Shown here in pieces: positions 1-64,000 of a stretch of DNA of 64,000 bases. Numbering within the stretch: the stretch's first letter is position 1; every line of letters begins with the position of its first letter. The translations under genes and the position numbers were made by a program. Below the pieces are notes generated by a model. It had not been told where the DNA came from. It saw only the letters and a program-made list of their open reading frames with translations, and did no database searches. The stretch lies in NCBI RefSeq assembly GCF_907164915.1, contig NC_061867.1:33167751-33231750 (forward strand), given 5' to 3'. The DNA comes from Impatiens glandulifera. Its lineage: Eukaryota; Streptophyta; Magnoliopsida; Ericales; Balsaminaceae.

Positions 1-1080
1 CAACCTTGGAGAAGCCTTCTCATGGGATGTATTCAAGAGAGATCTCTTGATGCGATTCGATCCTTCCATACACAACACCCCCATGAGATAATGCATGAAC
101 TTGAAGTAGGTCAGCACGGCCCAAGAAGCAACTTACGTGTCCCTAATGAGTAGAAGGCCTTTGTACAGCATTGAACCACCGCTGCTTCCCATGCCATGCA
201 ATGTTAACACGGTCTAGCCGAGCGCAAACCGGACAACCGACCCCAGGAAAGGCATATGTTATACTTGCAACGAGGAATGGGAGCCCAACCATGGGTGCAA
301 ATCCAAATTATTTATGGTCTCGGCTAATCATCAAGAAGTTCAAGAACCCATTCAAGAACCCATTCAAAAACCAGTTTTTGATGATCCACCTTTGTTGCTT
401 GAGACAGGGGATGAACCTGCCATTTTTTTTGCACACATTCACGGTCTTGTAGGGAATTCCTCGGACACAAGTCAATAGGATGCAGGGAAATCAGCTAGAG
501 AAGACCTTGGAAAATTGTAGTGTTGCTGCCAGGGTGTAAGTAAAAAGTAAGCACGAAGGCCAAATTGTTTCACTTATGGCAAAGACATTGAAAGACACTC
601 TTGAAGATCTCCACAGCAACCTAAAGACCGACCACCAGCCAAGAGAGTAATTAGAAGTCATGGTTGTTTGGATGCCCCTTGTAGTGATGGTCCAGAAAAA
701 GAATTAGGCTTGGATATTTGATTATACTCTAGAGTATAATAGGAAGAAGAATTGTTATTTGGCTGATCCTGGGGTACTTGGCCGAAGGAAGGACTAGTTC
801 TGGATTTTTGATAACACCATAGTATATAAGGGGAGCTGAAAGACGTTTTATTTTTATATATGCACTAGGTCCTAACCAGCTCCACTATTGAAAGGATGTT
901 GCCGAAGGTTTTTTAAGAATTGTGGTCCTAGACCCCCGACACATTCTAGACCTACTGAAAATCTGACCGAACAGCAAGAGAAAATAGTTCTCTTTATAGT
1001 TGGAAGGATGTGAATTAGAGGCTGACCAGGACACGGTTTTTTTGTCGAGGGCGACGAATTTTGAAGGGGGAGATAATGCT
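1..1080 (+). pseudogene. Decayed Ty3/gypsy gag relic
   Basis: The first 50 bases read as a retrotransposon capsid segment (LGEAFSWDVFKRDLLMRF), followed by stops and frame changes. At 257-298 another frame gives a gag zinc knuckle (CYTCNEEWEPNHGC, a degenerate CX2CX4HX4C in which the last spacing is short), as in chromovirus-type gypsy elements between gag and protease. Codons for EPAIFFAHIHGLVG follow, resembling the start of the protease region. The rest to about 1080 has no sustained frame; a purine run (GAAGGGGGAGAT, about 1061-1074) could be an old polypurine tract. Element A begins directly after it. The gypsy class is fairly safe; lineage and limits are not. Confidence 0.6.
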
Positions 1081-1089
1081 ACGGTATAG

Positions 1090-2577
1090 TGATAAAGTAT
1101 TAAATAAATAAAAGAAATTATTTATTTATCTCCCCTATTAATTAGGTTAAATATAATAACTAATTCCTATAATTTCTCAATTTAGTTATTTCTATATTAC
1201 TATTATAAATAGATAAACAATTGTAAAGATTACTGATGAGAAATTTCTAAAAACAGACTTTTCTAAAAACCGGTCTAATAAATTTAAGTTCTTTAATAAT
1301 CCCGGCCAACAATCACAGATTTTGAATATTTATTCTAAATAATCAAAAAGGGAGAAATTGTTAGAAAAATCAAGATAGTTAATTTATTAAAAGAAATTTA
1401 ACTATCTAAAGAACTTAATCAATCTTTAATCATATGTGTAGGAGCAGCTTCAACAAGATCGACTAATCCATCAACAAGATCGGCCAAACCAAAATGCTCT
1501 CAACGTGATCTACCCTCTCGGTTAAACTGAATCGGCTCAAACACATTCGAAGTTAAACCGAATCGGCTCAAATTCAGGCCCGGCTAGAGGTGCTAACCAA
1601 TAATGTTCGGTTGGCTCAATGCATTGAAGATCTTAAAGCCAACGGGAAGATTATTCAAAGTTATGAATAATCTGTAGATGACGTAATGAATATATCTTGG
1701 GAATATGCAAAACAAGGTTCTGAGATAAGGCATGCAGCAATCTAATGAATGCAGATTTTATCCAACCTCACAAGCAATCTTCACGGTGCAGGCGATTGCT
1801 CCATGCATGGCTGCCATATGTACAAAAAGCAAAGCTACCTACTCTAACCTGCTCGACTACCTATGACCTATCAACTCAGGAGTGAGAAATATGACCGTTG
1901 TCATATTTCCCATATAAAAGGAAGCCAAAGCATTGAAGAAAAATACAAATTCTGAGACACGTTATCAACCTGGTTTTCACCTGATCAAACCTGAAAAGCA
2001 TCTGAATTTATATAGTTCTTTTGATCAAAATGAAACAGTTGTAAACATTAAATATTCCGTTGTAAAAGTGTATTACAATATTGTGTGAGTATAGTAGAGT
2101 GAACGGCGAGCAGTAAATAAAACTCGATCGTATTGTGTTGTTGAATATTCATTAGTGAATATCCTTCTCATTGTTTGAGAAGAAGGGGTGACGTAGGAGA
2201 GTTTGCTCCGAACATCCATAAAAATGTGTGCCATATGTTCTTCATTTATTTTCTGTCACTAAACTAACCGAACCAATCTTTCTCCATCCCAACCGAACCG
2301 AATTCACTTCATATAAACCGATCTCTCCATACTCTCTTCCCTTAACCGAATTGTGTGCATTTGTTTTAGGTTGAAATAGTCATTTCCACCCTTGAACTCG
2401 GTTCAAGAGTCCGTGACAACCTGCGTAGTGTTAAGTGATTACCGTTAGAAGGACCCCGGTCCCCTATCGGCTATCCCGATCCTAACAATTACTCATTCAA
2501 TCAATAATATTATTTAATCTTTCTCTTCAAGAACTCAATCAAATAGTTCTTGTTTATTTTATCAATTCTAGAAATCA
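1090..2577 (+). repeat. Element A 5' LTR, split by E
   Basis: The LTR lies in two pieces, 1090-1233 and 2493-2577 (2488-2492 is the duplicated target ATTAC). Together they match the 3' LTR at 35493-35720 with a handful of substitutions and small indels by eye. It starts TGATAAAGTATTAAATAAAT and ends TTCTAGAAATCA. The A+T-rich U3 contains TATTATAAATAGATAAAC, a plausible TATA region, at about 1200-1218. The 5' LTR promoter is therefore physically interrupted downstream of its likely TATA box. Confidence 0.9.
1234..2487 (+). mobile_element. Element E: one-LTR Sirevirus-like insertion in the A 5' LTR
   Basis: The 1,254-bp insert starts TGATGAG, ends CCTAACA and is flanked by ATTAC on both sides (1229-1233 and 2488-2492). 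It consists of 125 bp of retrotransposon 3' internal sequence (1234-1358), ending in a polypurine tract (AAAAAGGGAGAAAT), followed by one complete LTR (1359-2487, TGTTAGAAAAATC...CCGATCCTAACA). The LTR is related to that of element B but clearly a different subfamily. It carries a TATA box (TATAAAA, 1913-1919), a 7-bp-arm hairpin (2164-2182) and the shared block GGGGTGACGTAGGAGAG followed by AACATCCATAAA (2186-2224). There is no 5' LTR and no coding sequence. A TSD around a structure lacking a 5' LTR is unusual. Confidence 0.85.
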
Positions 2578-2581
2578 AATT

Positions 2582-2593
2582 TGGTATCAGAGC
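2582..2593 (+). other. Element A primer-binding site
   Basis: TGGTATCAGAGC lies four bases after the 5' LTR end. It is the standard plant copia PBS, complementary to the 3' end of initiator methionine tRNA. Confidence 0.9.
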
Positions 2594-2624
2594 TTATAAG
2601 GGAAAACTCCCAAAAACGATTTCA

Positions 2625-3505
2625 ATGGAAGAACAATATCACTTCTCAGTTCTACCAATAATATCTGGAAGCGTAAAGCTTGATAAACATAACTATATCT
2701 ATTGAAAATCACAAGTTACTCCAATCATGATAGGTTATGATTTTATGGATATAGCAGAAGGAAATATTGAAACTCCTCCCAAATTTCTTCAAGAAACAGA
2801 TGGTCAAAATAATACAATTCAAATCAAGAATCTAAAGTTTAAACAATGGCGTATCCAAGATCAAAGGGTACTTGCATGGCTCTTTTCAACATTAACCGAC
2901 GAGATTCGTCAACACGTCTCAAAATCATCTTTGGCGCAAGAACTTTGGAAAACTCTAGAGAAAATCTATGTTTCTCAATCAAAGAGTCGACTATTTCAGT
3001 TACGGAGTCAACTCCTAAACGCACACAAAGGTAGTGACTCTCTTATTAACTTCATTCAACACGTCAAAAATCTGTCAAATGTACTTATCGCTGTTAGACA
3101 ATATGTTTCTGATTAAGATATGCAACTAACTCTACTCAATGGGCTTGGAGACGAGTTCGAGCCAATGATATGTGTTCTCACTTCTGGACAAGATCGATCG
3201 TTTAATGAGATGACAGACATCCTTCTAAATCATGAACAACGACTCATATTCAAGAAAAGAAAATTCCATTATGAAAATATTTCTCGCTCAAACGTTTCGG
3301 CGAATGTTGCTTATATTTATGGGAATGGAGGCAGAAAGAACCAAAGATAGAACTGAGAGAATAATCGTCCGCAATGTAATTTTTGTCATAAAATTGGTCA
3401 TCGCTCCGAAAGTTGTTTTTATAATCTATCTTGTCAAATTTGTAATGTACAAGGACATAGTGCTCTCGAGTGCCCTCATTTTAATCCTTCTACAAATCCT
3501 ACGAC
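2625..3505 (+). pseudogene. Element A gag (capsid and zinc knuckles), broken
   Basis: The likely start is the ATG at 2625. The frame reads up to LDKHNYIY and hits TGA at 2703-2705, where related gags have tryptophan. It continues in the same frame from 2727 to a TAA at 3114 (capsid residues such as LFSTLTDEIRQHV and LWKTLEKIYVSQSKSR). The next open stretch, 3120-3350, holds the capsid C-terminal part (LNGLGDEFEPMI). A different frame at about 3375-3485 gives two zinc-knuckle-like motifs (CHKIGHRSESC and CNVQGHSALEC). This matches UBN2-type copia gags. Broken by at least one stop at Trp, one at about 3114 and one frameshift. Confidence 0.85.
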
Positions 3506-3506
3506 A

Positions 3507-3748
3507 ATGTTAGTTACATCGTCTACTATTGTAGATCCCACTTGGTGTCCAGATTCAGGTGCTACCGACCATATTACTTCTGATCTTAATAATCTACACG
3601 TACATACTCTTTATACAGGTACTCAAACTATTAAAGTCGGAAACGGTATGCCTCTAAATATTTATAATATTGGTACCTCTAAAATTTTAAATCAAAATCT
3701 CTCTACTTACGTAATATCTTACACATTCCGAATATTACTAAAAATCTG
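3507..3748 (+). pseudogene. Element A protease
   Basis: The frame runs MLVTSSTIVDPTWCPDSGATDHIT, which contains the aspartic protease signature DSGA with the catalytic Asp intact, preceded by Trp as usual for copia proteases. It is open for about 80 codons, then shifts frame around 3749 into the integrase part. In the intact element this would be part of one gag-pol polyprotein. Confidence 0.85.
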
Positions 3749-4660
3749 ATGAGTGTCACGAGATTTTCATCAGATAATAACGTATGTTTTGAATTCCACC
3801 CAAATGTTTGTCTTATTAAAGACCGAGCGAAAATAGTGCTTCTTAAAGGATTACTCAAGGACAAACTTTATTGCATTGAACCTACTGAAAGTTCATTTTC
3901 AACATGTTCTAATAAACAAGTATTTATTGGTATTCGATCTCCGGCTCAAATTTGGCATTCACGACTTGGACATCCTTCTAGCGCTACTACATCTTTAGTT
4001 ATATCACACTTGAAATTACCAGTTTCAGGTAGTAATACTATTTCTTTTTGTGGATCATGTCAATATGGGAAAGAACATAAACTACCTTTTTCGGCGTCAA
4101 AATCTACATCTATGGCTCCTTTAGACCTAATTCATTCGGATGTTTGAGGACCTGCTCCTGAATTTTCGTCTGCTGGTTGTCGTTATTTCGTACATTTTTT
4201 GGATAATTTTAGCAAATTCACATGGATATATCCGCTAAAAAAATTCGGATGTTTTGAATACATTTATCAACTTTCTTCGACTTGATGAAAAATTATTTAG
4301 TCGTAAAGTCAAAATATTGCAAACTGATTGGGGAGGAGAATATTTATATTTCAAATTATTAATGGATAATCATGCTATTTTACATCATTTATCTTGCCCA
4401 CATACTAGTGAACAAAACGGTATTGCTGAACGAAAAATTCTTCATATTACAAAAACTGGTCTCACTTTACTTGCTCATGCATCTATGCCACTTTATTATT
4501 GGAGTGAAGCTTTTGAAAAAGCCACATATCTTATCAATCGTCTTCCTACTCTGACATTACATCAACATTCACCATTCGAGACTATATTTAACTCTTCTCC
4601 TGACTATGGTTTTTTGAAGACATTTGGGTGTTCTTGTTATCCACTCACATGACCATACAA
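3749..4660 (+). pseudogene. Element A integrase, broken
   Basis: The N-terminal zinc-binding region is visible (IWHSRLGHPS with the two histidines, then CGSCQYGKEHKLPF with the two cysteines, about 3950-4080). The core starts LDLIHSDV and is cut by TGA at 4145-4147, where SDVWGP is expected. Another frame, 4254-4652, carries the second Asp (LQTDWGGEY) and the Glu helix (HTSEQNGIAERK), so the DDE core is complete apart from the breaks. A stop follows at 4650 near the end of the conserved core (FGCSCYPLT). Confidence 0.88.
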
Positions 4661-5629
4661 TCAACACAAACTTGATTTTCATACTACTGAATGTAGTTTC
4701 CTTGGTTACAGCTCATCTCATAAAGGTTATAAGTTTCTTCATATTTCGTCTGGACGAATATTTATCTCTCGACATGTCACTTTTGACGAACTCACTTTTC
4801 CTTTCAAAAGTAAGGACCTTGTGCACTTGTTTAAACCACAAAAAGACAATGAGACATCTCTTCCAACAACTATACTTAATTCATCAATATCACCTCTATT
4901 ATCTCATATCACTTCACTGTCTCCATCATCACCCTCTTCGACCTCTACAACATCAACAAACACTATATCATCTTCTTCTACTACTATTATTGTTCCTTCA
5001 ACACAACCAATTATAACAATAGTTAATGCACATAAATCTTCTACTCATCAGATGATCACACGCAATAAAGCACGATCTATGTCCTCATCAGCTTTCATTG
5101 TTACTTCTTCTGCTACTACACCTACATGTTTTACCAAAGCTAATAAAGATCCACAATAGCGTCTTGCCATGATAAATGAATATAACACTCTTATTCAGAA
5201 TAAAACATGGTCTCTTATTCCTCATCATCATCTCATAATATTGTTGGATGTAAATGGGTTTTCAAACTCAAGCATAAAGTTGACGGGTCTATTGATCGAC
5301 ATAAAGCACATCTCGTGGCTAAAAGATTCCATCAAAAACAAGGTATTGATTATGAAGAGACATTTGGTCTTGTGGTAAAACCCACTACTATTCGTGTTAT
5401 TTTTTCTTTGGAAATATCTTATCAATGATTCATTCATCAACTTGATATTAGCAATGTATTTCTTCATAGGTCTCTACAAGAAGAAGTTTACATGGCACAA
5501 CCACTCGGTTTTGTCATTCCAAATTTTCCTAATCATATATGCAAACTTCATAAAGCAATATACGATCTTAAATAGTCTCCTCGTGCCTGGTATGCTACTC
5601 TCCGTACTACTTTACTATCTCTTGATTTC
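4661..5629 (+). pseudogene. Element A reverse transcriptase, 5' half
   Basis: About 4821-5159 is a low-complexity Ser/Thr-rich linker (residues such as SPSSPSSTSTTSTN), typical between integrase and RT. RT proper begins around 5160 and uses two frames: GCKWVFKLKHKVDGSIDRHK and VAKRFHQKQGIDYEETF (5207-5428), then the LDISNVFLH and PRAWYATLR segments. The last codons before the insertion of C are CTT GAT TTC (LDF, 5621-5629). They continue as AAA AAA TCG after C at 34462, which shows that C cut this gene. Confidence 0.88.
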
Positions 5630-6156
5630 TGTTGGGTCAAATTATTTTGACTAAGGGTCAAAGTACTTTGACTAATGGAATTTTGATGATGAGTTTGTAT
5701 AAAACATAAACTAATTCGTATAATTGTTTTTGGTGCAGGTGTATCGAAAACATGTTATATTATACTAAGTCTAAATGAGGTTCATTAGACTGATTGGCCA
5801 TTAGATGCATATAGTTAGACGTACAGTCTAACAAACGTAGTTAGACGTGCAGTCTAACAGATACGTAGTTAGACGTGCAGTCTAACAGACGTAGTTAGAT
5901 GTGCAATCTAATAGACGTAGTTAGACGTGCAGTCTAACAGATACGTAGTTAGACGTGTAGTCTAACAAATGTAGTTAGACGTGCAGTCTAACAGATACGT
6001 AGTTAGACGTGAAGTCTAACAGATACGTAGTTAGATGTGCAATCTAACAGATACGTAGTTAGACGTGTAGTCTAACAGATATGTAGATAGACGTGTAGTC
6101 TAACAGATACGTAATTAGACGTGCAGTCTAACAGTTACGTAGTTAGACGTGCAGTC
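5630..6156 (+). repeat. Element C LTR, left part with 13-unit palindromic minisatellite
   Basis: After about 180 bp of unique LTR sequence, 5814-6156 holds 13 units of 24-28 bp built around GTTAGACGTGCAGTCTAAC. Each unit is a 7-bp inverted repeat with a 5-base loop, joined by AGATACGTA-like or AGACGTA spacers. The last unit is cut by B after GCAGTC. The same array resumes at 31688. There is no coding potential; short frames across it are repeat artefacts. Confidence 0.92.
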
Positions 6157-7365
6157 TGTTAGGATCGGGATCGCCCTTGTAAGACCGGGGTTCCGATTTT
6201 GGGGGTGACCACTTACAACAACACAACACGCTCTGATTGGTGATAGTCCGGTTAGAGACTAAAATCGTTTCTTAACACCACGCAAGCTGTCACAGACTCT
6301 TGAACTGGGTTCAAGGGCGGAAATGTCTATTTCAGCTTGAAGCAACACACAAGACTTGATTTTGATGAGATTTATAAGGAATCGGTTAGAGAGGATAGAT
6401 AGACCGGTTTGATTAATAAAGGAAATTATGTTTCGGTTTGGTTTGAAATGAGTGATAGTTCGGTTTGGAGTAAGTGAGCCGGAAATACAGAAAATGACAC
6501 GAGACAAGATTTTTATGGATGTTCGGAGCAAACCCTCCTACGTTACCCCTTTTTCTCAGATTATGAGAAAGATTTCTACTAACTTTAAATGTTACAACAC
6601 TCACACAATGCCGGACGAGCCTTAATCGCTACTCGCCGGTTACACCACTTCACTCTGATGTAATACAAATGATTCAATACAACAACAATGCTTTCAATAA
6701 TTGAGACTGCTATTTAGGATCGCGCATGAGATTTCTTTTCTCTCTCTTAAGATTTTTCGAACCGTATTAAATGAAGACCCTTCGTCTTCCTTTTATATTG
6801 AATAATGTCCCAACGGTCATTTTCTTCTCTCTCCGTAGGATTGGCCATTCTGAAACCACGCCGGTGTAGAGATGTTGCGTGCACGTTCCATCTTTTTAAA
6901 TCTTGGCAACCCTGCGTGCACCGGTCAGGCTTTGATGACGTGAGCGGTTTGCAGTTTTTGACACATGGCAAACATGCACGTTCCGGCTGCCTAATTCAGA
7001 TCTTGCTTCGGATCTTGGATAATCAGATCATCATTATTTTTATATCATGCTTCTGATCCAGATCTTATCTTCTTGTATTTTCCTAAGAAGTATCTATCTC
7101 GTCATATTACGTCATCTTATATTTCGAAGTTTCCGGTTGATCTTTTCGTAATATGATTCGGCTGAGATTGAGAGCTTTTATTGCTAGCCGGTCCGGTTGA
7201 GATGTTGAAACCGGTTCCTTTTGATCATGGCTTGATCATTTGGAGCCGGATTACTTTGGTGTGTTCTCCATCCGGTTTATGCGACTTGATCTGTTCCTAC
7301 ACATGAAAGTTGAAATTAATTAAGTTCTCCGGCCGGTTAAAATTAACCTACTTAATTTTTTAACA
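6157..7365 (-). repeat. Element B 3' LTR
   Basis: The 1,209-bp LTR matches 30480-31687 over its full length. On the - strand it holds a TATA box (TATAAAA, 6797-6791) and then a hairpin with 7-bp arms and 5-base loop (TTTCTCA/TGAGAAA, 6552-6570). The block GGGGTAACGTAGGAGGG ... CATCCATAAA (about 6548-6510) follows, shared with E and C. It ends CCCGATCCTAACA. The TATA position places the transcription start about 70% of the way from the distal end. Confidence 0.93.
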
Positions 7366-7580
7366 ATTTTTCCCTTTTTGATTATTTAGAATAAATATTC
7401 AAAAATTGTAGTGTGTAGGCGGTTTTAAAATTAACCTACTTAATTTTTTCTAACAATTTCTCCCTTTTTGATTATTTAGAATAAATATTCAAAACTTGGA
7501 ATGTGTGACCAGTTTTTGAGAGAACTTAATTTTGGCCGATTTTGAAAAAAATATGTTTATCAATTAATTTCTCCCCTTTT
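7366..7580 (-). other. Element B repeated polypurine tracts and duplicated LTR edge
   Basis: Three PPT-like motifs read on the - strand: AAAAGGGGAGAAATT (about 7580-7566), AAAAAGGGAGAAATT (about 7470-7456) and AAAAAGGGAAAAATT (about 7380-7366). Between the last two, 90 bp (7366-7455) repeat the LTR edge (CTAACA), the PPT and the adjoining AATATTTATTCTAAATAATC. The internal/LTR junction is thus tandemly duplicated. Repeated PPTs are a described trait of Sireviruses. Confidence 0.8.
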
Positions 7581-7914
7581 GATACTTTTCAATGAAAAGT
7601 TTCAAAATAAGCTAATTTTCAAAAATGCGAATTATAATTTAAGTTTGGGATCTTTCGAAAATAACTAAGTTCATAAACCGAGATAATTTAAAAACGATGG
7701 ATATTTTAGACGATAAGTAAAGTAAATAAGTTCATAAAGTATAAATTAAAGAAATAAGCTAGGGGTCGGATGGTCCTCCCTTTTCCTTTTCTTTCTGCCT
7801 TGCCTCCTCCTCTTTCCATTCTCTCTCTCTTCTGTCCGCATCCATGCACCAGCCGTCTAGGAGACTTGTTCTTCCGGGCCTTCGTGGGTTGAATCGAAAG
7901 AGACCGTCTGCTGG

Positions 7915-10725
7915 TCAGGGTGGTCGAGATAGTGGAGCAATTAACGGTCCTTGACTTGGCGATGCAACTGATGATGAGGCAGCGGATTTCTTCTTCCTCG
8001 GGTGGAGGTGTTCAGTATCTTCTTCTTCATCAAGAGGTTCTTCAAGCTGACCAACCGGTTGAGAACCTTCAATGCCGCTTTGTTCGACCTGTTTTAACGG
8101 ACTCGATATTTGTTTTCTTTTAACCCTCTTCCTTGTTACCATTGTGTACTGGACTTGAGTTGGCGTGGTTTCCGGTTGTGCGGCTTTTTCTTCCTCATCA
8201 AATTTCTTGGATAACTCGTGATCCTTGTCTTCCGTTTCCTTTCTCAACCGTTCCATGTCTTCCTCTTCGGCTTGGATTCTCAAAGCTGTTTTGGCATCCA
8301 TTCGAATTTGTTCTTGATTTTTAGCCGCTTGCGTCTTAGTCAACTCCTCAATCTAAGTTGCCATTACTTGTATCATCTCCAGAAGCGGGGCAGTTTCCAT
8401 TTCAACTAACTTTTCAACCATTGTCTTGATCGATGCTTGGACCGCTTCAATTAGTTCGGCTTGGATGGAAGAAATTCTAGCTTATGTGACCGTGTTAAAT
8501 TCGTTAAATGAGGAAGCGACGGTATCGGTAATGATCTCCTTTATGTGCTCGAGTCCTAGATTCTGATCAGCGTGAATTGGAGATTTCGCCCGTTTATTCT
8601 CGTTTTCATTTTCTTGCGGCTGAGGTCCCTCTTGCCCGTCCTTTGCCGGGTTGGAAATTTCACCAATTTCAAAGATTGGTTTACTTTGAAAATCTTCGAG
8701 ATGTAGAAAAAGAGGTTTGCATCTTTCTCTCCAATCTGCCTCTAGCCGGTTGATGTTGTTGATGTTGTTGATGATGTCTTCTCGTACTTTTTGGAACCGC
8801 TTAACCATTTTCAGTTCCTTCTGGTTTAGTTCTTCTCCATCCGTATTCATCAAGGCTTCGGTTACTGCTTTCAACTTAGCGTTTTCGTCGATCAGCTCCG
8901 TTTTGACATAGACTGCTTGGATAATTTCAGTGCCTGCCAGATCGAGAGCCTCCTGCTCTAATCGTAAAAGCTCCGTCCAGTATTTGTTTCCTATGAGGTT
9001 GGAGATCATGTGGGAGAGCCTGGTTTCACTTATGAGTCTGACCCACAAGTGGAATGGGCTGGCAATTCCTTCGGCTTCCTCATTCATATCACCAATGAAT
9101 TTTTGGAACATAGCTTCTTCTTCTTCTTCCGAAATTGGAACTTTAGCGTCTGGTGTGATTTCAGTTTGACTGGGACCGATTAAGTTTCTTTGCGAATCAC
9201 TTCCTCCTTGTACCGGAGGATTTTCGACCAGTACCTGTTTTCCCTTTGAAACCTGAGATGGACCTTCAGGTGTGATGGATGGATTGGATGGCCCATCTTG
9301 GGCCGGTCTAGGGTTGGATCCGGTTGGAATAGCTTTGTCCCCAACTGAGCCGGATGCCTGCCTTTCGTCATTGACTCCCTTCCGCACCGAAGGGATAATA
9401 GTTTCAGAGTTGGCCGCCTCTTCGGCCGGGTGGATTGAGGTCTGACCGGTTGCTTCAACCCGATCAGAATCCTTAAGTGTACTTGTCGCATCGTCTTCAA
9501 TAGTACGATTGACATCCTAAACCACGTTCTCTATTGCCTCCGAGGTTCTCAGCCCAATATCGTCGATTACATCGTTGACATTTTTGGAAGGAGACTTAGA
9601 TTGTTTGGAGTGAGTACTAACCTCTTTAACCGGAGTTTCCTTTAATTTAGACTGTACGACGTGGCTCCCCGAAGATTCGGTTTGCCTTGATGGAACCGGT
9701 CCGGCTGAGTTGGTCTCTTTTTCCGGACGAGGAGAAGAATGAATTGATATCGGACGAACTACGTTTATTGGTTTTGGATGTATCAGCGGATCAGATCGCT
9801 TAGGGAATTTTCCTAAGGATAAAGTTTTCTCGGAATCTTGGGGTTGGTTTGCCGGTTTCTTACCGGTTTTCATCGCTGAGATTTTCACTCTTCCCTTTTT
9901 CTGTGGGACCTCGGTTTGTTTAGCCTTTCCTTTCGGATCGGCTTCTTTGGAACCTTCGCCAACCGGAGCAGTCGGTTTAGTTTCTTTTGATACCTTGGCC
10001 CTTGTAGCTCTCGGCTTGGCCGTTTTAACAGTCTTGGTGCTCATGTTGTCAGCATTTAATATTTTAGAGGGAGAGAGCGGTGTACCTTCACCGATTTCGA
10101 TGTGTAGAAAACGTAGAATCTTTCCGATCGGTATGGCATAAGCTTGTACCCGACCATTTGTTTTGGCGACCACCTCGCATAGTTGCTCGAATAGAACACA
10201 TCCCCAGTCGATCTTGTCACCGCGGACAATTGCCATCATCATCTCTAGCTTTAGTTTAGTCATGTTGTCGAAATTACCTCCTTTTCCTTGAAAAGACTTG
10301 GAGATAATGTCCAGCAACCATCTGAATTCCAGCTTAAGCTTGTTCTTCCAGCTAGAATGAGTTACCAGATCCGCTTCATCATTTGAAATTGCCAACCGGA
10401 CTACTTCAGAGTCAGCTTCTGATAGTCGTGTTCGGAAATCTCTTCCAGTGTTGGGCAAGCCGAGAGCTTCCGAAAATACATCTTCAGTTATATCGAAAGC
10501 CTTGTCGCACACGGTGGTGGAGATGGTTCTCTTCGTCAGAATCGCCGTGTTGAAGAACTCTTCAACTTCAGTTTGATGAACGACGAACGGACCAGAGAGA
10601 TAGGTCTCTAGCCCAGATTCCTTCAAGGATTGGAGTATTGCTTTGTGTTCGCCCGTCGCATGTTCTTCAATATCATTGAAATCGACCTGCAAGATGTAGT
10701 TGAATGGTGTGTTATCTGATCCCAT
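7915..10725 (-). pseudogene. Element B accessory ORF1 (unrecognised domain plus long charged tail), three in-frame stops
   Basis: From ATG at 10725 one frame runs 937 codons to TGA before 7915, interrupted only by TAG (9519-9517), TAA (about 8481-8479) and TAG (about 8353); no frameshift is needed. Residues 1-230 form a domain shared with ORF2 and ORF3: DFNDI, ESGLETYL, VEEFFNTA, FSEALGLPNTG and IDWGCVLFEQL. Then comes a Lys/Pro/Ser-rich region (AKPRATRAKVSKETKPT), a charged, probably coiled-coil C-terminal part (EEEDMERLRKETEDKDHELS) and basic clusters (TRKRVKRKQ, HPRKKK) that may be nuclear signals. There is no signal peptide or membrane segment. I do not know its function; it resembles from memory uncharacterised proteins predicted in Gesneriaceae. 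It is the last gene before the 3' LTR. Confidence 0.75.
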
Positions 10726-10834
10726 GATGAATTATTTTGATGAAGAAGATGAAGATCGTGAGGAGATATGAATGTAGAAATCTTTAGAAGTTTTTAAAGA
10801 GAGAAAGAGTGATTGAATAATGAGAGGTTTTGGA

Positions 10835-10983
10835 TTTATATAGGTGGGCGGTTTTTGACGATTAAGAAAACGAACCGTCACTTCATTCATGTTTTTGGCG
10901 CCAAATTTCCCTCCAAAAGTTACTGCAGTAATTGTGGGGAATTAATATGGTCGGTAAAATTGGGCGGTAAACTGTGGGCGGTA
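10835..10983 (-). promoter_or_regulatory. Putative promoter of accessory ORF1
   Basis: TATATAAA (10842-10835) lies 110 bp upstream of the ORF1 ATG. It sits in the block AACCGCCCACCTATATAAA, whose form AACC(G)CC-N-CTATATAAA recurs before ORF2 and ORF3. Upstream, the motif ACCGCCCA occurs three times (10852-10845, 10968-10961, 10982-10975). The leader to the ATG is pyrimidine-rich (CTCTTTCTCTC, CATCTTCTTCATC), as in plant 5' UTRs. No transcription evidence is available here. Confidence 0.55.
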
Positions 10984-11243
10984 GGTTTGAAGTTTAAGAT
11001 GTGTTTTTGAGATTTATTTCCTTAACCAGAAATTTTGGTTAACCGGAAGATTTTGACGTACGATTGAGTTCTGATGAGAGATGAAGTTGTGTTTGAAATT
11101 TTGTCAAATCGGAAGTGAATTTGTGTAGAAAACCGGAAGAATGAAATATGAAAATTTTATAAATTAATTCGGAAGAGACAGTTACATAGATAGTTATCTG
11201 GTCGAACAACAAAATGACCAAAATAACAAGAAACTATATAAAT

Positions 11244-12002
11244 TTAAGGAAAGAAAAACCAGTTTCCTTCTCTCATTCTGTCTACCCATTCTTCCACAGT
11301 GTTGCCAGTCCGGTTTTCAATTCTTCTTATCCAGCTTTTCATCATGTGATTGGTCACGGTGTTGGTCGGTCCTACCGGAACACCCGGTCCGAGGTTGGAT
11401 AAGTTTGCACGCATGTATCAGCTTATTTGAGGAGCAAAGCCGATTCTTCCCCTTGGAGCTTGGACGAGCTTCTTACGGTTGTTAAAAAGGTATGAGGCCC
11501 AGTTTATGGGCAGAGGTGTGAGGATTGAGATCATGAGGTCGAATACCTCCCGGGAATAGTTTTGATTTGCCATTCGACCCAGAATGGACCGCTGGACCAA
11601 GTCTTGAAGGACTTGGTAGTGGGGTGCGAGTTCATCTTTCGGACCGCAATCTTCCACCGGATCGATAGAGCCGGAGAAGATGAAGGAGTAGTCATCTTTT
11701 GCTGGGAAGTTGGGTGTTGGAAAATCCGAAAATCCTTCGGATGGAAGATGGAAAATTTTGGCGAATGACTCCTCGGTGAGTCGATGTAATGTTCCGTCAA
11801 TGATGGTGTTGATGCTACCATCGTTTCTCACGTATCCGTTATTGAAAAATTCATACACCTCCTCTTCGAGGATGGTGTTTGATCCTTCAAGAAATCTCTG
11901 CAGACCGGATTCGACTAGAGGTTCAAAGATAGCTTCTTCGAATCTAGAGTTAAACATATCGTCAAAGTCGACAATGACGGTGTTTCGGAGTTCGACATTC
12001 AT
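11244..12002 (-). pseudogene. Element B accessory ORF2, paralogue of ORF1, one in-frame stop
   Basis: The start is taken at ATG 12002 (MNVELRNTVIVDFDD) rather than the upstream ATG at 12050, because it aligns with the starts of ORF1 and ORF3. The 195 residues to TGA (11420-11418) include DFDDMF, ESGLQRFL, VYEFFNNG, FAKIFHLPSEG, INWASYLFNN and GRIGFAPQIS, each matching ORF1 and ORF3 positions. In the same frame, after TGA, another 56 codons are open (ending EGNWFFFP, TAA 11246-11244). The original protein was therefore about 252 residues and TGA probably replaced TGG. It lacks the long charged tail of ORF1. No signal peptide, no membrane segment; function unknown. Confidence 0.7.
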
Positions 12003-12109
12003 CTTTGAAAGGTAGATTGAGAGTCGGATGAATAAGGTTTGAATATTCAAGCTATAGAGAGAGAAAGGGATTTCTGAATATTGTGATTTGTTTGAGAAGC
12101 GGTCATGTC

Positions 12110-12117
12110 TTTATATA
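12110..12117 (-). promoter_or_regulatory. Putative TATA box of accessory ORF2
   Basis: TATATAAA (12117-12110) lies 108 bp upstream of the chosen ATG, within AACCGCCTGCACTATATAAA, the same arrangement as before ORF1 (110 bp). The leader is again CT-rich (CCCTTTCTCTCTCTATAG). Confidence 0.55.
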
Positions 12118-12239
12118 GTGCAGGCGGTTAAGAAGCATTTAATGAGAATATTTTGAAAAATCAGACCTTTCATGTATGGTCATAAATGTTTGACGCCTTT
12201 TCAAGGGAATAATTTGCTTGGGAAGGATAATTAGTAGGC

Positions 12240-12842
12240 TGTCTAGCACAAAAACCGCTCAGCTGGGGAGCGTAGCCGGTTTTGTTTGAGGTGATCATCT
12301 TCTTCAGGTTGTTGAAGATGATCCAGGACTAGTTGACCGGTGTCCCAACCGTTATGGCAATTATCATTTCAAACATTCGCTGGGTATAATAGTAGCTCTT
12401 TTCTCTACCCAGAACGGTTTTTTCCCAGAATCTCGCTTAGAATCTGGTACTTGTGAGTGAGTTGGCTTTTAGCACCTCAAGGCTTAACCGGGATGTTAGA
12501 GCTTGAAAATAAATGACATATTTCTTCCATGGTCACCGGAGAATAAGTGAGATCGGTTACCCCTTCAGTGGGTAAACCGCAATATTCAGCGAAATCCGTC
12601 TCGCTGAATAGGAATGATTGACTGTAGACTTGTGCCACAATGATTTCCCGGTGCGCCTCTTTGGCTATTTCGAAAAACTCATCGACTACCAAGCAGTCGA
12701 TGATGAATCTATTCTCTAAGAACTTTATTAGTCTGGTTCTTTCAAGGGCTAGAAACATTTCCTTGATGCCATGATCTTCATTCTGGTAGATGGAGTTGAA
12801 GTCGGCTAGCAGGATCTTTTTAGAGAAAGGTGAAGAGTTCAT
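12240..12842 (-). pseudogene. Element B accessory ORF3, paralogue, frameshifted
   Basis: From ATG 12842 (MNSSPFSKKILLADFNSIY) the frame runs to TAA near 12477, with VDEFFEIA and FAEYCGLPTEG at the positions of VYEFFNNG and FAKIFHLPSEG in ORF2. In a different frame downstream (about 12420-12245), TVLGREKSYYYTQRMFEM, then VN, a TAG where Trp is expected, SWIIFNNL and TGYAPQLSG match the ORF2 C-terminal part. It is therefore a third copy of the same domain, broken by a frameshift around 12,450 and by Trp-to-stop. It is the first of the three after pol; element D sits about 230 bp upstream of its TATA box. Confidence 0.65.
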
Positions 12843-12918
12843 GTTCTTGTGATAAGTTTGACTCAAATGTTTTTGTGAATAGTGATCTTGTGAGATGTTT
12901 TTGAAGAGTGAAGGGTTG

Positions 12919-12926
12919 TTTATATA
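12919..12926 (-). promoter_or_regulatory. Putative TATA box of accessory ORF3
   Basis: TATATAAA (12926-12919) lies 77 bp upstream of the ATG at 12842. It sits in AACCCCTGGCTATATAAA, which keeps the AACC-CC-CTATATAAA pattern of the other two copies. Confidence 0.5.
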
Positions 12927-13151
12927 GCCAGGGGTTCGGCTAGGTTAGTAGGATAAGCGTGCTTAGTGATGTCATCGGTTAATTAATAGGAGTTAACTTG
13001 TTTAGGTATACAATGTTTAGTTTCAATGCAATAGTAATGATTACTAAAAATTTTCATGATGAAAATAAATATATGGGCAATATGTTAGTCTTCCTCTCTT
13101 GATGATGGAAACGTGTCGTCATCTCGATTGAGGCAGATTGTTTTATAATTC

Positions 13152-14978
13152 TGTACGCGTTTAAAAACGTTTGCCCCAAAAATGATTTTCTTGACTTTTA
13201 AGAAATAAATATAACATATAGAAATCTCTTAAACAAAATTGAAATAAAATCAAATTGGTGAATTGTTTAAAAACCAGTTTGTGACCAAAGAGTCGCCACC
13301 TAAATTTTTATAAAACTAGGAAAATAAATTATTTGGCATGTAAAACAATAACGCCTTTGAAAAAGAAATTCTTTAAAGGTTCGGTGCTTGGTTACACGTG
13401 AAAATGGGCTTTTGGCGCTATGTCTCACATGCCTGTTAAAAAACAGTCTCTACTTTAACAATTTTGGCCCTTAAAAAAATATTATTATACTTTACATTTT
13501 AGACATTTTGGATCCTACCATACTAAATCTTAATACTAAGGATTATAAAATAAATAAAATAAAATAAAAATAAAAATAAAAAAATAACCTTAGATCTAGT
13601 TACTTAAAAGAATAAAAAAATCAACTATACAAAATAAGGCAAATTTTACATTTTTTTTATTTTGGTAGTGTTTTTGAAAACTTTTTCTGCTTTTTTATTT
13701 ATTTATTTACATGTTATTTCTATTCTACTTATTTACATGATTAAGGTATATAAATAAAACCTACACGCCTATCAAAACAATAAATTTAAAGGAAATCATT
13801 CATAATATAAAGTACAAAGAAAATAAAAATCAAATGAAAGTAAAATTCAAATTCAAATTTAAATAAACAAAAGAAAGGAAAAAGAGCTTACAAATGGTTA
13901 CTCTTTATATCCTTGCAAAAAAATGAAAACCCTAATCAAGAGACTTGTGACTCAACAAATCTAGTTGGTGCTCTTGCTTAGGTTTTTTAGAAAAGTAGGG
14001 TCTAATTCGGCAGTCTAATGTGTAAAGAGAGAGAAGAAGGTGAAGATTGAAGGTCGAAAGTTGAAGTTCTTGCTAGGGTGTTAAGAGGGGTATTTATAGG
14101 CCAAGCTATGAAACCCTATGGCCCAAAGGCCCATTTAACAAACTTGACCGTTGGAAAGAAAACTATTTTAAACATTTACAAATGTTTAAAATAATGGAGC
14201 AATCTCCACTTGACATGTCACTAAATCAAGTTTTCAATCCAATGGGATTTAATCTTTATTTAATAAATGATGTAATACTTGGTCATTTTAATTTTTAATT
14301 AAAAATGACCAAGCCTTCATGCTTCTCCAACGGCTGAATTATTCTTCCTTTGACAACTTCTTCCTTTATTTTAGCAATCTCTTTTTTCCTTCTTTGACCT
14401 AGAATGCTTCTCATTATTGTGTAGACACCGTTATCTTTTTATTTTTGCACGTTATCCCTTTACACACTCTTCATCCTACAAAAAAAAGATTTTGTTAAAA
14501 ATAAAAATAAACAATTTTATTTTTAATTATTCCTATTTATAAGGAACAATTCTAATTAAATAAATAAAATGCAAACTAACTTATTCAAGAAATCAAATTT
14601 CAAAGTTTAATCTAACTAATCTAACAAACAAAATATAACTAACGAAATTTTATAAAAACGCTAATATATATTTTGTAAAATATATATTTTTTTTTATTTT
14701 TAATTTTTTTTATAAATACCCAAGGTAATTAATTAAATAAAACCTTGAATATTCTAAGTATAATAACTTCTCTAAGTGTTGTAACATAGACAAATTACTA
14801 CCTTAACTTTATTAAGAATCCAAAATCAATTATTTTCAAAAACTCAATTGTTCTAAAAATAATCGTCTTTAATATAAATCGTGCAATGAGTCCGTGAATG
14901 AATTCGAGAAAATTTTATAGACTCAGATTTATGAAAAGTATAAACTATAAAATTAGGTGTGAAAAATGAGTGTCTACA
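13152..14978 (-). repeat. Element D 3' LTR
   Basis: The LTR is 1,827 bp. On the - strand the U3 holds two strong hairpins: CTTGGTCATTTTTAATT paired around 14314-14278, and TATTTTAAACATTT paired with AAATGTTTAAAATA (about 14195-14163). A TATA box (TATAAATA, 14098-14091) follows within CCTATAAATACCCC. The downstream part contains GGTGGCGACTCTTTGG, common in this lineage. All these are repeated in the 5' LTR. Confidence 0.95.
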
Positions 14979-14995
14979 GAATGCCCCTCTTGGAC
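14979..14995 (-). other. Element D polypurine tract
   Basis: Directly before the 3' LTR the - strand reads CCAAGAGGGGCATTC and then TGTAGACAC. The purine core AAGAGGGG, next to the TGTAGACAC start, is the usual plus-strand primer arrangement of Tat/Ogre elements. Confidence 0.8.
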
Positions 14996-15349
14996 AAAAT
15001 TTGTAGAAAACACTTGGTTTAGAAAAATGCATGTCCAAGCTTGAAAATAGGCACTGCATTTTGAAAACACCCAATTTATAGTTTATTTTTGGCTTCCTTG
15101 AATGAAAAGAGAACAAACCTGACGAATCTCTCGGGAGACCCGTGTAATTTACCCTTCATTCTTCAAAGTCGGTTTATCATCCACTCGTTGACGATTCACA
15201 TTTGTTTAGAATATGCATCGCTCCTGGTTTATCGATCATGTAGATCGAGCCTGGTGGTTTCGACCATATTTCTACACACCTCGCCTAGTCTTTGGATTGT
15301 ACATGAGTACACATCTTGACTTAGTTTGCTGATTGTATATATATATTTT

Positions 15350-16395
15350 TTTTAGCGAAATACTATTTAATCACAATTCTACTTAGTGATTATATAGAAT
15401 CTAAGTATCGCTGGTCAATTTAGCGAAATACTATTTAATCACAATTCTGTTTAGTGATTATATAGATTTAAGTATCGCTGGTCAGTTTAGCGAATACTAT
15501 TTAATCACAATTCTGCTTAGTGATTATATAGATTTAAGTGCCGCTGGTCAGTTTAGCAAAACACTTTTTAATCACAATTCTGCTTAGTGATTATATAGAA
15601 TCTAAGTATCGCTGGTCAATTTAGCGAAATACTATTTAATCACAATTCTGCTTAGTGATTATATAGATTTAAGTATTGCTGGTCAGTTTAGCGAATACTA
15701 TTTAATCACAATTCTGCTTAGTGATTATATAGATTTAAGTGCCGCTGGTCAGTTTAGCGAAACACTTTTTAATCACAATTCTGCTTAGTGATTATATGGA
15801 TTTGAGTATCGCTGGTCAGTTTAGCGAAATACTATTTAATCACAATTCTACTTAGTGATTATATAGATTTGAGTGCCGCTGGTCAGTTTAGCGAAACACT
15901 TTTTAATCACAATTCTGCTTAGTGATTATATGGATTTGAGTATCGCTGGTCAGTTTAGCGAAATACTATTTAATCACAATTATGCTTAGTGATTATATAG
16001 AATCTAAGTATCGCTGGTCAATTTAGCGAAATACTATTTAATCACAATTCTGCTTAGTGATTATATAGATTTAAGTATTGCTGGTCAGTTTAGCGAATAC
16101 TATTTAATCACAATTCTGCTTAGTGATTATATGGATTTGAGTATCGCTGGTCAGTTTAGCGAAATACTATTTAATCACAATTCTACTTAGTGATTATATA
16201 GATTTAAGTGCCGCTGGTCAGTTTAGCGAAACACTTTTTAATCACAATTCTGCTTAGTGATTATATGGATTTGAGTATCGCTGGTCAGTTTAGCGAAATA
16301 CTATTTAATCACAATTCTACTTAGTGATTATATAAATTTAAGTATTGCTGGTCAGTTTAGCGAATACTATTTAATCACAATTCTGCTTAGTGATT
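15350..16395 (-). repeat. Element D 3' tandem array 1 (about 67 bp x 16)
   Basis: Sixteen copies of a unit averaging about 67 bp, each with TTTAATCACAATTCTGCTTAG, GTGATTATATAGATTTAAG and CGCTGGTCAGTTTAGCGAA. Variants (AGCGAAATACTATTT, AGCGAATACTATTT, AGCGAAACACTTTTT) recur in partly regular order, hinting at a three-unit higher-order repeat. Noncoding. Tandem repeats 3' of pol are known in Ogre/Tat elements. The 16396-17750 stretch after it is noncoding 3' region in which I recognise no gene. Confidence 0.93.
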
Positions 16396-17464
16396 TAAGT
16401 TCGAAGTTAGACTTCCTTAATTTTCAAAACACTAGCGTCTTCTTCAACGGTTTTGAAATACTTTCAAGAATCGGTTCCATACTTTCTTCCTTAGAGTGTG
16501 TCGAGAGGAAACCACATGTAATCGATGTTCTTCGAGATTCATGCTGTCACTTTTGGGGACTTGTCTTTCGCCAAGACGTTTTGCCCTGAGTTTTTCGAGG
16601 GATTTGTTCGCTCGAATGCTTAATCTTTCAACCACGCGTCATGAGGTTGAGCCTCGCTTCTCAAATTCGGAGGTCAGTGTGCTTAAGATTCTATGGCCTT
16701 GGGCTCTTTTATACTCAGGGTATATTTAATAGAATCGGTACATTCTTGTTCTTGCATTGGCAATTTAGACAAGAGTCTAGATGAACAACAAATGGTGATT
16801 TCAATATCTCAACCTCTACGAGTATTTTTCTATTTTATTCGGCCTCTTTTCTTTATGACCGGGGTGTATCTGATAGATTCAAACACTTTGTTCTTGCTTA
16901 GCAATTAGATAGAATCTAAATGAACAACATTATTGTATTTCATATCTCAACCAACACAGTCTTTGTTTAATTGATTTTACTTTTCTTGAGGTCTTAGATC
17001 TTTGGCACTTGACCTCCAATTGAGACGAGACATCGCCTTTGTTGATGACATGGTTCCGAGTTTGGGCATTCATCTTTTTATGAGCTCTCTCTTAAACATC
17101 AGTAGTTTAAGCTTTCGTCTAGGCTCGAGGTAGATCCATTTGCGAAGCGCTTTACTCAGATTCCACAAGTTACATTAGTTCGTCAAGAGACATCCATTGG
17201 GGAAAAACGTATTTTCCCGCATCCCTACTTATTTCTTGCACTCGCTCATCAGTTCGCTTGGCATTAGAAAAAAAATCAGGGGTCTATCTTTTCTTTTTTT
17301 TATCTTCCACAAATACCCCTAGTTTCGACACAAGAGGTTTGATTGTTTTGGATAGATTTGTGATCCCAATTTCTCGTTGGCTTTAACTCTTTGGGGATCT
17401 TTCAATCATTTCATTTTCATAAAATGCCCCTAGTGTCGATACAGGGTTTGATTTTTGAAAATGT

Positions 17465-18235
17465 TTAGGACCGGGCTCATACAAGCTGCCTACGTATCCC
17501 ATAGCTAGGGGAATTCAGGTCCAACGTAGTTCCATGCACATGCTTGTGAAAAATGTTTGTGTATGTGTGAATGTTTTGAAAATCTTTTGAGATCATAAGT
17601 CGAAGAGAAAAATACTTTAGCTTTGGGCATTATATTTTCTCAAGTGGGACTCTGTGAGGATCTTGTAGTCATTTTTATTTTAATAAAAATGCCCCTAGTA
17701 TTGACTAAGAGTTTTTGGTTTAGGAGTCAACTTAGAGTGTGATTAACTCCCTTTTTAATGTATATGCAATGAATGTATGCGATGTGTTGTTAAATGAAAT
17801 GTCTATCAACTTCTTTCGATAATTGACAGTGGTGACCGCACCCTGGATGGGTTGCCTACGTACTCTCGAGAGAGATCAGGTCTCACGTAGTTCACAGCTT
17901 ATGAAGTTATGAACTTTGATGTATATGTAATGAATGCATTTAATGCGAAATGTCTATCAATTTCTGTCGATAATTGATAGTGGTGACCGCACCCTGGATG
18001 GGTTGCCTACGTACTCTCAAGAGAGATCAGGTCTGACGTAGTTCACAACTTGTGAAGTTATGAACTTTGATGTATGTGTAATGAATGCATGTAATGTGAA
18101 ATGTCTATCAATTTCGGTCGATAATTGATAGTGGTGACCGCACCCTAGATGAGTTGCCTACGAACTCTCGAGAGAGATCAGGTCTAACGTAGTTCACAAC
18201 TTGTGAAGTTATGAACTTTGATGTATAGGATTCAA
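17465..18235 (-). repeat. Element D 3' tandem array 2 (151 bp x 3 plus a diverged copy)
   Basis: Three copies with 151-bp spacing (anchor CGATAATTGA at 17817, 17968 and 18119). Each contains GTGGTGACCGCACCCTGGAT, GTTGCCTACGTACTCTC, GAGAGAGATCAGGTCT and ACGTAGTTCAC. A diverged copy lies near 17469-17535 (GCTGCCTACGTATCCCATAG, GGAATTCAGGTCCAACGTAG). The array ends about 10 bp before the integrase stop codon. The TACGTAGGCA module (- strand) is common in Tat-lineage 3' regions. Confidence 0.9.
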
Positions 18236-18245
18236 CACGCATGCT

Positions 18246-19178
18246 TTAGATGAAGTATCTTTTGAGCATGTCGACATTGAAGGGTGCTGAGAGTTCTTCT
18301 CCATCCAAGGTGGTCAATCTCGTGGCGCCACCTGAAAAGACCTTCTTGACGAGGTAGGGTCCTTCCCATGGTGTTTGGAATTTCCCTATGGGGTCTAGTA
18401 TCCGTAAGTTCTTCTTTAGAACTAAATCGCCTTCTTGAATGTTCCTAGGTTTCACCTTCTTGTTGAAAGCTCTGGTCATTCTTCTTTGGTATGCTTGCGT
18501 GTGACATAATGCGTCTAACCTCTTATCTTCCATAAGGGCTAGCTGATTGTACCGTGACTTACACCAATCTTCCTCCACTACTTGTGTCTCGAGTAAAACT
18601 CTTAAAGTAGGAACTTCGATTTCGATAGGTTGCACTGCATCCATTCCGTAGACCAATGCAAATGGCGTTTCTCCCGTTGACGTTCGAATGGTTGTTCTAT
18701 ATCCCCATAAGGCGTATGGAAGCTTCTCGTGCCAATCCTTGTATGTCTGAGTCATCTTCTTGATGATAGTGATGATGTTCTTGTTCGCTGCCTCTACAGC
18801 GCCGTTCGTTTGAGGACGATAAGGTGAGGATTTGTGGTGTTCAATCATGTATTCATCTAGTACTTTGAGTACTTCTCCCCGGAAGTGTCCACCATTGTCT
18901 GAGATCAAAGCATGAGGAACTCCATAACGTGCAATGATGTTGTTTCGTATGAACTTGGCAACATGTGATGACTTGAGAACCTCATATGATTGAGCTTCGA
19001 CCCACTTGGTGAAATAATCGATAACCACCAGGATGAATTCGTGTCTGTTTGAAGCGTGAGGATAAATTTTCCCGATGATATCTATTCCCCATGTCGAGAA
19101 TGGCCATGGTGAAGTCATGTTGTAAAGTAGAAATGCTGGGTGTGCTTCAAGTTCGCGTAAACTTGACATTGATGACAC
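18246..19178 (-). pseudogene. Element D integrase
   Basis: An open 310-codon frame covers the catalytic core and C-terminal part of a gypsy integrase. The DDE residues are visible: WGIDIIG (first Asp), ISDNGGHF (second Asp) and YRPQTNGAVEAANKN (Glu). The C-terminal GPY-type module reads TPWEGPYLVKKVF; there is no chromodomain, as in Tat elements. The ATG at 19178 is not a true start: the frame overlaps the upstream one by 64 bp, so a frameshift near 19,115-19,178 breaks the polyprotein between the HHCC finger and the core. Confidence 0.9.
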
Positions 19179-20155
19179 TTCTTAACATATTCTACACATT
19201 CTTGTTCCATATTCTGCCAATAATAGCCAAAGCGAAAGATCTTCTTAGCGAGTGCTGATCCGTTCATGTGTGGGCCACATGTTCCTGCATGTACTTCCTC
19301 CATGATCTGTGATGCTTGAGGTTGGTCGATGCATAACATGTTCTGACCGTCAAAGGAGCGTCGATATAGCTTTCTTGCGAGTAGCACGTAGTTGGTTGCG
19401 TATTGGCGTAGAGCTCTCCTCTCTTTCTTTTGGAAGTGTGAAGGATACTCTCCATGCTCAACGTACTTCTGTAGAGGTTCGAACCAAGGTTTGGGCGCCA
19501 CTTCGGTGTTGGCAATCGTCCTCTTCTCGAAGTCTCGTTTCTGTTTCTGACGAATCTTCAAAGGCTTGATTTCGATTCCTTCTGGAATTTGCGTCATGGC
19601 TGCTAACGTCGCCAAAGCGTCTGCGAATCGATTTTGACTTCTCGGAGCATGTGTGAATGTTACATGTTCAAACTTTTCTATTAGAGTCGATAAGTGTTGA
19701 TGGTAGGGTTTGAGGTTGTCTCCTTTGACTTGCCATTCACCATTAGCTTGTGAAATGACTAAGTTTGAGTCTCCTACTACTTCTAGACGTCTCGCTCCTT
19801 TTTCATGAGCAATCTTCAAGCCAGAGATGCATGCTTCATACTCTGCCTCATTGTTAGTCACTTGATATTCGAGCTTGACTGAGATTGGGTTGTATGTTCC
19901 CATAGGATCGATGAGTAGTATCCCGATGCCATAACCTTGTTTTCCTGAAGCTCCATCGAATAATAGCTTCCATGTTGTAGGGTTAATAGTCATCACTTCG
20001 TCGTCTGGGAATGCTAACTCCTCTTCGTCTTCAACTTCGATTGGTTGGTCTGCGAGAAAATCTGCTACAACGCTCCCCTTGATAGATTTCTGAATTGTGT
20101 ATACGATGTCGTACTCTGATATCATCATCATCCACTTAGCTAACCTCGGAGACAA
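19115..20155 (-). pseudogene. Element D second (archaeal-type) RNase H and integrase zinc finger
   Basis: An open 346-codon frame. About residues 58-195 form an RNase H-like domain: WKLLFDGASGKQGYGIGI with the first catalytic Asp, NNEAEYEACISGLKIA with Glu, EVVGDSNLVISQ with Asp and SQNRFADALATLA with the last Asp. This is the extra, archaeal-type RNase H that marks Tat/Ogre gypsy elements. The C-terminal part holds the HHCC region ending YVKKCHQCQVYANLKH. The frame is cut from the RT part by a stop at about 20,163. Confidence 0.9.
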
Positions 20156-20164
20156 AAGCGTTTT

Positions 20165-21540
20165 CTAGAATAAATGACGAATTGGATCGAGTCTTGATAC
20201 TAGCTTGACTGTGTGGGCTTTCATGTAATGCCTTAGCCTCTTAGTGACCCAAGCTAGGGCCCAACACACCTTTTCTACTGGCGAGTAATTAAGTTCGTAG
20301 CCTATCATGCGCTTGCTTATGTAGTAGACTGCGACTTCCATCTTTTCCTCGTTTTCTTGGGCTAGTAGACTACCCATTGCGTTTTCCGTGACTGTTAAGT
20401 ATAGGATTAGCGGTATGCCTGGTCTTGGCGGCATCAGAATGGGAGGATTCTTGAGGTATCCCTTTATCTTCTCGAATGCGTTCTGACAAGCGTCATCCCA
20501 AACGAATCTTTCATTTTCCTTAAAAGTTTAAACAAAGGATCACATGTCATAGTCAACTTGTTTATGAATCGACTTATATACTAGATCTTTCCTAGAAAGC
20601 CTCGCACTTCTTTCTCGCTTTGTGGAGGTGGCATTGTCGTGATCGCTTCTATCTTGCTCGGATCAACCTCAATTCCTCTTTGCGTGATTAAGAAGCCTAA
20701 CATCTTTCCTGCTATAACTCCAAATGTGCACTTCTTTGGGTTGAGCCTAAGTTGGAACTTCCTGATACGTTGTAAGATTTTGTCAAGATTTTGGATGTGC
20801 CCTTATCGATCTTTTGATTTGACAATCATATCGTCGACATAGACTTCTACCTCCTTGTGGATCATATCGTGAAGAATCATTGTGGCAGCTCGTTGATACG
20901 TTGCTCCTACATTCTTCAGCTCGATAGGCATGACTCGATAACAAAATGTTCTGACTTCTGTGATGAACGTTGTCTTCTCCTTGTCTTCAGGAGCCATCAG
21001 TACTTGGTTGTAACCTGAGAATCCGTCCATGAATGATAGGAGATGATGGCCTGCTGCATGATCCACTAGCACGTCGATGTGTGGTAGTGGAAAGTTGTCA
21101 TTAGGGCTTGCTTTGTTGAGATCCTGATAGTCTACACACACTCGGATCTTTCCACTTTCTTCGCGACTAGGACTACATTGACGATCCATTCTGGGTAATC
21201 TACCACTTCAAGGAATCCTACGTTGAGCTGTTTCTGAACTTCCTCCTTGATCTTGTACTCGATGTCTGCCTTCATTCTTCGGAGCTTCTGCTTCACCGGT
21301 TTCGCGTCTTCATAAAGTGGTATGCGGTGTTGGATGATTTCTGGATCAATGCCTGACATATCTTTATAGGACCATGCAAAAACATCTTTGTTTGCTTTTA
21401 AAAGTTTAGTCAGATTTTCACGTTCTAAATCATTTAAACTTTTTCCGATTAAAACAATTTGAGGATCTTCTTCTGTGTTAAGGTTTATTTCAATTGTTTC
21501 TTCTGCAACAAGTTCCTTAAGGCCTTCAATAATGACATCA
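20165..21540 (-). pseudogene. Element D reverse transcriptase and first RNase H, broken
   Basis: From 21540 the - strand reads the pre-RT segment (VFAWSYKDMSGIDPEI), the fingers (KQLNVGFLEVVDYPEW, the VVLVAKK region), then VCVDYQDLNKASPNDNFPLP, the palm LSFMDGFSGYNQ and the active site EVYVDDMIVKSKD (about 20840-20806). A stop follows at 20803, then LNPKKCTFGV and, after another stop near 20,580 and a frame change, the first RNase H (20434-20165: AQENEEKMEVAVYYISKR, YSPVEKVCWALAW). There is a frame change between 21190 and 21130. Not translatable as one protein. Confidence 0.9.
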
Positions 21541-21900
21541 TTAAACCGTCAAATTCACTACGAGGTGGAGCAGTAGTGGCACTCCTTGCTTGTGATGATT
21601 GTTGACTTTATTTAGGAGAAATGAGTTCTCTTGATGAGCATTTTGTCCTTGAGTTTGACGTGCTTGCATGACTCTTATTTTGAATAGACCTTTCGCATTT
21701 TTCCAACCGTCCATGAATGCCCTGCTTACCTTTTCACTTTCTTCTCGCAAGCTTTTCAGATTAAGGGGTTCGATTGTCGCATAAGTTTCGACTTCTGTTG
21801 TGAGGTCTTCAAGTTGTTGCCCCAATTGTATCAGTATATCACGAAGATCGTCTATCTTTAGATGAACTGACTCATTGAACCTTCTTGGTGGATTAGTCAT
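21541..21900 (-). pseudogene. Element D gag N-terminal remnant
   Basis: A 119-codon frame from ATG 21900 (MTNPPRRFNESVHLKIDDLR), predicted largely helical and charged. It lies where gag begins but stops at the point where pre-RT sequence starts in another frame. No capsid core, zinc knuckle or protease motif (DTGA/DSGA) lies between it and RT, so a deletion removed most of gag and all of protease. Assignment as gag rests on position only. Confidence 0.5.
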
Positions 21901-23110
21901 TGTAAATTATGGTGAATATGAGTATGTTGTATTCAAGAGAACAAAGTCATTTCGAACCCCTTTATCAAGTAAAACAAGCAATGCGTTGCTCGTATGCACA
22001 TAATCCCTAACACACCATAGACGCTCAATTTACCCATTCACATTGTAAAACATGTAGAAAAGGATGAGTAAAATAAGAATGAGTTATTTTATTAAAATCC
22101 TAAGTGTCATGGATAAAATCACAAACTCAAGTCATAAAATAAAATAAGAAAAGAAAGCAAGCACCCCTCATCCTTTCCTTATAATGTCGCTCATGTATCT
22201 TCATAAGGAGATTTACATTTCAAGCATAAATAAATCTAGTTTAAGTCTTCTAATCTTCAAGTCTTTTCATCTTTCTTGATCGTTTTTGCGCCTCATGCGT
22301 CTCTCTTGATCGTCTTTGTGTTTCACGCGTCTTTCTTGATTAGATCTTGCGCTTAGAATCTGAGTAGTAAAGACACAAAGAAAGAAAACTAGTTACATTA
22401 GATTCTTCTTTTAGCTTTTCTAGGTTTCCTCGATTTTACTCCTTTAAAACTATTAAGTTTAGCCTCAAAATTTCGAAATTGTTCACATGTTTCATGACAT
22501 TTTAAAACTTTGAATGGATAAACTGAGCGCCTAGAAATATCTATATGCATACATGTATTTATCATATATAGTAGTCAAGTAAAGGGCTTCGTGACGTGGC
22601 TTTGTTGCTCGACAGGACGAGACGAGGCAACGGCTTGGTAGAATTGGCTTTTTGGATTTTTGTTCTAAAGTTGGAAATGGCTTAAGAGAGAGTTGTTCCA
22701 CCGACAAGGATACTATCCCAAAAGAGATCTCTCGATGTAAGGGGAGCTCTCAATTGGACATCCCCCTCACCTCTATTTCAAAATCCCTCACTTTCAATTG
22801 TAGGGGATATTTGAAAAGAAGAGAGGGTTAATCCGGGTTTTTTTCTGTTGTTTTTCTCAACTCTCAAATCACACAAAAGCCTTCAAGGCATAGGGTTGAG
22901 GGTGTCATTCACATTGACTACCCTTAGCACATAAAATATAGATGTATAGGCTTCGTCCAATGACGTATACCTTATACTATCTTCACATCAGAGCCCCAGA
23001 GCTCATGCACATTAAGAAAACAAATTATTTTTTCCCGGGGAATAACATTAAAGTGTAAAATATATTTTTTAAATTGGCCAAAATTGTTTTTTCAAGTTAA
23101 GCATCAAAAT
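21901..23110 (-). other. Element D leader (5' untranslated region)
   Basis: About 1.2 kb between the PBS and the first ATG on the - strand. No domain recognised. It contains a short direct repeat on the + strand (TTGATCGT near CATGCGTCTCTC and TTTCACGCGTCTT, about 22270-22340). Long leaders before gag are normal in this lineage. Confidence 0.6.
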
Positions 23111-23129
23111 GTCCCCAGCAGAGTCGCCA
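23111..23129 (-). other. Element D primer-binding site
   Basis: Six bases inside the 5' LTR end the - strand reads TGGCGACTCTGCTGGGGAC. This is the PBS seen in many Ogre/Tat elements, usually assigned to an arginine tRNA; the tRNA identity was not checked here. Confidence 0.85.
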
Positions 23130-23135
23130 GAAAAC

Positions 23136-24960
23136 TGTACGCGTTTAAAAACGTTTGCCCCAAAAATGATTTTCTTGACTTTTAAGAAATAAATATAACA
23201 TATAGAAATCTCTTAAACAAAATTGAAATAAAATCAAATTGGTGAATTGTTTAAAAACCAGTTTGTGACCAAAGAGTCGCCACCTAAATTTTTATAAAAC
23301 TAGGAAAATAAATTATTTGGCATGTAAAACAATAACGCCTTTGAAAAAGAAATTCTTTAAAGGTTCGGTGCTTGGTTACACGTGAAAAAGGGCTTTTGGC
23401 GCTATGTCTCACATGCCTGTTAAAAAACAGTCTCTACTTTAACAATTTTGGCCCTTAAAAAAATATTATTATACTTTACATTTTAGACATTTTGGATCCT
23501 ACCATACTAAATCTTAATACTAAGGATTATAAAATAAATAAAATAAAATAAAAATAAAAATAAAAAAATAACCTTAGATCTAGTTACTTAAAAGAATAAA
23601 AAAATCAACTATACAAAATAAGGCAAATTTTACATTTTTTTTATTTTGGTAGTGTTTTTGAAAACTTTTTCTGCTTTTTTATTTATTTATTTACATGTTA
23701 TTTCTATTCTACTTATTTACATGATTAAGGTATATAAATAAAACCTACACGCCTATCAAAACAATAAATTTAAAGGAAATCATTCATAATATAAAGTACA
23801 AAGAAAATAAAAATCAAATGAAAGTAAAATTCAAATTCAAATTTAAATAAACAAAAGAAAGGAAAAAGAGCTTACAAATGGTTACTCTTTATATCCTTGC
23901 AAAAAAATGAAAACCCTAATCAAGAGACTTGTGACTCAACAAATCTAGTTGGTGCTCTTGCTTAGGTTTTTTAGAAAAGTAGGGTCTAATTCGGCAGTCT
24001 AATGTGTAAAGAGAGAGAAGAAGGTGAAGATTGAAGGTCGAAAGTTGAAGTTCTTGCTAGGGTGTTAAGAGGGGTATTTATAGGCCAAGCTATGAAACCC
24101 TATGGCCCAAAGGCCCATTTAACAAACTTGACCGTTGGAAAGAAAAATATTTTAAACATTTACAAATGTTTAAAATAATGGAGCAATCTCCATTTGACAT
24201 GTCACTAAATCAAGTTTTCAATCCAATGGGATTTAATCTTTATTTAATAAATGATGTAATACTTGGTCATTTTAATTTTTAATTAAAAATGACCAAGCCT
24301 TCATGCTTCTCCAACGGCTGAATTATTCTTCCTTTGACAACTTCTTCCTTTATTTTAGCAATCTCTTTTTTCCTTCTTTGACCTAGGATGCTTTTCATTA
24401 TTGTGTAGACACCGTTATCTTTTTATTTTTGCACGTTATCCCTTTACACACCCTTCATCCTACAAAAAAAGATTTTGTTAAAAACAAAAATAAACAATTT
24501 TATTTTTAATTATTCCTATTTATAAGGAACAATTCTAATTAAATAAATAAAATGCAAACTAACTTATTCAAGAAATCAAATTTCAAAGTTTAATCTAACT
24601 AATCTAACAAACAAAATATAACTAACGAAATTTTATAAAAACGCTAATATATATTTTGTAAAATATATTTTTTTTTTATTTTTAATTTTTTTTATAAATA
24701 CCCAAGGTAATTAATTAAATAAAACCTTGAATATTCTAAGTATAATAACTTCTCTAAGTGTTGTAACATAGACAAATTACTACCTTAACTTTATTAAGAA
24801 TCCAAAATCAATTATTTTCAAAAACTCAATTGTTCTAAAAATAATCGTCTTTAATATAAATCGTGCAATGAGTCCGTGAATGAATTCGAGAAAATTTTAT
24901 AGACTCAGATTTATGAAAAGTATAAACTATAAAATTAGGTGTGAAAAATGAGTGTCTACA
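23136..24960 (-). repeat. Element D 5' LTR
   Basis: The 1,825-bp LTR is nearly identical to 13152-14978. It has the same two U3 hairpins and a TATA box (TATAAATA, 24082-24075), so it would drive transcription leftward through D. The adjoining 24961-24965 AATTC is the target-site duplicate. Confidence 0.95.
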
Positions 24961-24965
24961 AATTC

Positions 24966-25370
24966 ATAGATTTAATTTTCAAGGTGTGCATGAAAACGCG
25001 GTTAGCCGTCCCAAGTTAGTCAGAGAAGTTCAATTTACCGAAACCATGATGCATTTTATTGGTTGGTTTTCCATGACCAGTTTTATAGAGATAGCTTATT
25101 CCGGTGTGAAGAGATGTCGAATCAGATCGACATTTGTTCAGCTTTGGATTAAACTATCTGTTTTGCCAAGTCATTTGAACCGCTCAATATGTATACATGT
25201 GGTTTGATATTATGAATTTGTCATGCATAACCGGAGACTTCCTTCCGGTTAGCATCCTTGAAGATTTAATGTCCTATTACGGTACGGTTTGAGAAGCGAG
25301 AGCTTCTCCCTGAACATATACCCCGGTTTTTCATGATAATGTATTTTGAGAGCAAGTAGTGATGATTATG
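24966..25370 (-). other. Element B spacer downstream of pol
   Basis: Noncoding on the - strand between the RNase H stop codon (about 25371) and the D insertion; it continues at 13151-12930 up to the ORF3 promoter. Without D it was about 630 bp. Nothing recognised in it. The + strand open frame crossing 24941-25207 runs across the D boundary and is spurious. Confidence 0.6.
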
Positions 25371-26205
25371 GCATAAGTTGTTTGCTATCAGTAAGTCCTA
25401 AAATGTTTCTGAAATAAGAGAACTTAGCTTCCTGTAGCGGTTTGGTGAAGATATCAACCACTTACTGTTCAGTTGAGACATACTCCAGTCGGATGTGTTT
25501 CTGTTGAACATGCTCCCGGATGAAATGATGTCTTATATCAATGTGCTTTGTTCTTGAGTGTAACACCGGATTATATGTGATCGCTATTGCACTGGTGTTG
25601 TCACAAAATATTGGCGATTCTTCAGCAGTCACGCCAAAATCCCTTAGTTGTTGTTGGATCCAGAGGAGTTGTGCACAGCATCTTCCGGCTTCTAGGTACT
25701 CTGCATCTGCGGTTGATGTTGCAACTGATGTTTGCTTTTTACTATTCTATGAAACTAGCCGATCTCCAAGAAATTGACAAGTCCCACTTGTACTCTTTCG
25801 ATCGATTTTGCAGCCTGCATAGTCTGCGGCTGAGTAGCTTATGAGATTGAAGCTTGAATCTTTTGGGTACCAAAGTCCCACGTCTTGAGTTCCTTTCAAA
25901 TACTTTAAGATCCTTTTAGCAGCGGTATAATGTGATTGCTTTGGGTTGGCTTGATATCTCCCGCATACTCCGACTGCGAATAAGATATCTGGTCGGCTGG
26001 CTGTTAGGTAAAGTAATTAACCAATGATTTCTCGATATGTTGTGATGTCGACTGCTTGACCGTCCTCATCTTTGTCTAGTTTCATAGAGGAGCTCATCGG
26101 TGTAGCCGCCTCAACACATGTGTCCATTCCAAATTTCTTCAACAGTTCGGTTGTGTACTTTGGTTGCCTTATAAATGTTCCGGTTTCGATCTACTTAACC
26201 TGAAG
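25371..26205 (-). pseudogene. Element B RNase H
   Basis: Reading the - strand through stops gives LLYLTASRPDILFAVGVC, AAKRILKYLKGTQDVGLWY, ISYSAADYAGCKIDRKST, SVATSTADAEYLEAGRC, IFCDNTSAIAITYNPVLHSR and TKHIDIRHHFIREHV, ending DIFTKPLQEAKFSYFRNILG. This is the standard copia RT thumb plus RNase H. The catalytic Asp of SYSDAD has become SYSAAD. Stops occur at expected Ser, Trp and Gln positions. Confidence 0.88.
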
Positions 26206-26950
26206 TCATGGGAAGAAATTTAGTTCTCCCATCATACTCATTTGAAATTTGTCAGTCATCATTTTTGAGAATTTATCACATAATTTTGGATCGGTTGATC
26301 CGAAAATAATGTCATCAACATAAATTTGAACAAGTAATATGTGTTCCTTTTTCTCAAATTTGAAAAGGGTTTTATCGACCGAACCTATTGTAAATTTATG
26401 ATTAAATAAGAATTTGGTTAATGTGTCATAGCAATCTCTTGGAGCCTGTTTCAAACCGTAAAGGGCTTTGTTTAGCCGGTAAACATGATTTACGTGTTCT
26501 GGATTTTTAAAACCTGGAGGTTGATTAACATACACCTCTTCATTTATCTCTCCGTTTAGAAAAACGCTTTTAACGTCCATTTGAAAAACTTTGAAATTTT
26601 TGAAAGCTGCAAATGCTAGAAATATTCTAATGTCCTCAAGTCTTACCAAAGGAGCAAATGATTATTCAAAATCAATGCCTTCTTCCTATTTATAGCCTTG
26701 AGCCACTAGTCGAGCCTTGTTCCTCGTAACTAAACCATCTTCATTGAGTTTATTTCTTAATACCCATCGTGTTCCTATAACCGGTTTGTATTTCGGTCTA
26801 GGGACTAAGTATCAGACTCTATTTCTCTCAAAATCGTTTAATTCCTCTTGCATTTCTAAAATCCAATCAGGATCTAGCAACGCTTCATCCACATTTTTCG
26901 GCTCAATTTGTGATATGAAAGCTGAGTTTTCATAGTGTTCCAAATTTTGT
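26206..26950 (-). pseudogene. Element B reverse transcriptase
   Basis: The section 26649-26206 is open (147 codons): MDVKSVFLNGEINEEVYVNQ, PPGFKNPEHVNHVYRLNKAL, YGLKQAPRDCYDTL and the active site IYVDDIIFGSTDPKLCDKF. Upstream, IGTRWVLRNKLNEDG and ARLVAQGYK appear in the same direction but with stops. YVDDIIFGST is the form typical of Sireviruses. Stops at expected Trp and Gln codons upstream make it nonfunctional. Confidence 0.92.
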
Positions 26951-27410
26951 TGCCAAGTTCGGACGGGTGATGAGATGTTACCTATTACTAGTTCAAGAGG
27001 ATGTTTTTATTCCTTCTGAGGTTTATCCGAGACGTGTCTTCCAAGCATTCGGTTGGCTAATCAAGGTTAGACTGATCGGTAGGCTGAACATAATCAAACC
27101 GACCGATTTCTTCAGTTGAAACTGAAGAGTCAACTTTCTGCGGTAAAGCTGCTTGATCAGGATGAGGTTCAGCATCAACCTCTTGATCATTGACAAACCG
27201 TCTGTAAACCGGAACCTCATCTTCATCATCAGAATAGATATTGAAATTTTCCATTCTGTTGTGAAGGTCGAAGGGTAATGCAGTATTTCGTTCAACCGAT
27301 TCATCAAAAACAACGTGGGATGTTTCTTCAACCGTTAAAGTTTTAGTATGCTTTGCTTACGGCTGAGTAACCCAACATTATTCCTTCATCGGATTTGGCA
27401 TCAAATGCGG

Positions 27411-28274
27411 TCAAATAAGTTTTTCCGTTGATGTGAACATAACATTTACTACCAAAAATTCTAAAGTACCGGATGTTAGGAATTCTGTCATAGTATTTTC
27501 AAACGGGGTTTTAGAAAATCGTTTGGTGACTAGAGACCGGTTTTGTGTATAACATGCGGTATTGATAACCTCAGCCCAACATTTTTTAGTAACACCCGAA
27601 TCGGCTATCATTGACCTTGCGGCTTCCTTAAGAGTTCGGTTTCTTCTCTCAGTCAGGCCGTTTTGTTGAGGAGTTCTAGAACTAGACAACTCGTGCCTAA
27701 TGCTGGAATCGAAAAGAAAAGTAGTTAAATTACTCTTTGTAAATTCGGTTCCTCTATCACTCCTAATTTTGTTTACCCGAATGGATTTTTCATTTTGTAT
27801 TCTCAAAATCAGTTTAATCAGGTTTGGAGTTGCTTGATTTTTGGAAGTCAGAAATGTTACCCAAGTAAATTTAGAATAATCATCAACTACTACCATAGTA
27901 TATTGCATGCCTCCTATACTTGTTACCCTAACCGGACCAAACAGATCCATATGCAAAAGTTCTAGACATCATTCGGATTCATAGTTTCCCTTACTTTTAA
28001 AAGAAGATTTTATTTGTTTACCCATTTGACATGCAGCACATACTTTGTCTTTTGAAAATTTGACATTTGGAAAACCGTGAACTAGTTCCCTGGAACATAT
28101 AAAATTTATTGTTTTAAAGTTCAAGTGGTTTAGCCGTTTATGCCAAAGCCAGTTTGGATCATTTCCAACTATCATACATACGGGGTTTTCAATCTTAGTT
28201 TTCCAATCAACTTTATAAATATTTTCTATCCGTTTTCCGGATAGTAGTGTGTCACCTTGATGATTTTTAACCAA
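27411..28274 (-). pseudogene. Element B integrase
   Basis: The HHCC finger is at 28160-28010 (LWHKRLNHLNFKTINFI, VCAACQMGKQ). One in-frame TGA at about 27968-27966 separates it from the core (27956-27411): LHMDLFGPVRV (Asp 1), IRSDRGTEF (Asp 2), TPQQNGLTERRNRTL (Glu). The catalytic triad is intact. The 27410-26951 stretch, with an acidic linker (NIYSDDEDEVPVYRRF), joins it to RT and carries frameshifts. Confidence 0.9.
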
Positions 28275-28313
28275 ACATGCATTTTTATGAAACTCAACAG
28301 TGTATCCTATATC

Positions 28314-28600
28314 TCACATTTGACTAATGCTTAACAGATTGAAATGAAAATTTTCTACCAATAATATATTATTTATAGACAGGTTACCATGGAAAATCTT
28401 ACCCTTGCCCACGGTTCTACCTTTTGAGTTGTCACCAAATGTGATTATTGCTTCAGTTTCATAAATGATGTTGGTTATTAGTCCACTATTGCGGTCATGT
28501 GTCTTGAGCATCCGCTTTGTAGATACTACTCCGAGTTTCTTAGCCGGTTGCTTCTCCTAACCTGCAAAAAAGGAATATTTACACATTTCTAGTACCCACA
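28314..28600 (-). pseudogene. Element B protease, catalytic Asp lost
   Basis: One frame reads a stop (TAG) followed by YLQSGCSRHMTA, matching the copia protease signature WYLDSGCSRHMTG. The Trp codon is now TAG and the catalytic Asp is Gln (CAA, 28519-28517). The rest continues in another frame (28511-28314: ITFGDNSKGRTVGKGKIF, LLVENFHFNLLSISQM). The enzyme would be inactive even without the frame breaks. Confidence 0.85.
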
Positions 28601-28619
28601 TTCAGTTGGGTCTGTGGTT

Positions 28620-30433
28620 GATTAGTCCCTTTAGAATCCAGACTTGAATAATTCGGATCACTTTCCCGTAATGGTTTTAATAGTGTTTGTTTTAGCCTCT
28701 TGTTTGCCTAAAAGTTCCTTGTGACGTTGTGATGAGTATTTTTGATTATGTTTAGGTAGGTCTGTTATGGTTTGTTTATCTTCTGACCGGTTGGCTTTCC
28801 TTCTCTCAGGTTGAAACCATTTCTCCGAGTCAGTTGGACTTACATATTTTAGTTCCGGTTTTAGGACAGTTTCTGCCTCACTGTTGGTTGAAGAGCTCTT
28901 GACAAATCTTACGAAAGGAAGATTGTCTTTTGTGAGTTTCATCCCATTCGAGTTGTTTGGTTTAGTGGATTTGTTTTCTTTGTATCCAATACCAAATTTA
29001 CATTTAGGGTGTCGGTTATATTTGCACATCTGATTTACGGTTTCACGGGATCTTTCCCAAGCAGCCGTAATATATTGTGTTCGTTCATTTTCTTCGGTTG
29101 TCGGTTGAACTGTCTCCTCATTTTCTAAGGATAGTCCAGCTGGTTCATATACCGTGGTTTCGCATGGCTCACCAGCGGTACCACTTGACTCTCTAGTTTC
29201 ATGTTCTAACCGAGTCGGTATATGCAGATATGTTTATGAACTCAGCGACCATTTCGTTAAGTGTAGAGATCAAATCCTCTTTAGTAAATTCATCAGAAGA
29301 GAAATCAAATAACTCTTCTTTGTTTGCCATAAAGCAGGTTACTCTTTCTTCATCATTTTTGTTGTCAGAGTATGTCCATTCGCTTCTACCGTCGGATGCG
29401 ATGAGTGCCTTTTGAATTTTGTTTCCTTCATCGGTTTTCTAGTTATCGTTCCTTCGAAATTCGTTTCTTTGGTTGTCATTTCTCTAGTAGTCGTTTCCTT
29501 GGTAGTTGTTACTCTGATAGTTGTTTCCCGGTTTTCGGTCGTCTCTTTTCAGTTTCCTACATTCCGACCTGAAATGTCCAAAACCGTCACAGTTATAACA
29601 TCTTTTATTAGATTTATCGATATAATTATAATTGAAACTGTTGTTCGATGGAGGTTGATTCTTCATCATTAATCTCCCGAATTTCTGTGCTAGCATCGCC
29701 ATCACGTCTTCACTGATCTGGTCAACGTTTTTGACGGGAGCCGGAATAGTTGATACATGGGCCGTCGGTTCTACCGAAGTAACCAGAGCTCTGGTTGCGG
29801 TTTACGTTGATGCTTCGTCTTCGATCCGAGATTTATCTCGAACTCGTATGCTTTCAGATCCTCAAACACATCGTGCAGCTTCATCTATTCGAGGTTGCTT
29901 GATTCCCTCATCACCATGGTCTTGATATCCCATGTGCTCGGTAATGATCTTAAGGCTTTGATGATTATCTCCCGGTTGTCATATCTTTTTCCGAGTGTTT
30001 GTAACTCGTTGACCACACTGGTGAACCGGTTACTGAATTCCTTCATATTTTCTCCCGGTTTCATCCTAATGTTCGCATATTTTTGAGTTGCCACCAAGAT
30101 TTTGTTTTCTTTTGTTCTTTCATTTCCTTCATGAATCTGAATTATCATTTCCCAGGATTCTTTTGCATTTTGACAATCTGATATTTTGTTCATTGTGTCG
30201 TCGTCTTTGGCTTTGTAGATGTGTCTCACGCAATGGTTGTCCAGATTATTTCTTCTTCGATCTTCAGTCGTCCATGCATCTATCTCCTTGTTAATCCTTA
30301 TCGGTCCTTCCTTCAGAACTCTGCTCATTTCATCATCCAGCGTAATCAGATGTAGATACATCTGTTTCTTCCAATTGCTAAATGCTTCACTATTTAGCAT
30401 CGATGGCTTATCGATGTGAGTCATGCTTCCCAT
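28620..30433 (-). pseudogene. Element B gag
   Basis: The start is ATG 30433 (MGSMTHIDKPSMLNSEAFSN), 47 bases after the PBS. The capsid part is open to 29885 (SDCQNAKESWEMIIQIHEGN, MKEFSNRFTSVVNELQTLGK, IIKALRSLPSTWDIKTMVM). After a stop and frame change it continues with ISEDVMAMLAQKFGRLMMK and a good zinc knuckle (CYNCDGFGHFRSECRKLK, CX2CX4HX4C, about 29600-29550). A further charged segment to about 28620 (CKYNRHPKCKFGIGYKENKS) leads to protease. Broken by several stops. Confidence 0.9.
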
Positions 30434-30461
30434 CTTCTTCGGTTGCTTTGAGTGTTAAAAA

Positions 30462-30476
30462 CCTCGCTCTGATACA
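30462..30476 (-). other. Element B primer-binding site
   Basis: Three bases after the 5' LTR end the - strand reads TGTATCAGAGCGAGG. It differs at few positions from the initiator Met tRNA complement TGGTATCAGAGC used by copia elements. Confidence 0.85.
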
Positions 30477-30479
30477 ACT

Positions 30480-31687
30480 TGTTAGGATCGGGATCGCCCT
30501 TGTAGGACCGGGGTTCCGGTTTTGGGGGTGACCGCTTACAACAACACAACACGCTCTGATTGGTGATAGTCCGGTTAGAGACTAAAACCGTTTCTTAACA
30601 CCACGCAAGCTGTCACAGACTCTTGAACTGGGTTCAAGGGCGGAAATGTCTATTTCAGCTTGAAGCAACACACAAGACTTGATTTTGATGAGATTTATAA
30701 GGAATCGGTTAGAGAGGATAGATAGACCGGTTTGATTAATAAAGGAAATTATGTTTCGGTTTGGTTTGAAATGAGTGATAGATCGGTTTGGAGTAAGTGA
30801 GCCGGAAATACAGAAAATGACACGAGACAAGATTTTTATGGATGTTCGGAGCAAACCCTCCTACGTTACCCCTTTTTCTCAGATTATGAGAAAGATTTCC
30901 ACTAACTTTGAATGTTACAACACTCACACAATGTCAGACGAGCCTTAATCGTTACTCGCCGGTTACACCACTTCACTCTAATGTAATATAAATGATTCAA
31001 TACAACAACAATGCTTATAATAATTGAGACTGCTATTTAGGATCGCGCGTGATATTTCTTTTCTCTCTTAAAATTTTTCGAACTGTATTAAATGAAGACC
31101 CTTCGTCTTCCTTTTATAGTGAGTAATGTGCCAACGGTCATTTTCTTCTCTCTCCGTAGGATTGGCCATTCTGAAACCACGCCGGTTCAGAGATGTTGCG
31201 TGCACGTTTCATCTTTTTAACACTTGGCAACCATGCGTGCACCGCTCAGGCTTTGATGACGTGAGCGGTTTGCAGTTTTTGACACATGGCAAACATGCAC
31301 GTTCCGACTGCCTGATTCAGATCTTGCTTCGGATCTTGGATAATTAGATCATCATTGTTTTTATATCATGCTTCTGATCCAGATCTTATCTTCCTGTATT
31401 TTCTAAAGAAGTATTTATCTCGTCATATTACGTCATCTTATATTTCGAAGTTTCCGGTTGATCTTTTCGTAATATGATCCGGCTGAGATTGAGAGCTTTT
31501 ATTGCTATCCGGTCCGGTTGAGATGTTGAAGCCGGTTCCTTTTGATCATGGCTTGATCATTTGGAGTCGGATTACTTTGGTGTGTTCTCCAGCCGGTTTA
31601 TGCGACTTGATCTGTTCCTGCACATGAAAGTTGAAATTAATTAAGTTCTCCGGCCGGTTAAAATTAACCTACTTAATTTTTCTAACA
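30480..31687 (-). repeat. Element B 5' LTR
   Basis: The 1,208-bp LTR carries a TATA box (TATAAAA, 31118-31112) and the hairpin plus conserved block (about 30893-30833), as in the 3' LTR. Roughly 40 substitutions separate the two copies by eye, mostly transitions. Its outer end TTTTTCTAACA meets the TSD CAGTC at 31688. Confidence 0.93.
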
Positions 31688-31692
31688 CAGTC

Positions 31693-33127
31693 TAACAGAG
31701 ACGTAGTTAGACGTGCAGTCTAACAAAGATGTAGTTAGACGTGCAGTCTAACAAAGACGTAGTTAGACGTGTAGTCTAACAGATATGTAGTTAAACGTGC
31801 AGTATAACAGATACGTAGTTAGACGTGCAGTCTAACAGATACGTAGTTAGACGTGCAGTCTAACAGATACGTAGTTAGACGTGCAGTCTAACAGATACAT
31901 AGTTATATGTGCACTCTAACAGATATGGAGTAAGACGTGCAGTCTAACGTATGAGAGTTAAACGTGCAGTCTATCTCCTTCAGATTAGTCTGAAGGGATG
32001 CGTAGTTAGACGTATAGTCTAACGTATGAGAGTTAGATGTGCAGTCTAACTCATTCAGATTAGTCTGAATGAATGAGTAGTTAGACGTGCAATCTAACGT
32101 ATGAGAGTTAGACGTGCAGTCTAACTCCTTCAGATTAGTCTAAAGGGAACCGTAATTAGACGTGTCGTCTAATCCCATTACACCAGGTGGTCTAATGGAT
32201 CCTGATATTAGACGTAGGCGTCTAATTTCATTAGACGAGGTTGTCTAAGTGAAATACGTCTAATGCCATGCTTAAGAAGTTACTTGAAGCTAGCACCTGT
32301 CTACCCACGATCAACTACCTTTATGCTACTCCTGCTCCACTTTCCATAGAAGATCAGTACGATAACCAGTTGCAACCAATTGATTAATACCACGTAAGCA
32401 AATATTCTTCCCACTACATGTTTTTGTAGGAATATCCTAGAAGAATATTTTGCGCACTACCAGATTGGTACGGCCACGATCCTGATGCTTAGAGTTTGTT
32501 GTGTACTATGGAGGCATTCCAATGGAAGCTCTCCACGTGTCATTATGGAAGATTCGATCGTTGGTACCTGCATCCTATTTAAAGATCTTCATGGACAACG
32601 GAAGAACTGCTGGAATTACAGATTAATTTATCTATCGATACTCAGAGAATCATACGCGAATATAAAAACTGATATATGAAAGAGCTCCTTTCTTGTTTTA
32701 CTGTGTGTTTATCAAGAGAGAGTTAGAATCAAAGCACTGTGTTAGCTGAGTGATATACTTCATCATATTGTAAGTTGAATAGAGTATGTTTTGTTCAACA
32801 GTGAGCTAATCGTGCAACTGTATTTGATTCTAAGAAACTTATAGTAAATCCTTTCGGTGGTTGGAAAATGGGTGACGTATGAGAGTTTTCTCTGAACATC
32901 CATAAACAAACTTATGTGTCATTTTCATTCTGTCATCTTCTCATTCTTTGGTTCTTAGCTTCAAACATGAGCAAACATTTCCGCACTTGAATCGTTCAAG
33001 AGTTTACAAGGATTTGTGTAGAATAGAAAGTGATTTAAATCCTTAACAGGATTTCTATCAAACCGTTTTCCCGAAGCCGTGATCAATAACCAGACCCCAG
33101 TCTCTATTGATTACGCTAATCCTATCA
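31693..33127 (+). repeat. Element C LTR, right part
   Basis: The palindromic minisatellite resumes after B and changes to mixed units, alternating GTTAGAC/GTCTAAC hairpins with CTTCAGATTAGTCTGAAG hairpins (about 31690-32150). Unique LTR sequence follows, with a G-box (CACGTG, about 32534), TATA-like TATTTAAA (32576-32583) and the block GGGTGACGTATGAGAG...CATCCATAAA (about 32868-32907). It ends TAATCCTATCA at 33127. In + orientation TATA precedes the block, as in E and B. Confidence 0.88.
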
Positions 33128-34456
33128 GATACGTAGTTAGACGTGCAGTTTAACAGACGTAGATAGGAGTGCAGTCTAACAGGCATAGTTAGATGTTTCG
33201 TCTAACAAATGAGAGTTAGACGTGCAGTCTAACTCCTTTAGATTAGTTTGAAGGGAAGCTTAGTTAGACGTGTCGTCTAACAGATGAGAGTTAGACGTGT
33301 AGTCTAACTCCTTCAGATTAGTCTGAAGGGAAACGTAGTTAGACGTGCCGTCTAACAGATGGGAGTTAGACGTACAGTCTAACTCCTTCAGATTATTCTG
33401 AAGGTAAGCGTAGTTAAACATGTCGTTTAACATATTAGAGTTAGACGTGCAGTCTAACTCCTTCAGATTAGTCTGAAGGGAACCGTAATTAGACGTGTCG
33501 TCTAATCCCATTAGACCAGGTGGTCTAATGGATCCTACTATTAGACGTGGGCGTCTAATTTCATTAGACTTGTTAGTCTAAGTGAAAAACGTTTAATGCC
33601 ATGCTTAAGCAGTTGCTTGAAGCTAGCATCTATCTACCCACGGTCAACTAGCTGTATGCTACTCCTGCTCCACTTTTCAGTGCAGATCAGTACGACAACT
33701 AGTTGCAACCAATTAACTAATATCACGTAAGCAAATATTCTTCCCACTACTTATTTCTTGCAGGAATATCCTAGAAGAATATTTGGCGCACTACTAGATT
33801 GGTACGGCCACGATCCTGGTGCTTAGAGTCTAATGTACATGTGTACTATGGAGGCGTTCCAATGGAAGTTTGTCACGTGTCATTATAGAATATTTGACCT
33901 GTTGGTTCCTATTCCGTATTTAAAGATCTTCAAGGACAACGGATGCGACATCGATCGATCAGTCTCTGAACATAGAAAATTACAAGCGAACAAACAAGCT
34001 AATACACGAACGAACTGCTTTCTTGTTTATTGTGTGTACATCAAGAGAGAGAGAGAATAAAAGTATTGTCTAGCTGAGTGATATTCTTTAATATAGTGTA
34101 AGTTGAACAGAGTATATTCTGTTCAGCAGTGAGCTAGTCGTGCAACTGTATTTGATTCTAAGAAACATATAGTGAATCCTTCCGGTGGTTGGAAGAAGGG
34201 GTGACGTAGGAGAGTTTGCTCTGAACATCCATAAATAAAATGTTGTGTCATTTACATTCTGTCATCTTCTCATTTTTTGGATCTTAACTTCAAACTTGAG
34301 CAAACATTTTTGCACTTGAATCGTTCAAGAGTTTGCAAGGGTTTGTGAAGAATAGAAAATGATTTAAATCCCTAACAGGATTTCTATCAACTCGTTTATC
34401 CGAAGTCATCATCAATAGCCAGACCACCATCTCTATCGATTACGTCGATCCTATCA
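33128..34456 (+). repeat. Element C second, 5'-truncated LTR copy
   Basis: It starts inside the minisatellite (GATACGTAGTTAGACGTGCAG) directly after the end of the first LTR copy, then repeats the LTR to CGATCCTATCA at 34456. It has its own CACGTG (about 33876), TATTTAAA (33917-33924) and conserved block (about 34198-34236). It differs from the first copy at many sites. No PBS or internal sequence lies between the copies, so the internal region and the 5' part of this LTR were deleted. Confidence 0.85.
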
Positions 34457-35482
34457 ATTTCAAAAAATCGAAATCTGACACGGCTCACTTCACGTATCAT
34501 GCACCTCAAATAACAACATACTTTTTAGTATATGTTGACGATATTATTCTCACAGGCAACTCTAAATCATTTCTAACAAAAATTATATTTCAATTAAATA
34601 AATTATTCTCTGTTAAAGATTTAGGTCAATTACATTACTTTCTTGGAATGGAAGCCACTCGTACCAAAGATGGCTTATTTCTTTCTCAATCCAAATATAT
34701 TGACGATATTCTCACTCTGGCTGATATGTTTCAAGAAAAGCCATTACACACTCCCATCTCTACTGGCTCATCCCTTTCTAAACATGATGGTGATCTTTTA
34801 TCTGATCTGTTTCTCTATCGTAGTATAGTAGGGGCTTTACAATATCTTACACTAACTCGTCCTGAGTTAGTCTTTGCTGTCAATTGAGCTTGTCAATTCA
34901 TGCAAACTCCTACATCTTCTCATTGGGGAGTGGTTAAACGCATTCTTCGATATCTTCATCATACTCCTCGTCATGGGATATTTCTTCATCCAAATTCACA
35001 ATTCACTCTTGTTGCCTACTCTGATGCTGACTAGGCAGGATGTCCCAATGATCGTCGTTCAACAACTGGATTTTGTATTTTTCTAGGTGACAACCTCATT
35101 TCTTGGAATTCTAAGAAACAATAAGTAGTTTCTCGCTCTAGTACTGAATCTGAATATCGTGCTCTTGCATAAACAACTGCTGATCTTTGTTGGATTCAAT
35201 TTGTACTTAGTGAACTTCGAGTTTCACTTTCTTATTTCCCGTTTCTATGGTGTGATAATATTGGTGCCGCATTCTTATCCGCAAACCCGGTATTTCATGC
35301 TTTCACAAAACATATTGAAATCGATTTTCACTTTGTTCGAGAAAAAGTTGCTCGTAAACAACTACTCATCCAGTACATTCCTACTGAAGATCAAGTGGCT
35401 GATATCTTCACCAAAGGTCTTTCTTCTCATCGATTTGCTCTTTTACGTAGCAAGCTCACGGTTTGTGCCTCACCTTTTTGCT
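34457..35482 (+). pseudogene. Element A RT 3' half and RNase H
   Basis: It continues the RT frame after C: KKSKSDTAHFTYHA, LVYVDDIILTGNSKSF (active site), GQLHYFLGMEATRTKDGLFL, LQYLTLTRPELVFAVN. It then hits TGA at 34885-34887 (expected Trp). RNase H follows: LRYLHHTPRHGIFLHP, LVAYSDAD, TAG at 35032-35034 (expected Trp in DADWAG), STTGFCIFLGDNLISW, RSSTESEYRALA, FLWCDNIGAAFLSANPVFHA, TKHIEIDFHFVREKVARK and DQVADIFTKGLSSHRFALL. The domain order is complete but carries several stops. Confidence 0.92.
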
Positions 35483-35720
35483 TGAAAGGGGATGATAAAG
35501 TATTAAATAAATAAGAGAAATTATATATTTATCTCCTATTAATTAGGTTAAATATAATAATTATTTCCTATAATTTCTCAATTTAGTTATTTCTCTATTA
35601 CTATTATAAATAGATAAACTATTGTAAAGATTGCTCATTCAATCAATAATATTATTTCAATCTTTCTCTTCAAGAACTCAATCAAATAGTTCTTGTTTAT
35701 TTTATCAATTATAGAAATCA
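35481..35720 (+). repeat. Element A polypurine tract and 3' LTR
   Basis: The PPT GAAAGGGGA (35484-35492) immediately precedes the 228-bp LTR (35493-35720), which matches the interrupted 5' LTR. The flank after 35720 (AACTT) does not repeat the 5 bp before the 5' LTR (TATAG). Confidence 0.92.
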
Positions 35721-36208
35721 AACTTACAGAAATAAATGTCAAGGTTCTAAAATAATTCTAGCACCCTCCATGGTTCTAATGTGCACTTGGACTAGATTTC
35801 AGTTTTTTGTTATAATATTCCGTTTTGTTTTCTTTTTCTGTTATTTTACAAACTGAATTTTGTTATGTTATTACAACAATAATCCTGAATATTCTGGGGC
35901 AAGACAGCAACTATATAAGGCTGATCCCTCTTCCCCAAGGAACCATGGGATAATGAATATATATGAAATTTCTTGTGAATGTTCTTCACCCCTATGTTAT
36001 TATGTTTTGATTATTTATTTTGGACTGTTTGGTATAGACCAGCAGTATTCTCTTCTCATCCTTGATTCTTCTTTTCCCTCATCCCAAATTCTTTATTATA
36101 AAACCCTTTGCTGCACTTTGATTATATATTTCCACCCGGTCCTAGAGATCAAGAACTCGATTCTTGAAATCAAGAACACATAAACATTAGTTACAATTCA
36201 AGAAGTGA
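35721..36208. other. Unassigned sequence between elements A and F
   Basis: About 490 bp, AT-rich, with no domain, LTR edge or repeat I can identify. A short inverted repeat, CAAGAACTCGATTCTTG, lies near 36151. The 107-codon open frame here shows no recognisable protein. Confidence 0.4.
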
Positions 36209-36907
36209 CACATATTTTCTTAACAACCTCCCTTAAATTGGTAACACTTGTATTTACACCTGGAACAACACAAACACCTAACAAATCTCGTAGTTTCTCA
36301 AAAGCATCCAACTTAAGTAGTTTAGTCATGACGTCTGCAATTTGTTCTTTAGTATTGCAATACTCTAGATTCATAGTTTCATCCTTTGTAAATTCACGGA
36401 AAAAATGAAACCTGACATCTATGTGTTTGCTTCGTCCATGCATCACAGGATTTTTTGATAACTTGATTGCTAAATTATTGTCACAGAATATAGTGGTAGC
36501 ACCAACAGGAGCGTGCTTTACTCCTCAAAAATCCTTCTAAGTCATACAGCTTGACAAACACACGATACAGCTGCAATGAATTCAACTTTAGTGGAGGACA
36601 ATGAAACTACTGGTTGTTTCTTTGAAGACCAAGATACTACTCCAGAACAAAACATAAAAGCATATCCAGAAGTACTTTTTCTATCACTTAGGTCCCCCGC
36701 ATAATCACTATCAGTATATGCAATTAAATTTTGTTGTCCTTTTGACTTGTAAAAAATTCCAAAGTTCATTGTTCCTTTTAAATATTTGAGTACTCTCTTT
36801 GCTGCAATAAGATGTGATTCAGTTGGACAGCCCATGAATCTATTAAGAAGACTTACCACAAACATAATATCTGGTCTAGTAGCTGTTAAATACATAAGAC
36901 TCCCCAC
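36198..36907 (-). pseudogene. Element F RNase H
   Basis: 36907-36542 reads [59 protein letters not shown] and [17 protein letters not shown]. After a break, 36446-36198 gives SKHIDVRFHFFREFTKDETM and EQIADVMTKLLKLDAFEKLR, then the stop. Catalytic residues DSD, E, and D are largely present; VEF replaces the usual AEY. At least one frame break around 36,500. Confidence 0.88.
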
Positions 36908-36910
36908 TAT

Positions 36911-38159
36911 TTATTTATAAGTAGTAGTATCTACCTTCTTTTCTTCTTCAGATTTTCCAAGTTTACAACCTAGAACAATAGGATTTAGAACCGGATTATT
37001 TTGATCCATATTGAATCTCTCCAAAATCTCATGTGTGTATTTCTTCTGTCCAATAAAAATGTCATCTTGTCTTTGCAATACCTCAATTCTAAGAAAGAAT
37101 CTCATCTTTCCTAAAGCAGTCATCTCAAACTCATGTTTAATTGATTTCTTGAAATAAACAAACATACCTTCATTATTTCCAGTCAATATAAGATCATCCA
37201 CATAAACACATACAATTAGAAATATACATTTGTCTCCAACCTTGATAAAAAGAGTGTGTTCATATTGACATCTCTTAAAGACTTCTTTGCTGAAATAAGT
37301 TTCAATCCGATTATACCAAGCTCTAGGGGCCTGTTTTAGGCCATATAGTGCTTTATTTAACTTGAAAACTTTATGCTCTTGATCTTTTTTTCTCATATCT
37401 AGGTGGTTGTTGAATATAGACTTCTTCATTTAATTCTCCATACAGGAAGGCTGATTTTACATCAAGTTGATAAATTGTCCATTTCTTTAGAGCAGCCAAT
37501 GCAATTACAACTCTAATTGTATATAATCTAGCAACAGGTGCAAATACCTCATTATAGTCTACTCCATGTTTCTGATTATATCATTTTGCAACAAGTTGGG
37601 CTTTGTACTTATCAACTTCTCCTTTCTCATTCAATTTAGTCTTGAATACCCATTTTACACTTATCTTCTTTGATTCAACCAGTAGGTTAGTCAAATCCCA
37701 TGTATTGTTTCTTTCAATAGCCTCGATTTCCATATCCATAGAATTTCTCCATTTTGGTGTCTTCACATCTTCACAAAACAATATAGGATCACCATTTGCA
37801 AGAAATGCTTGATGTATAACATCATCTTCAAATTGATCATCCTCAACTAGATAGTCTCTCAACCATATTGGTGGTCTTCTAACCCTTAAATCCATTCCTT
37901 CTGTTATAGTAGTATTGTCTTCTACAGCAACATTAGAAGAATTGTCGTCATCAACAACATTAATAGTATTGCCTTCAACAATAACCTGCTCATTATCACT
38001 TAAAGTACTATTGTTTTTCCCTTGAACAATGTTGTTACTTTGTCCTCTTTCTATGTCGACTCTTACTTCATCATCATTTTCTTTCAAAACAGATGTGACA
38101 TCACTTTCTTTTATAAGACCGGTATTCCAATTCCAGCTTTCACTTTCTTCACACTTCAC
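36911..38159 (-). pseudogene. Element F reverse transcriptase
   Basis: 38159-37581 holds the acidic linker and RT start (ISVKWVFKTKLNEKGEVDKY). 37429-36911 holds YGLKQAPRAWYNRIETYF, the active site VCVYVDDLILTGNNEGMF and GKMRFFLRIEVLQRQDDIF. The palm segment between (about 37560-37430) is in broken frames. Stop and frame breaks exclude a functional protein. Confidence 0.9.
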
Positions 38160-38179
38160 ATTCCTGCTTATAACTATCT

Positions 38180-39100
38180 TCTTAGTGACTAGATTTTATA
38201 GTTTATAATCCTTTAATTCTTCACTTACTCCAAGCAATACACACTTTATACTTTTGTCATCCAATTTTGTTCTTTTAACATCAGGAACATGCACAAAAGA
38301 TATACAACCAAATACTCTGAAGTGTTCCACTGTAGGTTTGTAGTCGCTCCAAGCTTCTTTTGGAGTTATATTCTTTACCATTAATGTTGGACTTCTATTC
38401 AAAACATAGACATTCCAATTTACAGTTTCTGTCCAAAAGGTTTTTGGAACTTTTCTACTTGAAAGTGTACTTCATATCATGTTCATAATTGTTTGATTCT
38501 TCCTTTCAGCAACTCCATTTTGTTGTGGGGTGTAGGATCAAGTGAGTTGCTTATTTATTCCATGATCTTGACAGAAATTTACAAACTCATTAGATGTGAA
38601 TTCTACTCCACGGTCAGTTCTAAGACACTTGACTTTCATTTCAGTTTCATTTTCAACTCGGTGCTTAAAATTTTTGAAAACCTTGAAAGCCTCTTATTTT
38701 TCTGTCAAAAAATATACCCAAATTTTTCTACTAAAATCATCAATGAACGTAATCAAATACTTTTTGTTTCCATTTGATGTAGGATTGATAGGACCACAAA
38801 TATCACTATGTAATAATTGAAGTACTTGTTCTTCTCTCCATTTGCTTAATTTAGGGAATGAATTTTTTTTGTTTTCCTATCAAACAATCTTCACACAAAC
38901 CTGAAAGAGCTTCAAACTTTGGAAGTCCCTTCACCATGTCAAGTTGTTGAAGAGATTTTAATCCACGAATACTCAAATGACCATACCTTTGATGCCACAA
39001 CCAAGTTTGACTTTCTATAGATGAGAAACATGTATCTTCTTTCTCCATCTTTTAAGAATGAAGAGTGAAAGTTCTATTTATTGCCATTTGAGTTGTCATA
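38180..39100 (-). pseudogene. Element F integrase
   Basis: The HHCC finger is at 39048-38851 (WLWHQRYGHLSIRGLKSLQQ, LCEDCLIGKQKKF). The core follows in broken frames: on the - strand near 38,620 the reverse of the second-Asp region, and near 38,520 a PQQNG motif. 38402-38196 gives the region after the core (PTLMVKNITPKEAWSDYKPT, VFGCISFVHVPDVKRTKLDD). Multiple stops. Confidence 0.8.
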
Positions 39101-39199
39101 ATTATTCCCTTTTCTAGATGATATATCTTGCATTTTCCATCTTGAATAAGAACTGTCAAACCTTTTTCTAGTCATTGGCCTACACTAAGCAAATTACTT

Positions 39200-40267
39200 T
39201 TTAGGCATAGAAAACATATTGAATGGTCTGCATAGTCCCTTCCATAATGACACGTACATCTTCTTTGCCCTTAGCCTCCAGACTTCTATAATCTCCAAAG
39301 ATGGTTGTAAGAATATTTTCATTGAGTCTACAAAACATTTCTTTTTTCCCACACATGTGATTGCTACATCCAGAGTCAATAAACCATGATTCTTCTTTAT
39401 CACTCACATTATTTTCTTCATATGCCATTAATAGAACATTTTCATTAGTTTCAACAAACTATGCTTTAATCTCACCTTCTTTGGTTGGACACTCATAAGA
39501 AAAGTGTCCAAGTTTGTGACAATTGTAACACTCAATAATAAATTTATCAAAGGATTGTCTCCCTCGACCACTACCTCTTCCTCTATTACCACCATTTCTC
39601 GACCTCTTCCTTTTCCTTGATCAACATATGTAGCTTTTATAGCATGTTCTTGTTCAAAAAAACATGTTAATTCATCCTCTGCTCATGAACCAACAAACTG
39701 TTTTGCAACATATCAATTGATAGAGTATCAACATCATTTGATTCCTCAATTGAACATACAACATAATTAAGTCATAGATCTCAAAAAAATTTCAATAACT
39801 ACAACATCTTCCATCTTTTCACCCGTGACTCTCTTTTTATTTGCAATAACAAGAGTTCTAGCAAAATAATCACTCACAAATTCTTCTATCTTCATGTTTA
39901 ATATTTAAAATCTTTGCGAAGAGTTTGTCTTTGTGCTCTTTGCACTCTAATAGATCCTTATACTTTTGTTTCAAAGATTCCCAAATATCTTTTGATGTAT
40001 CCTTATTTAGAATGGTTTTTAATACCATTCTATCAATAGCTTGAAAGAGATAATTTTTTACCATTAAATATTTTATCTTTGCCTCGTTAATGGCTTTTTG
40101 TTCAGCATCTGTTGGTTCAAATCCTCTAGCAATTGTCGGAATTCCTTATTCTATTACCTTCAATACTCTTTGGATCGAATGAAGTTCTCCATTAACATAC
40201 ATCAATGTTCGTAGTGATCATTCAACTTTGGTATCAAAGCTTGAACAAAATTATTTTCAGTTTCCAT
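39200..40267 (-). pseudogene. Element F gag and protease
   Basis: ATG at 40267 reads METENNFVQALIPKLNDHYE, then H, TGA where Trp is expected, and CMLMENF. 40064-39870 is a capsid part (YLFQAIDRMVLKTILNKD, DIWESLKQKYKDLLECKEHK). A zinc knuckle CHKLGHFSYEC lies near 39,520. The protease has SWFIDSGCSNHMCGKK with the catalytic Asp present (39428-39201). Several stops and shifts. Confidence 0.85.
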
Positions 40268-40324
40268 GGATTACTTCACTTTTCTTCTTCGTTGCAACGT
40301 AGAAGACCTTGCTCTGATACCAAT

Positions 40325-40606
40325 TGACAAGTTAAGTTAAAGAATTATATAAGAGAAATTTTGTAAAAGAGAACTTGATGAATTTATTGAAGGAATAAAG
40401 GGCTATATATAACCATCATCTTACATTTGAAAAGTAATTAAACTTTCATAAACTAACTATTAACTTCTACTAACTATTAGATAAGATAATATCAATTATC
40501 TAGTAGATAAGAACAACTAAGTACTTCTAGATAAGAATAAGGAATTATATATACATCTCCATATATAATAATAAACTAATAAACAAACTAACATATTTTT
40601 TTAACA
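40325..40606 (-). repeat. Element F 5' LTR
   Basis: The 282-bp LTR reads TGTTAAAAAAATATG... to ...TTAACTTGTCA on the - strand and is followed directly by ATTGGTATCAGAGC (PBS for initiator Met tRNA). It contains TATATATAGCCC, a likely TATA, at about 40,414-40,403. Its outer edge is about 435 bp from the stop codon of the nucleoside hydrolase gene. Confidence 0.82.
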
Positions 40607-41040
40607 AATATTTATTTTATTGTTAAACAATGAACTTGTTTTGGTATCCTAAATCCTAATCAAGCTATCTCTAAAGTAACTTAATCCAAATTTAACCTAA
40701 CCCATATGGAGATATAAGTTCTCAACTTTAATTGAAGTGAGGAATCATTTTATAATGTTTTCTAGCATCCTCTATGAAAAAAATAATAATAATTTTGTTA
40801 AAGGTAGAATATGTTTTGAATGATACCAAAGCTATCCATATCACATCCATCCACATTACAATATTTTCCATGTCCTTTGCGATTTCTGATGACAAAATGA
40901 TCAGAGATCTGTTGTGCCTATAATCTACCTATCCTTTATATTTGAAGAAAATAGAAGACATTTTTTTTTTTGTATGTATAAATACATATCTCCATATAAA
41001 AGTATTGCTAGAATTTGGAACTTGTGAGATTTAAGTTATT
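40607..41040 (-). other. 3' flank of the nucleoside hydrolase gene
   Basis: About 430 bp between the stop codon and element F. AT-rich, no open frame of note. It should hold the 3' UTR; no unambiguous polyadenylation signal was chosen. Confidence 0.45.
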
Positions 41041-44000
41041 TTACTTAGGTGGGGTGCTCCAAATTCGTTTTTGCTCCTCAAAACTTCCAACAACAGCCGA
41101 CTGTTTATTGTTGTTGAGCCAATCCGCAAAATGATCATAATATGCAATTGTGTTCATGTTTTTCAGCACTGTAATCAACTTTCCCTTCTTTTCATCAATA
41201 TTTATTTGTCCATCTTCAGATTCTATTCCCTTCGCAACTACTACCAATGGCATCTCCTTAAATGTTTTGTTTAAGTTAGATTTGTCCCCTCCAGACAACA
41301 CTACTGCACCTAGTATCTCACCTAAGAACATGCCCTACAAAAGATTCCCGAAAAAAAACAAAGGACCAAAGTCAATACAATTTTTCTTTTTCTTTTTAAA
41401 TGGTTGTTGGGATGACTCAAACTCATGATCTTCATAACATGTGTTTATATGCTCAATTACTAAAAAAATGATTTTCAAATAACCTTGTTTTTTATAAGTT
41501 ATAAAATGGGGACTATTTAAGTAAAATTATATTATGGATATAAAGATATATGAATAACGTACGTACCACATGTTGGTATCTAGGATTCTTTTGTTGCAGC
41601 CTGTTTAGTCGCGACAGTAAATTCCAAGAGAAAATAGATTCATGTGTAGTCTTTCTGATTTGAAGACTTTTTATAATCTTGGGGAATTCACTGACTTTAC
41701 GCTGGATACTGAGTGGGATAAGCTTGATCTTAAGTCCCGATTCAAAAACTGTCTTTGCAGCTAATGGATCTAGAAACATGTTGAATTCTGCAAATTTATT
41801 TGATGGAACACTGAAGATATTTCCTCTTTCTATGTTATTTGTCTTGTTCTTTTTCATGATGATGTGTCCCCCATTTATAAGCACCTCCTGCATCAATCAT
41901 CAAGATCCAAAACCATCCGGACATATTAAAAGACTTGGTATAATATTAGACATGGTTTAAAAATTGTGACAATTCAATAAATTCATACCTGAATTATAGT
42001 GCTTGCATTTTTGTCATTAAGGATTATCTTTGCTAAACTAGTCAATGGACCATTGGTTAGTATGGTAACTTTAGATCCTATATCAAGCGATTTCGACACT
42101 GAATTCCACACTTCCATTGCTAGTGGCTGCCTAAGTTCTGGATTATCAGTATCCCTAGGAGCTCCAAATTTAATTGAATTCTCAGCAGTGTACCTGAAAT
42201 CAACAGATAAATGTCTCTGGTTTTCAACTCTTCGTTTTCTAAGTGAGATGAATAAAAATTACCTTCGAGGACTTCGGGGCATATCTTGTGCTAACCCATA
42301 TAAGGTGTCTGAGTCAAGAAATCCACCACTACCATGAGGGATAGCCTGAGAGTACTTGCAATCTCCAACTGCTGAGAAAAGAGGGTCAGACTGGTTCATC
42401 CCAAATACATCTCCTAGACCAACAGGAATGTCGTCTCGACCCATCATGTGCAGTAAATTATAGATCACATCTATCGTTGCTGCATTTGCCCATCCAGTAG
42501 GAGACACGAGTATAGCCTGGATACAGAAGAAATTGATAATGGGATAAGGGATTATTTGAATTAAATCCAAAGAATCCTTCATCAAACAATGTCTGTTTCT
42601 AATAGATAAACAAACTCTAATCAAAATTCAAATTACCTTGAGGTTGATAACTTCTATGGGTTGCTTAAGGAGATAAAACAGAGCAAGGAAATCTCCAGCA
42701 CTCATATCCATGTCAAAGATCACACTTTTTCCAAGTTTCTTCCCTTCAAAATTAGGTCTATACAGAGTTTCCTTATAGTAAGGGAATTGTGTTGTGAAGT
42801 TGAATCTTCCCGAGTTTTCAGGTCGATTAAGAACCTGCCCAAAATTAAAACCATATTTTCCCTCCATTATAATCAATTCATCGTAGTAATTTAACCATTT
42901 CTTTTATAGGTTCTTGAATTAATTTAAAAAACTTACTTCCAAGAAGCTAATGAAGAATTCTCTGTTTAAAGGACTACGGGCATCCTGATTAGATTTTGCT
43001 TTTGTAGCAACAAGAACAGGTACTGCTTCAGGTCCACTTGTTTCCATAGTATATCCATCCTTACATTTACCTTTTCCATCCTCGACAATGCAAAAAGGAT
43101 CTCGATGTCCTGTCTGGACATGACCACTGTGAACTCCACCTCTTGTCAAGTTAAATTTAAGACTCTTAGGGCCATCAAAGAGAGGATTTGAGCCGTCAGA
43201 TATTCCATAAGGTTTGTTTGATGTAACTATTGTTATATTAATGAACTCCATTTCAGCAAAATCATTCTCCCCCCTTGGGTGATTAGAGTTATGCATGATA
43301 GATGTAGCTACACCAGACATGAAAGAGTCCCACATAAAATAGCTCTGCATTCAATCAAGTGATATGTTGGGATCATAACTAGTTTTGTTTATAGAGAAGT
43401 GTAATTAATGAACAGGCAACATACAGTGTAGAATTGGTCATCAAACCAAGTGTCGCGGACTATTTTCAAGGATTTGAAGCAGTATTGTGCCTCGTATGTC
43501 AACTGATTCTTCTCAAATGCCTCGAAGAACTCCTCGTTTATAGGAATTGTGTTTGTTGCATCAAGGGGAACCAATGTAACAGGAATACCAGAATGAATTA
43601 TCTGAAATAATATTATAATGGAAAAAAATAAGTTGAAACATTGAATTTGTTAATAAACATTCTTAGACTGCAATAAGCCTATGAGAAATTAATTTTGTGT
43701 ATGCCCATTTATAAAAAAAAATTATGGATCTGAATTTGAATCTAAATTAGAAGCCGACAATAAATTTATGAATTTCTGTCAAACAATGTTCTATTTTCAT
43801 GTAGGGTCTTGATCCACATTCAAATGAGATATTAAACAAAAAAAAAATGTTTAGAAATAAATTTATTCACAGTTTTTTCTATAGTTTCGTATCCAAATAG
43901 TTTATCTCAGTCACATTCACGATCTCAATGAAAATTCCTCAAGTTCATATTAAAAGTGATAATTTTTCGTTTGATATTGCATAAAAAATTCATGGATTTG

Positions 44001-45679
44001 ATATACAAATTATTTTCTTCTTGATGATCATAATTGTAGTGTAATATTTTCTTTTATTTGGTCAGTAAGATTATTTTTAGATTATTTTGATTTAACAAAC
44101 ATAATATAAATGTAGATTTTGAGATTTATGATAAACATAAAAAAAAATTGGTAACAAAACAGCCAATAATACCTGGTATGCAGAAAAAGGATCTCCAAAT
44201 ATGTTGAACTCTGCATACGGATTACTAATATAATCAGTGAACAGATTACCATGATCACCACATTGTCGAGGCTGGCAAGAAGAGTTTGCATTTTTTGGAC
44301 AACAACCGGTTGGATTCTCAGACCTCACACCACCACCCATGATATAAATGTGTTCAATGTTTTTCTTAAGACGCGGATTACTCATAAGAAAAATCGCAAA
44401 ATTCGTGGGCCCTCCGGTAATGAAAACCGTAGTTGGACCAGCAGATATTGTGTCAATCATAACTTGTTGAGTAGTAGGTTGTTTAAGCGGAGAATATTTC
44501 CTACTCCCCTAATAATATGACCAGATAACAAAACATACATTATTATATGAAGTCTCTTTTGAACTATCTTAATTTTGATCTTACCTGTGGAAGAAAGCTT
44601 TTCCTGAAACCATAATTGGAGTTTACATCTAATCTCCCTCCCTGTCCTACAGGAATTTCTTGTCTATATCTACAATAACCAACTGTGCTGATTCCCTGAT
44701 GAAATGAAACATCAAAATCATAATTTTTTTACTAGATTTACAAAAACAAATAAAAGTAGTTGTTGTACTTGTTCAATTATTGGAAGATATCCTCCAACAT
44801 TTCTTTGTATGACTCCATTTTCAAGTATTCCTCCTTCACCTCCAACACCAACAGCAATATCATCACGACCCATCATATACAGAGCATCATAAATTTGGTT
44901 TACAGCATGTCCAGCATCAGTCCATGAATTTGCACTAATGGTTATAGCCTGCAAAGGACAACGGTTACTTGCACCCAAGACTAAAACAAATAATTGTCGA
45001 ATTCGATAGTTGATTTTCACTAGAAGTCATATAGCCTTTCTTTAATTCAGGTTAATTTGAAAGACAATTTTTCAAGATAAATTGGTTAATTTGGAATTCA
45101 GAGTTTAATGTGTATAATCTCAAACTTCAATCAGATAGCCTAATCAACAAAACTGAATCGTTACAATGATTTTTTTTTAATAAGATATCAATTTTCAGTT
45201 CACGACAAATAAGATCAATGAGAAAAAGTAAAAAAAATATCAAATAACTCAGTGTGGGCCTATCTACCAGAATCAAACTTTTAACACCTAACTTGATTAT
45301 TCAAACCAAACTTTTGTATCCATTTGAAAAAGTTGAGCAGTTTCAAAAACAATTATTCATAAAAAAAATGAATAATTCTGAACATTACATGTGAACTAGT
45401 ACAATCAGAAAACCCTCAATCATACACAAAACTTAAATTATCTGTATTGATGAATGATGAATGATGATTGAATTAACAAAGGAAGCAAACCTGCAAATCG
45501 AATTCCGATCGATTAAGCTTCAACAAGTATAACATAGCAAACAAATCATCAGTGTCAACATCCGTATCCAACAGAATCCGGTGAGGTCTGCCGTCAGCAA
45601 AACTAGAAACATATAAAACAGTTCCAGTGACAACTAATATGAACAAGAAGAAGAAGGATCTACGAATTATCGCGTCCAT
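41041..45679 (-). CDS. NSH3: Two-domain secreted nucleoside hydrolase (NSH3-like), 11 coding exons, 890 aa
   Basis: Exons (- strand): 45679-45491, 44948-44769, 44695-44585, 44508-44173, 43601-43425, 43344-42937, 42834-42637, 42516-42263, 42193-41989, 41887-41567, 41334-41041. All introns are GT-AG; joined length is 2,673 bp with no stop. Residues about 9-28 are a hydrophobic signal peptide ([16 protein letters not shown]). Domain 1 starts with the metal-binding motif DTDVDTDD (38-45), then [29 protein letters not shown] and [14 protein letters not shown]. Domain 2 has [34 protein letters not shown] and [13 protein letters not shown]. In Arabidopsis NSH3 (also two domains, about 890 aa) is apoplastic and hydrolyses purine nucleosides such as inosine and adenosine to base and ribose, feeding nucleoside salvage. 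Domain 2 has Gly where one metal-binding Asp is usual, so catalysis probably lies in domain 1. The gene looks intact; the symbol is by homology. Confidence 0.95.
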
Positions 45680-45945
45680 CGCTCTACTGAAACACTTAAT
45701 TCGAATTCCTTCTCCTTAGAACTTGCAGAAAATCTAGTTTTATCGATTCAAACAGTTACATCTACCGCATTCCTGTAAGTAAAAGAAAAACAACCGATTA
45801 AAACTTGATTCATATCATATATATAGTTTATCCAAGTTCAATTGTAAAGCATATAGATAATTTCAAACAAAATACAGACAGAGAGAGCTCACATATCAAT
45901 ATCTCGGAAATGAGAGAATCATTATAGAGCAGAGGATTAACGAGA
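45680..45945 (-). promoter_or_regulatory. 5' UTR of the nucleoside hydrolase gene with a probable intron
   Basis: Upstream of the ATG the - strand has a good acceptor (CTTTTACTTACAG, exon from 45772) and a possible donor (TATGTGAGC, exon end about 45893). A 5' UTR intron of about 120 bp is therefore likely. Farther up, CT-rich sequence (CCCACCTCTCTTTCTCTATG, about 45,972-45,950) and CTCTATAATG near 45,930 may mark the core promoter. Inferred from signals only. Confidence 0.4.
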
Positions 45946-47609
45946 AAAGTACATAGAGAAAGAGAGGTGGGAAATGGAAGTTGATGAGCCGCATATGGGG
46001 AATTATTACAATTTTGACCAATTTATACACTTTCATTAATAATTCAATGTATTCTTAATATTAATACAATCTAATGTATTTTAAATATATTTTATTTAAT
46101 GAGATCCTTGGTTACATATTCCATCTGTTCATGTTCTTAGTGTGACAAATCAGTAATATATATATAATTGTGTTTCCCTATGAGGGAACATGAGGGATCT
46201 CACATTTATAATATTTTTTAAAATTATTAATATAAAATAATTTAATAAAATTTTAAATTATACAGTCAATGAATATAAGTCAACTATATTCATTAATTGA
46301 AATAGAGTGTAATCATTTTTTTTTTATATTTTTGGGGAGAAGTGATTAGGTGAGGAGTGAATCAAAAGAAAAGTAGTACTTTACTACTTTATAGATAATA
46401 TTATATAAAAAATTATATTACGTTTTATTTATTTTTTTTTTTTGTTAAATAATTTTGTTTTGATTTTTTTATTATAATGATAAAAGTGAATATTATTACT
46501 TTATTTTTATAAAATTGAAATATTAAATATTATTTTATTAAATAATTATAAATAAATATTATTTTAGATTAATAAGTTTTCTTTTACAAAATATAATATT
46601 TATTTAAATTAACATTACTTAAAATATAAAAATATTTTTTATTTTAAATTATAATTTTTTTATTTATATATCAATATCATTTATATCTTTTTATAAAAAA
46701 AAATATTTTTACCTTCTCAAAATCACGCAAATCATTTTTTATTTTCTCTATAATATTAAAATAATAAGACCTAACATTTGCTTACTTTTATAAATAAAAA
46801 AACAAAATTTTAGTTTTGCTAATAGGGTATTGAACTTATGTTTCCAATATTTATTTAGAGCTCATGTTTTTTTTTTAAATTTTATTTATTTTTTTTTAAA
46901 TATTTTACTATCAGATCCATATCATTTTAACTATTAAATATCTAAATTTATTAATTAAAATATTAAAATACTATTATTTTATTTTTATTAAATTTAATTT
47001 TAAATACAAAAGACATTTTAATAAGTAAATCAATTAAAAAATCAAATTATTTCCTTATTTTATCAAATAAGATTTTTTTAAGACAATACTCTAAATCCTT
47101 AAATAAAAAAATTCAAACAAGCTCTTGAGGTAGGAATAGATTAACAACTCAATTATTTGCTATAATCCTCCATTTAAGGTAAAATTAGAGTACTGATGAT
47201 ATTCAAAAAAATAAAAAATAGTTTTGTTAATAAATGATTTTAAGCTACAAATTCATTCCAAATGTGACTAATTTGGTATGATAATGTGGACAAATGTAGA
47301 AGGAATAGGAAGAGGGAAGTGGCAAAGAATATTCAATCCATTATTCCAAATCTTTTCTTAACACGTAATTATGGTCAACATCAAAACCAAGTGGGCAATG
47401 CCTTGTTTATTAGATTATTCAACAATCAACTAGTTATTAATAACCTTAGTTAGTGTAATAAAATGTACTATTTAGGTTATTTGGTCAAAATGAGTACAAT
47501 AGTTTTATTGTTTAATAACTTTAAATTAAGGATAATTTAGTTGTTTAATTCATTATTTAAATAGTCTTGGATCTTCCATTCACAATCGTTTTGTGCCCCC
47601 TTTTTTTTT
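45946..47609. other. AT-rich intergenic sequence
   Basis: No gene, RNA or recognisable element. Long A/T runs and short degenerate repeats. The first part should include the upstream promoter of the nucleoside hydrolase gene. Confidence 0.5.
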
Positions 47610-50169
47610 TCTAAATAATATAAAATTTAGTTGTTTTTCTTAAAAAAATCTTAAACTCAAGCCCGATTCGTTCTTTCCAAATCCCTATCTTTTCAAATCC
47701 ACCATTTAATTATTATTTACGAATTTTTTCTTTAACACATTCATAATTTCTTACGAATTTTTGTCGAAAACAAACTCAGTAGCTCACTGAAACTTCACGA
47801 ATCTTTGTTGAAAACAAGCTCCGTAGCTCACAAAAATTATACACTTCTGTGAACTAACAAGGTTCTGTTTAGTTTTTTTGAAATATTATGTTTTGTTTGA
47901 AGAAATAACAATGTTCTATTTTGTTAATATTCAGTGAAAACAAACTATGATGTCGTGATATCTAACAATATTAACATAACAATAATGATGGAAGATAATG
48001 TATTTCATTAATAGTGTGTTTATAATATTTTTAGTTAACAATAATGACTACTAGAAATTTGTATCGTGTAATACGAACTTTACATTAGAGTTGATGTAAG
48101 CAACTCTAATATAATGGTCACATTACATTAGAGGAGTTGCTCATTTGTAAAACAACTCTAATGTAATACTTACATTATATTAGAGAGGAGTTGCTCATTT
48201 GTAAAACAACTCTAATATAATACTTACATTATATTAGAGAAGCGGCTATAAAGCAGCTCTAATTTAATTCGAGCATTAAGAGTTGTTTGTTGTAAATCAA
48301 CTCTAATGTAATGCTAACATTACATTAGAATTGTTGTAAAACATGATCTCTAATGTAAGTTGTTGTTGTAAAGCTACAAACTGGTTTCTAATTTGAGTTA
48401 TTGTGTTTCTAAAATTTTAATATTTCAAGTTAGTAATAAGTTAGTAATAATGGCCACTGTCAATCGATATCATGTAATAGAATAATTACATTAAAGTTGG
48501 TAATGTTCGAATTATATTAAAGGATCATATATACAGTAAAATAGCTCTAATTACATTAGAGGGGCTGTTGTAAAGCATTTCTTGTAATACTCGCATTACA
48601 TTAGGGCAGTTGTAAAGTTATTCTAATGTAATGCAAACATTACATTAATTAGCTCGCTTCTAATGTAATGCAAACATTACATTAATTAGCTGCTTTGAAC
48701 GTCGCTTCTAATGTAATGCAAACATTACATTAATTAGCTGCTTTCAACGTCGTTTAGATGTAATTTGAGCATTACATCAGAGCTGCTCAAATATAATATG
48801 ATCGGCAATAAAAAACAACTTTAATGTAATGCTCGCATTATAATAGAACCGTTGTTGTAAAGCAACTAATATCACCAGTGATGTTATTGTAAAGTAGCAA
48901 ACTCTATTCTAATGCTCACAATTACATATAATATAGATAAGAATATATATATATACATATATATATTAATAAATACGAAACAAAACATTTTTTTTTGGAC
49001 GATTATGAGTTTTATATGAAAAATATATAAAGTATGAATTGTCTTGTTCATTTTAATATTTAAATTTATTTTTTTAACATTAATAATAACATAATATTTG
49101 GTATAAAAATTATACAATGAATATTTTCAAATAACAATACATAAATATAATAATTCAATTTTATTTTAAAACACTTAGTTTCCTTAGAATTTTAACAATT
49201 ATAACTTTTATTTAACAAAATTAATAACATAATATTTTTTTATAAAAATATACAATTATACTAAATAATAATTTAAAAATAACAATATAAAATATAATAA
49301 TTCAGTTTTATTTTTGTTGAGAGTTCACATCATCTCTAAAGATTGCTATACACGAGAGCTATTTTAAGCACATTTTACAATACTTTAAAGTAACTTCAAA
49401 ATAATGTAAGGTTTTATTCATTTCACCACGAGGGTATGAATTATTTCACAAGAGAGTGTTGCACATTAGTTATAATGTAATGATCACTTTACACGAGAGT
49501 TAAAAAAAAACAATTCTCTACCATTTAAGCTACATTCCTTTTTGTTATAATCATTATAATTAATAATTTAATAATATATAAATATAATAATTCAGTTTTA
49601 TTTTATATTTTATAAGGCTTAGTTTCAATATAATTCAATAAATATAAATTTTATTTTTCTGAATTAATAATTGTTGTATTATAATGAAATTAAGCCTTAT
49701 AAAATAAAAAATAACTAAATTATTATATTTTTATTTTGTTATTTTAAAATTATTAATTATGATAAGTATAACAATAAGGAAGGTTGTTCAAATGTATAAA
49801 CATTAAAAATCGACACTCTAATTTAAAATATTAAAATAATTATTAACTTATTTTTAAGTAAATAAAATCAAAATAATTAACCTCATAAGTCATAACAAAA
49901 AAACATATTTAAAACAATTAATTATGATTAATTAGTGTGCTAATTAATAAAGCGTTAGGGCCAAAATAAAAAATAAAATTATTTGGGATAAATGTTGTAT
50001 CCATATTATCACAAAATAATTTTAGAAATAATTAACGGACCAAAATAAATAATTTATAATGAATTGTTGTATCCATTTCATTTAAAACAATTATTATTTA
50101 ACTCTAAAAATATGTAAAAAAATTAGTAAAATATTTTTTATATTTGTTTAATATTTTATATATTTAAAA

Positions 50170-50233
50170 AGATCAAAATTAAAGTAAAAAGAGTGAAAGA
50201 AAAATCAATATCAATTAAACCCTTAAGGATTTA

Positions 50234-50267
<34 letters not shown>

Positions 50268-52240
50268 GATCCTGTGTGGCCGAAAACTAAAGCAATTAGT
50301 TGTAGCGCACGATAGGCTATTAGATGAGCATTGAAATCGCATCCAACGCTCCACAGCAACACGCGTAGCCCGTTGTAGCAGAAGTAGTGCGCGCCTAGGC
50401 CATAGTGGAACAACTAATGCCCCGTTAGTCAAGACGCTAACGGAATGCCTAGATGCAACGGTTCCTGGACGGAACGTCAACATAACACTCAAACACGCTT
50501 AAAATGAAGTCATTTTGAGCGCCACATTCTTCTTTATCGCAACGCCGTTATATAAGGATAAAAAATGTGGATGACCTTCTCTATTTATAACTTCCTCCAC
50601 AGTCAACCATTCCAGCTCATTAAAAACCCATAATGATCATCCTACGATGGTGATCATTTGTACCTATTAAAATTGGGATGAATCATCCATATTCCGACAA
50701 CTTCATCCAAGAACAACCAAAAGCCATTAATGACTTTTGGTTGATTTAGACCACTTGAAGCCATCAACCGACTTAGGAATGCTATAAATAGTTAATACCT
50801 TGAGATGATGATCAACATGTTCTTGGGAGCTTTGTGAAGCTACTCAAGCTCTTGGATTAAAGAATCAGAACTAAAAAAATGAATTTTAAAAAATGGATCA
50901 TTGTGTTTTTGAGGACCGAGAACGGTTAGCCTAAGACCAAGAGATCCGACCAAAGATACTCGGTCTAGACCGAGACCAAGGACTGAGAAAATTGAGCTAG
51001 GTTTGAGACCTAGGATCGATATTCTTGAGTTAGGACCGAGACCTAGGACCGATGTTCTTGAGTTAGGATCAAGACCTATGACCAATGTTCTTGAGTTAGG
51101 AAAGAGACCTAGGACCGATGTTCTTGAGTTCAGACCGAAGACATCTGACTGATGTTCTTGAACTAGGACCAAGAGACCCGACCGAGGATTCTCACATAGG
51201 ACGGAGAGGTCTGACATGGGACTGAGACTCCCATGACTCAAGACCAAGAAGTTTGAACATGGGATCGAGACTTCCAAGACCTATGACCGACAGGTTTGAA
51301 CCCATGACCAAAAGCTGCCGAGCCAAGACCGAGGAACTTAGCCTAGAGCTAGCCTCGGGCCAAGAGGTTTATACACCTCGATCGAGAAACTTAGCTCTAG
51401 CCTAGTCCAAGACCGATATGTTCTTACACGTAGACCGGTAATCCCAACCAAGGACCAAGATCCTTAGCATCCTGATTGAGAGACTCTAGTACTCAGAATC
51501 CCAATCAACAAAAACGAACTCCATCCTTAGGACTCCGGTTCTAAGGCTGGTTTGGTTCCACTTTTAAAAACCAAAATTATTTTTATAATTTTGGGACTAC
51601 AAATCATTTTCTAAAAATCCTGAAAAATTAGAAAATGCATTTTAGATATTTTGGGATATTTTCACAAAAATATTTCCACAAAGGCTCGTTTGATATTTAT
51701 TTTTAAACCCTAATGCCTTTAAAAATGACTAATATTCTTTAGATATTTCCACCATAGTTATCATCCGCAATCAGTACCATCATTTAAATATTGTATTTTA
51801 ATATTTTAAATAACGCTAAAACCTAGAATCATGACTAGGACCGGAAGAATAATTGGTTAAAACTCAAACGTTATACAATCGATTTTCAAAAATTTAACTT
51901 TATACGTAAAGACTGTTTTTAAAACGGATACAGAGGACAAAGCGCGAAAGCCCGTTCTCGAGTATCACCAAACTACGAACTAAAAGAAAACTCCGGTCAA
52001 TATATCTGTATACGTATGCCATCTTTTATTGATTTAAAAAACAATTAATTGACGACTCTATTTTAAAATAAATAATCTTTTAAATTAATTATGTTTAATT
52101 AATTTAAACTAATAGATTTTTAAATAAATTGTAGTTTGATAAAATCCCGAGATTATTTAAAATTGAATCCCGAAATTAATTTTTAATTAATTTCAAAATG
52201 CTGTTAGGAATCAATGACAACTTTTAAAAAATAATGTTTT
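50170..52240 (+). repeat. Repeat H, copy 1, with 33-bp minisatellite (possible gypsy LTR)
   Basis: Similar in order to 58,790-60,965: GTGTGGCCGAAAAC and ATCCAACGCT sequences, then a promoter-like stretch (CTCTATTTATAAC near 50,580). At about 50,930-51,300 a minisatellite follows, with units close to TTAGGACCGAGACC plus TAGGACCGATGTTCTTGAG. Its 33-bp period gives an 11-residue repeat in open frames (such as 51277-50840, -). The 3' part has AAAGCGCGAAAGCCC, GAGTATCACCAAACTACG and GACGACTCTATTTTAAA, resembling Tat-type gypsy LTR ends. A (TA)n run lies at about 50,231-50,258. Confidence 0.55.
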
Positions 52241-52534
52241 ATTTGAAAAAGAAAATTACGCAAACCGATCGAGCTTTCCACGAAACCCGATACGAAAGGG
52301 TCTTTTCTGGGGGTTGAAAATGGTATAATGTTGGTTTTGTATGCGAGAGGCATGATGTTCGATTCTTTGCATCCTCAATTTTTGTGATATTCTATTCACA
52401 AGAGAGTAAATCAGCTCTGGTGTAAAACTCGCTTTACACTTATGCACAACAACTCTCTCTTGTGAAACGATTCACACCTTCGTATGAAGCGTTAATTTAC
52501 AAAAATAGCTCTAATGTAATGCTTGTATTATATT

Positions 52535-52749
52535 CAGTGACAGAACCATGAGAAAATTTCAACATGGGCTAAAACAACAACACTGTAGTCGGGGCTTAAA
52601 CTTAGGTCACTTAGATGAGTGGAATAATTTATTACCACTATACTACAACTACTTATGCTACATAAACTTATCATATTAATTATATCTTACTAATACATGA
52701 GTCAGCCGGGGCACAAGCCCATGCTTGCCCCGGTTTGATTCCGTCACTA
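52535..52749. mobile_element. MITE-like insertion in the right arm of G
   Basis: The ends are inverted: CAGTGACAGAACCA at the left and TGATTCCGTCACTA at the right (11 of 13 paired in AGTGAC-GAA-CA). It interrupts the palindromic units of the G arm and has no counterpart in the left arm. About 215 bp, noncoding. No clear TSD. Such AGTGACGGA-type short elements are common in plants. Confidence 0.5.
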
Positions 52750-53597
52750 AATATACGCATTACATTATAGCTATTTTATAGTAGAGCAACTCCTCTAATG
52801 TAATGTGACCATTATATTAGAGTTGTTTACAACAACAACTCTAATGTAATGCTTGTATTACATAATATCAGTTTGCAATGTCATTATTGTTAACTTGAAA
52901 TATTAAAATAAGTTTACAACAATAGCTTTAATGTACATTAGAGCTATTTTACAGTAGTGCAACTCCACTAATGTAATGTGACTATTATATTAGAGTTGTT
53001 TACCACAATCTCTAATTTAAAACAACTCTAATTTAATGCTCGTACTACACGATACTAGTTTACCGTAGTCATTATTGTTAACTTGAAATATTATAAACAC
53101 ATTATTAATTAAATATATTACTTCATATCATTACCGTTGATGTTATTGTTAGATACTACAATGTCGTTGTTTGTTTATTAAATATTAACAAAATAGAACA
53201 TCGTTAGTTTTTCAAACAAAACATAACATTTGACACGAAAAAAATAGAACCTTGTTATTTCACAAAAGCATACCATTTTTGCAAGCTACCGAGCTTGTTT
53301 CCGACAAAGATTTGCGAAGTTTCGACGAGCTACTAAACTTATTTCAACAATAATTCGTGAAGTTTGAGAAGCTATTGAGTTTATTTCTAACCAAGATTAA
53401 TTTAATTGGTTTCTGACTAAGAAATTAAGAATAATTTAGAAGAATTAATGATGAGGATATATAAAATGAAAGAGAGAGAAATGTAAATTTGAGTTACCAA
53501 CTGAACTACGAATGAGGAAATCAGTGGGTAAGGCGTGAGTTTCAGATTTTTTTTTTTAAAATAAACAACTAAATTGATTTAATATAATATTTAGAAT

Positions 53598-54970
53598 GAT
53601 TTTGATTAGTTGACAAAAAAAAAAAAAAAAAAATTAAAAAAAAATGAATGCACATAGATGTTTGGGAACAGAAATTCAGATGGCTCATATATAGACTAAA
53701 AGTCTTAGAATTTTATTTTATAGAATAAAAGTCTCAAATTGAATTTCTAATGTAAACTATGTTATTAAAGGAGATTTATATATGACTTTTAGAATTTTAC
53801 TAATAATATGAAACTAAATTCAATTCACAAAAAATAAACTCTAAAACATCAAGTGATATATTTTTTAGTTCAAATTTCTTATCACTAAACAACCAAAGAT
53901 AATTAAAAAACATGTATTAGAATTTATTTTTACAAATAATAAGCAAAAAAAAAAATGAAATAAAAGGAAGAAATGCTAAATGAAGAGCTAAAATGATTTG
54001 TTATCAAATTAAAATAGCAAGTTTCTCAATATAATATTTAATTGTAGTAAATAACAAATATGCCTGGATTTCATTTGTAGATAAAGTTTAATTGACATGT
54101 TTAAATTATAAATATATATAATATTATTTTATCTAAATTAACATTTAAAATAAGAAAGTTGACAATATTTATATTAACTTATTTAAAATTTGACTACAAC
54201 TTGATATAAAAATAATGTTATTTTAGTTTTTAATTGATTACATTACTAAAATGTTTTTTATATAAAATTTAATTTATAAAGTAATAAGATATTTTAATAT
54301 TTTAATTAAAAATTTAATATTTTAATTGTTGAAAAAATATATAATGAGATACATCAAATTTTCAGTAAATGTTTTTTAAAAATGATATCAAACCATCTCA
54401 TATGAAGTATATGTCAATAAATCAAAATTATATTTTCTGAAAATAATTAAGAACAATCACATATTTATCTAACAAACTTCTAATCGACAACAAGATTCTC
54501 ATTCATAGAAATCATAAATCATGTATAAGAAATAGTTAATAATCATAATTTATAATGGACCACACGTTTTATATTCGTCTACTTATTAAATTTGTATAAA
54601 TTGAAATTATAAAATATAAATAATTATACCAACTATATGCTGGATGCGACTAGGATATATTGACAATATTCACTCTCGTCATCTTTTATCTTTTTAAATC
54701 AGATATTTTGGCTGGATGCAACTAATTATTTTAAAATATATGTAAAATAGAATAAGATAAAAATACTAACACAAATATAAAAAAGTGTCTAAGCTGATGT
54801 ATTTAAAACTAAAAAGATTTAGCTGTTTTAATTTATTCTAGTAGTTTATTCGCATGTATGTTTAATATATTCAACTTATTTAATTGTTAACGTTCGATAA
54901 GTTTGATTCAGCTTTTTATATACATTCAACTTATTTATTTTTTAATAATTAATATTATATAGGTACGGTT

Positions 54971-55029
<59 letters not shown>

Positions 55030-55640
55030 ATTCATTTAATTTTAAATATTAATAAATTATTTAAATAAAAAACTATATTTTAAAATAAATATGAATATAT
55101 TAATTTTTTATAAATTTTTATTAATATATAATTTTAAATATTAATAAATTATTTAAATTAAAAAATAATATATTTTAAAATTAATTATATGAATATATTA
55201 ATTTTTATTAATATATAAATTTATATATATATATATATATTTAATATGAATATGATATAAAATGATATATATATATATATATTTATATTATTTTTTAGAA
55301 AACAAAGTTTAAATATCTTAAACAAAATTATATACTATTAAAATATTTTACATATAAAAAAACAATATTATTTATATTTATTATTGAACTGTCAGTAATT
55401 TAAATTTTACCTTCTCACTTTCATTATTATATATATAACAAAATTTTCAGGTGACATTATAGTTTTTTTTATAAAAAAAGATTTAATGTAATTTCAATAA
55501 AAATGAAAAAAAATAGAAAAAAAAAATCAAATGAGTTTATGCATTTTCCTAGACAAGTCTAGAAAAATTTAGTTCGTAATAATATGAAACAAATGAATTA
55601 CATAATACACAAATAATTGAAAGCGTTTATCTAACTAAAA
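53598..55640. other. AT-rich intergenic sequence with AT microsatellites
   Basis: No gene recognised. Contains a long (AT)n microsatellite at about 54,971-55,027 and shorter ones near 55,219 and 55,267. A duplicated sentence-like segment (AATTTTAAATATTAATAAATTATTT) occurs near 55,038 and 55,130. Confidence 0.55.
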
Positions 55641-58600
55641 ATTTTTCCGTTCTCGTGACTTCTTTAAATGTGATTTTCCAGTTCCAGCTTAGTTTTCAGT
55701 TTTGCTCAATCATTGGTACTCGTTTCAGCATTTTTAGATTTGTGATGTTGTCGACTACTATGTCTTCCCATGTCTCCTCTACACTTCTTCTTATTCTCGA
55801 GTGCACCCTTGTGTTCCTTTCTCGCCATATGTGGTAAACGATTGTACTAAATTCGCTTTTGAAAACACTTGACTTGAAACTTTTTCCTTTTGATTTGTGA
55901 ATGACTTCTTGTTTTTTAATCTCTTTCTATTCTGTAGGCAGACTAACCATCTCCATGCTTCTGACAAACTTCTTCCATAGCTTCAATGTGTAAGGACAAC
56001 AACCAAATAAGTGATCTATCTATTATTTCTTCATTCTGTTCACACATCAGAAAAATTGGATCAGGAATTTCCATGTACTTCCTGACGTGATTTCTCGTGT
56101 TTAACCTTTCCTAAATTGCAAGCCATGTGATGAATTGGTGTCTCAGGATAACCTTTGACGACCAGATCAGATTGACCCAATCTATTGTTTGCTCTTTCTC
56201 TCGGATGGTGTCCCACACTTTTCTTAAAATTATCTTCCCATTTTCTTTGGTTTTCCATCGGTGTACATTTGTTCTTTCGTTGAACTAGATGTTACTAATA
56301 CGTTTGGGAATGCGCTGCCCCACTAGTATTTGTCTAAGGAGCAAATTCCTTAGCCCATCTTTAATGTCTCTGACCTTGGAAACTAGGTAGTCTCGTCTGA
56401 TCCTCACTTTTATGAATTCCTCTTTATTGATTAGCGGTTGGTCCTCATACTAATGATCATGTCAAAACAGTGTGTTTCTAGCATCTCCCCAACTAATGTC
56501 AAAAGATCCTACAATATTGTTTCTTAGCTTAAGGATTTTCTTTAAGGACAATCCCATACATTCGCTTATTTTGGATGTCCAAACGCTTGCTTCGTTTTTC
56601 ATAAATCGGGTGTGGACCCACTTGATCCAAAGTGATTCTTGTTTGCTCTTGATGGCCCATAAGTGCTTATACGTCAACGCTTTATTTCATTCAACACAGT
56701 TCTTGAGCTCTATGCTGCCTTCTTCCTTTGGTTGGCAAAGTGCGGTCCACTTAACCTTCTTCCCGCCTCTCCCGCTACTTCCCCAAATAAAGTTTCTCAT
56801 GAGCGTATCAAGTTTTTTTCATTACCTTCTTCGGGAGCACAAGTTGCTGCGACCAGTAACCGATGATTCCCATTACCACGCATTTGACCAACTCAATTCT
56901 TCCAGCGTATGTAAGTTTCTTTGTTGCTCAACCGTAAATTAAGTTTTTCACTTTCTTGATCAATGATCTGTAGTGCGAGATTTGGATCTGTTTTGTAGTG
57001 AGTGGTATACCTAAGTATCTTACCGGGAAGCTTCCTTCTGCGATGCCCATGATGTTGTAGATGTTTGATTTTGTTTCCTCTTTTACTCCTCCATAGAATG
57101 CCAAGCTCTTGTTCTCGTTGATGGTCAAACTTGTAACCTCAGAAAAAAAAAATGTTAATGCAACTCTTACAATTTTTATGGAATCAACGTCAGCATGCGC
57201 GAGAATGAACAAATCATAAGCAAAGCATATATGGGTGATCTCCTCCTCCTCCTCCTCCTCCTCACAGAATAGGTGAAAGATGTATGGTCGTTTCTTTCGG
57301 AGCTTCGTAAAGACGCTCTCAAAGATCGCCATGATGACGACAAAAAGGTAAGATGATAGAGAATCTCCTTGCCTCATGTCGTTTTCACCTTTAAAGTAGC
57401 CTCCATGGATTCCATTGACGCTAACTACAAAACGAGAGGTAGAAACACATTGCATGATCCATTCTATAAAAATCATGGGAAAATACGATACGACCATAAA
57501 GTCCCGAATGACTTCCCATCTAATAGAATCAAAAACATTTTTATACCAATTTTGAAAGTCACTCTCGGGGAGATTTTTCTCTTCCCATAACCTTTGAGGA
57601 GGTTTTGCATGAGCAAAATGTTATGTGAGATAGTACGACCGGGAATGAATGCAGATTGATTTAAACTAACTATTTTACCAATGACATTTTTAAATCGTTT
57701 TGAAAGATTTTTTGAAATTATTTTGTAAACAACATTGCAGCATGAAATTGGTCTGAAATTTTGAACCTTTTTCAGGAACATAGGTTTTGGGTATAAGAGT
57801 CAAAACTGTAGTGTTCCATTGCTTGAGCATCTTCCTATTTTTAATGAATTCTAAAACCCCTTCCGTAATATCGTGACCCACAACCGACCAATTTTCCTTG
57901 AAGAATTGAGCATTAAAACTGTCTGGACCCGAGTTTTATTATCGTTGATGCTGAACAAAGCCTCTTTTACTTCATCCCATGTGAAGACCCTAATTAGATC
58001 TTGACTGTCTTTTATCTATAATCTGGTATAAGGTGTTCAGATGACTTGGTTGCACTTTCTTTGTACCCATAAGCTCTTTATAGAAGTTAATGGTGAGATT
58101 TTGTACCCCTTTTTGTCCCAGTACATATTCACCCTCATCATTCTTCATCCTGTAAATATCATTCCTCAAATTCATAGCCATACATTTCCGATAGAAGAAG
58201 GCAATATTCTTGTCACCGAGAAAATCCAATTATGCTTTAATTTCTATTTCACAAAATTCTCTTCTAATAAGCTCAACTTTCTAAAATTTCTAAGGGAATC
58301 TTTTACTTCCTCATTAAGTTGCACATCATTTTCTCCCCTAAGTAAATTGTTTTGGACTTCTTCTAAATTAGTTATGGCTATTTGGACTCGTTTGGAAATG
58401 TTACTGAACTTCTTATTGTCAAACTTTTTTAGTTGGATTTTTAGAAGTCTGAGCTATTTTGAGACCCTAAATATGTTTGATCCCTCCACATTTTCGGCTC
58501 ACACTTTACCCAGTATATCTTTGAAATTATTACTCTCCATCTAAAAATTAAAGAACATGAAAGGTCTTTCGAACCTCTTCTCCTTCTCCCAAAAGAGTTT

Positions 58601-58740
58601 GATAGGGTTGTGATATGAGATTTCGGGATTTAAAACGTGTAGTTGGCTTCTCGGGAATTGAGCAATCCACTTCTCATTGACAAAACTTCTATCAATTATG
58701 CTTTTCTAAATATGTCCATCTCCTTGAGTCGATGACCATG
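55640..58740 (-). mobile_element. 5'-truncated L1-type LINE
   Basis: On the - strand the order is: end of the endonuclease domain (RSFVNEKWIAQFPRSQL, then SYHNPIKLFW for the usual SDHSP, about 58,700-58,590), RT (58,229-56,928) and a C-terminal zinc-binding (zf-RVT) region (about 56,680-56,060: ESLWIKWVHTRF, WASSVWTSKIS-like, FITWLA). ORF1 and most of the endonuclease are missing, so the copy is 5'-truncated, the usual outcome of target-primed reverse transcription. The 3' limit near 55,640 is approximate and no poly-A tail or TSD was identified. Confidence 0.82.
56928..58229 (-). pseudogene. LINE reverse transcriptase, broken
   Basis: Successive frames give GDKNIAFFYRKCMAMNLRND (58,229 on), INFYKELMGTKK, VQNFRPISCCNVVYKIISK and LNQSAFIPGRTISHNILL (57,781 on). 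Then FVVSVNGIHGGYFKGENDM and RQGDSLSSYLFVVIMAIFE, the active site ICFAYDLFILAHADVDS (FAYDL for FADDL) and FPVRYLGIPLTTKQIQISHY. The catalytic Asp pair is reduced to YD. A run of eight Glu codons (CTC triplets on +, 57,240-57,263) lies just before the active site. Several frame breaks. Confidence 0.88.
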
Positions 58741-58789
58741 TGACTTTATAGTTATATGTAAAAGAACGTAGAAGTGAATATGTAATAAT

Positions 58790-60965
58790 TTAAATTTATT
58801 ATTTATTATTAATATAAAAAATAGTGTAAGCATGAAAATTTGACCTACCCTAATTTACCAATAATATTATTAATTTATAATAATGTTAAAATAATTTTAA
58901 AATTTAAAATTATCTAAAAAAATGCTACAAATCAAATTAGGGTTAAATATTGTGATAATTAATTTCTAAATTAGAAAAAATTAAATAAAACTTCAAAAAT
59001 AATTTGAGGTTAAAATATTGTATTTATTTTACTCAAAATAAACCCAAGAAAATTTTGAAATTATTAATTATGATTTTATGGGAAAATATTTTTTGTGAAG
59101 AAAAACTCAAGAAATTATTAAAATTTATTTTCAAATAACTCTTATATTTAAAATATAAATTGATAATCATGTGTAGCCAAAATTATGTTTAATTGTTGTA
59201 GCATGATTCAGGGCTATCGGATCAGCGCATAATTTTCATCCAACGCTTAGGAGCACTCCACGCATCTGGATGTAACGAAACATGCACGCGCCCGGGGTTA
59301 CACTTGATCAACTTACGGGACGTCAACTCCGTTTAAACACCCAACACCAATGGAACGCTGACGGACCTCCAACGACGCGTTTTAACTAATTAAAACGACG
59401 CCGTTTTGATCGTCTTCGTTGCGAACTCTAGAGGCCCACGACTAGCAACGACGATCTTCCAAAAGCTCCAACTCCTTTGTTTCTCAACCTTATCCTCTCA
59501 TTTTTTTCTCCCATGTGTTCGTCATAATTCCCCTAAGCCTAGAAGTCAAACCCTAGTCTTTAACTAGGTTGCCAAAGAAGAATAGAGAACTTAAAGGATA
59601 AGATTTCAATGATCAAATTGAAGTTGAGTTAGACTATGATAACTGACCTAGCTGAAATAAATACTCTAGGTCGTCTTCGAATCTATGAAACAAAATCTCA
59701 ATCTTACAGATGAATTGAAGAATTTCCAAAAATCCAAACAAACTGAATTTTCACAGAAGTTGCTCCAGCGACCTAAGCTTCAATCCAAGCTTCGAGAAAG
59801 CTTCTAACACATCCTTGGAGTGTTCTCCAAGTGTTGGTAAACATCCAAAACCATTGTATTTAGATTTATGATTGAAAATTGGATTTTTCCAAGTTTGATC
59901 TGTTATAGAGTACAATTATGTAATTTCTTTGTTTAGAATAACTCCCTAGATGTTGTATGAACTTTCTGTTGAAAGAGATTTGATCAAATCAATCTAAAAC
60001 GAAAAAACAAAAAATTGGTTTGAAAATCTAGATTTTTTGAATTTGATGTTCTTGAGTTTTAGACTTAACTTTTGATTCAAATAGTTGTCTAACATGTTTG
60101 TAAACATGTTAGGATGATTTCCAGATCATTGTAACAACATCTCAATCATGTTTAATCCAACTGAAATTTTAGAAAACATGGATTTGAATTTTGTTTTCAA
60201 AAGTTGTTATAAAGATTCAATGATGTTCTTGTTTTGGTTTTGTTCGACTATGTTCAACATTTTAAAGCTAATGGAACAAGAATTAGGCCTTGAGATGGCC
60301 TAATACAAAAGATCCCAAATTTTGACCAAAAAACGGTTTTGAGAAATTGATCTTAGTAGAGTTCGATTGATCTTGATTAGGGTTATGTCTTTTAATCGCT
60401 ACAATCATATGAGTTTATTGCAACTTACAAATCATGATTTCATGACCTGTATGAAAAGATACAAGACCCTACAATTCTTGACCATTCAAAGGAGCGATGT
60501 TCTTAGCTTGGGACCGAGAACTAAGACCGAGGATCCTCGGTCCGGACTGAGACCAAAGACCGATGTTCTTGAGTTAGGACCGAGACCAAGGACCGATGTT
60601 CTTGATTCCGTACCGTGACCAAGGACCGACGTACTTGAGTTAGGACCGAGACCAATAACCGATGCTCTTGAGACAGGACTAAGACCTAAGACCGGTGTTC
60701 TTGAACAAGGACCGAGGAATATGAACGAGTTTTCTAACCTCGGACCAAGAGGTCTGACCTGGGACCGAGCCTCCTAGGTCCACGGCCGAGAAAACTAGAC
60801 ATGGGACGGAGCCTCCTAGACCTAGGACCGAACAACCTGAGTTTAGGACTTCTGAACCCTAAGAACAAGCCCTCTAGGACCTTGACCGAGTGTCCCAATC
60901 CCTGATCCAGACCTTTCCGATTTAGAGAGAGTTCGTCCGAGCCAAATGGGTATGAACGGACCCGG
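58790..60965 (+). repeat. Repeat H, copy 2
   Basis: A diverged relative of 50,170-51,560: GTGTAGCCAAAATTATG, ATCCAACGCTTAGGAGCACTC and then minisatellite units with GGACCGAGACCAAGGACCGA and TGTTCTTGAGTTAGG at about 60,505-60,960. The central part (about 59,400-60,470) is unlike copy 1. The right portion of copy 1 is missing after about 60,965. The 83-codon open frame at 60,367-60,618 is the same 11-residue repeat and not a gene. Confidence 0.55.
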
Positions 60966-63900
60966 ATCCAGACCCTATAATTTATTTTTCAATTTTTTTT
61001 AGATGAAAGATCACACTACTATTCACCATGATGACAACAAAAATGAGAAAATTATAAAATTTATTAATCCTTACGAGAAAGGCTAATATGTTATAAAAAT
61101 ATAAATTATATTCATATTCATATAAAATGATACAAATATACATCTATTCATGTTAATTATTTATAAATAATACATATTTTAATGTAAATAATTAATGAAT
61201 TTAGATAATTTAATTAATTATTTTAAAAGTTATAAAATATAAACATATATAATAAATATATTTTTAAAATTATAATTCATATTATTATTTCTTAATATAA
61301 GGTCCATCTTAATAAAATATAATAGGACTAAAATTATTTATTTTTATTTTAAAAATAAATGTTATTAAAATAATTTTTATCTTACTTTTATTTTATTTCA
61401 AATATTAACTTTTTTTAATTGATATATAAATATTTCTTAAAAATTTATAATCAGACAAAGTTAAATTTTTATGTTATGATAAAAATAACTAGTTGTAAAT
61501 TTTATATTGATAAAACATGTATTTACTATAATTATAAATTTATAAATGAAAAAATATAAATGAATGGTAGATGTATCTTTCAATTAACATTATTAATCAA
61601 TGCGTAAATAAAAACTTACAAATTTACCGAAATTTTTTAAAATAATTAATAATAAATAATTAATCATACTTATATTTATCTATTTCTTTAGTATAATAAA
61701 ATAATAAGAAAAATCAAATATATAAAACTACATAAATAAGAAAAACATATAAAAGATTTCAGTGAATCATAATCACATATTTCAAATTTATTTGTGATTG
61801 GTTAAATATTTTATATTTTATTTAAAAATAATAAAGACTTCTAATTTTGTATAATCATATTTTTTTTGATAAATAAAATAAAAAATTTAAATTTTATAAT
61901 GCAAAACATGGACGCTATAAAGTCAATTTTAAAGTGAATGACTTAAATGAAACGAAGTTCTTATATCTTTTTTCTATTTGGTCGAAATATGAAAAAATTC
62001 CGAATATATCATTATTGTACATGTCATGTTGTTCTTAAATCGCTCAGGACGAAGTTACACTTTTCGTACAAATATCCTTAATAGTCATACGAAAGCTATT
62101 TTTTTCAAATAAAATAAAATAGACCGTTTATCATTTTAAGCACACAACCCCCATAATTTTACACTTATAATTTTTTTTATATGAAACAACCAATAATTTA
62201 ATAAAAAAAATTGTGTATGAGATTATAGACAACGTTGTTATAATTTCAATAGCAACCTAATTGTGGGTTTTTATCTCATTAACCAACTGCAAATTTACGA
62301 GACATCACTTTGTTTTATTGAGATTTTATTAATTATAGATTTTGTGATTCATAAATTTTAAAAGTATTATGTATTTTTTTTAATATAATAGATAAAAAGT
62401 TTTTTGTTTATTTATTTTTATCCTAAAATATTAAAATGGTTAAATATTTTATACCAACCAAGACACGTGCAAAGATCGTTATTGTCCTTAATCCAAACAT
62501 CTATGTGAATAAATTAAGATAAAAGCAACCAGCTATACTTAGTAGGTGTCCACCATCTTTGACATTTGATTCTTTATTAATATTTTGGTTTCAGATTTTC
62601 CCTCATATTCTTATCTAATAGAATTTTTTTTCTTGGTTAGCAATAATAATTTTATTTTGACTCCTCAATAAAGATTACATAAAAATTATTGCTACAAATA
62701 TATTCTCATATCAATATTCTCATATCAATATGAATCTTTCAAGGAACATAAGAATCACCCTAAATCTATTACAGATTTGGTGCTCCACCTTACACCACCT
62801 TCACAATATATGTTAATTTTTTATCTGCTTTCTTCATTAATTTTGACTTATTCTATAAAATAAACATATTTTGTGAAGTTGGTGTAGGGCGAAGTACTAA
62901 ATCTGCAACAACATATCTGAGCCCAGAACCCTCGTAAGAATAAGCAATATCAAATTTATAAGAAAATATATATTCTTTCAAATCAAAGCCACTACATTTT
63001 AAATTAAAGCTAACATTTTATAAATATTAAAAAAGAGAAAAAAAAAAAAAACCAATATCAACAGAAAAAAACAAATGATCAACTTATTCTAGACCTTCCT
63101 TGGCAGCTGTCCATATACATTAATTTTTAAAAAATAATAAAATGAAATAAAAGGAAATGAGACAAACAAAGCATCAAAACAATAATGAAATGCATTCTTT
63201 TAGAAACAAAAAGTATTTTGACATAAAGAAAAACAATCAATGCTTTTGGGTTGAAATCTATGAGTGCATGTATCTTTTCTATTCTATTTGATTTTGGAAT
63301 TATTATTATTATTTATTTTTTGTTTTTTATATAATGCATATAGTGTATTATATTAAAAAATTATATTATTATAAATATATAAATATTAAATAAATCATTT
63401 ATTAATTATATTTATTAGTATTCGGAACAGAACACATATTTATCATTCTTGTCTTTTCTACTATCTATTACTAGTCAAATAAAAAAAACATCTCAAACAA
63501 AATAATTGGATAAAAATCGCAAAAACGAAATGTAATTATCATTTTACATTTCATTTCAATACCCAAAATATTAAAAAAAATTGTTTCAAAATCACATAAA
63601 AGGTAAACATACAGTTCGAGATAATGGTCGGTATGCAAGATTTTTAATATATAATGTAATATTCTTTTAATAACCAAATAAACAAATCAAAAAGCTTTTA
63701 GCACACCCCATTGGCCTCTCGAGGATTCGATTTATTCAAGTTGTCTTTTAAAATTAATTGATACTAATGATGATACTGTATATATTTAAAATGAAAAATC
63801 ATTGTGGAAGAATATTTCACTTTCTGAAAAGTTTATCCACATACAACGAAAATAATATTTGTTAAATAAAAGAAAAAGAGACGTCACTTTGTCAATAATT

Positions 63901-64000
63901 CTATAATAAAGTATCAAAGTAGCATTTCATCACTCTTTTTGGACGGTAATGGAATTAAGTGGAAAAAAGAATACTTAAAAATATTATTGGGTCTGTTTGG
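60966..64000. other. AT-rich intergenic sequence
   Basis: No gene, RNA or retroelement domain recognised on either strand apart from the hairpin element at 62,773-62,904. Long poly-A/T stretches; open frames are short and show no familiar motif. Confidence 0.5.
62773..62904. mobile_element. Small foldback/MITE-like hairpin element
   Basis: Two 42-bp arms (62,773-62,814 and 62,863-62,904) are inverted copies with 35 of 42 positions matching; they begin AGATTTGGTGCTCCACC and, on the other strand, AGATTTAGTACTTCGCC. The loop is about 48 bp. No coding potential and no convincing TSD seen. Confidence 0.6.

Follow-up and report, generated by a model that had tools for sequence, protein, structure and literature searches.

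The maize retrotransposon Grande carries between pol and the 3′ LTR an accessory gene, gene23, whose transcription is driven by its own promoter (PMC7264820) and whose product is nuclear (PMC11963269). The antisense ORFs of the Retand lineage belong mostly to Transposase_28 (57/104; PMC11963269). Sirevirus/SIRE elements, which are of the copia type, have an extra sense ORF (eORF-3′) in the same interval (PMC6317226), usually a single one with transmembrane and coiled-coil domains as described in PMC3414828; an internal promoter has been proposed for post-pol expression in Sireviruses but not conclusively identified (PMC2829016), and the function of their post-pol ORFs has been questioned (PMC6317226). 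In sunflower, the Ty3/gypsy element Athila carries one post-pol ORF with a partial match to Transposase_32 and a predicted nuclear signal, and the available portion of that paper mentions no internal promoter (PMC11728184). Two further systems are comparable in function. In foamy viruses, an internal promoter drives Tas, a regulator needed by the LTR (PMC7390438), and in VANDAL transposons the VANC protein influences silencing of the element that encodes it (PMC5735166). However, foamy viruses are animal retroviruses with the promoter inside env, we claim no sequence relation to them, and a regulator role at the present locus is one that we infer, whereas VANDALs are DNA transposons whose VANC proteins contain the domains DUF1985 and DUF287.

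The 64-kb stretch of Impatiens glandulifera DNA analyzed here (the window) contains, on its minus strand, a decayed, Sirevirus-like copy of a Ty1/copia element that holds three tandem accessory genes between pol and the 3′ LTR. The position is that of Grande gene23, but Grande has a single gene, antisense to gag-pol, in a Ty3/gypsy element, whereas the three genes described here lie in the sense orientation in a copia element. Orientation, position and element type agree with eORF-3′, but here there are three paralogues, a TATA box precedes each of them, and a membrane segment was not found in the pieces scanned. With sunflower Athila, the locus shares a sense accessory ORF after pol and partial Transposase_32 similarity. 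Grande already provides one case of an accessory gene driven by a promoter of its own, and it is the sense-strand triplet in a copia element that looks new; in the literature searched on this point, no title describes several accessory paralogues with their own promoters in a copia element. The features, all on the minus strand, are as follows.

30480..31687, minus strand: 5′ LTR of the copia element, with TG...CA ends; target-site duplication (TSD) GACTG at 31688-31692
29885..30433, minus strand: gag piece (Pfam Retrotran_gag_2, 1.2e-21)
27411..27956, minus strand: integrase piece (Pfam rve, 5.1e-12)
25366..26649, minus strand: reverse transcriptase piece, broken by stops, running to the pol stop at 25368-25366 (Pfam RVT_2, 5.2e-42, at 26209-26649)
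13152..24960, minus strand: younger Ty3/gypsy element of 11.8 kb between pol and the accessory genes; TSD GAATT
12919..12926, minus strand: TATATAAA of gene 3, 76 nt before the ATG
12170..12842, minus strand: gene 3, domain only, with BLASTP matches to genes 1 and 2
12110..12117, minus strand: TATATAAA of gene 2, 107 nt before the ATG
11244..12002, minus strand: gene 2, domain only, 252 codons, one internal stop
10835..10842, minus strand: TATATAAA of gene 1, 109 nt before the ATG
7759..10725, minus strand: gene 1, N-terminal Transposase_32-like domain and long charged extension, 988 codons
7366..7600, minus strand: repeated polypurine-tract-like stretches (direct repeats) ahead of the 3′ LTR
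6157..7365, minus strand: 3′ LTR of the copia element; TSD GACTG at 6152-6156

The two copia LTRs, aligned 5′ against 3′, are identical in 1165 of 1210 columns, and the element is an old copy; the LTR pair of the nested gypsy element is 99.45% identical. The initial annotation had placed the accessory genes after pol; the gypsy element intervenes, and from the coordinates the start of gene 3 lies ~850 nt of copia sequence (>600 nt) away from the pol stop. A palindromic motif, GTTAGAC-N5-GTCTAAC (22 exact copies), was considered as an LTR regulatory or VANC-like target array and rejected, because the exact LTR ends and the GACTG duplication place all 22 copies outside the element; they belong to a tandem array into which the copia element inserted. 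Within the copia element, no array of target motifs turned up. Palindromes bearing CGG are few near the accessory genes.

Sequence features make it likely that the copia element is a Sirevirus. The 5′ LTR/PBS junction of the genus reads CA/ATTGG (or AGTGG)/TATCAGAGC, and the junction here, CA/AGTTG/TATCAGAGC, agrees at 15 of 16 positions with the G variant and at 14 of 16 with the consensus. The AT/TG attachment site is present at the 3′ LTR (...AAAT/TGTTA), as are the long linker and the optional sense ORF after pol. Sireviruses are further recognized by the octamer AGGGGGAG, placed at exactly 10 bp from the 3′ LTR on its upstream side, together with several identical copies in the linker. 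The exact octamer does not occur in 7366-13146; the octamer terminal to the 3′ LTR is AGGGAAAA, which matches AGGGGGAG at five of eight positions, and two forms with one mismatch lie within 600 bp. Two known Sireviruses deviate from the octamer, at one base. Since this element lacks the precise polypurine octamer described for the genus, the assignment is short of settled.

The accessory genes start at ATGs 12842, 12002 and 10725, and BLASTP among the three ORFs gave E values of 9e-17 (29% identity, 182 columns), 9e-10 (31%, 93 columns) and 4e-4 (25%, 114 columns). Three homologous sense-strand ORFs after pol in one LTR element, as first proposed from the sequence, are thereby borne out, and the N-terminal motifs quoted in support fall inside the aligned columns. 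The suggestion that the gene was duplicated twice also fits, except in its timing, since 25-31% protein identity makes the duplications old and places them long before the insertion of the copia copy. Two genes extend further than first given: gene 1 stays in a single frame from 10725 to 7759, interrupted by four stops but by no frameshift, and gene 2 continues past one stop to 11244. Gene 3 is open from its ATG to the stop at 12479-12477; stops and a frameshift interrupt the rest, to 12172-12170, and the second half of its domain was recovered by tblastn (1.3e-8). Set against the decay expected since insertion, the four internal stops of gene 1 compare with 1.8 (0-5) and the single stop of gene 2 with 0.43 (0-2), and those of gene 1 are compatible with post-insertion decay of an open gene. 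None of the three genes is intact in the present copy.

The N-terminal domain of gene 1 aligns with Pfam Transposase_32 (PF20167) at 24.3 bits (E = 3.2e-5, model positions 17-152 of 177), below the curated cut-off of 45 bits, and is at most a distant relative of that family; genes 2 and 3 gave no match to it at E values up to 10. Transposase_28, DUF1985 and DUF287 had no match in the accessory pieces scanned. A profile of the N-terminal domain found no relative at E ≤ 0.001 among 2291 candidates from a protein database (proteins far longer than the query were no candidates), none of 198 pattern matches in viral contigs (one of eight scans) is a relative, and a PDB sequence search returned a single match that is not meaningful (E = 0.44). 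The searches, bounded by shared words and by length, found 14 relatives of gene 1; all matches (3/3 and 14/14) are Impatiens glandulifera proteins, and among them is no Gesneriaceae relative of the kind that the initial annotation mentioned. A basic cluster was found by pattern in gene 1 in the window and in 13 of the 14 relatives. No transmembrane segment of the envelope kind was seen in the six gene pieces scanned (the stretches between pieces of gene 1 lay outside the scan), the maximum being 1.10 as judged by 19-residue hydropathy rather than by a dedicated predictor; this supports the early view that the domain lacks such segments.

Boxes had been reported 110, 108 and 77 bp before the three ATGs, and we measured 109, 107 and 76 nt, an arrangement that is beyond chance. 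The window holds 86 ORFs that begin with ATG and reach 60 aa or more; TATATAAA occurs at −150 to −50 in three of them, which are the accessory genes, and in 0 of the 83 others. When the three upstream regions were dinucleotide-shuffled 4000 times, TATATAAA appeared in one region 81 times and never in two or three. The sequence CTATATAAA has five sites on both strands of the 64 kb, and three of the four on the minus strand are the accessory-gene boxes. A core promoter sequence outside the LTR, as a Grande-type accessory gene would have, therefore stands ahead of 3/3 genes, above the level of the shuffles. The common upstream block that had been described around the boxes holds unevenly: the score was reached by 2 of 500 shuffles for genes 1 and 3, by 30 of 500 for genes 2 and 3, and by 96 of 500 for genes 1 and 2, where the similarity is weak. 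The pyrimidine fraction of the leaders is 0.68 (gene 1), 0.61 (gene 2) and 0.53 (gene 3), against 0.48 for the strand.

We favor, at a probability of roughly 55%, the reading that the accessory genes have their own Pol II promoters and encode perhaps nuclear regulators rather than envelopes, the gene-promoter unit having been duplicated long ago. It is supported by the paralogy, by the box at 3/3 genes, and by a location within a single element whose LTRs and target duplication match. The stop counts of genes 1 and 2 relative to expected decay, the 14 relatives of gene 1, the basic cluster, and the precedents of Grande gene23 and the sunflower Athila ORF also speak for it. The unit of gene and promoter would likely have duplicated within the element lineage, and each gene would likely be transcribed singly by Pol II, with no need for the LTR transcript to be spliced or read through. 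Less surely, the proteins may be accessory factors on a Transposase_32-related domain, two with little beyond the domain and one with the long charged extension and the basic cluster, and they might influence how the element itself is expressed or silenced; a nuclear role is suggested, perhaps, by the basic cluster and by analogy. Products of internal promoters could precede LTR transcription or do without it, as with Tas of foamy viruses. Counting against the favored reading are the broken state of the three genes, the weak similarity upstream of genes 1 and 2 beyond the TATA box, the leader of gene 3, which is hardly pyrimidine-rich, the short spacing of 51 nt between gene 3 and the gene 2 box, the Transposase_32 match that stays below the cut-off and is missing for genes 2 and 3, and a review in which the 5′ LTR promoter drives env-like genes (PMC7264820).

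In an alternative that we regard as unlikely, the three genes rely for expression on the LTR transcript, through splicing or readthrough, and the boxes are remnants or ineffective. Splicing in Bagy2 (PMC7264820) and stop-codon suppression in SIRE1 (PMC2829016) are on record, and just 51 nt separate the end of gene 3 from the gene 2 box, a spacing in which a separate transcript could hardly end. However, the box has been kept at three separate genes and at no other ORF of the size considered, and gene 3 does not adjoin pol.

It is quite unlikely, in our judgment, that the triplet is a host gene cluster or another mobile unit which this one element picked up or received by insertion, foreign to the family and useless to the element, even though the relatives are all annotated as plant proteins with no context given. 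None of the 24 inverted-repeat pairs in 7366-13149 bounds the triplet, which counts against its independent insertion (this range leaves out the 400 bp between pol and the gypsy element). The accessory-gene region shares with the LTRs and gag-pol an enrichment of CCGG that the remaining window does not show, and the tails of three relatives resemble, in short alignments, window DNA beyond the end of gene 1. The interpretation offered in the initial annotation, a captured cassette with its own promoter, is upheld in part, namely for the homologous triplet, the boxes and the missing membrane segment, but a host source of the capture was not found.

A foamy-virus-like programme in two stages, in which three LTR-independent nuclear regulators would act first, LTR activation or de-silencing would follow, and the paralogues would divide the roles (two domain-only, one extended), is a speculative reading that we hold to be improbable. 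We consider it very improbable that the proteins are diverged forms of the envelope-like eORF-3′ product of Sireviruses, serving at the surface or in movement, given the six pieces without a membrane-like segment, the presence of three genes rather than one, and the Transposase_32-like domain.

With a TATA box retained at each of its three paralogues, the locus amounts to a built-in replicate for the question of how Sireviruses express post-pol genes. The Transposase_32-like domain may connect the accessory ORF of the Ty3/gypsy element Athila (PMC11728184) with a Ty1/copia element; such a link, if true, would hint at one accessory function common to unrelated plant retrotransposons. Overall, the locus suggests that copia-type elements may run helper genes apart from their main transcript.

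The three accessory genes studied here lie between pol and the 3' LTR of a Ty1/copia retrotransposon, on the same strand as pol and after it, in the order gene 3, gene 2 and gene 1.

Features of the copia element and of the element nested in it
31687-30480, minus strand: 5' LTR (TG start, CA end)
Downstream of the 5' LTR, minus strand: gag (Pfam Retrotran_gag_2, 1.2e-21)
Minus strand: integrase (Pfam rve, 5.1e-12)
Minus strand: reverse transcriptase (Pfam RVT_2, 5.2e-42)
25368-25366, minus strand: pol stop
13152-24960: nested Ty3/gypsy element (LTRs 99.45% identical, duplication GAATT)
ATG at 12842, minus strand: gene 3, little beyond one ~200-residue domain
ATG at 12002, minus strand: gene 2, little beyond one ~200-residue domain
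ATG at 10725, minus strand: gene 1, ~200-residue domain and a long extension
7365-6157, minus strand: 3' LTR (TG start, CA end)

The copia LTRs are identical at 1165 of 1210 columns, and the element is bordered on both sides by the same five bases, GACTG. It is inserted into a palindrome array: all 22 exact copies of GTTAGAC-N5-GTCTAAC in the window lie in the stretches that flank it, 5812-6157 and 31688-33505, which form a tandem array with a unit of ~28 bp and also units of 75 bp. Six further copies have exactly two arm changes, and four of these (6030, 32155, 33413 and 33488) keep dyad symmetry. The Ty3/gypsy element, which is younger than its copia host, begins 400 bp beyond pol and carries two tandem repeats (15351-16395, 67-bp unit, 15.6 copies; 17796-18227, 151-bp unit, 2.9 copies). 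The initial annotation had called the host a Sirevirus. The Sirevirus primer-binding site (PBS) junction (15/16 to one form) and AT/TG site are both present, but the exact polypurine octamer AGGGGGAG has no copy in 7366-13146, where the terminal octamer matches at 5/8 positions, and we therefore name the element Sirevirus-like. CCGG is enriched in the LTRs (17 and 15 copies, 2.1 expected in each), in gene 1 (19 versus 8.2) and in gag-pol (19 versus 7.0), and is rarer than expected in the gypsy element (6 versus 10.9); CpG in the copia LTRs is 1.08, i.e. without depletion. This enrichment (6157-7365, 30480-31687 and 7759-12842) is reminiscent of the repeated CGG-CCG motif that excerpts of PMC2829016 describe for Sireviruses.

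Elsewhere in the window, we noted two related 33-bp tandem arrays ~9.4 kb apart (50902-51161, inside an open frame with 11-residue repeats, and 60446-60771), a nucleoside hydrolase piece at 44095-44460 (Pfam IU_nuc_hydro, 4.2e-15) that is either a host gene or a pseudogene, and a non-LTR-type reverse transcriptase piece at 56931-57497 (Pfam RVT_1, 6.7e-8). Reading of frames gave further copia-type pieces at 2727-5159 and 36542-38159; the sole piece of these scanned against Pfam, 36545-36907, had no match at E<=0.001.

By BLASTP the accessory genes are true paralogues (genes 1 and 2, 9e-17, 29% identity; genes 1 and 3, 9e-10, 31%; genes 2 and 3, 4e-4, 25%), as had been claimed from the initial reading of the three frames, and they are old ones; the second half of the gene 3 domain lies past its first stop (12424-12257, 1.3e-8). 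The further claim, that each gene has its own TATA box, also held: TATATAAA ends 109, 107 and 76 nt before the ATG of genes 1, 2 and 3, respectively, and of the 86 ORFs in the window that start with ATG and reach 60 aa or more, these three alone have it at -150 to -50. When the 200 bp upstream of each gene were shuffled 4000 times, the box appeared in one region 81 times and never in two or three. A common upstream block fared less evenly. AACCGCC adjoins the box in both gene 1 and gene 2, and between genes 1 and 3 parts of the leaders can be aligned with a score equalled in 2 of 500 shuffles, but the best local scores for genes 2 and 3 (30/500) and genes 1 and 2 (96/500) were weaker. From these shuffles, we conclude that the TATA boxes exceed chance and that homology wider than the boxes has only partial support. 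Pyrimidines are enriched in the leaders of gene 1 (0.68) and gene 2 (0.61) relative to the strand (0.48), but hardly in that of gene 3 (0.53). The first box follows the pol stop by ~620 bp, the gypsy element excluded, and the box of gene 2 lies just 51 nt beyond the end of gene 3.

Gene 1 is a single frame of 988 codons (10725-7759), free of frameshifts and interrupted by four internal stops, and gene 2 (252 codons) has one internal stop; gene 3 is worse damaged, with stops and a frameshift. The LTR divergence (K=0.036) dates the insertion to about 1.4 to 2.6 million years ago at assumed substitution rates of 1.3e-8 and 7e-9. When expected stops were simulated from half of this divergence (for gene 3, over its first 121 codons only), 1.8 (0-5) were predicted for gene 1 and 0.43 (0-2) for gene 2. 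Because the observed counts fall within these ranges, genes 1 and 2 are compatible with having been open when the element inserted.

Residues 1-225 of gene 1 match positions 17-152 of the 177-position Pfam model Transposase_32 (PF20167; E=3.2e-5) at 24.3 bits, below the cut-off of 45, and genes 2 and 3 have no match to this family at E up to 10. No membrane-like segment was found in six pieces of the accessory genes, which agrees with the initial view that the proteins lack those of an envelope. A link to Gesneriaceae, proposed at the initial reading and presumed by us too, was not seen in protein searches whose reach depended on shared words, on length and, for one of them, on the number scored. 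The window is plant DNA, probably from an Impatiens, since all protein relatives found were from Impatiens glandulifera: 3/3 in one search and 14/14 in a second, among the best 8000 candidates scored, with 3 of the 14 forming part of the query. Their gene models are continuous through the matching region, and none as annotated has the complete N-terminal domain; the part of gene 1 spanned is residues 56-150 in P0005 and 138-200 in P0001. By alignment, the gene 1 extension is conserved among the Impatiens proteins, with piece 8485-9387 matched by all 14 (34-60% identity) and piece 7918-8343 by 13 (43-64%). Gene 2 matches one relative, P0005 (1.7e-6), and gene 3 none of the 14 at E up to 0.01. 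A pattern search placed a basic cluster in 13 of the 14 and in the window. The C-terminal part of P0011 occurs twice in tandem (copies 62% identical), representing either tandem genes or neighboring copies fused by gene prediction. The tails of P0006, P0009 and P0013 past the usual end resemble the window beyond the end of gene 1 (11-25 residues aligned; 0/300 shuffles each), weak evidence that the surroundings of gene 1 are common to them.

A review holds that env-like genes run from the 5' LTR promoter (PMC7264820), which counts against the reading favored below. According to PMC2829016, Peterson-Burch and Voytas had put forward an internal promoter, but the authors of PMC2829016 were themselves unable to identify one conclusively. 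We found no title describing several accessory paralogues with their own promoters in a copia element, in a search whose coverage of subscription journals was slight and leaves absence unproven. Most likely, each accessory gene forms a separate Pol II unit, which would be transcribed from the promoter predicted from its sequence, and its product is a non-envelope accessory factor. The basic cluster and the precedents suggest that this product may be nuclear. An accessory gene of maize Grande, located in the same region, has its own promoter (PMC7264820), as predicted from sequence for the genes here, and its product is nuclear (PMC11963269). A post-pol ORF of sunflower Athila, like gene 1, has partial Transposase_32 similarity, together with a predicted nuclear signal (PMC11728184). 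Foamy viruses illustrate the use of an internal promoter, which in them produces the activator required by the LTR (PMC7390438).
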